DNA from: a virus
IMG/VR virus record: IMGVR_UViG_3300032326_000865
Coordinates: 1-64,000 of that record
DNA length: 64,000 nt
Direction: 5' to 3' (one strand)
The translations under genes were made by a program, and so were the position numbers. The notes beneath the pieces are model-generated. The model was not told where the DNA came from. It did not search any database and worked only from the letters and a program-made list of their open reading frames with translations. Below are positions 1 through 64,000 of this stretch, piece after piece (position 1 is the stretch's first letter; every line of letters begins with the position of its first letter).

Positions 1-39
1 AAGTTCCTGCTTAATAGAATTTCGAACGCTTTTCTCGTC

Positions 40-369
40 TCAGAAGACACCAGAAACCTTGCGGAATTCCTCAAACAACACAGAGAGTTCCGGCGATCTA
101 ACGTTACCAAAACGCACGTCACAGTGGAGACGCTCTTCGTCACCGTAATACGCGTAGATTGAAACATCGGCTTTCTTGCTTTTTACCTCCTTGATTGCAG
201 TGGTGTAGATTTTCTTTTCGAGCGCGTCGCGAAGCTTCTTTTGGCGAGCGTTCTCCTCATCGTGCTTAACCTTCGCCCGAGTGACCATCGCCTCAATAAT
301 TTCGGTTTTGGTTGGCTTTGGGGTAAAGTTTTTAGTTCCAGTGACGGCAGTTGTTGTTGTGTTGTTCAT
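40..369 (-). CDS. hypothetical protein, 109 aa
   Basis: Not recognised. The ATG at 369 is followed by a Thr-rich, probably disordered N-terminus (residues 3-20), a charged helical stretch (about 25-65) and a short beta-rich C-terminus. The leader before the ATG is CA-rich and has no Shine-Dalgarno match. It is the last gene of the leftmost minus-strand cluster that is complete in this window; nothing is seen between 1 and 39. A role in early host takeover would be a guess from position only. Confidence 0.7.
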   Translation of the reverse strand: MNNTTTTAVTGTKNFTPKPTKTEIIEAMVTRAKVKHDEENARQKKLRDALEKKIYTTAIKEVKSKKADVSIYAYYGDEERLHCDVRFGNVRSPELSVLFEEFRKVSGVF

Positions 370-386
370 TTTTTGCTGTTGTTGTT

Positions 387-632
387 TTACTTAACCTCAA
401 AAAGGTAGTCAAAAATAGTTTTGTCTTCATTTGTTCCATAAGGAAGACAATCCGAGTTCCACAAATAAGGAAGGTCACTAATGGATTTGATCTCGCAAAT
501 GCATTGAGCTGAATCTCCTTCAGACTTCATGATTTCACTACCATAATGCCTTGCGATTCTACATGCTTCTTTTTCATCTTCAGCGACTACTACTGCAAAT
601 GCTTCAATGGCTACCTTGTAAAGCTTCTTCAT
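387..632 (-). CDS. small phage protein, 81 aa
   Basis: The protein opens with a beta strand (MKKLYKVAIEAFAVVVAEDE) followed by a helix with an acidic pair and ends in Leu-Phe-Glu-Val-Lys. This layout, strand then 'AEDE..A' helix then 'LP..W', resembles small phage proteins of unknown function that I have seen annotated only as hypothetical. Its start overlaps the stop of the upstream DUF3310 gene in an ATGA arrangement (629-632), so the two are probably translated together. No catalytic residues are evident. Confidence 0.75.
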   Translation of the reverse strand: MKKLYKVAIEAFAVVVAEDEKEACRIARHYGSEIMKSEGDSAQCICEIKSISDLPYLWNSDCLPYGTNEDKTIFDYLFEVK

Positions 633-1054
633 TTCCTTGTAATTCGATTAAGGTACCATTGAGCTTTCTTTAGGTCCTCGTTTCCGCCTTTGTGCTTTTC
701 TCTCCAGCTATATTTAAGGGCATTTCCTTTGCAGAAGCCTCGAAACTCTTCTGGAGTAAGAGCGGCCTCAATGGCATCAATACACTCAATGCTAGAATTA
801 GTATAATGAGGAGGATGATTAACCATGTCACTCTTCACGGTCTTACTTGAGTCAATCTTTGGCTTGCTGGTTTTCTTTTGGACCAATTCCATTAGATCTA
901 GGCTATGCTCCATTCTAGTAATGCTGAATTTTCCGTCACTTCTCCAAGAATAAATATCATTGGTGACTGGATAGGTGCCATTTTGGTGAACCTTGGTAAC
1001 TTTGTGAAGAGATCCATCCCTTGCCTTCCATGTCTGTCCTTTTCTAATAATCAT
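629..1054 (-). CDS. DUF3310 (SaV-like) domain protein, 141 aa
   Basis: The C-terminal half carries the hallmarks of the DUF3310 family common in phages: Val-Asn-His-Pro-Pro-His-Tyr near residues 79-85, the 'IECIDAIEAAL' helix, and the 'GNALKYSWREKHKG' and 'LKKAQWYLNRI' motifs at the end. The family is sometimes annotated as nucleotide-kinase-like, but its reaction has not been established to my knowledge. The first 60 residues form a small beta-rich N-terminal domain with Trp and Gly residues. It is coupled to the downstream gene by an ATGA overlap. Family assignment is confident, function is not. Confidence 0.9.
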   Translation of the reverse strand: MIIRKGQTWKARDGSLHKVTKVHQNGTYPVTNDIYSWRSDGKFSITRMEHSLDLMELVQKKTSKPKIDSSKTVKSDMVNHPPHYTNSSIECIDAIEAALTPEEFRGFCKGNALKYSWREKHKGGNEDLKKAQWYLNRITRK

Positions 1055-1068
1055 TTTTCGTTTTGGTT

Positions 1069-1326
1069 TTACATTTTAACTGCAAATTTAGCAGCTCTAT
1101 TTCCCAATCCTCCAACTACAAGTTTTCTATCAGGAAAGATAATGTTGAGCTTTGTAAGCTTTTGAGTGCAACGAATTACAGTAGACGGATCAAAAGCTGT
1201 CGCGCTTTCCATTTCCTGTCTGGTCATTGGAACTCCATTAGCAATCATAGTAACCAACAAGCCGTAATCTCTAAGAGAGAGCCCAAGATGAATTGCCCTC
1301 TCAATTTGTTTAGGGATTCCCTTCAT
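1069..1326 (-). CDS. winged-helix (MarR-like) DNA-binding protein, 85 aa
   Basis: The pattern is a helix (residues 6-24), a turn, a recognition-helix-like segment 'TAFDPSTVIRCTQKLTKLNII' and a short beta wing 'DRKLVVGGLG'. This is the organisation of a MarR-type winged helix, reduced to the DNA-binding core with no ligand domain. A role as a phage transcription regulator is likely by family but inferred. The start overlaps the stop of the upstream gene in ATGA (1323-1326), so it lies in the same translational chain as its neighbours. Confidence 0.7.
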   Translation of the reverse strand: MKGIPKQIERAIHLGLSLRDYGLLVTMIANGVPMTRQEMESATAFDPSTVIRCTQKLTKLNIIFPDRKLVVGGLGNRAAKFAVKM

Positions 1327-1631
1327 TCCTTTTTCTTCTTTTTTCTTTGCATTGCTGACTCAATAATCCAAATGCCAGTAGCTGCTGACCTTTTGATTTC
1401 CATGTGAAGCAAAAAGGCCATGTCTGGGTATCCACTGATTTCAGCGATGGCTTTTTCAATGCAGCTTGCACAATATCCACCACCTCTTGCAGACTTAATG
1501 CAGTGTTCAGAAGAGCATTTTGGAGAAGTTGATGGCCAAATTGGATAGCTCCTATAAAGAAGCTGAACAGCATAGTCCAATTGATCGGCTTTTGATGCTC
1601 TTGCTTTTTTGAGTGATTCTAGGATGTTCAT
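1323..1631 (-). CDS. Cys-rich hypothetical protein, 102 aa
   Basis: Four cysteines lie in two groups: C-x4-C ('CSSEHC') at about residues 39-44 and C-x2-C ('CASC') at about 54-57. They could bind one zinc ion. The N-terminus is a charged helix, and the C-terminus ends in a run of lysines after a hydrophobic helix. It overlaps both neighbours by 4 bases, ATGA on each side. Not recognised; a small zinc-binding regulator is one possibility. Confidence 0.65.
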   Translation of the reverse strand: MNILESLKKARASKADQLDYAVQLLYRSYPIWPSTSPKCSSEHCIKSARGGGYCASCIEKAIAEISGYPDMAFLLHMEIKRSAATGIWIIESAMQRKKKKKE

Positions 1632-1876
1632 TCGTCTTGTTTCTGTTCTTCGATGACAATCTTGTGAACTACGTTGCCAGCAGAATCACAATGTTTTGGA
1701 GGCCAACCTCTAATCCAAACATTAACAGTCCTAGTAATTATATTGCAGAAACTAAGGAACAAGAACAAAACTCGAAACAAAAAGAACAACAACGTAAAAA
1801 AGCATACGAAGAATACAATAGAGCAACCCATGAATGCTGACGGACTCGAGAATGCTGTATCAATGATTTGTTTCAT
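1628..1876 (-). CDS. small membrane protein, 82 aa
   Basis: Residues 15-47 form a very hydrophobic, Phe-rich stretch long enough for one or two closely packed membrane spans. The C-terminus is hydrophilic and ends in acidic residues. No family was recognised. Because the base composition here is T-rich on this strand, part of the hydrophobicity could be compositional, but the gene keeps the ATGA overlap with the next gene and a 17-base overlap with the HNH gene upstream, which supports it. Confidence 0.55.
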   Translation of the reverse strand: MKQIIDTAFSSPSAFMGCSIVFFVCFFTLLFFLFRVLFLFLSFCNIITRTVNVWIRGWPPKHCDSAGNVVHKIVIEEQKQDE

Positions 1877-2282
1877 TTTTTAGTTTTCTTTCTTTTCTTT
1901 CTTCTTGGCTTTTTTCTTTGTGGCAATCATTGCAGATAGCCTGAAGGTTTTCTTTCTCGCAAAACAATCTAGATACCACTTCGTTCCAATTGTAATCCAA
2001 GAAGTTCTCTTTTTCCTTCCATTTGTGATCTACTGGAATAACTGGATCAATGTGATCTACTTTAATCTCTTTCTGCATTACCAGTTTGGAACACAGATTG
2101 CATTTGTGTAATTTGCATTTTCTTCCAGTCTTTGGATTAATTCCGTAAGACACAAAGGATGTTTGGACTACAGAATACTTTACTGGCCATCTTGCTCCTC
2201 TAAGAGCGGACATTACGAATGAACGGAATCTGCTTTTCGTCCATTGGTTGTTGTTGTGCAAGCAATCGTGTTTCTTTGGCAT
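1860..2282 (-). CDS. HNH endonuclease, 140 aa
   Basis: The domain shows the features of zinc-bound HNH nucleases: a C-x2-C pair in 'HKCNLCSKLV' (about residues 60-69), the catalytic 'KVDHIDPV' (about 74-81) and a second C-x2-C in 'LQAICNDCHKEKS' with the terminal His. The N-terminus holds the 'RFRSFVMSALRGARWP' helix seen in many phage HNH proteins. It would cleave DNA as a metal-dependent nickase. It is not next to terL, so a free-standing homing-type or DNA-processing role is as likely as a packaging role. Confidence 0.9.
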   Translation of the reverse strand: MPKKHDCLHNNNQWTKSRFRSFVMSALRGARWPVKYSVVQTSFVSYGINPKTGRKCKLHKCNLCSKLVMQKEIKVDHIDPVIPVDHKWKEKENFLDYNWNEVVSRLFCEKENLQAICNDCHKEKSQEERKERKLKNETNH

Positions 2283-2354
2283 TGCTCAATTTTATTGACC
2301 TTGAATTCAACGAGGCAACAAGATTTCGTGTCATCGCTTGATTTCATTCCTAAT

Positions 2355-2732
2355 TCATTGGTTTTTAAGCCCTCGAAAGTGCTCAACGATTACCATTCGT
2401 GGCGCGATAGCGGCTTTGATAGCGCATGAGGCCGATGCCGCCAGTGTGATCGCGCCGATGGCACTGGCGAGAACGCCTCCAAGTAGTGGGAGGAAGGCGT
2501 CGCAATCATTGCCGCAGCGGATGAGCGCCCTTCCGATGCTCAGTAGCCACAACCCGACTAGGATCACACCGATCCCCAGCATCTCCCCCGCAACTCCACT
2601 CCAAAGCTCCCATGCCACCACCTCACGGCAGTAGAGCGGGGCTTGCTCGACGGCGGAATCCTGCACGGACGCACTGGTTTCCTGAAGCCAGTCGATAGCT
2701 TCGTTGATGTTCTTTTCGGTCTCTTGGTTCAT
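2355..2732 (-). CDS. two-span membrane protein, 125 aa
   Basis: The ATG at 2732 is chosen over an upstream extension because the added part would be Arg-rich and lies in the structured, non-coding-looking region. The protein starts with a polar helix (residues 1-35), then two membrane spans at about 50-72 ('MLGIGVILVGLWLLSIGRAL') and 82-105 (Gly/Ala-rich). It ends in a basic tail. The sequence is clearly richer in G+C than the phage genes around it, so it was probably acquired. A holin-like or immunity role is possible but unsupported. Confidence 0.6.
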   Translation of the reverse strand: MNQETEKNINEAIDWLQETSASVQDSAVEQAPLYCREVVAWELWSGVAGEMLGIGVILVGLWLLSIGRALIRCGNDCDAFLPLLGGVLASAIGAITLAASASCAIKAAIAPRMVIVEHFRGLKNQ

Positions 2733-2739
2733 GATTCTG

Positions 2740-3665
2740 GTTTGAGTAGAAAGACGTTTGCTGCGGCAACCACATTCCAACCTCCGCCGCGAGATGAGGT
2801 TTCTGCTCACCCTTGTCCGGTCGGTCTCTTGCTTTCGTTTGCCGCTCACTGCGGAGGCTGGAGTGTAGTGACCGGTTACGCCGGTCAGGCGTGTGGTGAG
2901 AAGGAGACGAACCTTCGGACCCTTCGTTGTAGCCCTTGCAGCGGGCAACTCCGGGTTCTAGCTGCGTCAACCTTAGACCTGTCTCAGTCATCTACCACAT
3001 TCCAATCCCGTTTCTCATCGGGAATCGAACCCGACTGTCCCAGACTAAGAAACGAAGCTGGAAGAAGCGCTCCTCTGAACCTACATTAAAACCCGACGCG
3101 GAGCGTTGGAGTTCGGTCCATTGGAGTGCTGTAGTGGCAGACTTTATCCGGTCTGCCAGCGGCTTGGGTGGTTGCTCATTCATCCGCAAGTTAAATCCTG
3201 AGCTCTTGATTCTTCGTGCTTTGCCCTGAGCTGTCGGGCGAGCTTGTAAGGGTCCACTTGCGCAACGGTCTCCATTTGTTTCGCACTTAGAAACAGCCAC
3301 CACATTTCAATTGCCGGTCAGGTCGCTCACTCTCGTTTTGTGGCGCGGGGGTAGTCTGATTCGGTAGCTAACCTGTCTGATATTCCCGTCTTCCAGGGGC
3401 GGCTCTTGACCCGCCTCCCTGCCTTAAACAAATAATGCCCTCACTGCGGCAACTGAAATGTAATCTCGTTCTTTCTCGAGCGTCACCGCGTTCTGCGCTA
3501 TTGGTGTTGGTTCACCGCATTTACCTAAACACATTTAGGAGCCGTTCCTTCTCGTACGTTGCGGCTAGTCCCTTTCACTAGGATTACGAAGGACAAAATG
3601 GTATGCGTTTTTTGGGATGCGCATCCCCCCTTTACCCCTGCTCGCCGGGAGTTGCCAGTCTGCGA
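2740..3665 (-). ncRNA. putative large structured RNA beside a tRNA (GOLLD/ROOL-like candidate)
   Basis: About 930 bases hold no convincing coding frame but many stem-loops: 2842-2854, 2870-2886, 3009-3054, 3136-3157, 3223-3239, 3278-3294, 3398-3415, 3524-3539, 3565-3581 and the palindrome at 3614-3627. The clearest are GGCAGAC/GTCTGCC and GACCGG/CCGGTC. Short motifs recur, such as CCACATTCCAA-like at about 2769, 2992 and 3297, and GCCGGTCAGG at about 2880 and 3313. Large ornate RNAs of phages (GOLLD, ROOL) are of this size and often lie beside tRNA genes, which fits the tRNA-Arg immediately upstream on the same strand. The strand and the class are inferences. Confidence 0.4.
3009..3054 (-). 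other. tRNA-like minihelix element
   Basis: Read on the minus strand, a 9-base-pair stem (3046-3054 with 3009-3017, one G-U pair) encloses a tiny hairpin at 3035-3045 and a perfect T-arm at 3018-3034, with stem TCGGG/CCCGA and loop TTCGATT. The result is an acceptor-plus-T-arm minihelix without a D-arm or anticodon arm. It could be a domain of the larger RNA, a tRNA relic, or an attachment-site core copied from a tRNA 3' half. No CCA follows the stem. Confidence 0.45.
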
Positions 3666-3672
3666 GGAAAAT

Positions 3673-3749
3673 TGGTATGCTAGGAAGGGCTCGAACCTTC
3701 AACCTACGCCTTAGAAGGGCGGTGCTCTATCCAATTGAGCTACTAGCAC
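3673..3749 (-). tRNA. tRNA-Arg (anticodon TCT), CCA encoded
   Basis: On the minus strand the acceptor stem GTGCTAG pairs with CTAGCAT, closing with one G-U pair. The D-arm is GCTC/GAGC, the anticodon stem is CGCC/GGCG with loop CTTCTAA giving anticodon TCT, and the T-arm carries GTTCGAG. The discriminator A and the CCA end (3675-3673) are in the DNA. Phage tRNA-Arg(TCT) genes usually serve AGA codons that are rarer in the host, which is plausible here because AGA is used often in the phage genes. Confidence 0.95.
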
Positions 3750-3760
3750 GTTAGTCTGAG

Positions 3761-4012
3761 CTAAAACTCAGGAAATTCAGATTTATGGAGAAGAGGTTTT
3801 GGGACACTCTTTCCAACCACATTGAAAATCAAGGCCGAAGGCCTGTCGTTGATCCAGATAGGCATTCCAATAAATTGGAGAGGTATTGCTTTAATGAAAT
3901 TCCAGACGTCTTCAATAGCGTTGCACCCAACAACTAGGTGGTTTTCAGTGATCGACAAGTCAGAAACCTTCATTCGGTCAATTACATTTTGGATCTCCTT
4001 AGGCAAATTCAT
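3761..4012 (-). CDS. hypothetical protein, 83 aa
   Basis: Not recognised. It looks like a small alpha/beta fold: an N-terminal helix (residues 1-15), two strands around 'LSITENHLVVGC', a helix 'IEDVWNFIKAI', and C-terminal strands ending in a proline-containing tail. It starts at the ATG at 4012, directly abutting the stop of the upstream gene at 4013, and ends 11 bases before the tRNA-Arg gene on the same strand. Confidence 0.7.
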   Translation of the reverse strand: MNLPKEIQNVIDRMKVSDLSITENHLVVGCNAIEDVWNFIKAIPLQFIGMPIWINDRPSALIFNVVGKSVPKPLLHKSEFPEF

Positions 4013-4360
4013 TTACTTCGCGGAATGTTTTTCTGATTCCACAATTAATTCGGCTAGCTCTTTGCTTGTGGTAATCTTTTTTAGCTTTTTGTCTTTTACT
4101 GAAGCTGCCGTGAACTTTTTTTTGCCGCATTCATTTTCATAAATATACCAGTGAATCCAACCTTGGCAGTCAACCATATTAAGCATCACCGCAAATCCAC
4201 GCCAAATTGAATCATAGAGTGGTCCATTAACGTCCATTGATCCGGCGTTAATGCTAGCACTGCAAGCAGAATCAAACTTATTGTAGACTGATACTATTTT
4301 GTCTACAATTTCTTTCCAGTGCTTGATGCGTTTTGCCTCAGGATTATTAGATTTCTTCAT
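4013..4360 (-). CDS. hypothetical protein, 115 aa
   Basis: Not recognised. Mostly helical, with a central 'GPLYDSIWRGFAVMLNMVDCQGWIHWYIYENECG' core that holds four tryptophans or tyrosines and a conserved-looking Cys. It ends in a Lys/Glu-rich helix. It overlaps the nuclease gene upstream by 14 bases and abuts the next gene, so these three minus-strand genes form one unit. The nuclease partner hints at DNA metabolism, but nothing in the protein itself shows this. Confidence 0.65.
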   Translation of the reverse strand: MKKSNNPEAKRIKHWKEIVDKIVSVYNKFDSACSASINAGSMDVNGPLYDSIWRGFAVMLNMVDCQGWIHWYIYENECGKKKFTAASVKDKKLKKITTSKELAELIVESEKHSAK

Positions 4361-5186
4361 CTGTTCTTAGTTCCTTTTGGTATTGATGGCAAACATGATG
4401 GAAGCCGCAGAAGAATTTGCAGTAAGTAGACTCTCCCGGACGAACTTGGATGATTTGTCCCGGCTTCTTGTTGCTTTCCGCTTCAGCCATTGAGGAGCAA
4501 ACTTTGGATGCCTTCTTAGCATCTGGCTTCATCAAAGCAAAGGTGTCTGGCTTCTTCCAACGCTCTTCATCGGTGCATGGCCGAGGAGTGCCGTTCTTTG
4601 CGTTTACGTGATCCTTGATGGTCTCATCAAACTTCTTAATCGCATACTCTTCGTCGTAATCAAAAACAAAGGCAGTGAACGCTGTCTTTGGATACGCTGG
4701 ATTAACCAGTGATTGAAGGTAGCTCCACGAACGGTCGAAGTAATTGACGATAACGGAATTGACTTGGAAACCGTTAATGGTCGTGAGGTAGCCATTCATT
4801 TGAGCTTGGTCATGGTGCTCTTGTTTGGCTTCCTCTTGAACTTTGGCAGTCACCTTCCAGTCGTGGACTTCACCCGGCGCATACAGGTCAATCTTACCGC
4901 TAATGCGAAGACCTTGAATTTGATGGTAGAAGCGACGTTCTGCAAACTCTCCAGCTTCTTCGTCCACATTGTTCTCGAGCACGTTGTGAACTCCAGAGCC
5001 GAAGATCGACATGGTTGCCGAGTATCCGCTTTCAATCTTCTTTGCTTTCTGGGCTAGAAAGGTCCTTTGCGGAGGACTGAGTAGGCCTGTGACAGTGAAG
5101 TCGGACTGGCCGGGGTCGTATGAGTCTTTCGCAATTGCTCGCGCAAATGGGGCTGGAAACGAATTGATGCCGCGCTTAGTAATCAT
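4347..5186 (-). CDS. PD-(D/E)XK-superfamily (Cas4-like) nuclease, 279 aa
   Basis: The core motif is 'GKIDLYAPGEVHDWKV' at about residues 97-112, which gives the conserved Asp, then Asp-x-Lys of the PD-(D/E)XK fold. It is followed by the QAQMNGY helix (Gln and Tyr of RecB-family nucleases). The C-terminus has cysteines spaced as C-x3-C-x6-C ('TYCKFFCGFHHVCHQY'), as in Cas4/AddB-type proteins that hold an iron-sulfur cluster with an upstream Cys. It would act as a phage DNA exonuclease, probably in recombination with the ERF protein at 62.6 kb. It shares the operon with 4013-4360. Confidence 0.75.
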   Translation of the reverse strand: MITKRGINSFPAPFARAIAKDSYDPGQSDFTVTGLLSPPQRTFLAQKAKKIESGYSATMSIFGSGVHNVLENNVDEEAGEFAERRFYHQIQGLRISGKIDLYAPGEVHDWKVTAKVQEEAKQEHHDQAQMNGYLTTINGFQVNSVIVNYFDRSWSYLQSLVNPAYPKTAFTAFVFDYDEEYAIKKFDETIKDHVNAKNGTPRPCTDEERWKKPDTFALMKPDAKKASKVCSSMAEAESNKKPGQIIQVRPGESTYCKFFCGFHHVCHQYQKELRTDEEI

Positions 5187-5192
5187 GTATAT

Positions 5193-5453
5193 TTAGTCTT
5201 TCTTTTGAATGCGATAGTAGAACTCACGAAAGATTGAAATCCTTTGTTTGTCAACGACGTAACCTTTTTTCCTCAAATCTCTCAAGCGTCGAAGTGCTTC
5301 TCGTTGGCCAAGAACCTGAACAATATGAGCAACTGGATACCAGACTCCTTCCTCAAGGTTTTCGATGAGCAGTTTTTCTGCTTTTGAAAAGTCTTTAATG
5401 TCGTCCTCATTGAGGATTCCGACTCCTCCTAGTCTTTTGATTTCTTTATTCAT
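5193..5453 (-). CDS. winged-helix-like small protein, 86 aa
   Basis: The ATG at 5453 is preferred to the upstream start at 5462 because it begins the MNKEIKR helix. Residues 22-75 read as helix, helix ('VAHIVQVLGQREALRRLRDLRKKGYVV') and beta hairpin, the layout of a winged helix. The first 20 residues are a charged helix. Its stop lies six bases before the start of the nuclease gene. It may be a regulator of this nuclease cluster, which is inference from fold and position. Confidence 0.6.
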   Translation of the reverse strand: MNKEIKRLGGVGILNEDDIKDFSKAEKLLIENLEEGVWYPVAHIVQVLGQREALRRLRDLRKKGYVVDKQRISIFREFYYRIQKKD

Positions 5454-5460
5454 AATCAAC

Positions 5461-5491
5461 AAAGCAAAAAATCAACAAGCGCAAAGCGCTT
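5461..5491 (-). terminator. intrinsic terminator
   Basis: On the minus strand, AAGCGC-TTT-GCGCTT (5491-5477) is followed by a T-rich tract at 5476-5461. The hairpin overlaps the stop codon of the gene ending at 5490. It would end transcripts of the 8.1-5.5 kb gene run. Confidence 0.6.
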
Positions 5492-5852
5492 AAGGAATTT
5501 CGAAGTCTTTAGACTCGGCTAATTCTCCTTTAGCGATAATTGATTCAGGCAATACAGCAGTCTTGAACTCAACCTCTTTAAATGAAACCCATTTTTGTTC
5601 CCACGTAGATTTGCCCGTCTTTTGATCGCTATCCGACCATTTTGTAACGCAAAACCCTATTTGAATATCATTGCCGTTATTGTCAGTCTCGTAAATCGGG
5701 TCGATTTTATTCGGCTTTTTAATTTGATAAACATCAAGAAGTCTATCGAAAACCAACTCCCAAGTCTTCTCCATGAAAGAAAAGAAATCTGTTACGATTC
5801 CTTCTTCTCCGGGGATGCGACTACTAATAATAGTGACGTTGCACAGAATCAT
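5490..5852 (-). CDS. hypothetical protein, 120 aa
   Basis: Not recognised. The N-terminus 'MILCNVTIISSRIPGEEG' suggests a beta strand and a hydrophobic core, followed by helices and a Trp-rich second half ('TKWSDSD', 'STWEQKWVSF'). It starts 22 bases after the stop of the upstream gene. Its stop is inside the terminator hairpin. No motif indicates a function. Confidence 0.65.
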   Translation of the reverse strand: MILCNVTIISSRIPGEEGIVTDFFSFMEKTWELVFDRLLDVYQIKKPNKIDPIYETDNNGNDIQIGFCVTKWSDSDQKTGKSTWEQKWVSFKEVEFKTAVLPESIIAKGELAESKDFEIP

Positions 5853-5874
5853 AATTGCTTTGTTTCACCTTAAA

Positions 5875-6315
5875 TTAAGGAAGGATAAACTGATCAAAAT
5901 CAGAAGCTTTAGGCACTTCAAATTCATGATCAATAGTCTCATCGCGGTGCTCTGGAGTGATTTTTCTCCTTTTCAGGTAACGATAAACTCGCGCTGCAAA
6001 CTGAAGCTTGTCGTCAGGCCAATATGTAGAAAACAAAAACAATCCATTAAGGCTATTAAACCTAATGAACGTCTCGTCACAATAATCCTCCCAGTCAGGA
6101 GCTTCGCTTTTCCCATTAACGATAAGTGGCCCGTGTCCAAGAGCACAGCAAGTTGTCCCGCATTTGTTTTTTACTTCATTTGGCAGTAATTGACCATCAA
6201 TGCTTGAAGCAAATAGACTCATATCAAAGTTGATGTTAAACTTCCTAGACATGAGCGCTTTTGCGAGCTTGGCCAAGTTTGAACGCTTTTGTGCGTAAGT
6301 GTATTTATTTTTCAT
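5875..6315 (-). CDS. phage hypothetical protein with CGTTCCALGH motif, 146 aa
   Basis: The start is the ATG at 6315, which overlaps the stop of the upstream gene (6312) in ATGA. The motif Cys-Gly-Thr-Thr-Cys-Cys-Ala-Leu-Gly-His-Gly-Pro near the middle recurs in unnamed phage and plasmid proteins of about this size that I have seen only as hypothetical. The rest is helical, with a long N-terminal helix rich in Leu and Lys. The Cys/His set could bind a metal, but that is not shown. Confidence 0.7.
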   Translation of the reverse strand: MKNKYTYAQKRSNLAKLAKALMSRKFNINFDMSLFASSIDGQLLPNEVKNKCGTTCCALGHGPLIVNGKSEAPDWEDYCDETFIRFNSLNGLFLFSTYWPDDKLQFAARVYRYLKRRKITPEHRDETIDHEFEVPKASDFDQFILP

Positions 6316-6680
6316 TCCCAAAGTTTTTTTAGTTTTTTTAGTTCTTTTATTCCTGATTCAGTTATTCCGTATTCATTCCAGTTTTCATCATCGTCATGAA
6401 AGCGCTGAATATCTTCCCAGAATCTTAATGAATGCCCCTTGTATTCTTCCTTTAGGAGAGATTCGGGATCTTCAAGAGATCCGACTCCTTTGTATGCTGC
6501 CAATCGCCTGTTATCCACCGCCAAAAGATAACCGCGAGAGTTTTCATTACAGCAACGAGAGAACGCGCACATCGCCCCATCTTGGCCGATATAAACGCAC
6601 TCTCCATCGTTATTTACGGACCTATTACTGTCGTTGTAATAGTTTGCTGTCTCCTCAATGATTTCAATCTTGGTCTTCAT
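6312..6680 (-). CDS. hypothetical protein, 122 aa
   Basis: Not recognised. 'GECVYIGQDGAMCAFSRCC' near residues 26-44 gives strands flanking a Cys cluster. The second half is acidic and helical ('FHDDDENWNEYGITESGIKELKKL'). ATGA overlaps join it to both the upstream (6677-6680) and downstream (6312-6315) genes, so it is translated as part of a chain of small proteins behind the GHKL ATPase. Confidence 0.7.
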   Translation of the reverse strand: MKTKIEIIEETANYYNDSNRSVNNDGECVYIGQDGAMCAFSRCCNENSRGYLLAVDNRRLAAYKGVGSLEDPESLLKEEYKGHSLRFWEDIQRFHDDDENWNEYGITESGIKELKKLKKLWE

Positions 6681-6919
6681 GCTGATTGGATGTCTTCCCA
6701 GATTTTATCTGGAATATATTCTCTTGGGGCTGTGTCCATTCTCCTTGCGTGCTTATAGGCTTCTTTCCATTCACCTTTTTTATACAAGGAAAGAACTCGC
6801 CTCATATCTTTTCTGTCTGCTACATACATTTTAATCATTCCAATGTTTTTGTTGAGGGTCCATTGATGATTCTTAATTACTTCTGCAAACTTATTGCAGG
6901 ACTCCTTGCATGGCTCCAT
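6677..6919 (-). CDS. hypothetical protein, 80 aa
   Basis: A longer frame open from 7036 overlaps the end of the ATPase gene. The ATG at 6919 is chosen because it lies just after that gene's stop (6924) and gives a clean helical protein. Two cysteines at the N-terminus (PCKESC) precede basic helices ('MIKMYVADRKDMRRVLSLYKKG'), and the C-terminus has 'PREYIPDKIWEDI'. Not recognised. It is co-transcribed with the ATPase. Confidence 0.6.
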   Translation of the reverse strand: MEPCKESCNKFAEVIKNHQWTLNKNIGMIKMYVADRKDMRRVLSLYKKGEWKEAYKHARRMDTAPREYIPDKIWEDIQSA

Positions 6920-6923
6920 ATAA

Positions 6924-8096
6924 TCAAATTGCTTTTTTGATTCGCTTTCTGGATTGGACAATAACCTGCTTGATAAGGTATTGCTGGAATGACAAGCTGT
7001 AATCCACAAAACCTTTGTGATGTGCGCTTTCTTCAAAGATAGTCTGAACTAGCTCAAATTGACCAGATTCAAACGCCTTGTCAGTGAGGTGCATTGCGCC
7101 GTCGTAATAGTAGGCAACGACATTAGAATCACTAGAATCAACGCGATGGATCTGACAGTCCACTCTGTAGCCAGATTGCTCAAGAAAGTCGCAAGCGTCT
7201 TGAACCATGAGCTTTTCATCATCAGTCATTTCCTTAATGGCAAATCCAGAAGAGGGATTACGAAGACGAAGAATGTTGGCGATTTTAGGATTCAGTGAAG
7301 TTGGGCGCTTCTTCCAAACTTCATTGACGGTTTCCTCCATTTCTTTGGACCAAGTATTGTCGTAATCAAACTCAGACTCAATACCTTTGGAGGTGATGAG
7401 CTTTTCAATTAGGCTCTTGTCCTTGAGGTGTTTACAAATAGCCACACCTACAGTGTAACGGAACGCGTAGATGTTTGCCATCGTACGGTCTTCCGTCAGG
7501 TCAAGATGAGAAAGAATCTCGTAAGACCAATTGGCTTGCTGAAGCTCAGAAACTTTAACACCGCGAAACCAAACGTCACCCTTGCCAGTGTAGAAATTGA
7601 CAGTATTGGTCTTAGCAATTGGCTCACGATCACCAATAAAGATACGATCATTATTCTTGTGAGAATCAATGATTTCTGGACCAGTGACGACAATAGAAGT
7701 TCCAGCACTCAAAGGGCCACTTGCCAGAAGGCATACCCCAGACTCGTCCATGGTATTGGACATGAGCTCGCGATATGCTTGATCAACAGTCCACTTGAAT
7801 CCGTAGTGAGTCGTGAATGCAAGGTGCTTGCCATTGCAAAGAACACGCTGGAACTCTTGACCACGGAATTCCATTTTCTCGAGACTGAACTCATAAACTT
7901 TACCAGATTCGCAATGGATTGTAACTTCGTGTCCAGTTCGGAGAAGCACTGCGATTGCATACTTAAATCCAGTTCCAAACATTCCAATGCTCTCTTCATT
8001 GGTCTTTACTGACAGACCCATAAGCTCCCAAGCACCGGGATTGATTTCTCCGTTAGTATGGAACACTACGGATTTGTTTTCTTGAATTGTGTTCAT
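6924..8096 (-). CDS. GHKL-fold ATPase-like protein, 390 aa
   Basis: 'GMFGTGFKYAIAVLLRTG' at about residues 38-55 matches the G1-type glycine box of GHKL ATPases (histidine kinases, Hsp90, MutL), and 'AYRELMSNTMDE' at about 107-118 resembles an N-box with Glu/Asn. The C-terminus has 'IFEESAHHKGFVDYSLSFQQYL', a His/Glu cluster like that in other phage ATPases of this size. The biological role is unknown. T4 RIIA is the best-known phage protein of the fold. It heads the minus-strand chain 8096-5490 and is divergent from the gene at 8274. Confidence 0.65.
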   Translation of the reverse strand: MNTIQENKSVVFHTNGEINPGAWELMGLSVKTNEESIGMFGTGFKYAIAVLLRTGHEVTIHCESGKVYEFSLEKMEFRGQEFQRVLCNGKHLAFTTHYGFKWTVDQAYRELMSNTMDESGVCLLASGPLSAGTSIVVTGPEIIDSHKNNDRIFIGDREPIAKTNTVNFYTGKGDVWFRGVKVSELQQANWSYEILSHLDLTEDRTMANIYAFRYTVGVAICKHLKDKSLIEKLITSKGIESEFDYDNTWSKEMEETVNEVWKKRPTSLNPKIANILRLRNPSSGFAIKEMTDDEKLMVQDACDFLEQSGYRVDCQIHRVDSSDSNVVAYYYDGAMHLTDKAFESGQFELVQTIFEESAHHKGFVDYSLSFQQYLIKQVIVQSRKRIKKAI

Positions 8097-8110
8097 TACA
8101 TTAAATGCTC

Positions 8111-8125
8111 AAGCCCGAAGGGCTT
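8111..8125. other. small GAA/TTC-loop hairpin in a gene leader
   Basis: AAGCCC and GGGCTT pair around a 3-base loop. On the minus strand it lies 15 bases before the start codon of the GHKL ATPase gene. Similar hairpins occur at 5477-5491, 13996-14008 and 15800-15812. On the plus strand a T-rich stretch follows, so it could also terminate plus-strand transcripts. Confidence 0.5.
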
Positions 8126-8273
8126 TGTTGTTTTATTGATTTAAAAGAACGTGCGACGCAGCCGACCGCTAGCGCTGCGGATGGTCGGGGGTGTTATTCA
8201 TTGCGGGGTATTGGGGAGTTATTGCGGACTTGTGGTTTAGAAGGTCTTTCAAGCGGAAGGGAGTGAAGATCCC

Positions 8274-8774
8274 ATGAATCGAATCGAAGCAGCAGAGGAA
8301 TGGATATCCACCCAATCTGAGGCAGCACGAACGACGCTCGCCAAAGCCATAGCAGGAGCGTGGACTCTGGCGCTTCCACTGTTGCTATCGTTGTCAGGGT
8401 TATCCACAGCAAACAAAATCCTAGGTAGTGTCCTCTGGGTTTCAGCGACGCTGAATTTATTTCTTCTCGTGCGGGTGTGCTGGCATCGAACACAGAACAG
8501 GCGACGTGAAGTCGATCAAGCCAAGTTACCTGAACCACCTTCACTTGATGGTTTTGACTTGAGCGTTTTGATCCGATTGGTTGCATACGACGTAGGGTCA
8601 GGAGTTCACAGACTCGCGAACGACATGGGCGTAGAGTCCTTTAAGGTTTCGCACAGCACCGACAAACTGCTGGCCTGCGGCTATGTGGATTACCTCAGAG
8701 AATCGTCGTCCGGTTCGGTTTACCGCGCCAATGCCGCAGGACGTTCGCGGTGTCTCAACCCACCGAAGAAATGA
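8274..8774 (+). CDS. membrane-anchored winged-helix protein, 166 aa
   Basis: The N-terminus is a charged helix, then two hydrophobic spans follow at about residues 29-47 and 49-67 ('ILGSVLWVSATLNLFLLVRV'). From about 95 on there is a helix-turn-helix and wing-like segment with 'DMGVESFKVSHSTDKLLACGYVDYL' and a strand pair. It would place a DNA-binding or sensing domain in the cytoplasm beneath the membrane. A purine-rich stretch precedes the ATG. It is the only plus-strand gene in the 8-11 kb insert and is followed within a few bases by the first attC-like site, like an ordinary integron cassette. The G+C content is higher than in phage core genes. Confidence 0.65.
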   Translation: MNRIEAAEEWISTQSEAARTTLAKAIAGAWTLALPLLLSLSGLSTANKILGSVLWVSATLNLFLLVRVCWHRTQNRRREVDQAKLPEPPSLDGFDLSVLIRLVAYDVGSGVHRLANDMGVESFKVSHSTDKLLACGYVDYLRESSSGSVYRANAAGRSRCLNPPKK

Positions 8775-8779
8775 AGAGC

Positions 8780-8909
8780 AACGAACAAGGCGTGCCATAC
8801 AACCGCTACCAGCCCTACTGTCGGCGGAGTCTTGGCGTGGCTTCATGGCTTCACCCCCGTTTCGAAGCTGGCTCTCGCTGGTAGCGGTGTATGCACTTTG
8901 ACGTTCAGC
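8780..8909 (+). other. attC-like site 1
   Basis: The cores are AACGAAC (8780-8786) and GTTCAGC (8903-8909). The arms at 8792-8813 and 8877-8896 form a perfect 20-base-pair stem once C8796 and one A at 8801-8802 are left unpaired, matching the extrahelical bases of true attC sites. The 63-base loop holds the end of the minus-strand gene at 8843. The site directly follows the plus-strand gene 8274-8774. Confidence 0.8.
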
Positions 8910-9208
8910 TCATAAAATCCATCGGGGCGCTTTTTGAATAGGTGGGCTCGATTAGGGTCAACGTGCGCCCGCAATCCGCCTTCCAACGGTTTCGGCAGCC
9001 GCTCGAACGTGGTCAGTTGCTTTTCCTGATTTTCCCAGAAACGGATTGAGTATGCCGCGCCGATGATGTTCCCGAGGATCTGATCGACCGGACCGAACAC
9101 GCCTCCCTTGTGCTCGTATGGTGTGATTTCGCGGAGATTTGACCACGCGATGTCGATGCGTTGGCCGGGTTTGAGGCTTCCTACAAGTTGGATGAGTCGT
9201 TGTTTCAT
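8843..9208 (-). CDS. cassette-borne hypothetical protein, 121 aa
   Basis: The ATG at 9208 begins 16 bases after the GTTCAGC core (minus strand) of the site at 9224. The protein has 'GQRIDIAWSNLREITPYEHKG' and 'VDQILGNIIGAAYSIRFWEN' segments and a strand-rich C-terminus ('RPDGFYELNVKV'). Codon structure and residue mix look genuine. Its last 20 or so codons run across the cassette boundary at 8903 and into the loop of attC-like site 1, so the C-terminus depends on what lies next to it. Function not recognised. Confidence 0.65.
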   Translation of the reverse strand: MKQRLIQLVGSLKPGQRIDIAWSNLREITPYEHKGGVFGPVDQILGNIIGAAYSIRFWENQEKQLTTFERLPKPLEGGLRAHVDPNRAHLFKKRPDGFYELNVKVHTPLPARASFETGVKP

Positions 9209-9223
9209 GGTGATTCGAGCAAA

Positions 9224-9310
9224 GCTGAACAAGTCGCGGATGGCGACGGCGATCAGCCGTCAATTTGATTTCAATCTCCAGCGCGCCGCGCCATCGCTGG
9301 ATCGTTCAGC
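9224..9310 (+). other. attC-like site 2
   Basis: The cores GCTGAAC (9224-9230) and GTTCAGC (9304-9310) are exact complements. The arms are 9236-9251 and 9284-9297. GCG, ATGGCG and CGGCG of the left arm pair fully with the right arm after G9239 and A9246 are left out. The spacers are AAGTC on the left and TGGATC on the right. Overall length is 87 bases. Confidence 0.85.
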
Positions 9311-9584
9311 TCACTGATTCGGGCGTGTATTCGACGACCGCTTCCATCTTGGCCAAGTAGTGGATTCGAATGTTCCGCGATGGTCTGCCGCGCCCATCGG
9401 TTGCCCAGTAGATCACCTTGACGGAGCCGGACCAATCAGGCTTCGGCTCGAACTGCTTTTCGTCGTCGTAATCGACCTCAACGGTCATCTCGAAGCGCTT
9501 GATTCCTTGCGCTTCCGCGAGGGCGGCGGCGGCTTTGGCGAAACCCTCAAGCGAGGGCGGGATTGTTGGTTTGGTGGCGTTCAT
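9306..9584 (-). CDS. cassette-borne hypothetical protein, 92 aa
   Basis: It starts at the ATG at 9584, 17 bases after the minus-strand GTTCAGC core of the next site, and its TGA stop is formed by the GCTGAAC core of site 2. The gene therefore fills its cassette exactly. The N-terminal half is an Ala-rich helix. The rest is beta-rich with 'RFEMTVEVDYDDEKQFEPKPDWSG' split by Asp and Glu, then 'NIRIHYLAKMEAVVEY'. Not recognised; probably a small single-domain soluble protein. Confidence 0.7.
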   Translation of the reverse strand: MNATKPTIPPSLEGFAKAAAALAEAQGIKRFEMTVEVDYDDEKQFEPKPDWSGSVKVIYWATDGRGRPSRNIRIHYLAKMEAVVEYTPESVS

Positions 9585-9600
9585 AGGTAGTTCGGGGAAA

Positions 9601-9687
9601 GCTGAACAAGAAGATGGTGGAGACGGCGATCAGCCGTCAGATGGAAGCGGAGCTTGTTCCGGCCGCTCCACATCAGGGACGTTCGTG
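9601..9687 (+). other. attC-like site 3
   Basis: The left core is GCTGAAC (9601-9607) and the right core GTTCGTG (9681-9687). GATG, TGGAG and CGGC at 9613-9627 pair fully with GCCG, CTCCA and CATC at 9662-9674 once G9617 and A9623 are excluded. Length is 87 bases, the same as site 2. Their left halves share a long direct match. Confidence 0.85.
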
Positions 9688-9914
9688 CTACGGAATTCCA
9701 GAGCCTCGCGGTTGAGTTCAGGCCGGAGCTTGTATCGACCACAGCAGTTGCACCTCCATTCGGATCGCATCCCGTTGTGGTAGTTGATCTGATCGCCGTA
9801 GATGTTGCGGACGAAGCGGTCCACATGCCCGCCAGTTTTCCAGCAGTAGTGCCGCGCCCGAAGAGCACGAACAAGTCGCGGCAGAGAAACCGCCCATAAT
9901 CTTTTCAATTTCAT
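9630..9914 (-). CDS. cassette-borne CxxC protein, 94 aa
   Basis: The central part 'HVDRFVRNIYGDQINYHNG' and 'RSEWRCNCCGRYKLRP' resembles small phage and mobile-element proteins with a Trp-x-Cys-x2-Cys-Gly knuckle that may bind zinc. The ATG at 9914 is the first suitable start, but it sits in the loop of its own attC-like site (9866-9962). The stop at 9630 lies in the loop of the neighbouring site. The start is therefore less certain than the frame. A C-terminal Pro/Glu-rich tail follows the folded part. Confidence 0.6.
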   Translation of the reverse strand: MKLKRLWAVSLPRLVRALRARHYCWKTGGHVDRFVRNIYGDQINYHNGMRSEWRCNCCGRYKLRPELNREALEFRSTNVPDVERPEQAPLPSDG

Positions 9915-9962
9915 TTCATTGGCCTTTCTTGCGCGGCGGTGCCTGCGCTGTTGTCGTTCATC
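9866..9962 (+). other. attC-like site 4
   Basis: The left core is CACGAAC (9866-9872), the exact complement of the GTTCGTG that opens the same cassette at 9681. The right core is GTTCATC (9956-9962). GCG and CAG pair with CTG and CGC after G9881 and A9885 are skipped, and ACCGCC pairs with GGCGGT further in, with a small internal loop. It is less perfect than sites 1-3 and 5. Confidence 0.7.
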
Positions 9963-10158
9963 CAATAATTTGGCATTCGGGCGGGTAGTAATCGAACATG
10001 CAGACCACATTGTGGTGATCCAGTTTCAGCTTCAGGAAGCAGTCATCCGTTCCGACGACCATTCCCACATGCGGCGTTTTCCCGTCGCGTTCGACCATCA
10101 CCTCGCAGCCGAGCGTGAAGGACGTTCCGAACATTTCGTTGATTTCTTCGAGCGTCAT
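9958..10158 (-). CDS. cassette-borne small protein, 66 aa
   Basis: The ATG at 10158 follows the minus-strand GTTCATC core of site 5, and the TGA stop is built into the GATGAAC core of site 4. An upstream extension exists but would be read through the attC-like arm. The protein begins 'MTLEEINEMFGTSF' and continues with strands 'LGCEVMVERDGKT', 'GMVVGTDDCFLKLKL', a layout like a small SH3-type barrel. No family was recognised. Confidence 0.65.
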   Translation of the reverse strand: MTLEEINEMFGTSFTLGCEVMVERDGKTPHVGMVVGTDDCFLKLKLDHHNVVCMFDYYPPECQIIG

Positions 10159-10163
10159 AAGAG

Positions 10164-10250
10164 GATGAACAAGTTGGTGGATGGAACGGCGAGGAAGTCT
10201 ATTGGTGAGGCGGCGCTGGTTCGCGCCGTCCATCACCATCGGCGTTCGGC
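10164..10250 (+). other. attC-like site 5
   Basis: The left core GATGAAC (10164-10170) is the complement of the GTTCATC opening its cassette at 9956. The right core is GTTCGGC (10244-10250). GGTG, ATGG and ACGGCG at 10176-10191 pair perfectly with CGCCGT, CCAT and CACC at 10224-10237 when G10180 and A10185 are left out. Length is 87 bases. Confidence 0.85.
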
Positions 10251-10489
10251 TTAACTGAAATCTTCCCGTTTTCGTTCCAAACCATCAGCGGCCATTTGTG
10301 ATCGTTTCGATTCTTGGACTCGCAAGCCAGGCACACCACCGACAGCAGCTTGTCCCAGGCGTCGCCCATCGTCTCGCCGCTCACCTCCACATGAACAACG
10401 AACGCCGAACAAGGCGCGGCAGCGGCAACCCCCGACCCGTCATCGGTCGGAGTTGCCGGGGTGGATTCTTGGATAGGTTCAGGGGTCAT
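10199..10489 (-). CDS. cassette-borne hypothetical protein, 96 aa
   Basis: The first 30 residues are Pro/Thr/Ala-rich and probably disordered. The folded part has 'SAFVVHVEVSGETMGDAWDKLLSVVCLACESK' as strand then helix. The ATG overlaps the stop of the upstream gene in ATGA (10486-10489). The start lies in the loop of site 6 and the stop in the loop of site 5, the same plan as the gene at 9630-9914. Not recognised. Confidence 0.65.
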   Translation of the reverse strand: MTPEPIQESTPATPTDDGSGVAAAAPCSAFVVHVEVSGETMGDAWDKLLSVVCLACESKNRNDHKWPLMVWNENGKISVKPNADGDGRREPAPPHQ

Positions 10490-10531
10490 GTTCGTTCTCG
10501 GTCGGGGTTGCCTGCGCTTGGGATGTTCTCG
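10404..10531 (+). other. attC-like site 6, less regular
   Basis: The left core GCCGAAC (10404-10410) is the exact complement of the GTTCGGC that opens its cassette at 10244. The right core is GTTCTCG (10525-10531). The arms 10416-10437 and 10500-10517 share GCG, CAG, GCAACCCC and GACC once four extra left-arm bases are skipped. The loop is long and holds the overlapping start and stop of two genes. It is the weakest of the six structurally but fits the core-matching rule. Confidence 0.6.
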
Positions 10532-10899
10532 GGATCGAATGTTCCGTCCCGGTGGTCGTAGCGAGCGGCCAGATCGGGGATGACTGGCGTGCCTTTCGCG
10601 TCGAGCTTCAAAGTGGCGGCGCGAAACAGCCGTTCGATTTCCGCCACGATCAAGGCACCAGCTTTGACCAGGTTCCGAACAGGATCTTCGCTGGGTCTCC
10701 ATGCCTCGTCTTCAAACGGCCAATGGTCTTCGCAGTCGCCCAGATTGTGGCCGTTGTTCCAGAGCACGGCTTCGTGCGTGTAGCACATTGCGGCCACGGC
10801 GATTTCGCCGTGGATGTGCTCGTCATCGTGCGCGGCGGCGTAGCCCAGCGAGCGTTGGTTTGCTCTCTCAAGTTCGATCAGTTCAAGTTCGGTTTTCAT
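10486..10899 (-). CDS. phage AHDDxH-type hypothetical protein, 137 aa
   Basis: The ATG at 10899 overlaps the stop of the upstream membrane-protein gene in ATGA. 'YAAAHDDEHIHGEIAVAAMCY', 'WPFEDEAWRPSEDPVRNLVKAGALIVAEIERLFRA' are hallmarks of a widespread small phage and prophage family with a His/Asp cluster, unnamed to my knowledge. Its function is not known to me. The last part of the gene overlaps attC-like site 6, so it probably marks the phage-side edge of the array. Confidence 0.8.
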   Translation of the reverse strand: MKTELELIELERANQRSLGYAAAHDDEHIHGEIAVAAMCYTHEAVLWNNGHNLGDCEDHWPFEDEAWRPSEDPVRNLVKAGALIVAEIERLFRAATLKLDAKGTPVIPDLAARYDHRDGTFDPENIPSAGNPDRERT

Positions 10900-11033
10900 T
10901 TCGTTGTGATTTCGACGTTTCGGATGATCCATGCGACGATCTCACCAAGCTTCCACATGGCCAGAGGCAGGGAGATTAGGAGCGCGATTCCGAGGACCTT
11001 GAAGCCTCTCCAGATTCCTGAGAATTGATTCAT
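10896..11033 (-). CDS. single-span membrane protein, 45 aa
   Basis: Too short for ordinary ORF calling, but ATGA overlaps join it to both neighbours (10896-10899 and 11030-11033). Residues 11-40 ('GFKVLGIALLISLPLAMWKL' and onward) form a membrane span with a Trp on each side, flanked by polar ends. Function unknown. Small membrane proteins of this type are common in early phage operons. Confidence 0.65.
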   Translation of the reverse strand: MNQFSGIWRGFKVLGIALLISLPLAMWKLGEIVAWIIRNVEITTK

Positions 11034-11194
11034 GCCGGGCTCTCGTCCTCCAGTGTCCGGCGGAACGAGCCGGGTTGTTTCGGGTGCATGTCGTAGTGGG
11101 CTCCCGACCCCGAGAGAAATCCCGGCTTTAGTTCGACGTGCGAGGCGGCTTCCCGCCCGTCCCGCGTTTTGTATTTTTTTGTGATGTCAATCAT
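11030..11194 (-). CDS. small 'KKYxTRDG' protein, 54 aa
   Basis: It starts 'MIDITKKYKTRDGREA', which matches the beginning of a common small phage protein that continues with a beta-rich half. Here the second half differs (Gly/Ser/His/Pro-rich) and the protein is shorter than usual, so it may be a diverged or truncated copy. The next upstream gene (11201-11506) begins with the same motif. It is coupled to the downstream gene by ATGA. Confidence 0.65.
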   Translation of the reverse strand: MIDITKKYKTRDGREAASHVELKPGFLSGSGAHYDMHPKQPGSFRRTLEDESPA

Positions 11195-11200
11195 GGTTTT

Positions 11201-11506
11201 TTAAATGACTTCTCTAAACAAACGGTAGTTTGCTTTAGCTTTGTGATTCTCTGGTTCTTGAGTGAAATCAACATGATGATTTCTTATACAAATCCAGCAT
11301 TCAAGCGGTTCTTTGTCTTCAATTAGATCAAATGAACTGTATTCTGATGATGATTCAAAAAACTGACCATTTACATTATGGTTTAAAGCTTCACCTGTTG
11401 TAAGTCCGATTGATACAACAGGTTGACTTCCCGGAGCATCAATACATAAAATTCGAGCTAGCTCTCCGTTTCGATAACGGTATTTTTTATTCAGCCGGAT
11501 TTTCAT
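11201..11506 (-). CDS. small 'KKYRYRNG' phage protein, 101 aa
   Basis: The ATG at 11506 is chosen because it begins 'MKIRLNKKYRYRNGELARIL', the usual start of this phage family. The longer frame would only add Lys-rich residues that overlap the upstream gene. 'CIDAPGSQPVVSIGL' and later strands suggest a small beta barrel, and the C-terminus has Cys, Trp and His residues. Function unknown. The gene at 11030-11194 is a probable paralogue six bases downstream. Confidence 0.7.
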   Translation of the reverse strand: MKIRLNKKYRYRNGELARILCIDAPGSQPVVSIGLTTGEALNHNVNGQFFESSSEYSSFDLIEDKEPLECWICIRNHHVDFTQEPENHKAKANYRLFREVI

Positions 11507-12032
11507 TGTTTTTTCTAAATAAGTTTTCTTTTCTGGCTTCCTTCCAAGCTTTAATTGCTTTTTCTGATTCATTTGTTTCATCTGGTCCATCCAGCCAAGC
11601 TAGAATCTCAAGCGAAATAGCAAGCCTGTCAGCAAGTTCTCTTTCTGCATTTAGCTTTACTTGTAGTTGCCGGTTAATCGAAGAGAGCTTGGACTTGTTT
11701 TTGATCTCTTCCAGCTCTTCTTCTAGGCTTTTGATTGTTTCTGCTTGTTCTTTTTTGAACTCTTCACAGCAAGATTCTGTTGAAGTGAGTCCTTCTAAAT
11801 TAAAGCCTTCCCTGAGAAGCTTCACTTCTTCTTCAAGTTCTCGCATTCTTTTCGATTGAAGCGCATAAAGACCACGACGGAAATCTAAGTCTGAAGAAGT
11901 TTCTATGAAATCTTCTTCTAGCTTTGCAATGATTGGTTCAATTACTTCAAGGAAGAAGTCAGGATCGTACGATCCTTCGTCGTTGATTATTGAAACAATT
12001 GAATTTGTTATTGGTGTCCGCGGGTCACTCAT
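11487..12032 (-). CDS. coiled-coil protein, 181 aa
   Basis: The central part (about residues 55-140) is an uninterrupted Glu/Lys/Leu-rich coiled coil, with a Cys-Cys pair at about 87-88. The ends are helical: residues 1-45 hold 'SIINDEGSYDPDFFLEVIEP', and the C-terminus has 'LEILAWLDGPDETNESEKAIKAW', a segment seen in other small phage proteins. It overlaps the downstream gene by 20 bases and the upstream one by 8. A DNA-modulating or adaptor role is possible but not shown. Confidence 0.7.
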   Translation of the reverse strand: MSDPRTPITNSIVSIINDEGSYDPDFFLEVIEPIIAKLEEDFIETSSDLDFRRGLYALQSKRMRELEEEVKLLREGFNLEGLTSTESCCEEFKKEQAETIKSLEEELEEIKNKSKLSSINRQLQVKLNAERELADRLAISLEILAWLDGPDETNESEKAIKAWKEARKENLFRKNNENPAE

Positions 12033-12444
12033 TGGTCCAGAGGTTTAGTGTTTTCAGGAAGGCTTCAGCACGTTGGGCGGCGGTTGCTGACCTGAATCTC
12101 TGCATGTCGCACGCATTATTTGACGACAATCTGGCACCAACAACCGACTCTAACACCTCGGAATAATGATGGTCGTTTTCATCATTCAGCGACTTTTCCG
12201 CAGCGTGCATCGCGTTGAGGTCGTTGAGGTAGTCTAGCAAGCGGATGCGGGAGACTTCAGACCCGTGAAACACTTCCGTTCGCGGAATCTCCTCAATGTC
12301 GAATGGAGGTTTTCCGACCGGAGTCTTAAGATGCTTTTCGGGGAGCGATGAGCCCCATGCTCCATACACGGGGAGATTCAAGTAGATCATGTCTGTCCAC
12401 CCGCAAGCCTCTGCGATGGCGATTCTTTGTGCTTCTGGTGTCAT
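12025..12444 (-). CDS. phage ABA-sandwich-like protein, 139 aa
   Basis: It begins 'MTPEAQRIAIAEACGWTD' and has 'YLNDLNAMHAAEKSL' in the middle and 'ATAAQRAEAFLKTLNLW' at the end. These three landmarks recur together in a family of small phage proteins of about 120-150 residues (the ABA-sandwich type). Function unknown. The start overlaps the stop of the upstream gene by one base (TAATG). Confidence 0.75.
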   Translation of the reverse strand: MTPEAQRIAIAEACGWTDMIYLNLPVYGAWGSSLPEKHLKTPVGKPPFDIEEIPRTEVFHGSEVSRIRLLDYLNDLNAMHAAEKSLNDENDHHYSEVLESVVGARLSSNNACDMQRFRSATAAQRAEAFLKTLNLWTNE

Positions 12445-12782
12445 TATTCAGATTTCTGATTGCAAATGAAGTCAGTTACGTATTTAGCCAGTTCGTAAGG
12501 GCTGAACGGAGAATACATTCTTTGTACTATTGCGTGTGCCAATTGTTCTTTAAGAAGGTGCATTGCTGCTATTTGAATTGCAGGAAGCTTCAACTCTTCT
12601 AGGCTGCAAATAAACGACATGGCTTTGTGAAACTCTCCGCTTGTATGTAGCCAGAGTCCATCCTTCCTGTTGCTTTCCCAATTGCACCCATCTGCGTAGG
12701 GGGAGTCTACTTTACCGCACTCAACGTATCGTTTTCCGATTTTCCTGAAGATTGGTTCTCTTGTGTCTTTGATGTGATTCAT
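12444..12782 (-). CDS. hypothetical protein, 112 aa
   Basis: Not recognised. The N-terminal half has Cys and Trp residues ('YVECGKVDSPYADGCNWESN') that could form a small metal or disulfide site. The second half is helical ('IQIAAMHLLKEQLAHAIVQRM'). The stop is shared with the next start as TAATG, so it belongs to the 12.8-11.2 kb operon, for which it is the first sizeable gene. Confidence 0.65.
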   Translation of the reverse strand: MNHIKDTREPIFRKIGKRYVECGKVDSPYADGCNWESNRKDGLWLHTSGEFHKAMSFICSLEELKLPAIQIAAMHLLKEQLAHAIVQRMYSPFSPYELAKYVTDFICNQKSE

Positions 12783-12843
12783 TTTTCGAAATGATGTGCA
12801 TTACCAAAATGATTGTGAGGATAAACATAATCCTATACGCCAT
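12721..12843 (-). CDS. possible small membrane protein, 40 aa, overlapping frame
   Basis: This short frame begins with an ATG at 12843, has a hydrophobic span at residues 5-18 ('IMFILTIILVMHII') and a basic tail with many Arg, Lys and His. It overlaps the next gene by about 60 bases in another frame. The span-plus-basic-tail layout fits other tiny phage membrane proteins in this window, but overlap and length make it uncertain. Confidence 0.35.
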   Translation of the reverse strand: MAYRIMFILTIILVMHIISKNESHQRHKRTNLQENRKTIR

Positions 12844-12859
12844 TTACTTTTGAGAAAGA

Positions 12860-12903
12860 AACACCCCGGTCCATAAGGACAGAGCTACGGGGCTTTATTT
12901 TTG
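12860..12903. terminator. bidirectional-type terminator hairpin
   Basis: CCCCG (12864-12868) pairs with CGGGG (12888-12892), with an inner GTCC/GGAC stem. A T-rich run follows on the plus strand (12894-12903) and a moderately T-rich one on the minus strand. It lies between the genes ending at 12974 and the operon starting at 12843/12782. The 70 bases from there to 12974 hold no clear gene. Confidence 0.5.
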
Positions 12904-12973
12904 ATCAACTTCAGCTCTAAGAAGTCGGAGACGGTTCATGGTCTCTTCTCTCTGTTTTCCTTGCTACTGGAAA

Positions 12974-13162
12974 TTATTCTTCAGAGAGGAATGGTCTTCC
13001 TCCCCTTTGGTGCAATGAGCTAAGCCATCTGATTTGGTTTGAGCTTAGCTCTGATTCTGGTGTGCGTTCGCACAATAATTGACAGAACCATTTATCTTTC
13101 TCGTTGATTAGGTCTTCATCCAGCATGTATTTCAATGCCTTAATCAGTTCTTTTGTCTGCAT
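12974..13162 (-). CDS. hypothetical protein, 62 aa
   Basis: Small, all-helical, charged protein with two Cys and two Trp ('KWFCQLLCERTPES'). The start overlaps the stop of the upstream gene (TAATG at 13160-13164). Not recognised. Confidence 0.6.
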   Translation of the reverse strand: MQTKELIKALKYMLDEDLINEKDKWFCQLLCERTPESELSSNQIRWLSSLHQRGGRPFLSEE

Positions 13163-13362
13163 TAGACCATTCGGTGTGGCGTCGTCTTGATCTTGTGGTA
13201 ACCCTTACGATGCGCTTCCTTGTGAGAGGCTTTGTTCTGCTTGTGTTCTTCAAGCATTTCTTGATGACGGTCGTGTGGACGCAGCGATTGTTTACGCTCC
13301 GCTTCAAATACCGGATTATACGTCACGGAATACTTGACTTCTTGGTTGATTTTCTTTTTCAT
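13162..13362 (-). CDS. basic hypothetical protein, 66 aa
   Basis: It is rich in Lys, Arg and His, with 'HDRHQEMLEEHKQNKASHKEAHRKG' as a charged, probably disordered or helical middle. It may bind nucleic acid, which is inference from charge alone. It is the first gene after an inverted repeat at 13400-13418 and a terminator at 13424-13461. Confidence 0.6.
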   Translation of the reverse strand: MKKKINQEVKYSVTYNPVFEAERKQSLRPHDRHQEMLEEHKQNKASHKEAHRKGYHKIKTTPHRMV

Positions 13363-13399
13363 ACTCCTGTTGATGCCCCTGTTGCGTGTTGTTGTGTCT

Positions 13400-13418
13400 C
13401 TAACGTGATTGACGTTAG
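13400..13418. promoter_or_regulatory. inverted repeat upstream of 13362 gene
   Basis: CTAACGT and ACGTTAG are perfect complements around a 5-base centre. The repeat sits 38 bases upstream of the start at 13362 (minus strand), where an operator would be expected. A regulator for it is not identified. Confidence 0.35.
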
Positions 13419-13423
13419 TAAAT

Positions 13424-13461
13424 AAAAAGCAGGTCCACCTTAATAGATGGACCTGCTTTTT
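13424..13461. terminator. strong bidirectional terminator
   Basis: A 14-base-pair perfect stem (13424-13437 with 13448-13461) includes AGCAGGTCCA/TGGACCTGCT and carries A-runs on one side and T-runs on the other, so it ends transcription in both directions. It lies just after the stop of the gene at 13468. Confidence 0.9.
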
Positions 13462-13467
13462 TGTTGC

Positions 13468-13902
13468 TTAGAAAGCTTCGTCTTCAGCCTCACCAGCGCC
13501 GAATGCTTCCTTGAAGTCCTCGGACTGCTTCAGGCGCTCATATGCGTCAGCGGCTTCTTGCGTCGCGATTACCTTACGCACGCAGTAGGTGGCCGGTGCT
13601 GTGCAACCACGTGTGCGGGTTCCGTCAGGACGCTCCTTGTCCCAGCTGCGGATCACCATGATTTCTCCCAATTGAGAGGCGATGTCCACCGGGAGACCAG
13701 TGGTGACAATGCGGGTTCCCTTGGAAGCGGCACGGAGTAGTGCCATCTGGGATTCGCTGGTGAGACCGTGGACAATCTTGATCTGTCCTGCGATCTTGTT
13801 GATTGCGAAGTTGCTCATCAGTGCGTCGTAGTCTGCTTTGTCACGGGTGTGGAGGACGGCTGGCGGCAGTTCGTTTTGGATCTCGTCTTCGATGCTGTTC
13901 AT
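13468..13902 (-). CDS. hypothetical protein, 144 aa
   Basis: Not recognised. Strands and helices alternate: 'YDALMSNFAINKIAGQIKIVHGL' then 'LLRAASKGTRIVTTGLPVDIASQLGEIMVIRSWD', followed by a Cys pair and an acidic C-terminal tail 'GAGEAEDEAF'. An acidic tail with a terminal Phe resembles ssDNA-binding proteins, but the body does not look like an OB fold. It is separated by 105 bases from the 581-residue protein upstream and has its own terminator. Confidence 0.65.
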   Translation of the reverse strand: MNSIEDEIQNELPPAVLHTRDKADYDALMSNFAINKIAGQIKIVHGLTSESQMALLRAASKGTRIVTTGLPVDIASQLGEIMVIRSWDKERPDGTRTRGCTAPATYCVRKVIATQEAADAYERLKQSEDFKEAFGAGEAEDEAF

Positions 13903-14007
13903 TTGTCTGTTTTGTTGTGACCTATGGTCGGTTTATTGACGAAGAGCAGGAGGCAACTCACCTCCTACTCTTTCATCTGAATCTCTTAATTACCAAGCGC
14001 GAAGCGC

Positions 14008-15753
14008 TCAGCGAAGCCCACGAAGCGCAGACTCCAGCGCCATGGCAAAGGTGTCCGCAACTTCTTGGTGAAGTGTTCCGGTCTCGAGTTCTTCGCGAAT
14101 GATGGAGCGAAGCTTTGCTTTGAGTGTAGGCGAAGCGTTGCTTGCGCTAAGCCGTGCTGGTTGGATCTTGTCAATCCGCTTGGTCACTAGACCTTGCTTG
14201 CTTTCGACAAGTGCAAGTGTGCCTCGCTTGACGCGATTCATCACCCAAGAGCGATGAGGTGGCATTTCGTCCACTTCAATAACCTCGGCCTTAACCTCGA
14301 TGGTATTAGCCGGGACTAAGAACATGCTTTCCTGAGTTCTTGGTGTCTCGAACACTGGTGCGTTATTTGCTGTCCCTTTGATGGACCCGAATCCACGCTT
14401 GTGGACTGGCATCCAGTATTGGATCAGGCTGGAGAATCCGGGGTTCATCCACTCCTCCCTGAGTGCCGCCATAGCTGTGACTACGTTCATGCGCTCCAAG
14501 TGCTTTGATGCGGAGTCCATGTCACCTGCACGCATTGCATTTTGGTGCAACTTCTGTGCGTATGCATATTCAGCCTTGAGGGCTTTGTATGTGGCTTGTG
14601 AGTGAATGTCACCCATGGTAGCCTGCTCGTTGCTTCCTACGCTAATTGTGCGAAGAACTGGCTTTCCGTTACGGAATCCCGCCAGCATTACGTTAGGGGC
14701 GTGCTGACGCTGCGAGAACATCACCAGCTTTTCCTCGATGGAGCCTTCGTCGAATTGATCGGCATCAATCCATTCAGAGGTGTCTTCTTCACGGTCAAAT
14801 GCCATGGCGACCAGTTCCTCCTCCTCGTTCATGTAGTCCACCGTTTCACCTTGTTCGTCCTGAACTTCGGTCTCTGCTGCTCCTTTGAGCAAGTGGTAGT
14901 CCAACTCTGAGAGAGTGAGACGTTCGTTCTCTTCTCCTTTGAGTGAGAGCTGGTGTCCTTCCGTGTAGTAGGAAGAATTGGTGAGCTTGGGATCTTTCTG
15001 CCAGCCTACAATGACAACCCATTGGTTGCGCTGCCAGATAGTCATGTAGGACGGGATGATGTCTGTCAGTCCAGTGAGAGCCTGAAGGATGCTGTGCGCA
15101 CCTCCACGAATTTGCAGACCTGCACGCTTAGCTATACGTTGCATGGCAATGTCCGGTCCATCACTAAGGATTGGGCGATGCATGTCTTGGGTCATGCCCA
15201 AGTCGAAGTATCGTCCGTCAAGGAGTCGCAGGCAGTAGCGAGCCGGGATATGCTTCATGCTCTTTCCTTCATTCTGCAAGGGAGGAAGCTCATAGACCTG
15301 AGCGTTGTCCCATTTTTTACCGTTAGGACCAGAAACCTTAACCGTCTCCGACTTGTTGAAGTGCTGATTGGCACGGCGAATCTTGTTCTGTTCACCTTTC
15401 CAGTTCTCAAGCTCACGCATCCGCTGTGCGTTCCATACGCAAGCTGCAAGCCTCTCCTCAAGGGAGAGTGGATAACCACGCTCCTTAGCCAGTGCAATGA
15501 GGTCTTTGCGGGAGGATTCAATCACCTTGTCTGCACCTTTCGGTAGCCATTTGCTACCAAGCATGTCCATGGTGAGGCATTTCACTGCCCGTGGAATGAG
15601 CCGAGTGATTTCCTCTTCATCAAGGAACGGCTCTACCTCTGAACCAGTGCCAAGTTTCTCCTCCAGTGCCATGAGGATGGAGTCTGGAATCGGGAAGCTT
15701 CCCGCTGCAAGTTCAGGGTTGAACCCGCTTGTTACTTTCAATGTGTGTTTCAC
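14008..15753 (-). CDS. unknown large early protein, 581 aa
   Basis: The frame starts with GTG at 15753 (GTG AAA CAC). Not recognised. The N-terminal third is helical and basic (to about residue 150), the middle mixes strands and short helices with several Trp ('YMTIWQRNQWVVIVGWQKDP'), residues 285-345 are acidic, and the C-terminus has a long helix and an Ala-rich tail. Length and place at the head of a minus-strand unit suggest DNA replication or virion-independent early function, but no Walker, polymerase or nuclease motif is visible. Base composition is more G+C-rich than that of the structural genes. Confidence 0.75.
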   Translation of the reverse strand: MKHTLKVTSGFNPELAAGSFPIPDSILMALEEKLGTGSEVEPFLDEEEITRLIPRAVKCLTMDMLGSKWLPKGADKVIESSRKDLIALAKERGYPLSLEERLAACVWNAQRMRELENWKGEQNKIRRANQHFNKSETVKVSGPNGKKWDNAQVYELPPLQNEGKSMKHIPARYCLRLLDGRYFDLGMTQDMHRPILSDGPDIAMQRIAKRAGLQIRGGAHSILQALTGLTDIIPSYMTIWQRNQWVVIVGWQKDPKLTNSSYYTEGHQLSLKGEENERLTLSELDYHLLKGAAETEVQDEQGETVDYMNEEEELVAMAFDREEDTSEWIDADQFDEGSIEEKLVMFSQRQHAPNVMLAGFRNGKPVLRTISVGSNEQATMGDIHSQATYKALKAEYAYAQKLHQNAMRAGDMDSASKHLERMNVVTAMAALREEWMNPGFSSLIQYWMPVHKRGFGSIKGTANNAPVFETPRTQESMFLVPANTIEVKAEVIEVDEMPPHRSWVMNRVKRGTLALVESKQGLVTKRIDKIQPARLSASNASPTLKAKLRSIIREELETGTLHQEVADTFAMALESALRGLR

Positions 15754-15799
15754 GTTGTGTATTCGGTTGTGTCCTTATGGACTGGTTGACATAGCCTCA

Positions 15800-15812
15800 A
15801 GCGCGAAGCGCT
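15800..15812. other. small GAA/TTC-loop hairpin
   Basis: AGCGC-GAA-GCGCT lies 47 bases upstream of the GTG start at 15753 (minus strand). It belongs to the same class as the hairpins at 8111-8125, 5477-5491 and 13996-14008. Confidence 0.45.
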
Positions 15813-15890
15813 CAATGCAGCTGTATTTTCAGGCTGATACGCACCTGAGGACGTTGTGGACAAATTCCACTGAAAGCTGTAGTTCTGTGT

Positions 15891-16433
15891 ATGGACATCC
15901 ATAACGAACAAGATTGTGTCTCTCCAATTAAGCCTGAACCCGTTCAATTGTCTCGAGTTGACCCTCATATGAAGGTCAGCAAGGAGCAATGGGAGGTAAT
16001 CAAAGCCTTGTATTGCGCTGGAGAGAAAGCGACCGTGATTGCCCCAAAGTATGGCATCAAACCCGAGACCATCAATAAGAAGGCCTACAAGGACAAGTGG
16101 CCAACACCGGGTAGAATTAAGCTAGCTCAGGCCAATCCACTGGTAGAAACCAATGATCCTGCCCAAGCTCTAGCTGCTCTATGGACTGAACGTGGTGAAC
16201 AGTCTCGCGAATCGGTTTACCAAGGTGCCAAGAAGGCCCTAGATCGGTTCTTTGCGATGTCACCTATACCCCAGACATTCCAAGAGGCTGCTGTAGCCCA
16301 CAAGATGCTGAAAGAGGCTGTAGATCCCACTGGTTCTAATGAGGGTCAGAGGACCAATGTGAACATCGCAGTCCTTACAAATAAAGGATTTGCTCCAATT
16401 CCATCAAATGGATCAGAACCAATTGATGTCTAA
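15891..16433 (+). CDS. terminase small subunit-like helix-turn-helix protein, 180 aa
   Basis: Residues 28-75 read 'KVSKEQWEVIKALYCAGEKA' then 'TVIAPKYGIKPETINKKAYKDKW', an N-terminal helix-turn-helix as in phage small terminase subunits that bind the packaging site. The rest is helical, with a disordered Ser/Pro-rich end. It is the first plus-strand gene before terL but is separated from it by an antisense gene cluster and one further gene. A plain DNA-binding regulator remains possible. Confidence 0.6.
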   Translation: MDIHNEQDCVSPIKPEPVQLSRVDPHMKVSKEQWEVIKALYCAGEKATVIAPKYGIKPETINKKAYKDKWPTPGRIKLAQANPLVETNDPAQALAALWTERGEQSRESVYQGAKKALDRFFAMSPIPQTFQEAAVAHKMLKEAVDPTGSNEGQRTNVNIAVLTNKGFAPIPSNGSEPIDV

Positions 16434-16979
16434 TCTTATCCCAATGGTATCGCAATGAACTTGCGTTACTGTATTAGGATTACAGGGCATGGTATTCTAT
16501 TCCCTATAGAGCATAAAGAACACCATTAGCCATAGAGCAATCAAACAACCCGAAATCCATAATACATCCCAATATACCACCCAAAGAGACACCCACCCAA
16601 ACAGGGAAGAACGTCAAATGGGAGAATACGTCAGGAATACGTCCGGGAATGCTTCCCCATGTGGCAAATAAATCATCTTTCGTTGAGTTAATCCCCCACT
16701 ACGCGTGCGGAATGAGCCATTCAACGTCATACAAGTAGAGCGTTGAGTGGTTCCCGCCACGACTACGAATAAATACGAAGACCCCAAACCGTTTGTTGTC
16801 ATCATTGACGCTTGGTTTAAGGTTGGCTGTTTGTGGTGGTTTCTGGCTCAGAGGTTGTTCGACCCCTGATGACAGAGCCTAGTCCAAACGGATCTGAACT
16901 AGGCTCTGATAATCAAGGATGACGATTCTTGTTCTGGATATTGGCTAAAACCCCGTGTTTTGACCAATACCCATGGACA
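16434..16979. other. gene-poor stretch
   Basis: About 550 bases without a convincing gene. On the minus strand there is only a 31-codon hydrophobic GTG frame (16497-16592) that I do not accept as a gene. A hairpin sits at 16873-16908. Otherwise nothing recognised. The position after a terminase-small-like gene would suit a packaging-site region, but no repeat set is seen. Confidence 0.5.
16873..16908. other. hairpin CAGAGCCTAGT / ACTAGGCTCTG
   Basis: A perfect 11-base-pair stem with a 14-base loop lies downstream of the minus-strand gene ending at 16980. There is no strong T-run on either side, so it may be a weak terminator or an RNA-end stabiliser. Confidence 0.5.
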
Positions 16980-17114
16980 TTATTGTCCGAACCATCCCTT
17001 AACGGACGCTGGGATAATGGAGGATTCCTTTTCTCCACCACGCATGCCAGTGTCAGCCCAAGCCATCATGCGCAGAAGCACGACAATAATAACGATGATT
17101 CCAATTGCTTTCAT
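16980..17114 (-). CDS. single-span membrane protein, 44 aa
   Basis: The ATG at 17114 overlaps the stop of the upstream gene in ATGA. The protein starts 'MKAIGIIVIIVVLLRMMAW', a clear N-terminal membrane span, followed by a polar Gly/Glu/Lys segment and 'GWFGQ' at the end. Last gene of a chain of tiny coupled genes. Function unknown. Confidence 0.65.
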   Translation of the reverse strand: MKAIGIIVIIVVLLRMMAWADTGMRGGEKESSIIPASVKGWFGQ

Positions 17115-17341
17115 GATCTTGTGTAATTCCTTTGAACTCGGGAGGTTGGTTGTGTGGACGTAGCTCCATCCCGAAACTGGAGAGTAGTCCATTCTGAGTC
17201 GCAGGACGCCACTACAGCACGCCTTCCGCTGGTCTTTGAGGTGACCAGCTCACCCTGAATGAAGAAGCCCCCAGCGACTTGCTGAGGGCTCTTCTCTGCG
17301 ATAAGGAGCATCCGCTCCACCCAGTCTTCAGACAGAATCAT
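17111..17341 (-). CDS. hypothetical protein, 76 aa
   Basis: The ATG at 17341 overlaps the stop of the 27-residue membrane protein upstream (ATGA), which decides the start. It reads as helix ('EDWVERMLLIAEKSPQQVAGG') then strands ('GELVTSKTSGRRAVVASC') and a basic tail. Not recognised. Confidence 0.6.
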   Translation of the reverse strand: MILSEDWVERMLLIAEKSPQQVAGGFFIQGELVTSKTSGRRAVVASCDSEWTTLQFRDGATSTQPTSRVQRNYTRS

Positions 17342-17421
17342 CCGAAGATTAGGAGCAGGATGTAAGCAATAGCCGCCCAAAGGGAGAGGCTGATGGCGAC
17401 ATGAAGAGGAATGTAGTTCAT
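17338..17421 (-). CDS. 27-residue membrane peptide
   Basis: Short, but supported by three facts: an unusually strong Shine-Dalgarno (AAAGGAGGAGG, ending three bases before the ATG at 17421), ATGA overlaps with both neighbours, and a hydrophobic sequence ('LSLWAAIAYILLLIFG') that is one membrane span. Function unknown. Confidence 0.65.
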   Translation of the reverse strand: MNYIPLHVAISLSLWAAIAYILLLIFG

Positions 17422-17630
17422 GCCTCCTCCTTTACGCTGAATTGGACGTAGTTGCCAACTGCCGTGAAGCAGTAGGTAATCTTACCCCTCTTCAGAATAC
17501 CGTCTTCAAGAGCGGCACCTTGATCCTTTAGCCACCGATAAAGGCGGACTGCGTATGGACGAGCAAAGCGTCCTTCTTTCTTTGAGCAATCCCGAAGGAC
17601 TGCGGCAAACGAGCGGTCAATTGCGTTCAT
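17418..17630 (-). CDS. hypothetical protein, 70 aa
   Basis: It looks like a compact winged-helix-sized domain: 'RPYAVRLYRWLKDQGAALEDGILKRGKITYCFTAVGNYVQF', helix-turn-helix then strands. It is coupled by ATGA to both neighbours. A small DNA-binding protein is plausible, not shown. Confidence 0.65.
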   Translation of the reverse strand: MNAIDRSFAAVLRDCSKKEGRFARPYAVRLYRWLKDQGAALEDGILKRGKITYCFTAVGNYVQFSVKEEA

Positions 17631-17896
17631 TGTTCTTCTTGGTTGAAAAGTTGGTCAAAGCGATCCTTAAAGCTTCCCGGCTCAATACTGGAGGCAACTT
17701 CTTCTTTGGGTTTCGTTTTGCTCTCCTCGACCAATCTGTCGAAGAGAGCCTTAATTGTAAGCACCTCTCCGGTTTCCCTGTTCGAAGCTTCATTTTGAAC
17801 CCCACATGGTTCGCAGAACTCAATCCAATCAGGACCGAGAACGAGCATGTTCGTCGGGATGCGACGCTTGTTGCAATATACGCATTGGTTAGCCAT
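17627..17896 (-). CDS. zinc-knuckle protein, 89 aa
   Basis: Start at the ATG at 17896 (MANQCVYCNKRR). The longer open frame upstream is Arg/Ser-rich and less likely. Two C-x2-C pairs, 'CVYC' at residues 5-8 and 'CEPC' at about 28-31, form a typical small zinc ribbon. The rest is a charged helical tail. It may bind nucleic acid or a host protein. ATGA overlap with the next gene. Confidence 0.7.
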   Translation of the reverse strand: MANQCVYCNKRRIPTNMLVLGPDWIEFCEPCGVQNEASNRETGEVLTIKALFDRLVEESKTKPKEEVASSIEPGSFKDRFDQLFNQEEQ

Positions 17897-17988
17897 ACTA
17901 TTCTTTCTACTGGAGCTGGACTCGTCAGCACGGTGCTCCCATTTGTTCGTCCTAAACCGTGGACCCCTTACGGGGGTTAATCGCAACA

Positions 17989-18225
17989 TCAAAGATCAAC
18001 CGGAACGCTTTCAGTGCGCCAGATGTCCGCTATGATGACCGTCTTTACCTTGCGATAACGACGACGGCCATCCTTGGTGATCCTCCATTCACCTTCAAAC
18101 CGAGCATTAAGCATTTCTTCATGCCCCTTTATCAGACTCGAAAGCCTGTCAGCCTCAGCCTGAGAAGCAGCAAGTTCTTCCTCAAGTTTTGTGATACCCA
18201 ATAGTCTCTTAATTAGTTTCTTCAT
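17989..18225 (-). CDS. coiled-coil small protein, 78 aa
   Basis: 'KLEEELAASQAEADRLSSLIKGHEEML' at residues 13-39 is a coiled coil. The C-terminus is a basic strand-rich piece with 'ITKDGRRRYRKVKTVIIADIW'. Not recognised. The 92 bases between it and the next gene hold no gene. Confidence 0.65.
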   Translation of the reverse strand: MKKLIKRLLGITKLEEELAASQAEADRLSSLIKGHEEMLNARFEGEWRITKDGRRRYRKVKTVIIADIWRTESVPVDL

Positions 18226-18278
18226 GTCTTGTCATTCTATTTAAGTGAGCAGTTTAACGACTTGCTCAGGTCATCAAC

Positions 18279-18530
18279 TCAAGCCATCCGAAGCTGGAAG
18301 ATCCTTTCCTCAAGGCGCTCGATAGCTCCGCGAACCATCATGCATGCCGATAACGGAATCGACATCGTGAGCAGGGAAGCGGCAATGCACTCCCATTCAC
18401 CCGAGAAGCAGGAAGCGACAGTCACCGCACCCATCACTGCCGTGCTAATGCAGCAGACAACGAGCTCTTGCTTTAGGATTCTAATTTCCTTTAACATCTT
18501 GTTCCGTTCAATGTATTGTTCTGCCTTCAT
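18279..18530 (-). CDS. two-span membrane protein, 83 aa
   Basis: A charged helix (residues 1-20) is followed by two hydrophobic spans at about 24-42 and 47-68, then a short basic helix. The layout, two spans with both ends cytoplasmic, is like that of a class II holin, but it lies on the early strand far from the endolysin, so holin is only one possibility. Leader: a purine-rich AGAAAGAGAA before the ATG. Confidence 0.6.
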   Translation of the reverse strand: MKAEQYIERNKMLKEIRILKQELVVCCISTAVMGAVTVASCFSGEWECIAASLLTMSIPLSACMMVRGAIERLEERIFQLRMA

Positions 18531-18585
18531 ACGGTTCTCTTTCTAATGCAGTGAGCCACGCTGCTGTTGTTGCTCTCTCTTCAGG

Positions 18586-18604
18586 CTACATCAACACGAT
18601 GTAG
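18586..18604. other. hairpin in divergent intergenic region
   Basis: CTACATC and GATGTAG pair around a 5-base loop, between the divergent genes starting at 18530 and 18781. The rest of this 250-base gap holds the promoter-like sequence near its right end and no gene. Confidence 0.45.
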
Positions 18605-18746
18605 TTGCTGATCGCTGTGAGTTCTAAGTCTCTCAGCAGGGGGCGACGGGTGTCTATCGACTCCGCACATCCCACACAAACACCACCAGAGAATTTATGG
18701 CATCCCCATGGAAAATTTAATTTCCCCGCAAAAAATAAATTATAAA

Positions 18747-18774
18747 TTGACCCATTTTTTTGTTTTGATAATAA
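18747..18774 (+). promoter_or_regulatory. sigma70-type promoter candidate for the late genes
   Basis: TTGACC (18747-18752), a 16-base T-rich spacer and TAATAA (18769-18774) precede the ATG at 18781 by only six bases. If real, the mRNA would be leaderless or nearly so. Confidence 0.4.
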
Positions 18775-18780
18775 GGTTTT

Positions 18781-19362
18781 ATGCCTGACTATAATGATGT
18801 CATTGATAATGTCGCGACTACTGTTGATGTTGCTGATAAAATGCATTCGTCAATAAAAGCTGCAAGGATTGCGGCTCGAGACACTGCTGGTAAGGTTGTT
18901 TTGAAAAAAGCTGCTTTGAAGGCCGTTGCCTCGCCTATTGAGGCTGGCTTGATGGCGTTGGAGGTTGGAAGGCTGGCTACTGATGAGGAATTGCGTTTGA
19001 AGAGAATGAAGGAAGCGGAGGAGCTTGCTAATGAAAGTAATCCTGCGATGAGGGCTTTAAAGACTCAGGTGAATCCCATTGGAACTATTTATGGTGCTGG
19101 TCAGGCCATTTATGACACTGTTGCGATTAATGCCGGTCAGAAGGATAGGGATTTGGAATATGAATTGGAGAAGAAGCGCGTAATGGATCGCAGGGCTGGA
19201 AAAGAAGAGGAGAAGGCGAGTGGTGTTCGGAATGAGGTTCGTGCTTTTGATGCTTTTAATAACCGTGTTCACGTGGAGCCTTTGAAGAAGCCTGAGGAAG
19301 ACGATAAGGAAATTGGGTTGGCTTTGGTTCGTTCTTATTTTGAAGGTAGTAAGCTTATTTGA
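18781..19362 (+). CDS. hypothetical late protein, 193 aa
   Basis: Not recognised. Almost entirely helical and rich in Ala, Lys and Glu, with 'IRVEP'-like hydrophobic breaks. It starts 'MPDYNDVIDNVATTVDVADK' and has a Gly/Ala-rich middle ('INPIGTIYGAGQAIYDTV' type). Its stop lies three bases before the ATG of terL. Position suggests a packaging or internal virion protein; alternatively it could be a membrane-associated helper. Confidence 0.65.
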   Translation: MPDYNDVIDNVATTVDVADKMHSSIKAARIAARDTAGKVVLKKAALKAVASPIEAGLMALEVGRLATDEELRLKRMKEAEELANESNPAMRALKTQVNPIGTIYGAGQAIYDTVAINAGQKDRDLEYELEKKRVMDRRAGKEEEKASGVRNEVRAFDAFNNRVHVEPLKKPEEDDKEIGLALVRSYFEGSKLI

Positions 19363-19364
19363 TT

Positions 19365-21116
19365 ATGAGTCTAATTGTGGATGGATGGACGTTTCCTGAT
19401 GGGACAGGTAAGATTGAGGCTAATTTGTTTTTGTTTGCCCGTGCCGGAGAGGGGAATGATGTTTCGAGAACTTCTGATCAGAGGTTTCAGAACCTGAAGA
19501 GGGCTATTGATTTGGCGTTTAATTGCGAGGATTCGATTCGTCGTGTTGTTTGGAATCGGTGGACTCTTAGGATTTTGCGGAAGCTGGTCCGTGATTGGGA
19601 AAAGAAGAGGTTCCTTGGAATTGCGGGTTGTTCTTCTTCTGGAAAGTCAGACACGGTGGCTTTGTTTGGGCTGATGCTTTATTGGGCTCGCCCTGCTGAG
19701 ACCTACTTCATTGTGATGTCCACTACCAAGCAGGCGGCTCGAATGCGTATTTGGAAGTCGATTACGCAATTCTGGGGTCAGGCTGTAGAAATGGGATGCC
19801 CCGGCAAACTCATTGACTCTGACGGCTACATCAAGGGGGTGGACCAGAAAGGAAAACTTTGGCGGAACTCTGGTATTGTCCTAATGGCTGCTGGCAATTC
19901 TGACGCAGAGCAGGCGTGCAAAGATCTTCTGGGTATTAAGAACCCCGTCGTAATGGTTGCTGCGGACGAGTTCAATGAGCTTGGTGATGGCATTCTGAAG
20001 ACGGCGTTTGAGAACATGACTTCAAATGATAGGATGGTCTTTTGTGGCATGGCTAACCCAGACAAGCTAACTGATCCATTTGCTGACCTCTGTGAGCCTC
20101 AGGATGGCTGGAAAAGCGTCACGGAAGAGGATGAAGAGTGGGAGACCAAGTATGGTGAATGCATTCGCCTAGACGCCGAGAAAAGCCCTAGAATCTTGGA
20201 TGAGGGTGGCGACAAGTTCTTTTGGCAACCGGATCAGGCTTACTGTGATAGAATTGCTGAAGCTCGCGGTGGACGGAAGTCGAGAGGCTACTACCGATTC
20301 GTTAAGGCCTTCTGGTGTCCAGATGGTGCTGCTAACTCAATTTACTCTGAGGTGGAGTTTCTGAATGGGTCTGCATTAAATCAGGACGAGCCTGATTGGG
20401 ATGGTCCTACAATGATCCTCACGGCGCTCGACCCTTCGTTCTCGCGTAATGGCGACAGGTCCAGCTCTGCTTATGCAAAATTAGGCAAGGCTAATGGAGT
20501 TGATCACCTTCACTTTTGTCACTTCAAGTCATTTTCTGAAGACATCAATGACAAAGACACAGCTCATAGCCATCAAATCGTACGCCAATGGATGGAACTT
20601 AGCATGGATTTCGGGGTAAGACCCTCTAATGCAGCAATGGATAACACGGGTTCAGGCACTCCATTTGGTCATATTGTGGACATGGAGTGGAGTCCCGCGG
20701 TTTCTAAAATCAATTTCCAAGGCAAAGCATCTGAACGAACAGTGGTATTCAGAAATGAAGACTGCACATTTTACAACAAGAACTCCGAATTGTGGATTCA
20801 ACCTAAGGAATACTTTAGATCAAATCAGATTTCAGGCATTTCCAAAGAGGTAATGGCGGAATTGGTTGAACGTGAGTATCATCCTAAGGAGGGAAGAACT
20901 CTTCGGGTGGAATCCAAAGAAGAGGCTAAGAAGAGACTTAAGCGTTCCCCTGACCTTGCTGACGCTGTTTTGATGGTAATTGACAAAGCAATCTCTCTCG
21001 GCAGGCTACAAAGCATTGAGGTTAAGAGTATTGCAAAGATGGTAGACCATGGGTGGCGAAAAGAAAAAATGAGGAAATCAATTTCGACTGGATGCGGTAG
21101 AAGATTGATTCGTTGA
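19365..21116 (+). CDS. terL: large terminase subunit TerL, 583 aa
   Basis: The ATPase domain carries the Walker A motif 'GCSSSGKS' at residues 88-95 and a Walker B 'VVMVAADEF' about 100 residues later. The C-terminal nuclease domain starts at 'MILTALDPSF', whose Asp is the usual first metal ligand of the RNase H-like fold, and ends with 'PDLADAVLMVIDKA'. It cuts the concatemer and pumps DNA into the prohead through the portal encoded at 22.0 kb. The ATG at 19365 is used; the TTG two codons earlier overlaps the previous stop. Length is typical of the family. Confidence 0.95.
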   Translation: MSLIVDGWTFPDGTGKIEANLFLFARAGEGNDVSRTSDQRFQNLKRAIDLAFNCEDSIRRVVWNRWTLRILRKLVRDWEKKRFLGIAGCSSSGKSDTVALFGLMLYWARPAETYFIVMSTTKQAARMRIWKSITQFWGQAVEMGCPGKLIDSDGYIKGVDQKGKLWRNSGIVLMAAGNSDAEQACKDLLGIKNPVVMVAADEFNELGDGILKTAFENMTSNDRMVFCGMANPDKLTDPFADLCEPQDGWKSVTEEDEEWETKYGECIRLDAEKSPRILDEGGDKFFWQPDQAYCDRIAEARGGRKSRGYYRFVKAFWCPDGAANSIYSEVEFLNGSALNQDEPDWDGPTMILTALDPSFSRNGDRSSSAYAKLGKANGVDHLHFCHFKSFSEDINDKDTAHSHQIVRQWMELSMDFGVRPSNAAMDNTGSGTPFGHIVDMEWSPAVSKINFQGKASERTVVFRNEDCTFYNKNSELWIQPKEYFRSNQISGISKEVMAELVEREYHPKEGRTLRVESKEEAKKRLKRSPDLADAVLMVIDKAISLGRLQSIEVKSIAKMVDHGWRKEKMRKSISTGCGRRLIR

Positions 21117-21186
21117 CATTTTTCCAGATTTAGCTAATTTTTCCGCGAGGAGGCTTGTTGGTGAAAGCCAGAGCTTTCTCATTAAT

Positions 21187-21258
21187 CGCGGGATGGCGCA
21201 GAGGTAGCGCAGAAGTTTCATAAGCTTAAGGTCGTGGGTTCAAATCCCACTCCCGCAA
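21187..21258 (+). tRNA. tRNA-Met (CAT), initiator-like acceptor end
   Basis: The acceptor stem pairs GCGGGA with TCCCGC and leaves C1 opposite A72 (21187 and 21257), a mismatch that is a hallmark of bacterial initiator tRNA. D-arm GCGC/GCGC, anticodon loop TTCATAA, T-arm GTGGG/CCCAC with TTCAAAT. The anticodon stem lacks the three G-C pairs of initiator tRNAs, so it is a hybrid type. No CCA is encoded. It stands alone between terL and portal. Confidence 0.9.
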
Positions 21259-21280
21259 TTTTTTCCTTGCTGCATCCGTT

Positions 21281-21660
21281 AACGGGGTAGAGCTTCTTCC
21301 CACTTCGAAGCTCTACCTCGTTGTTCACCACCAGAGTCCTTCCCCTGCAAAAGGAGAGGCCCGCATTTCAATGGTAGAGCGTTGATTTGCGGGCTTTCTC
21401 TTGTCCGCGTGGTTCCAACGGCAGCACCATTACAACAGCAAGCCCTTTTTCCTAGGAGGCCACAAGCGTGGGATGAGCGGGAATTAAAACAAGGCTCATC
21501 AGCGGTTCCCTTTCCATTCGACTTCTTTAGCTTGCGGCTAAGGGGGAAGGAGGGGGTTTGGAGAGAAAGTGCCTTTTACAAACAAACAAACAAGTCCGAT
21601 GGGTTTGTAGCCTAGAAAATTAGAGGGCTTGACATTAGTTTGGTAATGGTGTTTACCAAC
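21281..21660 (+). other. structured non-coding stretch between tRNA-Met and the next gene
   Basis: No convincing gene. A 16-base-pair hairpin (21281-21296 with 21307-21322, one G-T pair), a GCCCGCA/TGCGGGC hairpin (21359-21394) whose loop contains a D-arm-like AATGGTAGAGC, and a GATGAGC/GCTCATC pair further on lie in about 380 bases. It could be an RNA gene or a string of tRNA relics. Confidence 0.45.
21629..21659 (+). promoter_or_regulatory. TTGACA box and inverted repeat before 21665
   Basis: A consensus -35-type TTGACA (21629-21634) precedes the inverted repeat TTGGTAA...TTACCAA (21640-21659), which ends five bases before the ATG at 21665. The matching -10 box is poor. The repeat could be an operator or, in the RNA, a hairpin over the start. 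Confidence 0.35.
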
Positions 21661-21664
21661 ATTC

Positions 21665-21976
21665 ATGCCACTTATTAATTTTGGAGCTACGCCAGCAACC
21701 GTAAGGGTCCCCGTTCCGGTTGGAAGATCATTTGTGTTTTCCATTCATGGTCCCGCAACAGGTGCTACAGCTGTTTCTATTTCATATTATACAGGTAGTG
21801 CTTGGATCGGATTAACTTCACTCACTCCTAATGAGGGTATTATTGAGGCAACAAGCGGGCAGCATATTAATTACGGGCCAATTAATGAAATCGAAGTGAA
21901 ATCCATCGGTAACGCTTCCGGCACCAACGTAAACGTCGTAATTAATGTTATTCCGATTGAGCGGGCCTTGATGTAA
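21665..21976 (+). CDS. small beta-rich structural protein, 103 aa
   Basis: Alternating strands with Gly/Thr turns ('VRVPVPVGRSFVFSIHG', 'AVSISYYTGSAWIGL', 'VNVVINVIPIERALM') suggest a small beta sandwich of the decoration or head-fibre type. It sits between terL and portal on the late strand. No family recognised. Confidence 0.65.
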   Translation: MPLINFGATPATVRVPVPVGRSFVFSIHGPATGATAVSISYYTGSAWIGLTSLTPNEGIIEATSGQHINYGPINEIEVKSIGNASGTNVNVVINVIPIERALM

Positions 21977-22000
21977 TTTTCGGTATTAATAAGCTACTGC

Positions 22001-24358
22001 ATGAGCCTTTTCAACGATTCAGAGCAAGCTCTTGATGAGCTTAAAACAGTCTCAATTAAATCCGATGGGGATTTCGATGTTCCAGAGGAGAGACTGACAA
22101 GCCCAGCTGCGGCTAGGAATATCTACGAAACACTCGAGGAAGCTGACGGTGATTCCTCAAGAAATCGTTCCTTGGTTCAAGGCTTGATGGATTTTGTTCC
22201 ACCTCATGATGAGGTTGAAATGGAAAACAAGGGTCAGTCAGATCGTTTCAACATTACTACTGGAGAAGGTCCGGCAATCAAGAATGAAGCTGTTGCTGCG
22301 TACGTTGACATCTACACTAATCCCAAGACCCTTGCGGAAATTCCGTTGATGTCTGATGTTGATCCCAACTACTCAGAAACGTGGTCGCTGATCATGGCTG
22401 AGGAGTTCACTACAATGGATCGCTCGGACGATGCTTCGATGCCAAATCACCTTCAACTTGCTGATCTTTACGTGACGCACGGTGTCGGCATTTGCTATTT
22501 TGATGACAAGGAAACCATGCAGTACTCGGTTGGTGGCCTTGATCACTTCAAGTTCCCTCGAAAAACCGGCATTGTTTCCTCCAAGGTTGAGCTTTGTTGC
22601 GCTCTTGGAACCTATACCGTGCCTCAACTTTACCGGAAGATTGATGCAAATGGCTGGAACAAGGAGGAAATCATGGCCATTCTTAGCCATCACGCTGGTT
22701 CTACTAAGCCTGAATGGGATAATTACGAAGAACTCCAGCGCGACATTAAAGCCAATGAGCTTTACGTTGAGTCTATTTGCGACCCAATTGAAGTGATTCA
22801 CACTTGGGTTCAAGAACTCGAGTCCAAGAAAATTTCTTATTACATCAGTTCCCGTCATGGAAGAGAATCCAAGTCCAATCAGAATCAACGTGAAGAAGAG
22901 TTCCTTTTCAGAGAACGTGATTACTACGATTCGGCAGATCAAGCATTCCAGATTTTCCCATTCTCTGTTGGCAATGGTGGCAAGCTTTATACTGTTCGCG
23001 GATTGGGATATTTGATTTTCCAGCTCTGCAACGCAATGGACGTAATGCATTGCAAGCTAATGGATAATGCTAGAGTTGGATCTTCCCTGATTGTCCAACC
23101 TGCTACCATTGAGGACGCCCAAGATGCCCAGCTTATTGATGCGGGTCCATTCTTGATGCTTCCTCCTACAATGCGCATCCCTGAGCGCCAGACCCAGATT
23201 GACCTCAATCGCGCAATTATTCCGGCGATTAACGAGAGTCGAAACATTCTGAATCGCGCCACTGGCGGCATGGCATCCGGTTCGATGATGCTTCAGGATG
23301 ATAAAGATCGTCAAACAAAGCTGGAAATTAGCTCAAAGTTGGATTACATCAATAAACTCAATTCATTTGCGATTTCCTTGTTCTACGGTCCTTATGACAA
23401 GATCATGAGGGAGAAGGTGAGAAGAGCATTTACCGTCAAGCAGAAGGATAGAGAAGCTGCACAGCGCGTGAAGGAAATGAAGGAGCGGTGCATTGCTAGA
23501 GGTGTTCCTCCTGAGATTTTCAATAAGATTGACGTTAAGAGGGTTAGAGCTAGTCGCATTATTGGCACTGGATCTCGCGCATCGAGAATTATGCTTCTGG
23601 ATCAAGTTTCCCAGATGTTTGCGGAAATGGATGCTGTTGGCCGCAAGAATTTCACTTACGATTACCTTGTTGAGCTTCTTGGCGTTGATAAGGCCAATCG
23701 CTACCTTGGAGAGCCTGATACGAAGCGCTTCCCTGTTGATTACAAGTTGGCGAAACTTGAGAACTTCGAAATGCTTGAAGGGGATTACATTGATCCCGTG
23801 GACGGTGAAGATCACCTTGTTCACCTTGGCGTTCACATTGAAGAGCTTGAAGTTGGCCTTAAGGATGTTGATGAAGGCGTTCTTGATCTTTCTGATTGGA
23901 CCATTGAGCACCAGCAGTTGTATCGCCATTGCACTGCTCACCTTGAAATGGTCACTGTTCACAAGACGGTCATGCCAGAGCTTAATGCCTATCGCCAGCG
24001 CGTTCAGCAGATTGGCGAGATTGTCGTCAACGGCATGAAGCAGATTAACAAAATGGCTAGAGAGGGAGAGCTTGCAAATCAAGGCAAGCAGGCTGGCGCT
24101 TCTGATCTTCAGATTAAGGAACAGAAGGCTCAGCAGGAAATGGCTCACAGAGAGCAGTCGCATCAGCAGAAAATGGCGATTGACGCTCAGGAAGCCTCCA
24201 TGAGAATCCGCGCTGATCTTGCTAAGCTTGAGGCTAGTAAGATGGCATCGGAGGCCAAGGTTACGCTTGAAGCTCAGAAAGCCATTGCGAAAATTGCAGC
24301 CTCTGAAGCAGAGTTGCAATCTAGGATTGACACAGCTAGCCGAAACGGAATCAACTAA
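22001..24358 (+). CDS. portal protein (head-tail connector), 785 aa
   Basis: Position after terL and before scaffold and capsid, plus length near that of P22-like portals (about 725), supports this. The middle includes 'GRSDRF'-type loops and 'FPFSVGNGGKLYTVRGLGYLI', common in podovirus portals, and residues 415-430 include 'GGMASGSMM'. The last 100 residues are a long Gln/Lys/Ala coiled coil, as in the C-terminal barrel of some portals. It forms the dodecameric ring through which DNA enters and leaves. Confidence 0.8.
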   Translation: MSLFNDSEQALDELKTVSIKSDGDFDVPEERLTSPAAARNIYETLEEADGDSSRNRSLVQGLMDFVPPHDEVEMENKGQSDRFNITTGEGPAIKNEAVAAYVDIYTNPKTLAEIPLMSDVDPNYSETWSLIMAEEFTTMDRSDDASMPNHLQLADLYVTHGVGICYFDDKETMQYSVGGLDHFKFPRKTGIVSSKVELCCALGTYTVPQLYRKIDANGWNKEEIMAILSHHAGSTKPEWDNYEELQRDIKANELYVESICDPIEVIHTWVQELESKKISYYISSRHGRESKSNQNQREEEFLFRERDYYDSADQAFQIFPFSVGNGGKLYTVRGLGYLIFQLCNAMDVMHCKLMDNARVGSSLIVQPATIEDAQDAQLIDAGPFLMLPPTMRIPERQTQIDLNRAIIPAINESRNILNRATGGMASGSMMLQDDKDRQTKLEISSKLDYINKLNSFAISLFYGPYDKIMREKVRRAFTVKQKDREAAQRVKEMKERCIARGVPPEIFNKIDVKRVRASRIIGTGSRASRIMLLDQVSQMFAEMDAVGRKNFTYDYLVELLGVDKANRYLGEPDTKRFPVDYKLAKLENFEMLEGDYIDPVDGEDHLVHLGVHIEELEVGLKDVDEGVLDLSDWTIEHQQLYRHCTAHLEMVTVHKTVMPELNAYRQRVQQIGEIVVNGMKQINKMAREGELANQGKQAGASDLQIKEQKAQQEMAHREQSHQQKMAIDAQEASMRIRADLAKLEASKMASEAKVTLEAQKAIAKIAASEAELQSRIDTASRNGIN

Positions 24359-24383
24359 CTACATCGTTAGTCGAGACTAATTT

Positions 24384-24638
24384 ATGAGCAACCTGTTCTC
24401 TGAGAAGGAAAAAGAGCGTTTGCGCTCTATGATTAAGAGCCCTCTATTCGTAAAAGCCACGCAAGAGGCCCTAGGGACGATCTGGAGGGCTCAGTCTGGA
24501 GCTGAGGGGCAAGAGGCCTGTGCGCTTGCGTTCGCCTACTACAAGGGCTCCTGCGAGGTTCTATCTGCAATTCACATAATTGCTGACAAACCGATGATCA
24601 TGCCGCCCAAGCCATCCAGACTCAATCACAAAGCGTAA
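24384..24638 (+). CDS. hypothetical protein, 84 aa
   Basis: Mostly helical: a charged N-terminal helix, then 'FVKATQEALGTIWRAQSGAEGQEACALAFAYYKGSCEVLSAI'. It sits between portal and scaffold. Small helical proteins at this place may be scaffold helpers, but nothing decides it. Confidence 0.65.
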   Translation: MSNLFSEKEKERLRSMIKSPLFVKATQEALGTIWRAQSGAEGQEACALAFAYYKGSCEVLSAIHIIADKPMIMPPKPSRLNHKA

Positions 24639-24676
24639 GCAATTAAAACATAGCCAAACCAATTAAAAACTAGATC

Positions 24677-25924
24677 ATGGAAAAGGAAGAAGGACTACCG
24701 CCAGCTGCATGGGGAGACCCAGAAGGCAAGGGAATGATGAATCGAATCAGTGAAATTGAATTCGATAATGATTTTGGTAAAAGCCAAGAAATCAAAATCC
24801 CCGTCACCAAGGGTGAAAAAGAAGAACCCAAAAAGGCCCCCGAAAACGTAACGCAAAAGCAAGAGGAGAAAACTCCTGAAAAAAAAGAATCCGTCAAGGA
24901 AGAGGACCCCATTATTGACGAAGACTTCTTTGGAGGCGCTAAAGAAGAAAAGGAACCAGAAAAGAAGGAAGAACAGAAGTCTGACTCCTTTGATGAAAAA
25001 GCCTTTGATGCGGAAACTGAAGAGCAATCCAAAGGCCTTGACGAAAAGGCTGGCAGTAAGTTCAAGGCGCTTAGAGCTGAGCTAAAGGAACTCAAGTCCA
25101 AAGCTGGCGAAACCGTTCTTCCCGAAGAAACCAAGAAGGAACTCGAGACTCTTCGCATTAAGTCTGAGGAAGTTGACGGACTTAAGAAGCGCATTGAGGA
25201 ACTTGCTAGCACTTCTGCCAAAACAAAGGTGGAACAGTCTGACGACTATCGCCTTGAGGTCGTCAAGCCTGCTGCTTTGCTGTTTGATCGTGCTGATGAA
25301 CTTTCCAAAAACTACGAGCTGGAACCTGAAATCCTTCAGGCTATCATTAAGGAAGGTGATCGGAAGAAGCAAAACCAACTGATTGCTGAACATCTTAAAG
25401 ATTTCAGTGATTTCGATCAGAATGAAGCTTATCGCATTATTCAGGATTTTAGAGGGCTTGTTGCAAAAAGAGAACTAATGCTTTCTGAAGCAGAAACTCT
25501 TTTGGAAAAGCAAGAAATCCGAAAGATCGAAGAACAGAACAAGTTTCTTGAAGAGCAGAAAACTTCTGTCCAGAAGATTCAAAAGGAAATCTGGGGTAAG
25601 TATAAGGAAGTCATTCCCGGACTTATTGAGGACGGAACTGAAACTGACGTCCTGAGAGAACTTCGCTCTAAGAGCATGTCGATTGATTTCTCGACTGCTC
25701 GAGCTAAAGATCAGGCTTTTGCAGCTTTTGCTGGAACTGTACTTCCTCATATCGTCAAGCAACTTAATGCTGCCAAGCGTGAACTAGCTGAACGCGACAA
25801 GAGCGAAAAGAAAGAAGTGTCTTCCCGTCCTAAGCTTGGTGAATCACTAAGTGCTTCCGGTTCCGGCGATGAGATTAGAGGTTCCAGCTTTATGGAAAGA
25901 CTTCAAAACGCTGATCTATTTTAA
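24677..25924 (+). CDS. scaffolding protein candidate, 415 aa
   Basis: The gene immediately before the capsid gene. The first 130 residues are extremely Lys/Glu-rich and disordered ('KGEKEEPKKAPENVTQKQEE' type), then a long coiled coil runs to about residue 300, and the C-terminus is helical and polar. This is the profile of a phage scaffold, which shapes the prohead and is then removed. No protease motif is seen in it. Confidence 0.75.
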   Translation: MEKEEGLPPAAWGDPEGKGMMNRISEIEFDNDFGKSQEIKIPVTKGEKEEPKKAPENVTQKQEEKTPEKKESVKEEDPIIDEDFFGGAKEEKEPEKKEEQKSDSFDEKAFDAETEEQSKGLDEKAGSKFKALRAELKELKSKAGETVLPEETKKELETLRIKSEEVDGLKKRIEELASTSAKTKVEQSDDYRLEVVKPAALLFDRADELSKNYELEPEILQAIIKEGDRKKQNQLIAEHLKDFSDFDQNEAYRIIQDFRGLVAKRELMLSEAETLLEKQEIRKIEEQNKFLEEQKTSVQKIQKEIWGKYKEVIPGLIEDGTETDVLRELRSKSMSIDFSTARAKDQAFAAFAGTVLPHIVKQLNAAKRELAERDKSEKKEVSSRPKLGESLSASGSGDEIRGSSFMERLQNADLF

Positions 25925-25972
25925 GTTAATTTCTGGATAATAAATCTTATCCGAAAAAAAGTAGTTGTAATT

Positions 25973-26180
25973 CGAGCGGACAGTGTTAGAAGGAACTTGA
26001 ACTTGCTGGTTAGGCAGGTTCGAAAACTCCTCCTGACCTGTCCGCTCGGTGCGTAATCCGTTCTAGCCAATCCGTCCGAAGCCTTAAAGTAAGGCTCCGT
26101 TTTGTCTTCAGGCAGCTAAAATAGCTCCGAACATAGATTATCCATTTACCAAATTTACACCGCGTTTTAACGCACCCCGA
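25973..26180 (+). promoter_or_regulatory. structured leader of the capsid gene
   Basis: A long hairpin (25973-26048) has a perfect 11-base-pair base CGAGCGGACAG/CTGTCCGCTCG, a further imperfect 10 pairs and an 8-pair tip. After it come GCCTTA-AAG-TAAGGC followed by T-rich sequence, then two short hairpins (AGCTA/TAGCT and GCGTT/AACGC) up to the ATG at 26183. It may set a separate transcript end and boost capsid expression. Confidence 0.5.
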
Positions 26181-26182
26181 TT

Positions 26183-27700
26183 ATGGCAGCTTATACAGTT
26201 CAAGATTTCCTTACGGAACAAGCCCCGGTCATCAATGATGACATTAACCAGAAGCTCATGGAGCAACCCACCCCATGGATCACCCTCTATCGTCAGGCCT
26301 TCTGGGATGACGAGAAGAGCTCGACCCAAAAGACCATGCAGTTTGACCGCGCAATGATTGCCGGTGACGCTGACGAAGTTGAGTGGGCCGATGTCGCGCA
26401 AGATGTGCAGCTTAACGACAATACCGCTAACCACCAAGGCCCCGGCACTGGCGATGGCATTCCTCCCTCGGATAACATTCAGTTTGGTCAGACCCTTCGT
26501 GAGTACAATCTTCAGCACAAGGCTATCTGGGGTCCGCCGATGAACACCAACCAGCTTCGCGACAAATTCAGCCGCGTCAAGCAGATGGGTGCTTGTGTTA
26601 AGGCTCTCGCCGATCAGGCCCGCGAAAACTGGATTGATCGCAAGCGTCGGGAATACACCCGTATTGCCTCGCAACTTGTTGTTCTTAACTCGGATTTCAA
26701 CCTCTCGACTGATGGTTACAATTCGATGGCATTCCCCGTTGCTGTTAATGCTTCTCATACTGACGCTTCGATTCTAACCAATGGTTTTACTGATTCCATT
26801 TACGAATACCTGAACCTCAATGGTGCTGGTAGAGGCGCAATGGGTATGGTTGAAAACCGTCCGGTTTATGGTCTGGTTACTTCCAGCCGTCAGAGCCGTC
26901 GTCTCATTATGGCCGACCCTGAAATTCGTGAGGATTTCCGTTACTCGAGCCAGAATGAAAAGCTTCTTGCCCCGATGGGTGTAAAGTGGAGCTACAATGG
27001 CTTCACCCACATCATTGATAATAAGACGCTTCGTTGGGAATACATGAACGAAGCCACGAAATATATCACCGTTACCGTTGCTTCTGGTAATCTTGATGGC
27101 GTTCTTTCTACCAACGCTTCCATTGCAAATGAGCTTAACGCCGTACCAAATAAGCCTGCCCGCTTCTACAAGGGTTCGCAAATTGTTTCTGCTGCTGGTG
27201 TTTCTTACATTGTAACTGGTTTGGCTAGTGCTGCCGGTGGTCCCGGAAGCAGCCCGACCTATTACGTTAGACTCAGCAATGGTGCTCCAGTTACCGTTGC
27301 AGCTACCGCAACCACGGGCGGATTCAAGGCTTGGATTTCCATTCCGCAATACATTGTGGTTGGCTCTGGCCTTAGCCGGAAGAAGGTCCCGAATCCCGCT
27401 TGGCTTAACGCTACTTGGGAAGACTCCTACGTCTTCCACCAAGACGTCTGCACCTCGCTTGTTCCCAAGCCGATTACCTCGGTTGGTCCTGCTCAGTTCG
27501 ATGCGGTCAACTACTCGGGTACTTTCAGCTGGAAGAACTACGAGGACCGCGACGATAACCCGGATGGCACCATTGGTCAGTTCCGTGGCGTCCTTTCGAA
27601 CGGCACCCGTCCTGACAATCCCGAATTCGGTGTTGTCATTCGTCACTTGGCTGTTCCCGCTCCTGCGGGCCGAGTGATGAACGAAAGTTCCCTTGGTTAA
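26183..27700 (+). CDS. major capsid protein candidate, 505 aa
   Basis: Assigned from position after the scaffold and from composition: an N-terminal helix, 'RENWIDRKRREYTRI' spine-like helix near residue 150, and long beta-rich stretches with many Asn and Gly, without motifs of enzymes. Codon use is the most uniform of the window, typical of a highly expressed gene. Flanked by a structured leader and a strong terminator. Fold would be HK97-like if correct. Confidence 0.75.
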   Translation: MAAYTVQDFLTEQAPVINDDINQKLMEQPTPWITLYRQAFWDDEKSSTQKTMQFDRAMIAGDADEVEWADVAQDVQLNDNTANHQGPGTGDGIPPSDNIQFGQTLREYNLQHKAIWGPPMNTNQLRDKFSRVKQMGACVKALADQARENWIDRKRREYTRIASQLVVLNSDFNLSTDGYNSMAFPVAVNASHTDASILTNGFTDSIYEYLNLNGAGRGAMGMVENRPVYGLVTSSRQSRRLIMADPEIREDFRYSSQNEKLLAPMGVKWSYNGFTHIIDNKTLRWEYMNEATKYITVTVASGNLDGVLSTNASIANELNAVPNKPARFYKGSQIVSAAGVSYIVTGLASAAGGPGSSPTYYVRLSNGAPVTVAATATTGGFKAWISIPQYIVVGSGLSRKKVPNPAWLNATWEDSYVFHQDVCTSLVPKPITSVGPAQFDAVNYSGTFSWKNYEDRDDNPDGTIGQFRGVLSNGTRPDNPEFGVVIRHLAVPAPAGRVMNESSLG

Positions 27701-27709
27701 TTTTAACCC

Positions 27710-27748
27710 ACTCCCGGCTCAATAACCCATGTTGGGCCGGGAGTTTTT
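27710..27748 (+). terminator. intrinsic terminator after capsid gene
   Basis: ACTCCCGGC-T-CAA pairs with TTG-G-GCCGGGAGT (13 pairs, one G-U), followed by a run of five Ts. It lies 10 bases after the capsid stop. Confidence 0.9.
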
Positions 27749-27781
27749 CTTTAATGGGTACATAGTTAAATTACTCAAATC

Positions 27782-28219
27782 ATGAAATCTATTCTTTCCC
27801 TTATTCTTCCTGACAATCGCGGCACCAACATTTCCCGTCGTTACCTTAAAAATGGCCGTAAGGCTATTGGGTTCCAAGATAGACAGCTTGTGGTCGCAAG
27901 TCCTAGTGGTGTTGAAAATGGTATTCAATCCATTACTGCTGATGATCTTCAGGAATTCACTGGAGTTACAGCAACCATCACTAGAAGAGTAAATCGCTTT
28001 TCTACCCAAACGGCTACCACTGCTGTTACGGCCACTCTACCAGCCGTCAACGGTGAGCTACGAGAAGTGATTATCATCAATGCAAATACCTCTACCACCA
28101 CTTTGGCTGTTACAGGTGGAACCATTCTTGGTGCTTCTACGACTGTTCCCGATAGAATTACGTCTGGTTTTACTGCTCATTTTTTGAGCAATGGAACTAG
28201 TTGGTATCGTATTATTTAA
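27782..28219 (+). CDS. small beta-rich head protein, 145 aa
   Basis: Starts with 'MKSILSLILPDNRGTNISRRYLKNGRK' then becomes Thr/Val-rich with many short strands ('TATITRRVNRF', 'TTTLAVTGGTIL'). It resembles a decoration or head-fibre type protein by composition. Between two terminators, so it may have its own transcript. Confidence 0.6.
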   Translation: MKSILSLILPDNRGTNISRRYLKNGRKAIGFQDRQLVVASPSGVENGIQSITADDLQEFTGVTATITRRVNRFSTQTATTAVTATLPAVNGELREVIIINANTSTTTLAVTGGTILGASTTVPDRITSGFTAHFLSNGTSWYRII

Positions 28220-28225
28220 TTAGCC

Positions 28226-28262
28226 AAAGCTAAAGCCTTAGAAGTCCTGGGGCTTTAGCTTT
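28226..28262 (+). terminator. terminator-like hairpin
   Basis: AAAGCTAAAGCC and GGCTTTAGCTTT form a 12-pair stem with a 13-base loop, just after the stop at 28219. The T-run is part of the stem, so termination may be partial. Confidence 0.55.
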
Positions 28263-28277
28263 CTCATAACGACAATC

Positions 28278-28481
28278 ATGACTGATGATTTCATCGAGGA
28301 CGCAATGGACGTTCTTGACCAGTCGGATGATTTGTATCTAATTCTTGTAAGCAGAGGTAGCGTAACAAAAGCGTTTAGCAACTTCGGCAAAGAAGAAATA
28401 CCCATTCTGAAAGATTGGATTATCCACCGTCACGTGGATCAAATCATTCGAGATCAAATCAAGATCATCCAAAAAGAGTAG
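28278..28481 (+). CDS. acidic small protein, 67 aa
   Basis: Acidic N-terminus ('MTDDFIEDAMDVLDQSDDL') and helical body ending in Lys/Glu. Not recognised. Precedes the basic-protein cluster. Confidence 0.6.
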   Translation: MTDDFIEDAMDVLDQSDDLYLILVSRGSVTKAFSNFGKEEIPILKDWIIHRHVDQIIRDQIKIIQKE

Positions 28482-28498
28482 CGGATCACATTGAATCA

Positions 28499-28675
28499 AT
28501 GAAGTCCAAAAGCAAAGTTAATCAATCAGGCAATTACACCAAGCCTACAATGCGTAAGCAGCTTTTCAACAAGATCAAAGCTGGCAGCAAAGGCGGTGAT
28601 CCCGGTGAGTGGAGCGCAAGAAAAGCTCAGCTCTTGGCTCGACAGTATAAGTCCAAAGGCGGTGGTTACAAGTAA
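28499..28675 (+). CDS. basic phage protein with KAGSKGG...ARKAQLLA motif, 58 aa
   Basis: The ATG at 28499 begins 'MKSKSKVNQSGNYTKPTMRK'. The later 'IKAGSKGGDPGEWSARKAQLLA' and 'YKSKGGGYK' motifs are those of a small basic protein widespread next to phage structural genes (the DUF6321 type, if memory is right). Function unknown; strong positive charge suggests DNA or capsid association. Confidence 0.75.
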   Translation: MKSKSKVNQSGNYTKPTMRKQLFNKIKAGSKGGDPGEWSARKAQLLARQYKSKGGGYK

Positions 28676-28735
28676 CGCTACCCAAAACATTTCCTGCAAT
28701 TAACTCCAAATTAAAACACTAAGTAAAATAAGCAT

Positions 28736-28900
28736 ATGAAATCGAAAATGAAAAAGCCAGTTGCCGCCGCTAAGTCCAAGAAGGTTGCACCTAAGACCAT
28801 GGCTAAGGCTACTGTCGCCAAGAAGATGGCAAAGAAAGCTGCCGGTAAGATGGGCAAGGGCATGAAGGGTGGAATGGGCGGTGGTCCCTTCTCGATGTAA
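28736..28900 (+). CDS. Lys/Ala/Met-rich basic protein, 54 aa
   Basis: Too short for routine calling. It reads as Lys-Ala-Lys repeats with four or more Met and a Gly-rich end ('KGMKGGMGGGPFSM'). Its stop overlaps the next start as TAATG, which supports it. The composition resembles histone-like or protamine-like tails; it may be packaged with DNA, an inference. Confidence 0.7.
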   Translation: MKSKMKKPVAAAKSKKVAPKTMAKATVAKKMAKKAAGKMGKGMKGGMGGGPFSM

Positions 28901-29133
28901 TGAAAGCGCCTCAACAATCCCTAAAGGATTGGACTGCCCAGAAATGGCGAACCTCAGACGGTAAGCCAAGCAAGGGCAAGAAGCGCTATTTGCCTGATGC
29001 CGCTTGGAAAGCACTGACTCCTTCACAGAAGTCAGCTACCAATGCGGCAAAAGCAAAAGGAAACAAGCAGGGCAAGCAATTCGTAAAGCAACCCAAGAAA
29101 GTTGCTCAAATCGCATCCAAATACAGAAAGTAA
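28900..29133 (+). CDS. DUF5872-like basic phage protein, 77 aa
   Basis: 'LKDWTAQKWRTSDGKPSKGKKRYLPDAAWKALTPSQKSATNAAK' split around Gly and the end 'GKQFVKQPKKVAQIASKYRK' match the small basic protein family known from phages as DUF5872-like. Function unknown. Starts within the previous stop (TAATG). Confidence 0.75.
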   Translation: MKAPQQSLKDWTAQKWRTSDGKPSKGKKRYLPDAAWKALTPSQKSATNAAKAKGNKQGKQFVKQPKKVAQIASKYRK

Positions 29134-29151
29134 TTTCTAAGGATTAAAATT

Positions 29152-29436
29152 ATGGATAGGAAACCGATCATGAAGAAGCTTGGCTTGTCTGGATACAACA
29201 AGCCAAAAAGAACTCCTAGTCACCCTAGAAAGAGCCACGTTGTAATGGCTAAGGAAGGTGACAGGAGTAAGTTGATTCGTTTTGGCGAACAGGGTGCCAG
29301 CACTGCTGGTAAGCCGAAATCTGGAGAATCCAATCGGATGAAGCAAAAGCGAGCTTCCTTTAAAGCTCGCCATGGTGCTAATATCGCCAAAGGTAAAATG
29401 AGCGCTGCTTATTGGGCCGATAAAGTGAAATGGTAA
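29152..29436 (+). CDS. basic phage protein (KSHVV/AKGKMSAAYWADKVKW type), 94 aa
   Basis: The motifs 'RTPSHPRKSHVVMAKEGD', 'LIRFGEQGAS' and 'FKARHGANIAKGKMSAAYWA' identify a common small basic phage protein that I have seen mainly as hypothetical. The function is unknown. It closes the basic-protein cluster. Confidence 0.8.
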   Translation: MDRKPIMKKLGLSGYNKPKRTPSHPRKSHVVMAKEGDRSKLIRFGEQGASTAGKPKSGESNRMKQKRASFKARHGANIAKGKMSAAYWADKVKW

Positions 29437-29440
29437 GATT

Positions 29441-29779
29441 ATGACTCCAGCAAACAAGAACTTCGACATCTACAAAGGTGCTAAGTGGTCACACACTTTT
29501 ACCCTTAAGGTTTCCGGCACTAATACTCCTGTCAACCTGACGGGTCTTGGTCCATTTGTATTTACCGTAAAGAAGCCAAGGAAAGACGAAACTTTGTTTG
29601 ATGCTACTATCGTTAGTAGTTACAATAGTACTGGAGTAATGGAGATTACAATCTCGAGTGCAAATAGCGATGCTCTTATTGCTGGAACTCAATACCCTTA
29701 CGGCCTAAGGGACAAGTTTGATAACCCGTACATGGTTGGGCTTCTTGACGCTAAGTATTTTGCACCTGAACGCGCTTAA
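29441..29779 (+). CDS. BppU-like N-terminal baseplate/fibre attachment protein, 112 aa
   Basis: 'FDIYKGAKWSHTFTLKVSG', 'PVNLTGLGPFVFTVKK', 'DATIVSSYNSTGVMEITIS' and the C-terminal 'YPYGLRDKFDNPYMVGLLD' follow the pattern of the BppU N-terminal (DUF2479-like) domain, a small beta sandwich that anchors receptor-binding proteins. The next gene is a fibre, two bases downstream, which fits a linker role. Confidence 0.65.
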   Translation: MTPANKNFDIYKGAKWSHTFTLKVSGTNTPVNLTGLGPFVFTVKKPRKDETLFDATIVSSYNSTGVMEITISSANSDALIAGTQYPYGLRDKFDNPYMVGLLDAKYFAPERA

Positions 29780-29781
29780 TT

Positions 29782-32334
29782 ATGGCTGAGATTGACGTTT
29801 ACATTAATTCCGCTCCAATTGACGTTAATGTCGATTCGGCCCCAATTGACATTGAAGTAGGCGCAGCTCAAGGACCAGCAGGGCCAACAGGGCCAACAGG
29901 GCCAGCCGGTCCCAATAGCGTCACAAGCGCTACAACCAGCGATGGAACCGCCAACCTTAGCTTGGCTTCACTTTCGGTTGCTGGATCTGCAAGCGTTGAC
30001 AACATTACCTTCGATCAAACTCCAGAAATTGCTGGAGGTGTCGGGGTGATGCGTTGGAATAACACTGACGGCACGGTTGATCTTGGGCTTAAAGGTGGAA
30101 ATGTAACGCTACAACTTGGACAGGAATTCTTGGCAAGAGTCGTAAACAAGACGGGTTCTAATCTACTCGAAAGCCAATACAAAGTTGTCCGCATTAGAAT
30201 TGCTAGTGAGGGTGGTGCTCAGGGTCAAAGGCTGGCTGTTGTTCTCGCTCAAGGCGATAATGATCCAGACAGCACAACCACTCTTGGTGTTGTAACTGAA
30301 AATATTGATAACAACCAAGAAGGGTTCATCACTATAATGGGTCAAGTGAGGAACATCAATACAACCGGTTCTCTGCAAGGTGAGACTTGGGTTGATGGCG
30401 ATGTTCTTTATTTGTCTCCAACTATTGCTGGTGGACTAACCAAAGTAAAACCACAAGCCCCGCAACATAGTGTCACAGTTGCTTACGTTGAATACGCTCA
30501 CCAAAACAACGGAAAACTATTCGTTAAGGTTGATAACGGCTACGAACTGAACGAGCTCCACGACGTTGCAATCAATGGCGTACCCACAGGGCAATTCCTT
30601 AAGCGCAACTCAGAGAACACCCTCTGGGTCAACTCCAGCATTGTCAGCGCGGACATCACGGATGCGACGAGCGCTCCAGCTCCAAATTTAATTGCAAAAA
30701 GGAACGCGAATGGGGGTGCTTCGTTTAGTGGCGGGTTGTCGGGTTATGCAGTTCAGGCAGACAGCACCACAAACACAGCCGTGCTTGCTCAGTCGCTAAC
30801 TGGAACTGGTCTGTTGGGCAGCTCTGCTGATGGCATTGGGGTCGTAGCGCAAAGTGATACAAACACAGCTGGAACATTCACATCGTCGAGCGGAACCAAC
30901 CATGCTGCTTTTGGGAATACTGGAGACAACCGATCCTTCGTGGCCCGGCTCAAAGGGGCTTTCGGTTGGTTCCGTGGCGTCTGGACTGGTCGACTCCAAG
31001 CCGCTGACACCCTCACGGCAAATCACACGTGGACTCTTCCCGACACCACCGGAACTGTCGCGCTGACTAACGATCCGCGCTTTACCAACGCACGCACGCC
31101 GCTACCACATACACATGTCAGCTCGCAAATTACCGATGCAACGGTTGATGGAGTCGCAAATCCCGGAAAAGTGCTCAGGTCATCAACTGGATTGTTTGAT
31201 GGTCCAGTAAAGCTACCTGATCTTCTTATCTCCAAATTTGGTCATGACGTATTACATGACGCTCTTTTTACATCTATTACTACTGGTGGAACTACTTATA
31301 CTTGGACTCACCCGTTAGCAACAGGCACGTTGATGCTTGGTAGCCAAAATTTAAATGAGATTACGAACCCAGCTCTCGCTAGGGACGCGCTTGGTTCTGG
31401 AACAGTTGGTGATCAGTTGTTTACGGCGGAAACACAAGCAAACGCCCAAACTGCACTTGGCTTGCTTCCGATGTCGATTTCCCGGTTTACAACCGGTTCA
31501 GGAACCATAACCATCCCCCCGGAAGCTAAATTTGTTAGCTTTATTATTATTGGTGGTGGTGGTGGTGGTGGTTCTGGAGCTGTATCTCCCGCAGGGCAGG
31601 CTGCATCTGGAGGGACGGGTGGTCGTGGTGGTATTTACATAGGCACACTTCCATTTCTAGTTAGTGATCTTGATGGCTCAGCGATTACTTATTCAGTTGG
31701 AGCTGGTGGGGTCGGAGGTCCCGCTACAGTAGCTAATGGCACGGGAGGCAGTGTTGGCGGATCTGGCGGGGGAACCACTGTAACCATAAATGGATCAGGA
31801 ATTACTGCTGCTGGGGGCATCGGAGGACTAGCTGGCGTTGTGAACGCAAGCACTTCTACAGTTGCATCAGCACCGAATGCCAATGGCACAATAGGGACCG
31901 GAACCTCTGCGCCGTCAATCGGCGCTACGGCCTCTGCTTCTGGCGGGGCATCAGCGGGCAGCGCCAGTCCGGGAACCTACTACCCCACATCAGGCGGCCC
32001 CGGTGGGTCTATATCTACGACTAGTGTTGTAAATAGCGGCGGGCCAGGCACAACAATGGGGACAGTAGGTTTGAACCATACGTTGCTCGGGGGGGCTTCC
32101 GGTATTTCTGGATCTGAAGTCGGTAAAGTAGGCCTTACGTCATTATTCACACGCGCTGGGACTGGTGGTGGCGGCGGTATGGCCACCGCTGTTACTTTTG
32201 CTGGCAATTCCGGTGGTGCTGGTGGTCTTTTTGGTGGTGCTGGTGGTGGTGGTTCTGGTGCTCGAAACGGCCAACCTTCTGGCGCTGGCGGAAACGGTGC
32301 TGGCGGCTTGGTTCAGGTGACTTTCTACTACTAA
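29782..32334 (+). CDS. tail fibre with collagen-like and Gly-rich tip, 850 aa
   Basis: After a short N-terminal domain come Gly-Pro-Ala/Gly-Pro-Thr triplets (residues 31-44), a collagen-like trimer segment. The middle is beta-rich ('TLGVVTENIDNN', 'AAGTVAL'-type repeats). From about residue 590 on the sequence turns very Gly-rich ('IIGGGGGGGSG'), like polyglycine-II fibre tips that bind host receptors. It probably forms a trimeric receptor-binding fibre. The Gly-rich tip includes no clear chaperone domain. Confidence 0.8.
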   Translation: MAEIDVYINSAPIDVNVDSAPIDIEVGAAQGPAGPTGPTGPAGPNSVTSATTSDGTANLSLASLSVAGSASVDNITFDQTPEIAGGVGVMRWNNTDGTVDLGLKGGNVTLQLGQEFLARVVNKTGSNLLESQYKVVRIRIASEGGAQGQRLAVVLAQGDNDPDSTTTLGVVTENIDNNQEGFITIMGQVRNINTTGSLQGETWVDGDVLYLSPTIAGGLTKVKPQAPQHSVTVAYVEYAHQNNGKLFVKVDNGYELNELHDVAINGVPTGQFLKRNSENTLWVNSSIVSADITDATSAPAPNLIAKRNANGGASFSGGLSGYAVQADSTTNTAVLAQSLTGTGLLGSSADGIGVVAQSDTNTAGTFTSSSGTNHAAFGNTGDNRSFVARLKGAFGWFRGVWTGRLQAADTLTANHTWTLPDTTGTVALTNDPRFTNARTPLPHTHVSSQITDATVDGVANPGKVLRSSTGLFDGPVKLPDLLISKFGHDVLHDALFTSITTGGTTYTWTHPLATGTLMLGSQNLNEITNPALARDALGSGTVGDQLFTAETQANAQTALGLLPMSISRFTTGSGTITIPPEAKFVSFIIIGGGGGGGSGAVSPAGQAASGGTGGRGGIYIGTLPFLVSDLDGSAITYSVGAGGVGGPATVANGTGGSVGGSGGGTTVTINGSGITAAGGIGGLAGVVNASTSTVASAPNANGTIGTGTSAPSIGATASASGGASAGSASPGTYYPTSGGPGGSISTTSVVNSGGPGTTMGTVGLNHTLLGGASGISGSEVGKVGLTSLFTRAGTGGGGGMATAVTFAGNSGGAGGLFGGAGGGGSGARNGQPSGAGGNGAGGLVQVTFYY

Positions 32335-32350
32335 CCCAACTTTCAAAATT

Positions 32351-32782
32351 ATGTCTTTCCTAACGAAAACCGAAAATACGACCGCTTCTCTCGCAGCCAG
32401 CATCAACAAGATCGCTGGCAACCTATCCGTGGCGATCAAGTCAGCGAACACCCTTGCTTTGGAACTGCTCGCCCTAAGCAATGCGGATCTGTGCGAATGG
32501 CTAAATTCAAAACCAATCGAAACAAGAATGTCCGAGTTTGCCTCGCATGGCTTGATCGGCCAACGCCTAAACGACACTGCGGAGCAGCTTGAGAAATTTA
32601 GTTCGATGCCGTTGGGTCGCGTTGACACTAGATCATTCCATGAAAAACTGGCAAGCCAGAAACGCGAGCTGACGATTACTGAATCTGGTTTTTCTATTAC
32701 TGACTACCCGGCTCTTGAACCGGAACCCATTAACGAAGAGTTAATTGCTCAAGAGCCTGAGCTAGATACCCCAGAGCTTTGA
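32351..32782 (+). CDS. hypothetical protein, 143 aa
   Basis: Helical, Ser/Ala/Leu-rich N-terminal half and an acidic, Pro/Glu-rich tail ('EPINEELIAQEPELDTPEL'). It lies between fibre and holin-like genes; it may be a fibre assembly protein or a fibre-associated one. Not recognised. Confidence 0.65.
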   Translation: MSFLTKTENTTASLAASINKIAGNLSVAIKSANTLALELLALSNADLCEWLNSKPIETRMSEFASHGLIGQRLNDTAEQLEKFSSMPLGRVDTRSFHEKLASQKRELTITESGFSITDYPALEPEPINEELIAQEPELDTPEL

Positions 32783-32797
32783 TTACTAAATAAAACA

Positions 32798-32995
32798 ATG
32801 AACATCCCTACAGAATACGTACTGGCTTCATTTAGTGGGCTTACTGCCGTTATTTCGGTTTTGGCATCCATTATTTACAAGGCTCTTTCTTCCGAGATTA
32901 GATCGCTGCGAGGAATCGTTAATAATCTTCAAGAGGATGTTGATCGACTTTCAAAAGGTTGCGGGATGCAGGCTTGTATTTGGAAACTAAAATAA
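32798..32995 (+). CDS. holin-like single-span protein, 65 aa
   Basis: A membrane span at residues 7-28 ('VLASFSGLTAVISVLASIIY') is followed by a short coiled coil and a C-terminal Cys pair. Position two genes before the endolysin makes a holin or a holin-like anchor likely. Overlaps the next start (TAATG). Confidence 0.6.
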   Translation: MNIPTEYVLASFSGLTAVISVLASIIYKALSSEIRSLRGIVNNLQEDVDRLSKGCGMQACIWKLK

Positions 32996-33375
32996 TGAAT
33001 GCATTCCCAGACGAATTGCTATTTTCCAATTACAGGGTGGAAAACGACAGTATGATCGTTACCATCAAGGACAATTTCCGTTATTTCTCCAAGAAGCATG
33101 GATTAATTACAGTTCCATCTGGATTCGTTTCAGATGGAGCAAGCGTTCCTAGGGTTTTTTGGTCAATATTCCCTCCATTTGGCAAGTATTTCAAAGCTGC
33201 AATTATTCACGATTACCTTTACAGCTCTGAAAACAATGCTTTTAACAGGGCTAAATCTGACTACATTTTTCTTGAGGCGATGAAAGAGACTAACGTTTCT
33301 TTTATTATTCGCTATGTAATTTATAATGCTGTGAGAATTGGTGGAGGCATCCACTTTAAAGGACAAATCAAATAA
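32995..33375 (+). CDS. DUF1353-like protein, 126 aa
   Basis: 'LITVPSGFVSDGASVPRVFW' and 'FKAAIIHDYLY' with later helices match the DUF1353 family, common in phage lysis and tail regions and of unknown biochemical role. The ATG at 32995 is shared with the preceding stop and begins MNAFPDELLF. Confidence 0.85.
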   Translation: MNAFPDELLFSNYRVENDSMIVTIKDNFRYFSKKHGLITVPSGFVSDGASVPRVFWSIFPPFGKYFKAAIIHDYLYSSENNAFNRAKSDYIFLEAMKETNVSFIIRYVIYNAVRIGGGIHFKGQIK

Positions 33376-33379
33376 GATT

Positions 33380-33856
33380 ATGTATACTAAAAGAACATTA
33401 GAGAACCTTTCTGGCCTCAATGAAAAGTTTAGAGTCAAGGCTGAGGCATTCCTCGCTGCTGCTCAACCTATTCTTGCTAAGCACGGCGTGACGGCTGAAG
33501 TGCTGTCAGGCCTTCGGTCTTGGCAGCAGCAATCAGCCCTTTACGCTCAAGGCAGAACCAGACCCGGCAACATTGTCACTAAAGCACGGCCCGGTCTCAG
33601 CTGGCACAATTACGGCCTAGCAATTGATCTTGGACTGTTTGCTGGAGGCAAATACCTTGATGATGTTACTCCTGCTCGGGCTCAGAGGATCTATAAGGAA
33701 CTAGGAGCACTTGCAGCCACTATGGGTATGGAATGGGCTGGTAATTGGAAGAGTTTCCCTGAAGGCCCTCACTTTCAATGGACTGCCGGATTCACCATCA
33801 CCCAGCTCCGCGCCAAAATGGAAAAGAACGGATACAATGTTCAGCTTCTCATTTAA
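33380..33856 (+). CDS. endolysin, L-alanyl-D-glutamate-type peptidase (M15), 158 aa
   Basis: The zinc-binding motif of M15/VanY-like peptidases is seen as 'SWHNYGLAIDLGLF' (Ser-x-His...Gly-x-Ala-x-Asp) and 'EGPHFQW' with the second His. Single-domain length (158 residues) is normal for phage endopeptidases such as T5 Lys or A500 type. It cleaves peptidoglycan crosslinks to release virions. ATG at 33380, five bases after the DUF1353 stop. Confidence 0.9.
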   Translation: MYTKRTLENLSGLNEKFRVKAEAFLAAAQPILAKHGVTAEVLSGLRSWQQQSALYAQGRTRPGNIVTKARPGLSWHNYGLAIDLGLFAGGKYLDDVTPARAQRIYKELGALAATMGMEWAGNWKSFPEGPHFQWTAGFTITQLRAKMEKNGYNVQLLI

Positions 33857-33931
33857 GGCCTTGAGGGGCAGCTGATTAAAGGTTAATAACCGCAGCCTTT
33901 CCGGTAGTAAGCAGAAATAAAAAACTCAGTC

Positions 33932-35185
33932 ATGGCCATTTCCAATCCATCCCCAGAAAGATTTCCAGTAATTAGCTTTGTCGGAGCTGGTGCTGATCTT
34001 GTCTTTTGGGAGAAGGTTGATATGAAATTGCAGCGCGTTAAGAATGCTGTAATCGGCGATCCTCATTGGGACACCAAGAATTATCCTCATCATAGGCTTG
34101 TTTACAAGACCCCTCACGATAGAGACGGGGATTGGCACAAGTACTTCTATGCCGCTGATCGGCAGAATCAAGATGACTACAATTTTGAGTTCTCTGCCGG
34201 TCAGCAGCTTGTTCGCTCTTACGTTATTCCAAGGGACAAATATTTCGCCAGAAATGCAACGGAAGCCGCTGCGGCTGTTCCATTGGTTGAAGATGAATTC
34301 ATTGTTCCTCCGGTTGCCACATTGGATTCCCGTTTCAGTAAATTTGGTTTTGCTGATGACACTCTTGATCGAACTGAGACCGAACTCGATTTCATTTACG
34401 TTGTCGTCAGGAGGCGTTTCATTGAGCCTGTAACCTCTGATGTCGTCTTTAATGACGAACTGGATACCAATGTCACAATCACAAAAGAACTCGTCCCCAA
34501 GGGCACTACAGCGCCAACACCGGTCGCTGGTCAATTGGTTGAGATTCGAAATGGAAACGTATTCCATGACGTAAAGATTACGCAATCCGTTGCGAGCACC
34601 ACGAATCGAACGCTCCCAAGTATTCCGGCATTCATTAATTTCAATTTCCCATCCAGACTTGATTCAGTGAATATCAGGTATGTTTCAGTTTACGCTGACA
34701 GCACTGAAGCTGCCCCCTCTTACAACGAGGATTATTACTTTGAATACAAGATCACTGAACCTAAGCCCGGCCCTTATCCCGCTATTGTTGAAAGGATTAT
34801 TACAGCTAATCCGAATAGCGTTATTTCCGGTTTGAGTCTTGGCACACTTCCCGTCCCAAGAAGGGAGACCGTTGGTATTGTATATTACTGGTGGACTGCT
34901 GGGGTTAAAGGAAACCAAACTCAAGCTGTCGCTAGAGAAATTGAAATTCCATCCACGATTCATGGGGAAATCAACATTACCGTCAATGGAAGCACACCGG
35001 GAGGTTTGACTCCTGCTTTTGCGGGAAGATTGAACACCACTACACTCAACGCAACCAATGGTCACACATTGCTAAATGGGTTGGTGAATGCTCCTGTTAA
35101 TGCTGATGTCAGGAAACTTCCACTTGGGCTATACGAAGTCAGGATTACCAAATTGAACGTCACTGGTATTTATGGCACTCCCTGA
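33932..35185 (+). CDS. structural protein of unknown type, 417 aa
   Basis: Strand-rich throughout with several Trp and Tyr; segments such as 'VTSDVVFNDELDTNVTITKEL' and 'IVYYWWTAGVKGNQTQAVARE'. No enzyme motif. Overlaps the next gene by 14 bases. A virion (tail or fibre) protein is likely by place and composition. Confidence 0.7.
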   Translation: MAISNPSPERFPVISFVGAGADLVFWEKVDMKLQRVKNAVIGDPHWDTKNYPHHRLVYKTPHDRDGDWHKYFYAADRQNQDDYNFEFSAGQQLVRSYVIPRDKYFARNATEAAAAVPLVEDEFIVPPVATLDSRFSKFGFADDTLDRTETELDFIYVVVRRRFIEPVTSDVVFNDELDTNVTITKELVPKGTTAPTPVAGQLVEIRNGNVFHDVKITQSVASTTNRTLPSIPAFINFNFPSRLDSVNIRYVSVYADSTEAAPSYNEDYYFEYKITEPKPGPYPAIVERIITANPNSVISGLSLGTLPVPRRETVGIVYYWWTAGVKGNQTQAVAREIEIPSTIHGEINITVNGSTPGGLTPAFAGRLNTTTLNATNGHTLLNGLVNAPVNADVRKLPLGLYEVRITKLNVTGIYGTP

Positions 35186-36362
35186 AGAACAAAATAATGG
35201 CAGAATCCTCAAGGATTATGTGCCCACGGAACGCGTAGTTCAAAGTAACTACAGCACTCCAGATCCTGCTTATCCATCTCCGACTCCAAATGTAACCCCA
35301 TTTAGCCCAGCTAAAGAACCGGCTCAAACATATCCAAGGGATGGCAATAAAAGCAAGAATGATAAGCCATGGAAGCCTTACGCTTTTGCTCTTGAAAAGC
35401 ATCCTGAATCAACCGGAAAGTGCAGGGTTTATCACGGTAGATTGATTTCCCATGTAAACCCAATGAACTTCAACGTCGAAGGTGGCGGAAGTTCAAGTGG
35501 CGGCTCTGGCGGAATTGCTCGATACATTGACCAGACTGGCCTTTTCAAGCCGGGTGTCACCTCACCAGATCAATTCATCGGAGAAACCGGCTCTCAATTT
35601 AAAACGGTTGATCTTGATTGGTCTGGAAATGTTTACCTTTATTGGGAAACAGATTCAATCGGTTACATCACAAAGTGTGAATTAAAGGGTCCAGAGGAAC
35701 CTCCATTCATTCCACTTCCATTGGCTGACGGAAATACCGTTGGTAAATTCTGGATTAAAATTGGGAATGTCCCTGCTGGCGATGGCGAGATTTCCCAAGA
35801 GGTAAGCAGTGATGTTTACTGGTATGGAGCATTCATCAGAACTGAAAATGGATCTGATTCTTCTAGTGCTGGCAGTGACTCTAGCGATTCGCAGTCGGAT
35901 AGTTCGGTTAGTTCCGGCTCCGACCAGTCTGCTTCTTCTGATTCTGGTTCTGATAAATCTACTGCCATTGTGCCAATGCCTTGGCACACCAAAGGATATG
36001 GCGCTTTGTTCACAATGGAAAGCAACGAAGTTCTTTTTGACTTCGTGATGAGAGACATCAAAATTACAGGAAGGGAAACTTATGTGAAAATTGATTCCCG
36101 TTTCCTTTATGTGTGCGAACCAAACAGTATTGCTGTCACTGGAGCCCCTTGCGGGCCAGAACCATACCCTGTTGGTGCTTCCATTGAAGGGAACGTCCTT
36201 AAGCTTTCTGCTTACGCTAGAAAAGACCGCAGACCTAGTAAGGTGAGTCTCAAGCTTACTGGAATCCGTCGCGGCTTTGCTGGATATGACATGCCTGAAC
36301 GTAGTAGAGCGCAGTTTGATGCTAACGAGAAATTCCTGAACTCTGCATACCCAGCTGAATGA
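35172..36362 (+). CDS. Ser/Asp-rich structural protein, 396 aa
   Basis: Two folded beta-rich halves flank a Ser/Asp repeat tract at about residues 228-265 (SDSS, GSDSS, SGSD units). A Gly/Ser stretch lies near residue 105. Tail or fibre protein by position. Ser/Asp repeats of some bacterial surface proteins are O-glycosylated, and two glycosyltransferase genes follow this one. Its stop overlaps the next start (ATGA). Confidence 0.7.
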   Translation: MALPEEQNNGRILKDYVPTERVVQSNYSTPDPAYPSPTPNVTPFSPAKEPAQTYPRDGNKSKNDKPWKPYAFALEKHPESTGKCRVYHGRLISHVNPMNFNVEGGGSSSGGSGGIARYIDQTGLFKPGVTSPDQFIGETGSQFKTVDLDWSGNVYLYWETDSIGYITKCELKGPEEPPFIPLPLADGNTVGKFWIKIGNVPAGDGEISQEVSSDVYWYGAFIRTENGSDSSSAGSDSSDSQSDSSVSSGSDQSASSDSGSDKSTAIVPMPWHTKGYGALFTMESNEVLFDFVMRDIKITGRETYVKIDSRFLYVCEPNSIAVTGAPCGPEPYPVGASIEGNVLKLSAYARKDRRPSKVSLKLTGIRRGFAGYDMPERSRAQFDANEKFLNSAYPAE

Positions 36363-36727
36363 GCAACGGAAGCGCCAAATCCTCAGGCTCGGTTAGCGAA
36401 TCACTGTCGAGCAGTTCATCGAATGGTGATTCTTCTTCGAGTCCTTTTTGTGACTACGAGTATAGCATTCTTACTGACGTCCAATATGGAGATCCTTATT
36501 TTGGAGGAAGTGTAAACATTTTCTTCAAAAACACTGGATCTATCCCCATTCAAATTACGGGAGCATCAGGCACATTTGTCCCTCTTGATGTGTCCACTGG
36601 TGTTCCCTTGAATGTTAATCCGGGACAAGAAATAACGTTTACCGTCGGATCGCTTAGCGAGGATGCTGATATGGGCAGTGCAGGATTTACTATTTACACG
36701 ACATGCGGAAATTTTGGACCCGCTTAA
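36359..36727 (+). CDS. Ser-rich small structural protein, 122 aa
   Basis: The first 30 residues are almost all Ser, Gly, Asn and Asp. The rest is a beta sandwich of the type 'ISGSIPIQITGASGTFVPL' with two Cys (about residues 33 and 117). It may share a linker style with the protein before it. Not recognised. Confidence 0.65.
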   Translation: MSNGSAKSSGSVSESLSSSSSNGDSSSSPFCDYEYSILTDVQYGDPYFGGSVNIFFKNTGSIPIQITGASGTFVPLDVSTGVPLNVNPGQEITFTVGSLSEDADMGSAGFTIYTTCGNFGPA

Positions 36728-36736
36728 TTTTTCGGT

Positions 36737-37459
36737 ATGATTGACCTTAGAGACTATTTTGGAGCTGCTTATGTTTTGAATCTGGATATTAGACCGGATC
36801 GTTGGAATGCATTTCAGTCTCGTGCAAAGGCTGCTGGCATTACTGGATTCCAAAGATACAGAGCAATTGAAGGCGCGAAATGTCCAGCTCCTGCTTGGTG
36901 GAAGGCCGGTAATGGTGCTTGGGGTTGCCTGATGAGCCACTTGCGGGTTTCTCAGGATTGCTTATTGGATGACTTATCGAGCTACCTTGTATTTGAGGAC
37001 GATGTTATTTTCTCAAATGATTTTGCTGATAGACTTCCAAAAATTATGGATCAGCTCAAAGATTCCAAATGGGATCAATTGTATTTGGGTGGTCAGCATC
37101 TATGGAAGGAAGCTAGTCCTCCTTGGCCTTATAGGGATGGATTGATTAGATGCAGAAACGTAAACAGAACCCATGCGTTTGCTGTGAGTAGTAAATTCAT
37201 GAAAAAGTTCTCCCAGCATATTATTCATGCACCGGATTACATTGAGGCCTATTCAGGTTGCTCTCATTCCTGTGGGTGCGATAAGAAATCACCATTTGCA
37301 ATGCATATCGACCATCAATTAGGAAAGCTTCACGAGCTTAACCAATATTGCATTGTCGCGGCTGAACCTTGGATTTGCGGTCAAGCTGCCAGCAGTTCAA
37401 ATATTTCAGGTCGCCAAACCCAAGAAAACTGGTGGAACTCAAAAGGCTGGAACGAATGA
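36737..37459 (+). CDS. GT25-like glycosyltransferase, 240 aa
   Basis: 'AYVLNLDIRPDRWNAF', 'GAWGCLMSHLRVSQDC', 'YLVFEDDVIF' and 'THAFAVSSKFM' are the landmarks of family GT25 (LPS galactosyltransferases; also the collagen galactosyltransferases). The DD in 'EDDV' is the metal-binding acidic pair. It would transfer a sugar from a nucleotide-sugar. In a phage the target may be a virion protein or the host surface. Confidence 0.85.
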   Translation: MIDLRDYFGAAYVLNLDIRPDRWNAFQSRAKAAGITGFQRYRAIEGAKCPAPAWWKAGNGAWGCLMSHLRVSQDCLLDDLSSYLVFEDDVIFSNDFADRLPKIMDQLKDSKWDQLYLGGQHLWKEASPPWPYRDGLIRCRNVNRTHAFAVSSKFMKKFSQHIIHAPDYIEAYSGCSHSCGCDKKSPFAMHIDHQLGKLHELNQYCIVAAEPWICGQAASSSNISGRQTQENWWNSKGWNE

Positions 37460-38697
37460 AAGGTTGCGTATCAATAAGCCTATATGGTCAAGCTTCCAAG
37501 TATTCATTTGGAGCTATAGAGAATGCAAAATTAATGCCGGAAATATACCCGGAATGGACTCTTATTGTTCACGCTGAAAGAGGGCATTACGCAATTCCGA
37601 TGCTTAAAAATTTAGGCGCTGAAGTAATCGAAATGGATCAGCTTCCGGGATCTGGCGGGACTTTTTGGAGGTTTCTTCCAGTAGAATGGAGTGATCGTTT
37701 TACCCATGTAATTATCAGAGATGCTGACTCAAGAATAAACTTCAGAGAAAAGGCCTGCACTGACGCATGGATTAAAAGCGACAAGGATCTTCATTTGATT
37801 CGCGATCATCCAGCTCATGAAAGAATTGCTATTCTTGGTGGTGCTTGGGGAGTTAAAACAGGCATCATTTCGATCAAGGATCTAATTTCTAATTGGCATC
37901 ATAATTACCATTATGGAGATGACGAAAGATTTCTAGCAGAAAAAATCTGGCCATTATTTAATCAAGGTTCTTTTCTAAGGCATTGTTATCGAGTCAATTC
38001 TACTGATGATACAGAATTTCCCGATCATAAACCATATGAGGGCTTCGTTGGTGAGCGTATTGAACCCAAATTCAATGAAGATTTCACGGCAATTGTCTTG
38101 AGTCCCGAGAAATACAAAAACCGAAGAAATAGGTTTTTTGAATCACTAGATAAAAATGGAGGGTTCTTAAAAGGCAAAGTTAAATGGTGGAAAGGCACGA
38201 CGGTTCTTGATCGTGTTATTCCAAGTCATGCGAATCAAGCCTGCAAGTTCCCTCATTATTATTTAGCCAGTCAAGATCACATTGATATTATCGAGCGTAA
38301 TATTCTCGATAAAACGAATCTTCTTTTTGTTTTTGAGGACGATGTAATTTTTCGAGAAGATTTTGTGGAGTATTTTTTGAGAATGTGGATTTCTCTTCCC
38401 GATGGATGGATGGCCGCAATGCTTGGTGGACAACCTCAAACTGACCTAGCAAGAGCTTACGTTTCACCAGAAACAGCTCAAACATTAGCCTCCGTGCATG
38501 GATGTTTAGGAATGCACGGTGTGATTTGGAATCAACGCGGGATGTCTAAAGCTTTTGATTATTTTACCATGCATAATTCAATGACCATTGACCAAGTGTT
38601 CAAGGATCTTCAAAAACAAGAAAAAGGATTCTATGCGCCAGCTAGGTGGATTGTAGAAATTGACAATAAAGCAATTCAATATGGGCAAGACAATTAA
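37456..38697 (+). CDS. two-domain glycosyltransferase, 413 aa
   Basis: The N-terminal half has 'MLKNLGAEVIEM', 'THVIIRDADSRINF' and 'LGGAWGVKTGII', like a glycosyltransferase with a Asp-x-Asp site. The C-terminal half has 'LFVFEDDVIFRED', 'MHGVIWNQRG', as in GT25. Two catalytic domains in one chain. Its start overlaps the GT25 gene's stop (ATGA), so they are made together. Confidence 0.8.
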   Translation: MKGCVSISLYGQASKYSFGAIENAKLMPEIYPEWTLIVHAERGHYAIPMLKNLGAEVIEMDQLPGSGGTFWRFLPVEWSDRFTHVIIRDADSRINFREKACTDAWIKSDKDLHLIRDHPAHERIAILGGAWGVKTGIISIKDLISNWHHNYHYGDDERFLAEKIWPLFNQGSFLRHCYRVNSTDDTEFPDHKPYEGFVGERIEPKFNEDFTAIVLSPEKYKNRRNRFFESLDKNGGFLKGKVKWWKGTTVLDRVIPSHANQACKFPHYYLASQDHIDIIERNILDKTNLLFVFEDDVIFREDFVEYFLRMWISLPDGWMAAMLGGQPQTDLARAYVSPETAQTLASVHGCLGMHGVIWNQRGMSKAFDYFTMHNSMTIDQVFKDLQKQEKGFYAPARWIVEIDNKAIQYGQDN

Positions 38698-38775
38698 ATT
38701 GCTTAGGCTTATTCATTTGATTCCCGTTTTAGTGGCTTGAGTTTTAAAGCAAAATAAAACACATTTACTCCTGAG

Positions 38776-39717
38776 ATGCCGACATTAATGACTTACTCTG
38801 ATGCCTGTTCACGATTTGCCAATCTGGCAAGTACGGGCATTTCCATTGCGGACGCTGTGCTGGAAGCAGTAGAGCGCATTTATGAAATGGGTCGATTCCC
38901 AGGAACCACCGCTGAGGTTGTCTTGGAAGAAGATGATTTTATTTTTGATTCAGACGTAAATGCTCATTTTGTTTACCTCGATGATTCCACTTACGATGGA
39001 GCCATTGGTTTCCGATCTGACACTAGAGGCTGGGGTATTGTCGATCAAGCTGTCCTTTACAAGGATGGCGTCAATGCTGGAGACCTTGATTTTGTGGATT
39101 ATGGTTCATTGATTTACGGAAGGGAAAGTTACTCTGTTACTGGTCAGATTGGCGGTCCAAGTGGTCCGGTTGAATTTGGCGAATTTATTTACTTTCTGAC
39201 AGAGGGAGGAAGGGATATTTTCAAAGATCAAATTACTAGTGTCATGCATAACCAGCTCAGTTATGGAGCTGGGTCTGGCCAGTGGATGCTTACGTATGCC
39301 CCGGATGATATTTTTTGGTACAACGAATCCGACTCTATTGAACCTCCGATTAATGGATGGCAACCAGAGGGTGAGTCTCCCACTGGAACTCCTCAATTGA
39401 TTAAGAATATTCCTTACAGAAGGAAATACAGAGCACCAATGGGCTTTAGCCCGGCTAATGGCCCGTATTATGCACTGATGAAGCTTGAGTGTCCTGAAAT
39501 GAATGACAATACCATCATTCAGGTACCAACTGGACCGCTCAAATCAGCCGTCCTTGCTGTTTGCCAAGAATACGTGGGAGACGATGAAAGAGCTCTTCTA
39601 AATTGGCAGAAATTCGATCAATTCATGACCCGATCTGAACGTCAAACTCATGGACCTAAGAAGATGTTCATTAGCTTTGACTCTTCCCTTCGCAGAAGAC
39701 CAACCCAATTCATGTAA
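38776..39717 (+). CDS. tail structural protein, 313 aa
   Basis: Beta-rich, with 'YSDACSRFANLASTGISIADAVLEAVERIYEMG' at the start and a C-terminal 'NWQKFDQFMTRSERQTHGPKKMF'. Size and place suit a podovirus tail adaptor or tubular protein, but the family was not recognised. Its stop overlaps the next start (TAATG). Confidence 0.6.
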   Translation: MPTLMTYSDACSRFANLASTGISIADAVLEAVERIYEMGRFPGTTAEVVLEEDDFIFDSDVNAHFVYLDDSTYDGAIGFRSDTRGWGIVDQAVLYKDGVNAGDLDFVDYGSLIYGRESYSVTGQIGGPSGPVEFGEFIYFLTEGGRDIFKDQITSVMHNQLSYGAGSGQWMLTYAPDDIFWYNESDSIEPPINGWQPEGESPTGTPQLIKNIPYRRKYRAPMGFSPANGPYYALMKLECPEMNDNTIIQVPTGPLKSAVLAVCQEYVGDDERALLNWQKFDQFMTRSERQTHGPKKMFISFDSSLRRRPTQFM

Positions 39718-41126
39718 TGGCTACTGAAGAAAAAGATTACACGGAAGCACCTACAAGCAGACTTGGAGCTAACACTGTTTCTGCAAGCAGGGCTTTGGAC
39801 GCTCAGAGGCGTGCAAATAGCGCTCAGCGTCAAGGCATGGCCCTTGAGCGCACCATGCAGCGCAAATACCGTAGAGCTGTAAGGAATAACGACCTCCAAG
39901 CCATTTCCACTTATGGCGGTCAATTGGACAAAATGCAAATCTCCAAGTTTGGAGGTGGAGGCATTCAGAGTGCGGAAGAGAATGACCTTCAGGCTGCTCG
40001 TCGTGCTGAGAGAGCAAGGGAGATTGGCAATCAGGTCGGCGAAGAAACTGACAGGCTTACTGGCAAAAATAAAACCATTGGAGACAATGGTACAAACAGG
40101 ACAGATTCTGTCGCAGGAGCTCCAGATGGAGATACCGGAACGAAAACGATGAAAAAAAAGGAAGCCAATCCCCAAGCAGAGTCAGATGCTTTGGCAAGTG
40201 ATGCCGCTAAAGAAAGGCAAAAGATTTTTGGTGTCTCCTTTAAGGATCGTGCAAATCAATTTTTTTCAGACTTAGAAAATAGCAAATCAATCAAAAGAGG
40301 CGACCCTAAAGCCATTGGGGCAGCCGCCGAAGCTGGTAAGAAATTTGGAATCACTAGAGATCAAATTGAGGCTTTTAGTCAGGGCCTGCCTCCAAGTAAG
40401 AAGGCCATTAGAGAAAGAAGTATTGAAAAAGAAAACCTTCAGAAGTCACAAGCTGCGATTGCAGCTGAAAAAGATGAAATTGATGCCAATGAAAAAACAA
40501 AACAGTTATCAGAAAAGCTCAAGGGTGTGAAGGATGCATTCTTAAAGGATGATGAATTAGGGGACGAGCATCTTTTAAGATTCCGTAATCTGGAAGAACG
40601 GTTGAAAGCCGCTGAAGACCAAAAATCTATTTTAAACCAAGTAAAGCAAAGCAGAGATGAAACAGATCGGCTATTAGCAAGAAGGATTCGCTTAAAGGAA
40701 GAAATAGAAGGCGACCTTAAAGAAGCGAATAGGCAGATCGATTTGTGGACTGCCCCAGAAGACGAGGTTCTCAATAAAAAGAAATACATAGGTATAACTA
40801 ACGTTCCATATGAGCCGGATCCGAGATCAAAAGCTTACGAATTAAGGAAAAATGTCATCAATGATTTTGATGGCTCCAAAATTAATGTTTACAATAAACA
40901 AGAGGGCAGAACATGGGAAATAGATGAAAATGCAACCAGAATAGCTAGAAGAGATGCACTTCAATCCCGCATGATTGAAAAAGCCATTTCTAATAATGTT
41001 GATATTTCTGGATTTGCTAATCTTGATCCTGATTTTAAAATCAAATACGAAAAAGCACTCGGTGAAAAAAAGGAAATTGAAGAAGAAAAAAAAGCAGCGG
41101 ACTTATTTGCATCCGTTGGATCTTAA
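39717..41126 (+). CDS. coiled-coil internal virion protein candidate, 469 aa
   Basis: Charged and Gln/Lys/Glu-rich, with coiled coils at about residues 220-330 and 440-465. No enzyme motif. Together with the next two genes it may form the set of internal (ejection) proteins of a podovirus. Confidence 0.6.
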   Translation: MATEEKDYTEAPTSRLGANTVSASRALDAQRRANSAQRQGMALERTMQRKYRRAVRNNDLQAISTYGGQLDKMQISKFGGGGIQSAEENDLQAARRAERAREIGNQVGEETDRLTGKNKTIGDNGTNRTDSVAGAPDGDTGTKTMKKKEANPQAESDALASDAAKERQKIFGVSFKDRANQFFSDLENSKSIKRGDPKAIGAAAEAGKKFGITRDQIEAFSQGLPPSKKAIRERSIEKENLQKSQAAIAAEKDEIDANEKTKQLSEKLKGVKDAFLKDDELGDEHLLRFRNLEERLKAAEDQKSILNQVKQSRDETDRLLARRIRLKEEIEGDLKEANRQIDLWTAPEDEVLNKKKYIGITNVPYEPDPRSKAYELRKNVINDFDGSKINVYNKQEGRTWEIDENATRIARRDALQSRMIEKAISNNVDISGFANLDPDFKIKYEKALGEKKEIEEEKKAADLFASVGS

Positions 41127-41141
41127 TTAATACCAACTCAA

Positions 41142-42509
41142 ATGCCATCATACAATATTGACGCCTACTCCGCTGGAAGTGCCGACATGGCAATGCTTCC
41201 AGAGACTGTTCAACTTGGTCAACTTCAAGCAATGCGCCAAGGCGTAGAGCGTGGGGATTTTGATCTTCGAAGAATGGAACGTGAAGAACAAGCAGTCTTC
41301 AAGGAAGCTGATGAATATGGTCAATACCAAGAATTGATGTCTGAAGCTTCAAAGAAGAGTCCCGTTGAAAGAGCTGAAATGGTTAAAAGCGCTTTTCAGC
41401 AAAACGCTTCTTGGGGAGCAAACGAGAAAATCAATAAGAGTCTTTCGACTATTCAGAATACAGAAAGAAACGTTCTGCAATCCAAAATGGACGAAAGTCA
41501 ATCTTTCAAGCTTGATGTCGAAAGCGAGAATAGAGATGCCGTAAGGGAGACTGCTAGGATTGGTGCTCAGAATGGACTCAAAGCTGCAAGGCAAGCGGAA
41601 GCCAATTTCAAGAATCTGGCAGACAGCAATCAATTGCAGGATCTCGGTCAATTTGGAACGTATCTCGGTTCGGTTGGGAACGTGATCCCAATGGAAACCA
41701 AGAAGCGTTTGATTGAGGTTGGAAATTCGATTTCTGCTGATCCTTCCTCTAGTGCTCTTTTTCGAGGATTGGGTTCTGTTGTTTCCGGTTTCTCTAAATC
41801 AGAAAGCCTTCTCTCTACTTATGCTTCCGAGCTCTCCGAATTTAAGCCGCTTCTGAGTGCCGTAGAAAAAGACGGATTCAATTTGGATTTCACTTTGCCA
41901 GAAGATGAATTTAAAAGGCGATACGAAGCTGCGACTGCTTTTTATGGGGCCCCTAGAAACATCTCAAGTGATGAAGATAGAGCTATTGCGAGTCAACTTG
42001 CTAAGGTTGGAGCAATGGCAAATAAAGCCAATGCTCTGTATTCTCAGGTTTCTCGATTTAAGGGAGGTATGGACGAGGATCTTCAGAAGCTGGACGCCAA
42101 AGATCCAGATGCCGTTAAGGTTTTTGTCAATCAATGGAACATGATGGCAGGACAATTGTCCGGTGCTGTTGATCGTGAAATTGGCAGAAAGGAAAACAGC
42201 TATGCGCAGCAAGACCGAGAAATGCAAATGCGCAAAAGAGTTCTTGAACTTCAAGCGCTCCAAGGTAAACCTGCTGCCGAAGCAGAGAAATCCAGAATTG
42301 CTAGAGAAAAACTGGAGCTTTCTAAAAGCTTGAGAGATATGGGCGAAGAAAAGGCTCGTTTTGAAGTTCTCAAGTTCTTGAGGGAAGCGCCGGAAAACAG
42401 ATCTAAAAGCATTGATGAATTGATCGAAGAAGGAAATAAGCTTTATGATGATCTCATGGGTAGTAGCCCGCTTGGATCTAGCAGTGGTGTTAGTTTGATC
42501 AAAAGATAA
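41142..42509 (+). CDS. coiled-coil internal virion protein candidate, 455 aa
   Basis: Helical throughout, with 'MDESQSFKLDVESENRDAVRETAR' and 'KSRIAREKLELSKSLRDMGEEKARF' coils. Opens with 'MPSYNIDAYSAGSADMAML'. Position just before the giant gene suggests an ejected protein. Not recognised by family. Confidence 0.6.
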   Translation: MPSYNIDAYSAGSADMAMLPETVQLGQLQAMRQGVERGDFDLRRMEREEQAVFKEADEYGQYQELMSEASKKSPVERAEMVKSAFQQNASWGANEKINKSLSTIQNTERNVLQSKMDESQSFKLDVESENRDAVRETARIGAQNGLKAARQAEANFKNLADSNQLQDLGQFGTYLGSVGNVIPMETKKRLIEVGNSISADPSSSALFRGLGSVVSGFSKSESLLSTYASELSEFKPLLSAVEKDGFNLDFTLPEDEFKRRYEAATAFYGAPRNISSDEDRAIASQLAKVGAMANKANALYSQVSRFKGGMDEDLQKLDAKDPDAVKVFVNQWNMMAGQLSGAVDREIGRKENSYAQQDREMQMRKRVLELQALQGKPAAEAEKSRIAREKLELSKSLRDMGEEKARFEVLKFLREAPENRSKSIDELIEEGNKLYDDLMGSSPLGSSSGVSLIKR

Positions 42510-42515
42510 TTTATT

Positions 42516-45500
42516 ATGAATTTTGAAGAAGAATTTGGCGTTGTGCCAATGGATTTTGGTTTCGATCAGTTTGATGCTCAGTCTCTTCAGCAAGAGCCTG
42601 AAGACGAATCAGAACCTGATCTTACTAATGTCGAAACAATGTTGCTGTCTGGTGATTGGAGAGACAATCCAGAATCCAGAGCGGAAATGTCCGACACCGC
42701 CAGTTCTTTGATTCATGATGCCCTTAGAACCTCGACTGACAAAAAGGTCAGTAGGAAGGTGAGAAGGGAAGGCAAGGAAGTCGATGAAGAGGTCCCCGTC
42801 CTTGGCCCTAATGGACGATTTAGTGAAGCAGGTCGTGACTACCTAGAGCGTTCTAGGCAGATTCTGAAGGCTGCCGCAAATGACGAAAATGGTGGTCTTG
42901 TTTACAATGAGCTTACCGGTAAAACCGAAGTAGCTTCTTGGGTTAAAGATGCCATGCGTCAGGCCCCTCAGAAGCCAGAGGAGATTTTCCCTCAGCTTGA
43001 GGAATATAGAAACGAGCAGAAAGCCTTGGATGAAAACAACCCGATTGATCTTGAGGGTTACGCGAAATACACCGGCAAGGATCTAAATTCCTTTAGTGAG
43101 GGCGAAAAGCAAGCCTTCACGAAACAGGTTGCCCAAATGTCCTTTAATCCCGAGGAAATGGGAGAAGAGGAAATTGGTCGGATGGTTGAGGGCATGCCCG
43201 TAATCAATCCTGCTAATCGACATGAAATCAATAAGGTTGAGTCTTGGATTTCCTCTCTTGAAGGATTTAGCGACATCGACAAAAAGATCATGATCGACGA
43301 CTATCACGACACTATTGATCGTGATATTGTTGATTACGCCAGAATGTTTTCTGCCGCTGATGCGGGTCCGATTGAGTCGATTTGGAATCGTCCTCTGATG
43401 CAAGAGCTTGAAGCTCATTTGCAGTCTGGAGGCAATGGCGTCGAGTTCCTTCGCGCCAATCAAGAACGGATGACTAAAGACGCTTATGGTGTCACCTCTG
43501 AAGTTGCCGGGACGTTCCGTGATGCTGTGATGTCTATTGGAACTGGTGCTACTTGGCTTGCTGGAGCTGCAATAGATGTTCTGCCCGGTATTGATGGCGT
43601 AGGAGAACTTGCTTCTAGGCCTGCTCAATTGTGGGGAGAGCTCGCTGAAGAAAGCGCTTCCGCTTATCGAAATCAAAAGCTATTCAGTGTTGCTGGAATC
43701 GACATCAATAGAAGAGACATCACTGAACTGGCTGGTCAAATTGGTGCTTTTGCAGCCCTCGGTGGATTAGGTGCGCTAATGGCTAAATCCACCGGACTTG
43801 CTGCCGCTCGCGCTGCTCTTGCAAAGGGTGGCGAAGTTGCTGGGGCAATAGGGAAAGTTGCTGCTGCTGAATCGGCAATGGCCAGCTCGTCTCTAGCCGT
43901 CCAAGCAAATCTTTCAAAGTTTCTTGGCGAAAAGACCGCAAAGTTCCTAACTGCCAGCGCGACCGATACTACGGCTTACCTTGGTGGTTTGCAGGCATCT
44001 GGCACCAGCTTCGGCAAGACTTACAACGAAATTTACAAGGCGACCGGAGACGCTGAGGAGGCTTACCGAGAGGCATCGATTCAGGGCGTTTCTGATGGTC
44101 TCTCAGCCCTCATTGCGACCAGCGTGATGAATCGAGTCGCTCCCGGTATGGAACGCGTCCTTGGGGCTCCTGAGGGCTCTCTAAGCGGAAGCCTTATCCA
44201 GAGAATGAGAGCATCGGGTGCCTCAAAAGCTGCGATGGAGGAAACCAAGCAGATTTTCTCTCAATTGAAAATGAGCAAAGAGCTCACCAATCAATTTGGA
44301 AAGGATCTACTTAAATACACTCGTGATTCGATGGCTAAATCCGGCCTGCGTGGGATTGGTCCAGCGGGTGACATTCTTGCTGAAGGCGTCGAAGAGTCTT
44401 TTGATGAAATGCTTTCGGATGTCATCGAGGTTATTATCGATGATTCCAAAACGTGGTCGGAAGACGGTTGGCCTCAAATCCAACAGAATTGGCGTAGCTA
44501 CGTAAAGGCTGCTGTTCTTGGTGCGATTGGTGGCGGCATTGGCTCTTCTTATGGAGCTGCCAAATCCGGTGTTAAAGCTCTTGGCTCTGACACCCAACGC
44601 AAAGAAATCATCAAGAACAACGTCGCCAAAGAATGGGATCTGCTGAAGAGCAATGTTAGCCAATTTGAGAATCGGGATTTCCTTTTGAATATTGCAGGTC
44701 AAGCACCTGTAAAGATCGGGGAGATTCTCGCCTCCGACATGAGCATCAACGAGAAGTCCAAATACCTTGTTGATTTCGCAAGAAAAGGACAATTGGCATT
44801 TGGTAGCAGGAATCAAAAGAAAGCTGAAGTTCCCGCCGCTGGAACCGTTCCGACTGGTACGGCTCCAACTAAAGCAACCGGTCCTTCTGTCACTCCAAGT
44901 GTTGCCCCGGACAGCAATGAGGGCATTCTTTCCAGTATTGGCTACAGTTTGCCAGCGGGAAGGACTTGGAAGTCCGACCTTTCGATTACTGAATCAGCCA
45001 ATCCATCCAAAGGCAATGAAGACGGTGTAACAGTTACCCCCTTGATCGTTGGAGGTGCTTCGATGGTTGGTGCTAAGGTCACCACGGTGGATTCCAGTGG
45101 CAATCAATCCTCTCGTTACGTTTCCGCCAGCGAAGCTGCAACTCTCGTTAAAGACAAAAGAGTTGCTGCAAACTACCAGTCGGTAGGCCAAGAAAAAGCA
45201 CTTTCTGGTTCTGATGTCAGAATCGAGTCTTGGAGTGATGTTGCTCCCGCTCCTAGCCAGATTTCGACAGGGGAAATCCTTAGCCAAATGGGTTATTCTC
45301 CCGGTGAAAACCAGTCTTGGAATGACGAAGTGGAGACCAATTTGGAATTCATGGAGCGGACTCCAAATGGCGATTTGAATCCAATTACCATTGGCGGAGT
45401 TCCGTATGCTGGGGCTAAGCTTACCAAGAAGGACGCGAATGGCAATGAGACCGTTTCCTACATTAGTGCTGCTGAAGCTGCCAATCTTTCTACGGACAAC

Positions 45501-48500
45501 AAAAAATCCTACGAAAAATCTGTTGCGGAACTCGATGCGAACGTCCCAAAATGGACCAAGCAAAATGAAAAAGGAACTGACACTTCTGGAACTGATGGGC
45601 AAATGCAAGGCACCGGGACAAACCGTGCTGAAGTGGCTGGAGATGCCGAGGGAGGAAACCTTGATGAAGCTGATGGCAATCGGGGGGATGCAGAAAGAGG
45701 AAGCCCTGCTGCTGCTGAAGAAGCTGAGGAAGTAAAAGCAGAGAAGAAGACTGGCTCAATTAGGGTCGTCGCTCAAAGCGAAAGAGCGGAATCTCTTCGC
45801 GAAAAACTCTCCAACAACGAAGAAGTAAAAGCAGCTATCGCTGCTGGAGTTGATTTTGTCATTGTTGAAAGCTTGGATCAGCTTTCCGAAATTGCAGAGG
45901 GATCTCCAATTCAGGAAAGTGCTTTTACTAGAGGCTTTGATGGAGCAGCTTACGTTACCAAAAATGGAGAAGAACTAGTTGTCCTAAATGTAAGCATTGA
46001 TGAAAAAAGCGATTCTGAAGTTTTAGAAATCGTAGCACATGAAGTAATTCATCTTGCTGAATTTAGATTCAGGGGAACCAAAGATGGTCTTAAATTGTGG
46101 AAAAATGCTATTCAGATTTTTGATCCACAATCTCCTTATTTCGATAAAGAGTTCAACTCTTTTATGGAGAAGGAGTACCCAGAATTTAATGGCCTCTCTC
46201 TTCAGCTTAAACTTTCTGAAGCAAGTAGAGCTTTCGTTCAAGGGAAGCTGAATAAGTTTAGCTTTGCTGGCGAAAACCCATTCCTTCAATACCTTGAGGA
46301 TTTCCTGAATTACGTCAGAAGTGCTTACGGTGAATTTTCGGACGCTTCCAAGTATTTTCAAGAAATTGAAAAAGCTTATGCTGAGATGTCTGTTGCTTCT
46401 GAAACAAATGAAGCAGCAAAAAAGAATGAAGAGCTCAAAAGCCAATTCGTTCCCGAAGTAACACAAAACGAACGCGATTATGTCGCAATTGAGGCTAACG
46501 AAATCCTTGATGATTCCGGGATTAAGTTTTCAGTAAAGCCTCGACCTGAAAAAGCCTCCATTCCTGCCAATGCTTCCCTCTTTGAAGGTGATGAGGACGT
46601 TTGGATTGAAGTCTCTACTAATGAAATTGGTGTTTCTCCCGAGTTCATTGATCGTGTAATTGCTGACGAAAAGATCGATGATAAGGAGCAGCATATTGCG
46701 GATAAGGTTTCCAGCCTTGTCAGCAAATCTGGAGTGTCACTTCAAGCCTTGACGCCATCTACTGCGCCAACTGCTGAAGTGGACCCAATTTCGGAAACCC
46801 CGAAATACATTGTTCCTGAAGACGAACTTAATGGCACCACTGACTCAGCTGGGGGAAAGTGGAGTTCATCGAGTGAGAACAAAAACATTTACACCTACAC
46901 TCCGGGCAAGGGGATGGTCATTGACGCCAAGGTTGGTGATGTCGTTTCGATTGGCGGTGATACCGATAACGTCCTTGTTTTCCTGAAAGTTGATCCAGAT
47001 GGCGCGATTGTTTACGTCAAAGTGAACATGACTCAGTTTGGAACCACTGACGAAAACAGCGGCGAATTCAAGAGTGAGATTCACAAGCTGAACAAGAATT
47101 GGCAGAAGAACCGGCTTCTTAGCCTGACTAAAATGGTCAGACCTCAACTTGCTTCGATTCTTGCGGGAGATACCTCTGATGCTAGCATTAATGCGCTCAG
47201 GAAAATCCTGAAGGCGGTAATGAATGAAGTTGCTCCCGGTAAGGAGTTCATCGAGAGCACTGATCCAAATACGAACTTCATTCAATCTGTTTGGAAAAAA
47301 ACAAAGAAACTTGTCACTAAGGCAAACGGTAAAACTGAAACGAAAATTGAGCAGGTTCCATTTATGGAGGTCAACTTGGCTTCCACAATCCAAGAACTGA
47401 AGTCTCTCTTGGGTAGCGCCAATCTCACGAATCCAAAGGCTGAGTTCCTTGTTTCGATGGAGGTTTCCAGACTTCTTTCTAAGTGGGTTGAGGAAGAACA
47501 GATCCACTTGATTACGATGGATCACAGCAGCTTCTCTGAAATTAAGATTAGCAATTTCGTTAAGGAAGTCGCAAAAAACAAAGATCATCCACTTTATGCT
47601 TTGTTTGTTCAAACCGTAAAGGAACGCGCTCCTGATTCAGATCCGGTAGTTGATCGCCGTAATCCTCGCGGATTGAATCCCGAGCAAAGGTATATCGTCG
47701 GTAGTGAGCTCTTGAGAAAGGTTCAGCAGATCAGAGCTGGAGGTTCCTTTTCTGAACAAGCGAACACCGACGCAAGAAGACTTGTTTACTCGCTTGCTCA
47801 GGATGCAATGGCTGGCAAGAGCCTATTCAAATCGGCAGCTGAAATGATCCGTAGATACATGGATCGAATCCACAAGGTTCTCTGGTTCCGCTCTATTCGT
47901 GGTCAGCTTTCTGTGAAGCAACTCGAAATCCTTGATATTCTTGATGCTGAATACCGGCGTAGGAATATCCGTGGTGATGTTGATTACACCAAGGACAAGG
48001 TGACTGAGTTCATGGTGAACCGGATGAATAGCTACTATGCATCCACCGAAGATGAGATTGCCAGTGTAGCGAGAGAATTCAGTAATCCGCTAATCAAACT
48101 TCGTGGTGTCATTAATCAATTCGATGCCTTTAGGTTCTCTGACATTATTGACGTTAATGATAAATTTGAATTGTTTATCGTTCCTCAAGTCAGGCAGTTC
48201 ATGGAAGACAGCAAGCTGTATGACATGGCTGAAATTGATGAAGCGATTCTCTCTCTAAATGAAAAGGAATCCTTCCGTAAGGTTTGGACTGAAACTTACA
48301 TTGCCAAACAGGTAATGGAGTCGAGAGAGGCTGAACTTGAGTTTGATCCTACGGAATTCTTTAAGATGCTTGAAGGGAACAAATTCGACCCGGATGGCGT
48401 AATGTTCCAAATCTTGAAGGGTATTCCCAATACTCCAGAAGGTTCGGAGTTTTTGGCGGATCACCTTGATCGTGCTTACCAAAACGCTCGTGCCAATCGC

Positions 48501-51500
48501 GAACAAGTTGAAAACGAATTGATTATTGATGAGCTGAGACTCATTCAAAATCTAGACCCTAGGAAGTCGGAAGATCGAATTGCTTTGCTTGAAAAAGCGA
48601 AGTTTTATGGGATGCCTTTGGATGTGGATTCTTTCGAGAATGGCACATACTTCGACCTTAATGGCCTTCAGGGTAAGCTTTTGTCTAGGGCGGAAATGAT
48701 GCTTCAAGACCCCGATATTCTTAATAAGGTGGCTAAATTGATGGGTTCCTCCAAGAATCCTAAAATTGCCTCTTATTCCGAGAAACTGGATCAATTGAAA
48801 GTAATTGAAAACGCCGCTCTCATTAGAAAAAATAGAGTCAGGAGTTCCATAAACAAGGATGGTGTTCTTGAGTTCAACAATGTCAATTTTCCGTTTGAGG
48901 GCTCGGGCGCAATTGCTTCTCTAAAACAACAGCGCGAAGCTAGGGAGTCTGGTGCTGACATGGAGCTGGCTCGTGAGCGTTATCTCAAGCTGAGGGCTTA
49001 CCTTGATTCCGTTGATTCCTTCAACAACAAGATTGAGACGATGAAGGAACGGGCCTTTGGGTATGTCCGCCCAAATACAAAGGATCACGGTCTTTATATC
49101 CGGGACACTCGCAACTTTGTAAACAACAAAATGGTGCTTGGTCCTCGTGAGGACATTATTGAAGCCGCCACCACACCAAGTGAAGTCTTCTTCTATAATT
49201 ACTATCCATCCACTAGAGGCGCTAGAACCGTGGCAGGTGATGGATACCCTAAAAATTGGTCCAGTGATAGAGACTCGACCAAAGACAAAGATGTCACCCA
49301 GCTTCACGTTACTACGATTGACTCCAACGCTAGCTTTCTTGGACGCAACGCTAGAATGAATTATTACATTGCCGACTTAATGGGCAATGTTCCCGGTTCT
49401 TTTAACCGTGAGCTTTACAACTCTTCGGCTGGGTTTGCATTTGAGGGCAGTGAGAACGATTACGATCAAACGACCTACGAAAACCCCGAGGTGGCCTTCC
49501 CTCGTTTCGATGGCTTCAAGGAGCTCAAAAACGTTCAGGCGAAACTTGATGAGGATAAGCAACCAAATGCTTCCGGTCTCTTTAATATCATTGCTTACAT
49601 CACTAAGGCTGAGGCTTGGTTGGATCATATTGACCAAAGGATTGATCCGAAAAAGATCATTACTGAAGTTGCTGGTATGCAAACTCCGGCTGGCAGAGCG
49701 TCGATTATCCTTCAGCCTAGATTTAAAGATCTCCGCGAGAATCTTGAGTTTACGAAGAATCTTGTGATTCAAAAACTTTCTCCTTACGTCAAATACAATG
49801 CCAACTCTGAAGGCGATTTTGCTTCTAGTTTTGAGAGGGACAAGGAAGGCAAATTGATTTTGATGAGTGACAGTGCTGCTGAGGTATTTAAAGCCATCAA
49901 GGAATCGCTCAGAACTGGCAAGGGCACTAAATTCTCTGAAATGTATGAGGCTCAAATGGCTGCAAATTCCGATGTGAAATCCACTCGGAGAATGGTCAGA
50001 GAGTTCGTGAATCCTAAGTGGATTAAGAACGTTGAAAGGGAAGCAATCCAGACCATTCGTAATGCTGCGTACCGTCCAGATCATCCTGAGATGCTTCAGC
50101 TTCGTGATGCCATTCTAGATCCTGCAATTATGCGGAATATGGGATTCGCGATGAAATACTTTTCTGAGAATGCATCCAATTACTGGGTTGGCCCAATGTA
50201 TGCCACTGATGCCCTCAAGGATTACTCAAAAATCTCCGGTAGAGGTTACGAGCAAAAGGCTGTAAAGGGTGGGATTAAAAAAGGAGTAATCAAAGAAGGT
50301 AAAAATAAAGGAGAGGTTTACACCCAAGAACTGCCCGCTCAACCTACTGATATTGTTTTTTCTTATGGAGAATCAGGTAATGATGATCCTCGTGTCGGAA
50401 AAAGCGATTCTGGTGAATTTGGTGTTACTCTTGATTCTTACCTTCAAGACAAATTCAGTGAAAAGCTTACTGGTGCAGAACTAGCAGCTCTTACTGAAGA
50501 TGCTCCAGAGCAATCCCTTAAAATGTGGCTGACTTCTCAGCTGATGTTTATCGGTTATCGCTCTCAGACCAATTACGGCAATGTCGATGATGCTCGTAAC
50601 TTTGCCTTTGATGTAATGAGGAAGCAGCTCACTCTTGAGGGTAATACTGCTGATCTTGTTGAGACGGCAATTGCTGGGATGTTCCCATCCACGCAGAGAG
50701 GGACTAAGAGATTTGAAACGCTTGTTAAATTCTTTTATCGTAACAATCCTCAATATATCAAGAATTACAAATTGCTTGAAAATGATCCACTTGAAAGATT
50801 CGACAGGTTTATTGCTGAATCTTTTGTGGTCGATCTTCTTGAATTCAAGCGCAGATTTGAAGAGTCTGCCTTGAAGCAGGCTAGATTCAAAAGCAACGAG
50901 ACGATTGCTGTCCTTTCCAATGCCATTGATGCCTCCTCTCATCCCAAAGAAGAAAAGGATGAGATGAAACGGGTTGTTAGTAAGGGATTGATTTCAGGTG
51001 ATGTTCTTGCTTACGATTCGAGACTTGTTGACCAGTATAATATTTACCTTGGTGAGAGTCCTGTTGTTTCCATGATGCTAATGAACTTGGTTGGTGAGAC
51101 AATCATCGTTCAGCCCACTAAAAAACAAACGACACAAGCTGGCACTGAAATTGGTCTCAGGGTGATTCCCGGCAAGGAAGGACAGCCAAACATTGTTTGG
51201 GTTCCCAATTCCGGGGCAAGCAGACTCGATCAGCAGATTGCTATCCAAACAATTCTCAGCCATTACGGCGAAGATCCGGCAATGAAGGAAACGATTGTTA
51301 GCCTGGCTAATTCCATTCGCAATACGCTTCTTCCCGCCTTCGATTTGGACCAAACCGAAAGAGCGATTCAACATCATCTTGATAGGATTCCAGCTGAAAA
51401 AAGAAAATCGTTTACTGGGTCCGCATTGTCTCACTTTATTAAGCTTAGTCGGATTACTGATGAGATTTCACCATCTGACATTACTGGTACTTCCGCTTTT

Positions 51501-54500
51501 AATATTATTAATTACAAAGAGAAATTCAGTCCCGGTTTCGCTTCTGACATTTCTCTGATTACAAGCGTCTTTACTGATCCGAAATACAAAGAGGCTTTTG
51601 ATCGTGGTTACATTGGGACTGATGTCGCTCAGGAATTCGGGCTACCGGATGCCGCTGTTGATGGCTTGAATGCCATTGTGAAGCGCTTAAGGGAGACCGA
51701 TGGGGATTATGTCTATTGGGCTGAAGAAAACGCCACAGAAGACGTTGTTGGCGACGAGATGAGCTCTCTTGGAGAGTCCTATGAGGATCTCGATCAAGAA
51801 TTCGACACCAGTGCAGGCCGAGCTGACCCAGAGGTTTCCGAAATGATGAAAACCTATGGCATCACCGAGGATGAGCTTGAAAGAAAAACGAAGTCTGATG
51901 AGGACCGCAAAAAGAATTCAACCGCAAATGCGAACAAGCTGATTGAGATTCTTGATCCTGATCGATTGAAGGCTCAGCCTTGGGAAGAGGTTGTCCCTCC
52001 TTCGGACATGGTAATCTTTAACGCTCTTGGTTCTTTGTTGGCCAATGTGAAGTCAAAGAATGACATGCTGGACCCGGTTCTTCGCTCTGAATACAGAGAA
52101 AAAAGAAACGAGCCATCCAGACTTACAGAAAGTCCGGTTTCAATTCTCAGGAGTGAAAGAGAAACGTCTAGTCTTTTTGAGCCCATTTTCCCTGAACTCA
52201 ACAGACCTGATGCTCGAAATGTAAATCAGTCAATGTTTGTCGGTAGCGCCATTAATTTGACGAGACCCAACGTTCATGGTCACACCATGCTGAAATTGAT
52301 GATGGATGCAACCAGATCCAGAACTCAGCAAGCGGCTTGGATTGCAAAGATTCCTGATGTTGCGCTGGCTATTGATTCTGCTGTTATTCCTAAATTAAAA
52401 TCCATGAATCTTGGTGTCACTCCCCGGATTGAATTGGAAATTCCTCTCGATGACGACTTCATGAATCATGCTTCGGATTTAATCCCTCAGCTTGCTTCCG
52501 TTCGTGAGCAGGTTGAGAAATCCTTGCTGAAAATCAGCGAGACTGAGCAAATGCTTTTGGACAGAATTCAAGAAGCTAATGAAATCCTTAACATTCCATT
52601 GAAATGGAGTAATGAGGAGACGATCACCGAGGAAATGGCTGAAAGTAACAGCCTGAAGGATGAGATGGTTTCTCTCATCCAACGACTGGCTCAAACGATT
52701 TCTGGAGCCTCTAATGAAACCTTAGCTTACGAGCAGGCAATGACCGCTCATGCCATTCAGGCTGCGATTGAATCCAAGTATGGCGACTTTATGCCGGAAA
52801 TGAGCAGTCGGATCAGTGATCTTTACAGATTGATTCGAAAGAGGGATTCGTCTGACAATGTGCTTGCTAGTTCCGAGTTTAATAAAACTACGGAAAGCAT
52901 TTCGAGGCATCTTGAATGGTTCAATACTGCTACCCAGCAAATCAATAAGGTTGCCAATAACGTCGTTGATGGTCGCCTAAGCCAAATTGGTATTGATGCT
53001 GACAAAAATAAACCAAGCAGAAGGAAAATCCTTTCCCCTCTTGGGAGAAATCCTCAGAATGTCTCTCTTGCTGATGTTGATTCTTTTGCAAAGGCTTTGA
53101 ATTCCGGTAGGATTACCGCCAATAAAGTTCTTTTTAATTCGATCTTTAATGAAGCAAGCAATCAGTTCACCTCTCGAATTCTTGATTTTGCTGAAAGAAA
53201 GTCTGGAAAAGCAAAAGTGCTGTTTCAGAAGGGTTCTGAATCTCTTGAGATCCAAGGAAAGAAAAAGGGTGAGCCTCAAATTGGCATTCAGGGCGACAAG
53301 GCTAAGGCTGGAATTATTGAGTTCCTGAAGAAAGCCAAGGATCTGAATCGTGATCAGATTTTCAATCTCGTCAACTCCGGTTTTGGTGAAGAATATTTTG
53401 GTGGAGATAACAACGTCTTCAAATACCTTAATATGATTGCCCTCGGCACTGTTGAGGCGCATGAGCTCTTCCAAAGAAAGGCGGAGACCGGAGAAGAGCG
53501 AACCAGAAGAGAAAGAGCTGAGTATACAAAAAGAGATGCTGAAAAGCACCTTGGAGTAATTCGAGACCAGAGAGTCAAGATGTTCGATACTGGCGGATCA
53601 GCTTACATTGGCAAATTCCGCCATGTTATGAAGCAACGTCAAAAAGACGGCAAGCCAATGGCGGCGAACATTGAAATCAGTGTTGTTGATCCACTGGTCC
53701 AAATCAAAGAGTTTGAAAGCACTGCTGACAAATTCGCGAGAAGAGACAAATGGAGACAAAGCGAAAACAGCAGAAAGAACTTTTACATTCTGCGTGAGGC
53801 TCTTACCCGTTCTCTTGATGAAATTGCAGATGGTCGGGTTGACGCGATGTATAAGAAGCTTCGTGGTCAAACCGAAGAAATCGGAGGTTTCAATCCGGTG
53901 AAGATCGTAATGGATGCCCAGAGACGCATTCAAATTGAAGATTCTGTCTTCAAGGATCAACTAAACAAGGTTCAAGGCTTGGTTGCCGATGCGGATCTTC
54001 GTGAATTGAGCGCTGAGGCTTTGGCCTTTATGACCAATTCCTCTGATGTCCTTTACACGATTAAAGGACCGCAGTTGCAACAGAAAATTGAGGACGCCAT
54101 TAAGGCGAAGTCCCTTAAGCTTTCTTTTGAAGAAAAAGAAGCTCTCAAGGAGCAAATCAATTCGAAGTATCAACCCGGAGACAAACGATACGTCAGTGAG
54201 GAAAGAAAAGAAGTCCTCAAGAGAGCATTGAGAACTGGTTACATCAATAACCTTACTGACCAAGAAAAAGCTAAGATCAAATCCGATATTGAGGCTGATT
54301 TCAAGAACCTGATTGATGCTAAACTCAAGGCAAATAGGTTGCCGCAGAATTTCAATTCCAGACGCAACCTAATTGGCGAACTTTTCAACGACCCAGAAAA
54401 TGGCGGAAAAGTTATTTTGGTTCCTCAAGACGCCAAGGCTCGCTTGATGAGGGCATTCCCAAATGTTGTCAATGAAAGGAATGCAAACAGCACGATGAGA

Positions 54501-57500
54501 GAAGTTGCTCTCAAGGCATTGAGCCAATCGAGCGCTTACCCGTCCTTTATGGATCAGAACGGCCCTCCTGATGCCAAGTTCAGAGGTAGCAAATTCAAGC
54601 TCACCAAGGACAACGCGGATCTCACTATTGAAGAAGCTGGTCGTTTGTTCTCTGATCGCTTCAAGGTTGGTCTTTCAAACTATCTCCAAAAGACCCGGAA
54701 TGGCAAGGAAGTGGACCTTACTGGTGAGAACTCAAAGCGTGCTGTGAACTTCTATGGCACACTGGTTGAAAAGCTGGTTTATGCTTACAATGCTGAAAAG
54801 CTTGTGAAGGCTGATGGTTCTGACACTCGTGCTCAGATTGAAATCGAAAAGATCCTGACTTCTATTGATAATCAGGGTAACGCTGTTGGTAATCTTGGTT
54901 TTGATTCCAATGACCAAACCTTTCAGGATTTCGACCTGATTGGAACTTTTGCTTTGGCTTTTGCAGAATTGGAATCCGAGCAAATCATGATGAACCTTGT
55001 TAGCGGTCTTTCCATTCAGGATGGATACGTTCCTCAGAACTTGCTGAAATACGTTCACCATCAAGACGCTCGGAATCGTTCCAAGTTCATGAAGTCGAAG
55101 ATTGCTCGTGACGTTGCAATTCACCTTCAGGCTTACCTTGAGCGTGGCTTTGACAACAGTTCCGGTAGAAGCGGTCATCAAGCGGCTCACAAGTCCGCTC
55201 AGGATGCCATTGCAGCTGCTTCTCGCAAGTTCCTTGGTATTCAGGGAAGTGCCAAGGATCAGGCAATTGGTTACATGCTTGCTCAGCTTAAGGGTCTTAA
55301 TGACGCTTCCGGTATGACGCTCACCCAAGCTCTTGGAGCATGGAAAAAAACCATTGATGCTGGCTGGCAGGACCTGAAGGATTTGGACCGTGCTCAAAAG
55401 AATGCGTTTAAGAGCAAAGCGGGTAGATTTCTCAACGCCAACCACGTTGACATGATCCGCGATATTCCTCTGATCGAGTCAATTTATAGCAAACTTCAGA
55501 AATCTGGAGCTTTTGATGATTTCGGTCTCGTTGATTACAGCAACGAATTCATTGGGGAAGAGGAAGCCAAGGATCAGAACAGCAGAAAGGTCATCAAGGC
55601 ACTCGAAGAAGCGCTCAAGGCTCAAACTAAGAACCAAGAAGGCGTCAAGAATTATGCTGATGCTATCTACGATCAGCTTCTCGATGCTTACAATGCGACC
55701 GCAGTAACCAGAGCGGTTACTTCCAAAAGGCTTGAAGAAGAAGACAAAACTGGAAACAAGCAAGACGACGAAGGCTTGAGCCCAACGGTCAGGACTTATA
55801 GTTCTGTTCCGATTAAGTTGGCTTACGCTGCAAACCCCGACTCTGCCGAGGTTAGAACCCCAACTGAAGGTCAATGGATTCCCGATCCTGCTGATGTTGT
55901 TGATATTCGAAAGTCTGCTTTTTATGGTGGATTTGGAAGGCAAGAGCGAGAAGTTGAAAACGCTCCTGTTTTGAGACCGATTTCTCTCAATGGTCTTGCT
56001 GCTCCATTCTCCATTCTTGAGGATTCCCTATACAGAACGAACATTACTCCAAACTACTTGATTTTGCGCAAGTTGCTTGGACGGGTTCAAAACCCCTCTG
56101 GGGTTCCGATTGTCGATAAGTCCCTTTTGATTTCGCCTAGGCTAATGCTTTCTAGCGAATACAAGAGCAAGATGAAAGACTTCAAGATCGCTGTTTCCGC
56201 AGTGGCTAGCGAGATTGAAACCGTAATTTTCAATGACTCGCAAGTTGGCGTGGTTAATACGGCTTTTGCTCAAGCTGCTAATTTTGCCTCCTCTGTTTTT
56301 GTTGTGAGGTCTCTTGCTTCTCTTCAACAGCTCTGGAACCAAACTCTTCCTGCTGCTACGTTCTTCGTGATCAAGAAGCTATCGATTGGGAAGCACTCCG
56401 AAGCTTACGACTTCCTCAAGATCCTCTCTAAATTGATTGGGTCGATGGCTGCTGATTTTGCTAAGAGTCCGAGAAACTTCCTTGGAGGACACGAAAACAA
56501 AACCCAATTCCATCACCGAGTCACCAAGTTTACCAAAGAAGTATCCCCTTACATTTACTTCCGTGGTGTTGATGGGCAAGACCAGTCTCGCGAAGCTTTG
56601 AGGCACCAAACCCGATTCAACCAGTCGAAGTTCCAGTCTTGGGGTGGGAGATTCGTAAAAGAATATCAGAACACTGGTGAAGCTGCTCTCGACTTCACAA
56701 TCGGAAGCGGTGAAAGGCTTATTTCCAAGGCTATTTTCCTCACTGAACTGATGAGTGAAATGAAGCGTGCGAATACGATCAATTCTCCAAATACGGTGGA
56801 AGATCTTTTGAGCAACTTCAATTCTCGAAACATCCCCGTTTTGGCGAACAGAATGGCCGAAATTAAGGTCAGTGACATGATGGGGCAGTCTGATGTCAGT
56901 AAGAAGTCAACTCTCTTCCAGAACAGGTCTGACAGCCCAGTATGGTCTTCTCTTTGGAAGTCTCTTACTAGATTCTCCAACCACACGGCATCCACCTCGT
57001 CAAACATGACGGCACTGCTGCCAGCCTTGAAGCATGGTGATGAAGCAACCAAGCAGGAAGCACTTGAAAATATCGTTGGGACACTCGGACAAAACGTAAT
57101 GTTCCAATTCTTCAAGATCCACACCCTGCTGCCACTTGCCCTGAGCGTCTTCTACATGTTTGACGGTGATGACGAGGAGGAAGCATCCAGAAAAGCGCAA
57201 GAGAAAGCCAACGAGATCCTAGGCACCGAAGAAAGCGGTCCAGTGGCATCGATGTTCAAGCAGCTTGCATTTGGTTCTGAGAAAGAACTTTTCCAAAGCT
57301 TCAAACAAGATGAAGCTGCTTTGGCTTCCGCTAAGGCTGAACTACTTGGGAAAACCGCAATGGAGTTCACTCAAGCAGTTCCATACGTTGGGGTTTTGTT
57401 TGGTTACTCTCCAATCAGTTCCTTTGCTAAGCCAATCGTAAATAACAGCGCCGAAGAAATCATGAGCTTTATGAGTAGATTTGGCGGAAAGAAACCAATT

Positions 57501-57773
57501 CCAGTTGCTCAGGCTTGGTACGAGAGGGATGCGATTGGTGTCCGTGAGTTCAATCCGGGTGTCGTTGAAAGTGTGGCTTCCGCAACAGCCCCTACATCGG
57601 TTATTTACGATGCGATTGATACTGGGGTGCTTTCCTACCAAGCAATCGACGCTGGAGCTTCCACAATGGACATCCTAACCTACATGGCATCCGAAGCGAT
57701 TCCATTCCTAAGAGATTACAGGTCAGCAAAAGCAGCTGAACTAAGGGAAACAATCAAAGAAGACAAGAAGTAA
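42516..57773 (+). CDS. giant virion/polyvalent protein, 5085 aa
   Basis: One uninterrupted frame of 15.3 kb. The N-terminus (to about residue 480) is helical with Ala/Gly-rich hydrophobic stretches ('LGGLGALMAK', 'AGAAIDVLPG'). Residues about 804-895 and 921-1010 are two related copies of an 'ILS.(I/M)GYS...' domain. A zinc-protease motif HEVIH is at residues 1175-1179. The long rest is helical with charged coils and some 'DUF'-like conserved blocks. A hydrophobic stretch lies at about 4865-4882. It may be an ejected, multidomain protein that acts in the host cell. Confidence 0.85.
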   Translation: MNFEEEFGVVPMDFGFDQFDAQSLQQEPEDESEPDLTNVETMLLSGDWRDNPESRAEMSDTASSLIHDALRTSTDKKVSRKVRREGKEVDEEVPVLGPNGRFSEAGRDYLERSRQILKAAANDENGGLVYNELTGKTEVASWVKDAMRQAPQKPEEIFPQLEEYRNEQKALDENNPIDLEGYAKYTGKDLNSFSEGEKQAFTKQVAQMSFNPEEMGEEEIGRMVEGMPVINPANRHEINKVESWISSLEGFSDIDKKIMIDDYHDTIDRDIVDYARMFSAADAGPIESIWNRPLMQELEAHLQSGGNGVEFLRANQERMTKDAYGVTSEVAGTFRDAVMSIGTGATWLAGAAIDVLPGIDGVGELASRPAQLWGELAEESASAYRNQKLFSVAGIDINRRDITELAGQIGAFAALGGLGALMAKSTGLAAARAALAKGGEVAGAIGKVAAAESAMASSSLAVQANLSKFLGEKTAKFLTASATDTTAYLGGLQASGTSFGKTYNEIYKATGDAEEAYREASIQGVSDGLSALIATSVMNRVAPGMERVLGAPEGSLSGSLIQRMRASGASKAAMEETKQIFSQLKMSKELTNQFGKDLLKYTRDSMAKSGLRGIGPAGDILAEGVEESFDEMLSDVIEVIIDDSKTWSEDGWPQIQQNWRSYVKAAVLGAIGGGIGSSYGAAKSGVKALGSDTQRKEIIKNNVAKEWDLLKSNVSQFENRDFLLNIAGQAPVKIGEILASDMSINEKSKYLVDFARKGQLAFGSRNQKKAEVPAAGTVPTGTAPTKATGPSVTPSVAPDSNEGILSSIGYSLPAGRTWKSDLSITESANPSKGNEDGVTVTPLIVGGASMVGAKVTTVDSSGNQSSRYVSASEAATLVKDKRVAANYQSVGQEKALSGSDVRIESWSDVAPAPSQISTGEILSQMGYSPGENQSWNDEVETNLEFMERTPNGDLNPITIGGVPYAGAKLTKKDANGNETVSYISAAEAANLSTDNKKSYEKSVAELDANVPKWTKQNEKGTDTSGTDGQMQGTGTNRAEVAGDAEGGNLDEADGNRGDAERGSPAAAEEAEEVKAEKKTGSIRVVAQSERAESLREKLSNNEEVKAAIAAGVDFVIVESLDQLSEIAEGSPIQESAFTRGFDGAAYVTKNGEELVVLNVSIDEKSDSEVLEIVAHEVIHLAEFRFRGTKDGLKLWKNAIQIFDPQSPYFDKEFNSFMEKEYPEFNGLSLQLKLSEASRAFVQGKLNKFSFAGENPFLQYLEDFLNYVRSAYGEFSDASKYFQEIEKAYAEMSVASETNEAAKKNEELKSQFVPEVTQNERDYVAIEANEILDDSGIKFSVKPRPEKASIPANASLFEGDEDVWIEVSTNEIGVSPEFIDRVIADEKIDDKEQHIADKVSSLVSKSGVSLQALTPSTAPTAEVDPISETPKYIVPEDELNGTTDSAGGKWSSSSENKNIYTYTPGKGMVIDAKVGDVVSIGGDTDNVLVFLKVDPDGAIVYVKVNMTQFGTTDENSGEFKSEIHKLNKNWQKNRLLSLTKMVRPQLASILAGDTSDASINALRKILKAVMNEVAPGKEFIESTDPNTNFIQSVWKKTKKLVTKANGKTETKIEQVPFMEVNLASTIQELKSLLGSANLTNPKAEFLVSMEVSRLLSKWVEEEQIHLITMDHSSFSEIKISNFVKEVAKNKDHPLYALFVQTVKERAPDSDPVVDRRNPRGLNPEQRYIVGSELLRKVQQIRAGGSFSEQANTDARRLVYSLAQDAMAGKSLFKSAAEMIRRYMDRIHKVLWFRSIRGQLSVKQLEILDILDAEYRRRNIRGDVDYTKDKVTEFMVNRMNSYYASTEDEIASVAREFSNPLIKLRGVINQFDAFRFSDIIDVNDKFELFIVPQVRQFMEDSKLYDMAEIDEAILSLNEKESFRKVWTETYIAKQVMESREAELEFDPTEFFKMLEGNKFDPDGVMFQILKGIPNTPEGSEFLADHLDRAYQNARANREQVENELIIDELRLIQNLDPRKSEDRIALLEKAKFYGMPLDVDSFENGTYFDLNGLQGKLLSRAEMMLQDPDILNKVAKLMGSSKNPKIASYSEKLDQLKVIENAALIRKNRVRSSINKDGVLEFNNVNFPFEGSGAIASLKQQREARESGADMELARERYLKLRAYLDSVDSFNNKIETMKERAFGYVRPNTKDHGLYIRDTRNFVNNKMVLGPREDIIEAATTPSEVFFYNYYPSTRGARTVAGDGYPKNWSSDRDSTKDKDVTQLHVTTIDSNASFLGRNARMNYYIADLMGNVPGSFNRELYNSSAGFAFEGSENDYDQTTYENPEVAFPRFDGFKELKNVQAKLDEDKQPNASGLFNIIAYITKAEAWLDHIDQRIDPKKIITEVAGMQTPAGRASIILQPRFKDLRENLEFTKNLVIQKLSPYVKYNANSEGDFASSFERDKEGKLILMSDSAAEVFKAIKESLRTGKGTKFSEMYEAQMAANSDVKSTRRMVREFVNPKWIKNVEREAIQTIRNAAYRPDHPEMLQLRDAILDPAIMRNMGFAMKYFSENASNYWVGPMYATDALKDYSKISGRGYEQKAVKGGIKKGVIKEGKNKGEVYTQELPAQPTDIVFSYGESGNDDPRVGKSDSGEFGVTLDSYLQDKFSEKLTGAELAALTEDAPEQSLKMWLTSQLMFIGYRSQTNYGNVDDARNFAFDVMRKQLTLEGNTADLVETAIAGMFPSTQRGTKRFETLVKFFYRNNPQYIKNYKLLENDPLERFDRFIAESFVVDLLEFKRRFEESALKQARFKSNETIAVLSNAIDASSHPKEEKDEMKRVVSKGLISGDVLAYDSRLVDQYNIYLGESPVVSMMLMNLVGETIIVQPTKKQTTQAGTEIGLRVIPGKEGQPNIVWVPNSGASRLDQQIAIQTILSHYGEDPAMKETIVSLANSIRNTLLPAFDLDQTERAIQHHLDRIPAEKRKSFTGSALSHFIKLSRITDEISPSDITGTSAFNIINYKEKFSPGFASDISLITSVFTDPKYKEAFDRGYIGTDVAQEFGLPDAAVDGLNAIVKRLRETDGDYVYWAEENATEDVVGDEMSSLGESYEDLDQEFDTSAGRADPEVSEMMKTYGITEDELERKTKSDEDRKKNSTANANKLIEILDPDRLKAQPWEEVVPPSDMVIFNALGSLLANVKSKNDMLDPVLRSEYREKRNEPSRLTESPVSILRSERETSSLFEPIFPELNRPDARNVNQSMFVGSAINLTRPNVHGHTMLKLMMDATRSRTQQAAWIAKIPDVALAIDSAVIPKLKSMNLGVTPRIELEIPLDDDFMNHASDLIPQLASVREQVEKSLLKISETEQMLLDRIQEANEILNIPLKWSNEETITEEMAESNSLKDEMVSLIQRLAQTISGASNETLAYEQAMTAHAIQAAIESKYGDFMPEMSSRISDLYRLIRKRDSSDNVLASSEFNKTTESISRHLEWFNTATQQINKVANNVVDGRLSQIGIDADKNKPSRRKILSPLGRNPQNVSLADVDSFAKALNSGRITANKVLFNSIFNEASNQFTSRILDFAERKSGKAKVLFQKGSESLEIQGKKKGEPQIGIQGDKAKAGIIEFLKKAKDLNRDQIFNLVNSGFGEEYFGGDNNVFKYLNMIALGTVEAHELFQRKAETGEERTRRERAEYTKRDAEKHLGVIRDQRVKMFDTGGSAYIGKFRHVMKQRQKDGKPMAANIEISVVDPLVQIKEFESTADKFARRDKWRQSENSRKNFYILREALTRSLDEIADGRVDAMYKKLRGQTEEIGGFNPVKIVMDAQRRIQIEDSVFKDQLNKVQGLVADADLRELSAEALAFMTNSSDVLYTIKGPQLQQKIEDAIKAKSLKLSFEEKEALKEQINSKYQPGDKRYVSEERKEVLKRALRTGYINNLTDQEKAKIKSDIEADFKNLIDAKLKANRLPQNFNSRRNLIGELFNDPENGGKVILVPQDAKARLMRAFPNVVNERNANSTMREVALKALSQSSAYPSFMDQNGPPDAKFRGSKFKLTKDNADLTIEEAGRLFSDRFKVGLSNYLQKTRNGKEVDLTGENSKRAVNFYGTLVEKLVYAYNAEKLVKADGSDTRAQIEIEKILTSIDNQGNAVGNLGFDSNDQTFQDFDLIGTFALAFAELESEQIMMNLVSGLSIQDGYVPQNLLKYVHHQDARNRSKFMKSKIARDVAIHLQAYLERGFDNSSGRSGHQAAHKSAQDAIAAASRKFLGIQGSAKDQAIGYMLAQLKGLNDASGMTLTQALGAWKKTIDAGWQDLKDLDRAQKNAFKSKAGRFLNANHVDMIRDIPLIESIYSKLQKSGAFDDFGLVDYSNEFIGEEEAKDQNSRKVIKALEEALKAQTKNQEGVKNYADAIYDQLLDAYNATAVTRAVTSKRLEEEDKTGNKQDDEGLSPTVRTYSSVPIKLAYAANPDSAEVRTPTEGQWIPDPADVVDIRKSAFYGGFGRQEREVENAPVLRPISLNGLAAPFSILEDSLYRTNITPNYLILRKLLGRVQNPSGVPIVDKSLLISPRLMLSSEYKSKMKDFKIAVSAVASEIETVIFNDSQVGVVNTAFAQAANFASSVFVVRSLASLQQLWNQTLPAATFFVIKKLSIGKHSEAYDFLKILSKLIGSMAADFAKSPRNFLGGHENKTQFHHRVTKFTKEVSPYIYFRGVDGQDQSREALRHQTRFNQSKFQSWGGRFVKEYQNTGEAALDFTIGSGERLISKAIFLTELMSEMKRANTINSPNTVEDLLSNFNSRNIPVLANRMAEIKVSDMMGQSDVSKKSTLFQNRSDSPVWSSLWKSLTRFSNHTASTSSNMTALLPALKHGDEATKQEALENIVGTLGQNVMFQFFKIHTLLPLALSVFYMFDGDDEEEASRKAQEKANEILGTEESGPVASMFKQLAFGSEKELFQSFKQDEAALASAKAELLGKTAMEFTQAVPYVGVLFGYSPISSFAKPIVNNSAEEIMSFMSRFGGKKPIPVAQAWYERDAIGVREFNPGVVESVASATAPTSVIYDAIDTGVLSYQAIDAGASTMDILTYMASEAIPFLRDYRSAKAAELRETIKEDKK

Positions 57774-57776
57774 CAA

Positions 57777-57815
57777 AAAACAGCCGATACCATTTTAGTA
57801 TCGGCTGTTTTCTTT
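57777..57815. terminator. bidirectional terminator at the convergent junction
   Basis: ACAGCCGATAC and GTATCGGCTGT form an 11-pair perfect stem around CATTTTA, with A-run before and T-run after. It separates the giant plus-strand gene from the minus-strand genes ending at 57874. Confidence 0.95.
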
Positions 57816-57873
57816 GTCATTTTGCAACCCGGAAAATTAGAATGAATAACGGATTTTCATTTGATGTATTTTC

Positions 57874-58509
57874 TTATTGTTCTTTGGTTTGGTAGTGCCA
57901 AGCATCTGAGTCTTCAGTTTGCCACTTAGAGTAAGCCTCGCAATTCCATTCTTCTTTATTGACGACGTATTCCGGCCTATCTGGAAACTCTTTGGTAACG
58001 TGGCTTGGCTCATGCCATTTCAGCCTATTGTTTGGCTGTATAGCAAACTCGCCACAATCAAGGGCAATGAAGTGACCACTCTTATGCTCTTCGGGATGAA
58101 TTGCTAGGGTGATGTCTGCACCATTAGTGTAGTCTGGTCCCCATTGCATGGTCCAAAGGTAAATACCTTCAGCCCAAGTTCCGTCCTTCATCATTACCGA
58201 AACCCTAAGCCCTGAAAGGAAATTGATTTCAACAATAGAGAAATTAGCAGAAAAACTATTCCAGAGCTGAAGGTGATGAAAAGGGAAGATGTGGTCATGC
58301 TCGTAATCGTGAAGAGCATGAATTGGCAGCTTATCTCTCAATGCTCCATTCTCGAGAAGCACCTGAAACAAAGCACAGGAACCCGGAATAGAACGAACTG
58401 ACACTGCGATTCCCCTTTCATACTGTCCTGCGTGCTCTTCTTTTTCTGTAAGGAACTCCTTGCGAACTAGGCATTGCAGCGGAGGAATCGACGTTTCGTG
58501 AAGTGGCAT
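57874..58509 (-). CDS. hypothetical protein, 211 aa
   Basis: Strand and loop-rich with many His, Trp and Cys ('HALHDYEHDHIFPFHHLQLW'). The His-rich part could bind metal, but no fold is recognised. It is the last gene of the right-hand minus-strand run before the terminator. Confidence 0.65.
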   Translation of the reverse strand: MPLHETSIPPLQCLVRKEFLTEKEEHAGQYERGIAVSVRSIPGSCALFQVLLENGALRDKLPIHALHDYEHDHIFPFHHLQLWNSFSANFSIVEINFLSGLRVSVMMKDGTWAEGIYLWTMQWGPDYTNGADITLAIHPEEHKSGHFIALDCGEFAIQPNNRLKWHEPSHVTKEFPDRPEYVVNKEEWNCEAYSKWQTEDSDAWHYQTKEQ

Positions 58510-58522
58510 ACTGCTTGTTGGT

Positions 58523-58807
58523 TTATCGCATGAACCTGCTGGTCATGTGGTAGAAACCGCATTCATCGCATTTGTAACACCTAAGTCGAGAAACATTTGC
58601 GCCTTTATTTAGCCTGTGTCTCATGGCTTGCTTAGCTGCCCTTTCGCTTGTGTATGCGCTTTTGCCGCAGGAACTCCTGTGAGAGCTTTTGTATTCCACT
58701 GGTTCTCCTGTTGCTTCTTCAGCATCTACAATTGATTCAATTGGCTCAGGATGCCATCCAAGGATATTGAAAAGACGGTTAATTTCCTTTTCCTTTTTCC
58801 TCTTCAT
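58523..58807 (-). CDS. small Cys/His phage protein, 94 aa
   Basis: The C-terminal 'CYKCDECGFYHMTSR' (C-x2-C-x2-C with a His) is a common end of small phage proteins and suggests a zinc ribbon. The middle 'KSAYTSERAAKQAMRHRLN' fits the same family. It overlaps the previous gene by 29 bases. Confidence 0.7.
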   Translation of the reverse strand: MKRKKEKEINRLFNILGWHPEPIESIVDAEEATGEPVEYKSSHRSSCGKSAYTSERAAKQAMRHRLNKGANVSRLRCYKCDECGFYHMTSRFMR

Positions 58808-59234
58808 TCAGAATCTCTTTTCTGATGTGAACCAATTGCCTTTCTGCTTCGTCAACCCATCTGGTAGCTTTGGCAATTTCATTGGGGTCGTATTTGACCT
58901 TGTGCTTGGCTTTGCCGTAAATGAACCTGATGATTTTAATGAGTCTCTGAATGGATTCAATTAGTTCATCACGGGTGACTTTATGACTTGGTTGCTCTTC
59001 TTCTTTTGGAGCTAGAACTTCTTGTTCTTTCACTTCTTCGACTGGAGCGGAAACCTTAGCATCTGGTTCTTTTTCATCATCAACCCAGCAATCAGCGTAT
59101 TCTACATCAATGTCAGTCTTTGATCCAATTTCTTGGTACACCGGAATTTCTTCTGGAATGGAATCAATTACATCGCCAAAAGACACGTTAGTTTTCGCAT
59201 TCTTCCTTGCTTGCTTCTTTACTGTTTTCTTCAT
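58779..59234 (-). CDS. charged helical protein, 151 aa
   Basis: Basic N-terminus, an acidic disordered middle (about residues 35-85), and a helical C-terminal part ending in Glu/Lys. No family recognised. Overlaps both neighbours. Confidence 0.6.
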   Translation of the reverse strand: MKKTVKKQARKNAKTNVSFGDVIDSIPEEIPVYQEIGSKTDIDVEYADCWVDDEKEPDAKVSAPVEEVKEQEVLAPKEEEQPSHKVTRDELIESIQRLIKIIRFIYGKAKHKVKYDPNEIAKATRWVDEAERQLVHIRKEILNEEEKGKGN

Positions 59235-59463
59235 TGATTTTATTGATGGTGAGTTTTCTCAATTGATTGAGTTTGAAAGTGGCCAACTCCAACGCAATAG
59301 CATTTCTTTCTGCTCCTTTGTTTGCTTGTTTTAGGTGCTTTCTTGTTTCTTTCCACCTGTGTTGGTAAATCTTTGCTTTTTGAGACGCTTCCTCAAGCTC
59401 CCTTTTAAGCAAAACAATTTGGCCGAGAAGGATGTTTGTGTTGCTTGTTCTAAAGTATTTCAT
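59188..59463 (-). CDS. coiled-coil small protein, 91 aa
   Basis: The ATG at 59463 begins MKYFRTSN. 'LKRELEEASQKAKIYQHRWK' and 'AERNAIALELATFKLNQLRK' make one long coiled coil. Not recognised. Overlaps the downstream gene by 47 bases. Confidence 0.6.
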   Translation of the reverse strand: MKYFRTSNTNILLGQIVLLKRELEEASQKAKIYQHRWKETRKHLKQANKGAERNAIALELATFKLNQLRKLTINKINEENSKEASKEECEN

Positions 59464-59477
59464 GTTCAATCAAAAGT

Positions 59478-59507
59478 AGAGGGCTGGAACACCCGCACCA
59501 GCCCTCT
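59478..59507 (-). terminator. intrinsic terminator after MazG gene
   Basis: AGAGGGCTGG and CCAGCCCTCT form a 10-pair stem. On the minus strand the run ACTTTTG follows. It lies 51 bases after the stop at 59558. Confidence 0.6.
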
Positions 59508-59557
59508 TTAGGTTTTAGCTTGAGCTAATCAAGCCTCAAAAGCGTGATCAGCCAACT

Positions 59558-59986
59558 TTATTGGCAAGACTCGCAAACGTCTCCATCGCAATTTCCCTGA
59601 GGAGTGCCAAGAGGCTCATTAAAGTCGTCGTCGTCGCTAGCAGGTGCCGCTGGAGTGTCTTTAATAAACATTCCATCAACCATCTTCCCGGTGCGCTTGG
59701 AAATGACGCTATAAGCAGAATCCAGACAGGCCTCAAACGTAGTGCCAGCAAGCTCAGCAAGAAGAATCAAAACAACAGTGCAGTCACCAATGGCATCAAT
59801 AATTTCCGGTTGGTTGGACTCCTTGATTGCTTCATTCAACTCAGCCACCTCTTCCAGCAATTTGACGAATTGAGTCTGCTGGGTGGCTTTTGCGCTGTCA
59901 CCAATGATGCCGCGATCAGTTCCCCACTTTCGGATTAGATCAGCCAGTTCATTGAGGTCAGAAACCGTAATTTTATTGTTAGTCAT
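59558..59986 (-). CDS. MazG-like nucleotide pyrophosphohydrolase, 142 aa
   Basis: 'KLLEEVAELNEAIKE' with 'EIIDAIGDCTVVLILLAEL' gives the E-x2-E...E-x2-D metal-binding pattern of MazG-type enzymes. It would hydrolyse non-canonical or excess NTPs to NMPs. The C-terminus is a disordered Cys-rich tail. Helps nucleotide pools during replication, or lowers ppGpp, as proposed for other phage MazG proteins. Confidence 0.8.
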   Translation of the reverse strand: MTNNKITVSDLNELADLIRKWGTDRGIIGDSAKATQQTQFVKLLEEVAELNEAIKESNQPEIIDAIGDCTVVLILLAELAGTTFEACLDSAYSVISKRTGKMVDGMFIKDTPAAPASDDDDFNEPLGTPQGNCDGDVCESCQ

Positions 59987-59999
59987 ATTTTATTTCTGT

Positions 60000-60467
60000 T
60001 TAGTTTGTCGTAAACGACAAGAGATCAATTGCGTAATTTGGAGGAAAAGGGCAACGGTTAATTAGCGTTTCAGCATCAGCGTGCGTTAATTCCTTAGAGT
60101 TCCTGCCAGTCCACAAAAGCCCAAGTAATGTTGCTTTGCTTGGATTTGCGTGAATCTCTTTGTGGCATGGAACTTCGCAAACTTGAAACGTAAAACAAAA
60201 AGCAGCCTTTCGCCTGCCTGCTGGATGATGCCTAGAGAAGGTTTCTTTGTCTCCACGCCTTCCACACATCGCACAAGAAACAACTCCTGGGATTTGATCC
60301 CAAGAGTTTTTGTATGCTGCTTCTAGCTTTTTCCTCGTATTGCTTTTAGATGGCTTCTTTTTGCTCTTCTTCAGGCTGGACACTTCCAACTTCGGATTCG
60401 CTTTTGGCGTATTGACTAAAGTCGATAATTGCTTTGTCCACGATTCCTTTTTGTTTTTCTTTTTCAT
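60000..60467 (-). CDS. HNH-like Cys/His protein, 155 aa
   Basis: A basic N-terminus (to about residue 55) is followed by 'CAMCGRRGDKETFSRHH' and 'CEVPCHKEIHANPSKATLLG', in the order C-x2-C ... H-H ... C-x3-C-H-x3-H seen in HNH-type nucleases. The ATG at 60467 follows a near-consensus AAGGA. The frame overlaps the upstream gene by 122 bases. Confidence 0.6.
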   Translation of the reverse strand: MKKKNKKESWTKQLSTLVNTPKANPKLEVSSLKKSKKKPSKSNTRKKLEAAYKNSWDQIPGVVSCAMCGRRGDKETFSRHHPAGRRKAAFCFTFQVCEVPCHKEIHANPSKATLLGLLWTGRNSKELTHADAETLINRCPFPPNYAIDLLSFTTN

Positions 60468-60657
60468 TAAGGTAATCCTTAAATGCAAGTTTCTGAACTC
60501 TGTGGCATTCTTCAATTGCAAGTTCTCCATTGTTTCCCGGAGCACAAACAAAAATCTGAACGGAAAGGGAATTAATAATATCGAGAGCTTCCCAATACTT
60601 CAATCCTTCAATTTGATTTACGATTTTGCTTACGTGTCTTTTTACTTCTGGCGTCAT
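60346..60657 (-). CDS. small helical protein, 103 aa
   Basis: The ATG at 60657 is shared with the previous stop (ATGA). 'MTPEVKRHVSKIVNQIEGLKYWEALDIINSL' then a helix and an acidic end. Not recognised. Its tail overlaps the HNH-like gene. Confidence 0.6.
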   Translation of the reverse strand: MTPEVKRHVSKIVNQIEGLKYWEALDIINSLSVQIFVCAPGNNGELAIEECHRVQKLAFKDYLNEKEKQKGIVDKAIIDFSQYAKSESEVGSVQPEEEQKEAI

Positions 60658-61004
60658 TGTGATGGTGGTGTTAGGTGATTTTCTGTTTTTTCCCAAATAT
60701 CTACGAAATCATCGCTATTTGGTTCTTCAACGCATTGGGTTACAATTTCCTCTGGAAAGAAGAAAAGTTGCCTGACTCTTGAAACTTCATAGATGTCAGG
60801 ACTTCTTGTGTATCTAGCTTCTTTGACGGTGATCCTCAATCGGGTCCATCCTCTTATTACTCCTACTTGGACACTAATTGTTCTTCCTCGGGCAAATCGG
60901 CCACCTCCGACGAAAATATCGTAGGTGGCCTCAGAGCCTTCTCTTGGCTTAGATCCTTTGCCCTTGGTACGCAGGTGTCCTTTTAGCTGGTCTAAAGGTC
61001 TCAT
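60654..61004 (-). CDS. basic beta-rich small protein, 116 aa
   Basis: Gly/Arg-rich first half ('HLRTKGKGSKPREGSEATYD') and a strand pair 'QVGVIRGWTRLRITVKEAR'. Its start overlaps the helicase stop (ATGA), so it may be made together with it; DNA-binding is possible, by charge only. Confidence 0.6.
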   Translation of the reverse strand: MRPLDQLKGHLRTKGKGSKPREGSEATYDIFVGGGRFARGRTISVQVGVIRGWTRLRITVKEARYTRSPDIYEVSRVRQLFFFPEEIVTQCVEEPNSDDFVDIWEKTENHLTPPSQ

Positions 61005-62296
61005 GATGTAACCCCATAAACAAAACGAAGAGTCGCCTTGTCCAGAATCAAAGGAAGGCGAACGCCTCCATGCCCGTTATGGCTGTCTTTGGCAATCAGG
61101 ATGTGCTTGTGCTGTCCAAAGTCGGAAGCCTGCTTGTTGCGTTCCTGAACGATTGAAAGCCACCAGTCAGCATCTTCCTCAATTGCTCGAGCATTCTTGG
61201 TTTCACCCTCAAAGTTCTCCTGACAGAGCACAATAATGGTAATCCCAAGCTCATCAGAAAGCTCTTGAAGGGTATTGGAGGTTCTTCTGAGCTCCATTTC
61301 GGCAGTCTCACCCTTGAAGCGATCACCACGAATCAGACCAATCTGGTCAACAAAAACAACCTTTACGCCATGGAGACGAACGTATCGCCGAATTTCAGCG
61401 ATAATCTCATGGATTCCGCGAGACTGAGGCTTGCGAATATGCAGATTGGACTCGTTGAGCTTCGTGACAGCTTTCCTGATGGCAATTAGCTCTTCTTTGG
61501 ACAACCCGGTGCGGTTCTGACTCTTGGCGTAGCCAACTGGATCGACAATGGCGGCATGGTGCAACCTAGAAGCTTGAATCACGGCTTTGGCAAAAGCACT
61601 AGATTCCGTGCGTTCAAGGATCAGGTAAAGACCACCCACATTAGAATCAAGAAGATTACCCCAAATCTCAACTGCCAAAGTAGATTTCCCAGAGCCACTG
61701 CGACCAGAGATAATCCCATAATGCTGAGGATGGAGACCACGAAGATGCTGATCAACAAGAGGAATGCCGAAAGGAATACCCATAGGCAGCTCCTTGCCAG
61801 CGATTTTAGCTTCGAATCCGTCAATGAACTCTTTGGATAGCCATTTAAGGTCGCGGACTGCTTTGATGCCAGAAGCGGCGTCAAAGACTTTAGTGATGGG
61901 TTCCGACAGGAACTTTAGGTATTCTTCATTGGAGCAATCGTAGACGGCCTCTGTGGCGTTGCTGAGCACATCAATGGCGATTCGGCGAGCATACTTGGAA
62001 CGAAGTTCTTCGTGATGCTGCTTGAGACCTTGACCTTGGGCGTAATTCAGAAGCGTTGCCAAATTCTCTGGTCCACCAACGCTATCCAAAAGACCCTTGT
62101 CATGAAGATGCTGCGCAAGAAGAGCAACATCATAAACCTTTGTCTCTTTGAGTGTCTTGAAGATCGTCTTAAGCGCGGAATTGAAAAACCAATCAACCTC
62201 CACGGTGTAATCCTCCATCAAAGACGGATCTTTGATGAAGGAAGAAAGGACAAACTTTTCAGAAACCAAGGAGTTTGGAATCTGTCTGTCTTCCAT
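61001..62296 (-). CDS. DnaB-like replicative helicase, 431 aa
   Basis: Walker A 'GRSGSGKS', Walker B 'VVFVDQIGLI', the 'QEL.DELGITIIVLCQ' motif and the C-terminal 'HILIAKDSHNGHGG' are those of the DnaB RecA-like domain. An N-terminal helical domain is present. It unwinds the fork as a hexamer. The ATG at 62296 is used; another one in frame at 62305 overlaps the previous stop. Confidence 0.92.
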   Translation of the reverse strand: MEDRQIPNSLVSEKFVLSSFIKDPSLMEDYTVEVDWFFNSALKTIFKTLKETKVYDVALLAQHLHDKGLLDSVGGPENLATLLNYAQGQGLKQHHEELRSKYARRIAIDVLSNATEAVYDCSNEEYLKFLSEPITKVFDAASGIKAVRDLKWLSKEFIDGFEAKIAGKELPMGIPFGIPLVDQHLRGLHPQHYGIISGRSGSGKSTLAVEIWGNLLDSNVGGLYLILERTESSAFAKAVIQASRLHHAAIVDPVGYAKSQNRTGLSKEELIAIRKAVTKLNESNLHIRKPQSRGIHEIIAEIRRYVRLHGVKVVFVDQIGLIRGDRFKGETAEMELRRTSNTLQELSDELGITIIVLCQENFEGETKNARAIEEDADWWLSIVQERNKQASDFGQHKHILIAKDSHNGHGGVRLPLILDKATLRFVYGVTS

Positions 62297-62298
62297 AA

Positions 62299-62580
62299 TT
62301 ACCATGGGATGTCGTCGCCGTCGTCTTGGCTGGATTCTTTCTCAAGATCTTTGGCAGTCTTGATTCCGTCACGGACATAAACAACCTTGCCGTTGCCGAC
62401 GTATTGCTTCTTCTGCTTGGAATCACGCTCTTCCTTGCTCTGCTCTACGGTTACAGAGACATTGTGACCGTAGTTACCCACCTTGTCGTCAACGTAAACG
62501 GAGAGGTTGATATAACCCTTGCGATCTTGAAGATTCACAAGGTCTTGCTTCTTGAGGCCGATGCTGATAATAGCGGACAT
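62299..62580 (-). CDS. SSB-like small protein, 93 aa
   Basis: Beta-rich body ('MSAIISIGLKKQDL', 'YINLSVYVDD', 'NVSVTVEQSK', 'GKVVYVRDGI') and an acidic tail ending Asp-Asp-Ile-Pro-Trp, like the SSB C-terminal tip (Asp-Asp-Ile-Pro-Phe) that recruits partners. It sits between the ERF and helicase genes. Probably a minimal ssDNA-binding protein. Confidence 0.7.
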   Translation of the reverse strand: MSAIISIGLKKQDLVNLQDRKGYINLSVYVDDKVGNYGHNVSVTVEQSKEERDSKQKKQYVGNGKVVYVRDGIKTAKDLEKESSQDDGDDIPW

Positions 62581-62604
62581 TTCTTTGTTTTCTATTTTGT
62601 TTGT

Positions 62605-63183
62605 TTATTGAAAGGTGCTTTTCTTTTTCTTATATGCTTCAAGAACTTCTTGATTGGTTGCAAGAGGGGTGTTTTTCAGCTTGTTGCCAATCACCAAGAG
62701 GCCTTCAGCACTTGTTGCCGAGTCGATTGCCTTGATGACCTGTTCAGCAGATGGGGCTGAGGCTTTTGGTGCTTTAGCGTCCTGACCCTTGCCGTGATCG
62801 TTGGTGGCGTCAGCGTCCTTCGTGTCGTCAATCAGGAACATGCCATTCAATGCATACTTGCGAGCATACGAAGAAGCAGCTCCAGTAATCTGGCTATCGT
62901 CCATTCCCTTCTTGGTTTCTGCTTCTCGAGCCATAGCCTGAACGTGCATCGTGTGCTCGCCATCGTAAATGGTAGCAGTAGCTCTAACGTAAATACGACC
63001 GCCGACCTCAATGATTTGATCACTGAGAGTAAGCATAAGGCCTTCCTCATTCAACAAAGGCTTCACAGCCTCAAGAATGCTTTCAGCAGAGCGATAACGG
63101 TAATCACCAAACTTATTGTGAAGGTCTTTTGGTGCCTTCAATTCGTGTTGGATTTTGCCCAACTTCTTTGAGAGTTCTTTCAT
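62605..63183 (-). CDS. ERF-family ssDNA-annealing protein, 192 aa
   Basis: 'YRSAESILEAVKPLLNEEGL' and 'SQITGAASSYARKYALNGMFLIDDTKDAD' are the ERF superfamily signature. The C-terminus is a linker and small helical domain. It anneals complementary strands in phage recombination, with a 5'-3' exonuclease (perhaps the nuclease at 4347-5186). Confidence 0.92.
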   Translation of the reverse strand: MKELSKKLGKIQHELKAPKDLHNKFGDYRYRSAESILEAVKPLLNEEGLMLTLSDQIIEVGGRIYVRATATIYDGEHTMHVQAMAREAETKKGMDDSQITGAASSYARKYALNGMFLIDDTKDADATNDHGKGQDAKAPKASAPSAEQVIKAIDSATSAEGLLVIGNKLKNTPLATNQEVLEAYKKKKSTFQ

Positions 63184-63195
63184 TTTTTTGATTCG

Positions 63196-63582
63196 TTAAA
63201 TTAGATCTGATTCATCTGATTCTTCTAGCCCTTCTTCATTCAACCTAGTGATGATTTTATCAATCAACGGATCTCCTGTAACAGCGCTGTGAGAAGAAAG
63301 AAGCGTCATGATTGGATTCACACCATTGGCAAGAGCCAGAGGCATAATGGAGACGAATTGGCGCACATTGGCGTCAATGACTTTCATTGCATATTCCTCA
63401 GGCTTATTCTCTGCTTCAAGAAACGCCTGCTTGAATTTGTCATCTTGCAGCAAACAAATGGCCATTTCCATCTGAATGCCTTCAGTAGCCCTCTTGAGCT
63501 TTCTAAAGAAAAGCATGATGTCATTAAACGCTTCAGGGTTTTCTTTTTCAAGGTCCTGCCAACCTTCTGTGTTATTTCTCAT
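63196..63582 (-). CDS. hypothetical protein, 128 aa
   Basis: Helical; the ATG at 63582 (MRNNTEGWQDLEKENPEAF) is used since the longer frame starts with TTG. Ends in an acidic Ser/Asp/Leu tail. Just upstream of ERF in the same operon. Not recognised. Confidence 0.65.
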   Translation of the reverse strand: MRNNTEGWQDLEKENPEAFNDIMLFFRKLKRATEGIQMEMAICLLQDDKFKQAFLEAENKPEEYAMKVIDANVRQFVSIMPLALANGVNPIMTLLSSHSAVTGDPLIDKIITRLNEEGLEESDESDLI

Positions 63583-63592
63583 TAGAATGTAA

Positions 63593-63623
63593 AGCCCGGC
63601 CTGCTTTAATTGCAAGCCGGGCT
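63593..63623 (-). terminator. intrinsic terminator
   Basis: AGCCCGGC and GCCGGGCT pair (8 pairs) with a 15-base loop; a short T-run follows on the minus strand. It separates the gene ending at 63631 from the one starting at 63582. Confidence 0.6.
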
Positions 63624-63630
63624 AATGGAA

Positions 63631-64000
63631 TCACTTGCTCTTTCGGAGCGGTTTAATCTCAATCGGTTGACCATTGTCCTTGCGCACGGTCAGGTTCTTA
63701 AGGTCGATGACAAGTCTTCCTGTTGGGATGCTGGAAGCATTTCCCATCAGTTCAAACCATTGATCTTCATTGAAGATGATGTATCGAACTTTGTTCTCCT
63801 TGTGCGCTTGAATCAGGTCTTCCGCTTGATTCTTGGAACGGATATTCCGAACAACTTGATCGTCCTCCATCTTTTTGATGATCGAACCCAAATTGCGAAT
63901 ATGCTTAGGACCAAGACCGAAGGTCTCCGCTTTTCTCAGTAGCAAATCCTGAGACTCCTTTGGAATCTTGATGAAGAATGCTTCTTTGTGATGCGAGTAA
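63631..64000 (-). CDS. partial hypothetical protein, at least 123 aa
   Basis: The frame stays open to the window's end, so the true start lies beyond 64000. The visible part has 'LRKAETFGLGPKHIRNLGSIIKKMEDDQVVRN' and a C-terminal 'IDLKNLTVRKDNGQPIEIKPL'. No motif seen. Probably part of the replication/recombination unit. Confidence 0.7.
   Translation of the reverse strand, partial: YSHHKEAFFIKIPKESQDLLLRKAETFGLGPKHIRNLGSIIKKMEDDQVVRNIRSKNQAEDLIQAHKENKVRYIIFNEDQWFELMGNASSIPTGRLVIDLKNLTVRKDNGQPIEIKPLRKSK

What the first reader, a model, noticed from the sequence alone, without database searches (positions are those of the whole stretch)
8780..10531. A run of six integron attC-like sites inside a phage genome
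Seen: six inverted repeats in a row, each with nnnGAAC-AAG at the left, GTTCnnn at the right, and paired inner arms in which extra bases stand out only in the left arm (for example C8796 and an A at 8801-8802; G9239 and A9246; G9617 and A9623; G10180 and A10185). These are the properties of folded attC sites, where unpaired bases set the recombination polarity. Known: attC cassettes are a feature of integrons, and their presence as an array in a phage is rarely if ever described. Inferred: the phage picked up, or itself shuffles, gene cassettes using a host or missing integrase.
Basis: partly seen in the sequence, partly recalled or inferred. Interest (0 to 1): 0.93.

Follow-up and report, generated by a model that had tools for sequence, protein, structure and literature searches.

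The report
Inverted-gene integron cassettes in a phage
This virus genome, in which no integrase was found, carries a real row of six integron recombination sites of a type found in Verrucomicrobia bacteria, but most of its cassette genes point the opposite way to normal, an arrangement seen again in other phages, one of which also carries the enzyme that moves cassettes.

Summary
The array is real. A covariance model built only from other contigs finds five sites in the window, all at 8780-10250, all on the + strand, with E from 2e-23 to 0.002; nothing else reaches E<=10. The sixth site (10403-10532) is weak. Each right box (GTTCxxx) is complementary to the left box of the NEXT site, not its own (shared prefixes 8,8,9,8,7 against 4,8,4,4,4,4), the signature of excisable cassettes.

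No integrase was found in the 69.4-kb record, so this is a CALIN (attC cluster lacking an integrase). The attC family is that of Verrucomicrobiales integrons: site 1 is 91% identical to host arrays, and one host carries IntI beside such sites. Site 2 (90-93%) and one cassette (87%) recur in three other viral records.

CALINs in phages are already published (Qi et al. 2023). New here: the genes of cassettes 2-6 run opposite to attC polarity. Host arrays score about 84 co-oriented against 4; most phage arrays are counter-oriented, and their attC sites resemble each other more than host ones. Two other phages of this set encode IntI, one with a complete inverted-gene integron. Verdict: real, a new variant of a known kind.

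The parts
8780..8909 (+). attC site 1, host type, long loop; extra bases C8796 and A at 8801-8802
   Evidence: R1 44.8 bits, E 5.5e-11; 91% identical over 128-160 bases to host genomes G323 and G387
9224..9310 (+). attC site 2; extra bases G9239 and A9246
   Evidence: R1 84.8 bits, E 2.3e-23; 90-93% identical in viral records G010 and G002
9601..9687 (+). attC site 3; extra bases G9617 and A9623
   Evidence: R1 71.4 bits, E 3.3e-19
9866..9962 (+). attC site 4
   Evidence: R1 20.4 bits, E 0.0018; R' and R'' boxes pair with neighbours
10164..10250 (+). attC site 5; extra bases G10180 and A at about 10185
   Evidence: R1 53.6 bits, E 1e-13; 93% identical in G401:C98
10403..10532 (+). probable attC site 6, weak
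   Evidence: R'' matches R' of site 5 over 7 bases; only 6.5 bits with R1
8274..8774 (+). gene of cassette 1, same direction as attC; unknown function
   Evidence: 57% aa homolog in host genome G372; codon score
8843..9208 (-). gene of cassette 2, opposite to attC; unknown function
   Evidence: 86% aa identical in phage G001; 28 of 42 differences at third codon positions
9306..9584 (-). gene of cassette 3, opposite to attC; stop codon abuts R' of site 2
9630..9914 (-). likely gene of cassette 4, opposite to attC; possible start inside attC 4
   Evidence: two overlapping minus-strand frames, so this one is the less certain
9958..10158 (-). gene of cassette 5, opposite to attC
10199..10489 (-). 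possible gene of cassette 6, opposite to attC; reads from the attC 6 loop into attC 5
   Evidence: its strand was not resolved by the codon score

Best explanation
The segment from about 8.2 to 10.5 kb is a cluster of integron gene cassettes without an integrase (CALIN) in a phage that probably infects Verrucomicrobiales. Six attC sites separate small cassette genes of unknown function. Each attC folds as single-stranded DNA into a hairpin with extra-helical bases on one arm, and an integron integrase (IntI) supplied in trans, by the host integron or by a phage- or prophage-borne integron, could cut at G|TT and move cassettes in and out. Shown: the sites, their covarying fold, the R'(i)/R''(i+1) pairing expected of circularised cassettes, the shared attC family in hosts with IntI, and the same cassette or attC with different neighbours in other phages. 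Shown with lower certainty: cassettes 2-6 hold genes opposite to attC polarity, like most other phage-borne arrays of this family, while cassette 1 is of the normal host type. Inferred: the host, the source of the IntI, that movement still goes on, and that the phage's own leftward transcription rather than an integron promoter expresses the inverted genes.
For: Model hits, covariation, next-site box pairing, no integrase in the record, IntI next to sites of this family in host G024 and in phages G009 and G003, site-by-site matches to hosts and phages ending at attC edges, shared cassette with L003, higher GC of the cassette genes than of two flanking genes, orientation split, attC nearest-neighbour sorting.
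Against: No recombination was observed; no second copy of this phage spans the locus, so gain or loss within the species is untested. Site 6 is weak. No R'0 partner (GTTCGTTG) exists for site 1 and no convincing R''7 partner for site 6, so the outer edges look decayed. TerL has no relative in 377 Verrucomicrobia genomes, so the host is inferred from attC only. Two viral contigs (L016, L017) are co-oriented.
Confidence: 0.87

Rival explanations
1. The array is inert cargo: a block of a host or prophage integron array captured once by ordinary recombination and no longer moved by any IntI.
For: No integrase in the record; outer boxes without partners; weak site 6.
Against: One host-type cassette (site 1, gene in normal direction) sits beside cassettes of the inverted type, which a single block capture does not explain simply; box pairing is intact for all five inner cassettes.
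Confidence: 0.35
2. The hairpins are terminators or other fixed regulatory repeats, not recombination sites.
For: They lie between or at the ends of genes, and attC sites can act as weak terminators (stated in PMC9892861).
Against: Extra bases always in the same arm, conserved AACAAG...GTT boxes, next-neighbour box pairing, IntI beside such sites in host and phage genomes, shared segments ending at attC edges.
Confidence: 0.03
3. The contig is a chimera of phage and bacterial DNA, so the array is not in the phage.
For: Cassette genes are richer in GC than two flanking genes; the only second copy of this phage does not cover 8-11 kb.
Against: Other records with capsid, portal or terminase genes carry arrays of the same kind, with the same cassette or attC.
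Confidence: 0.05

Closest known systems
CALINs in virulent phages (Qi et al. 2023, PMC9892861: TJE1, P12002L, PH101)
   Same: Several attC sites with small genes between them and no integrase, in a phage genome
   Different: Other hosts and another attC family (R1 does not hit TJE1); TJE1 and PH101 are described as having the typical one-direction layout, whereas here most genes oppose the attC polarity
Complete integrons in temperate phages (Vibrio phage Va_90-11-286_p16, MK672802)
   Same: Integron parts inside a phage genome
   Different: That phage carries IntI and Vibrio-type attC taken from its host; R1 does not hit it. Phage G009, found here, is the nearer analogue, with inverted genes
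Sedentary chromosomal integrons of Verrucomicrobiales
   Same: Same attC family, same R'/R'' rule, IntI next to the array
   Different: Host arrays are about 84 co-oriented against 4; the phage array is counter-oriented and has no IntI

Membership tests
attC site | R'' (..AAC) and R' (GTT..) boxes around a covarying imperfect hairpin | tested here: met
   five sites clear, the sixth weak
attC site | Extra-helical bases on one arm only, with short unpaired spacers next to the boxes | tested here: met
   Alignments
attC site | Belongs to a family found next to intI | tested here: met
   G024:C17, phages G009 and G003
attC site | Recombined by an IntI, bottom strand preferred | not testable with these tools
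   Needs an attC x attI assay
attC site | Hit by the published IntegronFinder or HattCI models | not tested
   Models not available here; Rfam gave no attC hit
Gene cassette | TT... at the cassette's 5' end complementary to the R'' of its own attC | tested here: met
   7-9 bases for five of five inner cassettes
Gene cassette | Gene in the same direction as its attC | tested here: not met
   Met for the gene before site 1 only; cassettes 2-6 are inverted. A common but not a strict criterion
CALIN | At least two attC sites and no intI | tested here: met
   the record may be incomplete
Complete integron | intI and attI next to the array | tested here: not met
   No IntI in 69.4 kb
Tailed phage | Terminase, tail and replication genes in the same record | tested here: met
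   TerL phrog_2 E 1e-5, minor tail E 7e-9, DnaB E 8e-25, ERF E 9e-42

The most novel reading that the evidence does not exclude
Phages of Verrucomicrobiales keep a cassette pool of their own, with genes inverted relative to attC so that phage transcription rather than an integron promoter expresses them. It is moved by phage-borne IntI (complete inverted-gene integron in G009, IntI in G003) and shared among unrelated phages, with the window phage as an integrase-less user that has also taken up a host-type cassette.
Probability: 0.35. Interest if true: 0.82.

Novelty: new variant of a known kind. Interest (0 to 1): 0.6.

Why it matters
It ties phage-borne attC arrays to a host lineage and shows the same cassette and attC sites in several different phages, which makes phages likely carriers of integron cassettes in Verrucomicrobia. 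A class of arrays with genes opposite to attC polarity would depart from the textbook layout, in which an integron promoter reads the cassettes, and can be tested directly.

Tried and rejected
Rfam has no attC hit at gathering threshold. A strict DNA pattern of sites 2 and 3 found no viral contig; a looser one worked, although many of its genome hits outside Verrucomicrobia are chance (no R' box). Left-flank protein 6924-8096 and TerL gave no related phage that spans the locus. No DNA or TerL match among 50,697 GenBank phages, and no TerL relative in 377 Verrucomicrobia genomes. Pfam, PHROGs and PADLOC give no function for cassette genes 1-6. The orientation split was first suspected to be a polarity error and was rechecked with third-codon-position changes, a Pfam hit and host arrays. 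The codon score used for orientation is imperfect: it called the DNA methylase cassette of G009 the wrong way round, and Pfam settled it. IntI tree: G003 IntI is sister to a Luteolibacter marinus IntI beside an inverted array (100/100), but G009 IntI is a long branch of unsure place. IntegronFinder and HattCI models were not available.

Full report
WHAT IS THERE. The window is bases 1-64000 of a 69,405-base IMG/VR virus record. It encodes a terminase-like protein, minor tail protein, DnaB and ERF, and a 12-kb contig from a second sample matches 17217-29222 at 99.97%. Between 8780 and 10532 lie six inverted repeats of the form nnnGAACAAG ... GTTCnnn. Cassette genes have 52-60% GC against 34-43% for two flanking genes.

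INDEPENDENT TEST OF THE SITES. A pattern taken from sites 2 and 3 and from contig L003 found similar sites in viral contigs and in about ten Verrucomicrobiota genomes. Nineteen sites from those contigs, none from the window, were aligned. The named fold is kept in 91.2% of cells, 10 of 18 pairs show changes on both sides, and slid versions come nowhere near. The model R1 hits the window five times at E<=10, all on the + strand in 8780-10250, with E from 2.3e-23 to 0.0018. Site 6 scores only 6.5 bits and is kept as probable.

CASSETTE SIGNATURE. Integron cassettes circularise by joining the TT... at their 5' end to the G of their own attC (established knowledge of integrons). In an integrated array the R' of site i should therefore be complementary to the R'' of site i+1. 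In the window the shared prefixes are 8, 8, 9, 8, 7 for next-site pairs and 4, 8, 4, 4, 4, 4 for own-site pairs; 2 of 720 assignments do as well, which is expected because two of the R'' boxes are identical. The same rule holds in most host and phage arrays.

NO INTEGRASE FOUND IN THE RECORD. Neither PF00589 nor TIGR02249 matches in the 69.4 kb. By definition this is a CALIN, with the caveat that the record may be a fragment. IntI above the curated cut-off is present in eight of the Verrucomicrobiota genomes searched. In G024:C17 (the contig of L046 and L050) intI lies at 234-1148 (-), with attC sites of this family from 1957 on the + strand.

MODULAR SHARING. Cassette 2 (8908-9259) is 87% identical to a stretch of contig IMGVR_UViG_3300020044_006781, a different phage with its own TerL, portal and capsid genes, and the homology stops next to the R' box. 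Site 2 (9208-9310) is 90-93% identical in viral records G010 and G002. Site 1 (8782-8909, or 8763-8921) is 88-91% identical in host genomes G323, G371 and G387, and site 5 (10162-10247) is 93% identical in G401. The matches end at or close to the attC edges, so different genes accompany these copies. The gene of cassette 1 has a 57% homolog in G372, where R1 finds no attC.

GENE ORIENTATION. The extra bases in the left arm and the AACAAG box make the + strand the attC top strand. Gene 8274-8774 lies on the + strand just before site 1, the normal layout. The genes of cassettes 2-6 lie on the minus strand. For cassette 2 this is supported by substitutions (28 of 42 at third codon positions; 21 synonymous to 9 nonsynonymous single changes); for the rest by ORFs and codon scores, with cassette 6 the least certain. 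Scored by one rule, host arrays are about 84 co-oriented against 4, whereas the window (5/5), phage G009 (7/7 called), phage G010 (4/4 called), single cassettes in other viral contigs, and two genome contigs (L. marinus C118, G401:C98) are counter-oriented. In G009 one counter-oriented gene is an N6_N4 DNA methylase. Viral contigs L016 and L017 are co-oriented, so the split is strong but not absolute, and the inverted arrays were gathered partly with a pattern from window sites 2 and 3. The attC sites sort the same way: 29 of 39 sites from inverted arrays have their nearest relative in another genome's inverted array, although these make up 39 of 172 sites, and 130 of 133 canonical sites are nearest to canonical ones. 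Window site 1, with the normally oriented gene, is host type; sites 2, 3 and 5 are of the inverted type.

OTHER PHAGES WITH IntI. G009 is a tailed phage (TerL E 1e-160, portal E 2e-92, major head protein) with IntI at 28094-28885 and more than ten attC sites from 29309: a complete integron with inverted genes. G003 (terminase, tail, head-tail adaptor) has IntI next to an attC at its contig end; this IntI is sister to the IntI beside the L. marinus inverted array.

MECHANISM. Most likely, IntI supplied in trans by a host or by another phage recombines folded bottom strands of these sites, so that the phage can gain and lose cassettes without an integrase of its own. Transcription of the inverted genes would then come from the phage's own leftward gene block (inference from the minus-strand ORFs around the array). 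Recombination itself was not tested, and inert cargo remains a serious rival.

AGAINST THE LITERATURE. Qi et al. 2023 (PMC9892861) found 17 CALINs and several complete integrons in phages and showed that IntI1 uses phage attC sites, so phage CALINs are known. Searches of the held library for Verrucomicrobia integrons and for inverted cassette genes gave no paper that describes inverted-gene arrays or attC in Verrucomicrobia phages, judging by titles and abstracts; most subscription journals are not held.

Noticed in passing
L120 / G009:C1:28094-35904 (IMGVR_UViG_3300048930_000405): Tailed phage with its own integron integrase, more than ten attC sites and inverted cassette genes, one an N6_N4 DNA methylase: a complete phage integron.
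   Followed up: partly
G003:C1:30180-31506 (IMGVR_UViG_3300042563_004759): Phage contig with IntI next to an attC at the contig end; its IntI is sister to one in Luteolibacter marinus C118.
   Followed up: partly
L131 (G021:C118) and L115 (G401:C98): Two Verrucomicrobia genome contigs with inverted-gene arrays; whether they are prophages or other mobile elements was not settled.
   Followed up: partly
window 10486-10932: The gene just right of site 6 matches the C-terminal part of several PHROG families of unknown function (best E 1.7e-23), so it may be a resident phage gene rather than a cassette.
   Followed up: no
L002 3136-4088 (record 67136-68088): Three consecutive small proteins that begin alike (MSDTPRIDA, MSETPRTDA, MSDRPTPRTD), apparently a tandem paralog family.
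   Followed up: no
window 42516-57773: A single 5085-residue open frame, unusually long for a phage of this size.
   Followed up: no
attC sites, e.g. window 9246-9261: The left arm of many sites carries ACGGCGATMAGCCGT, a local hairpin that competes with the long-range attC pairing; conserved in hosts and phages.
   Followed up: no
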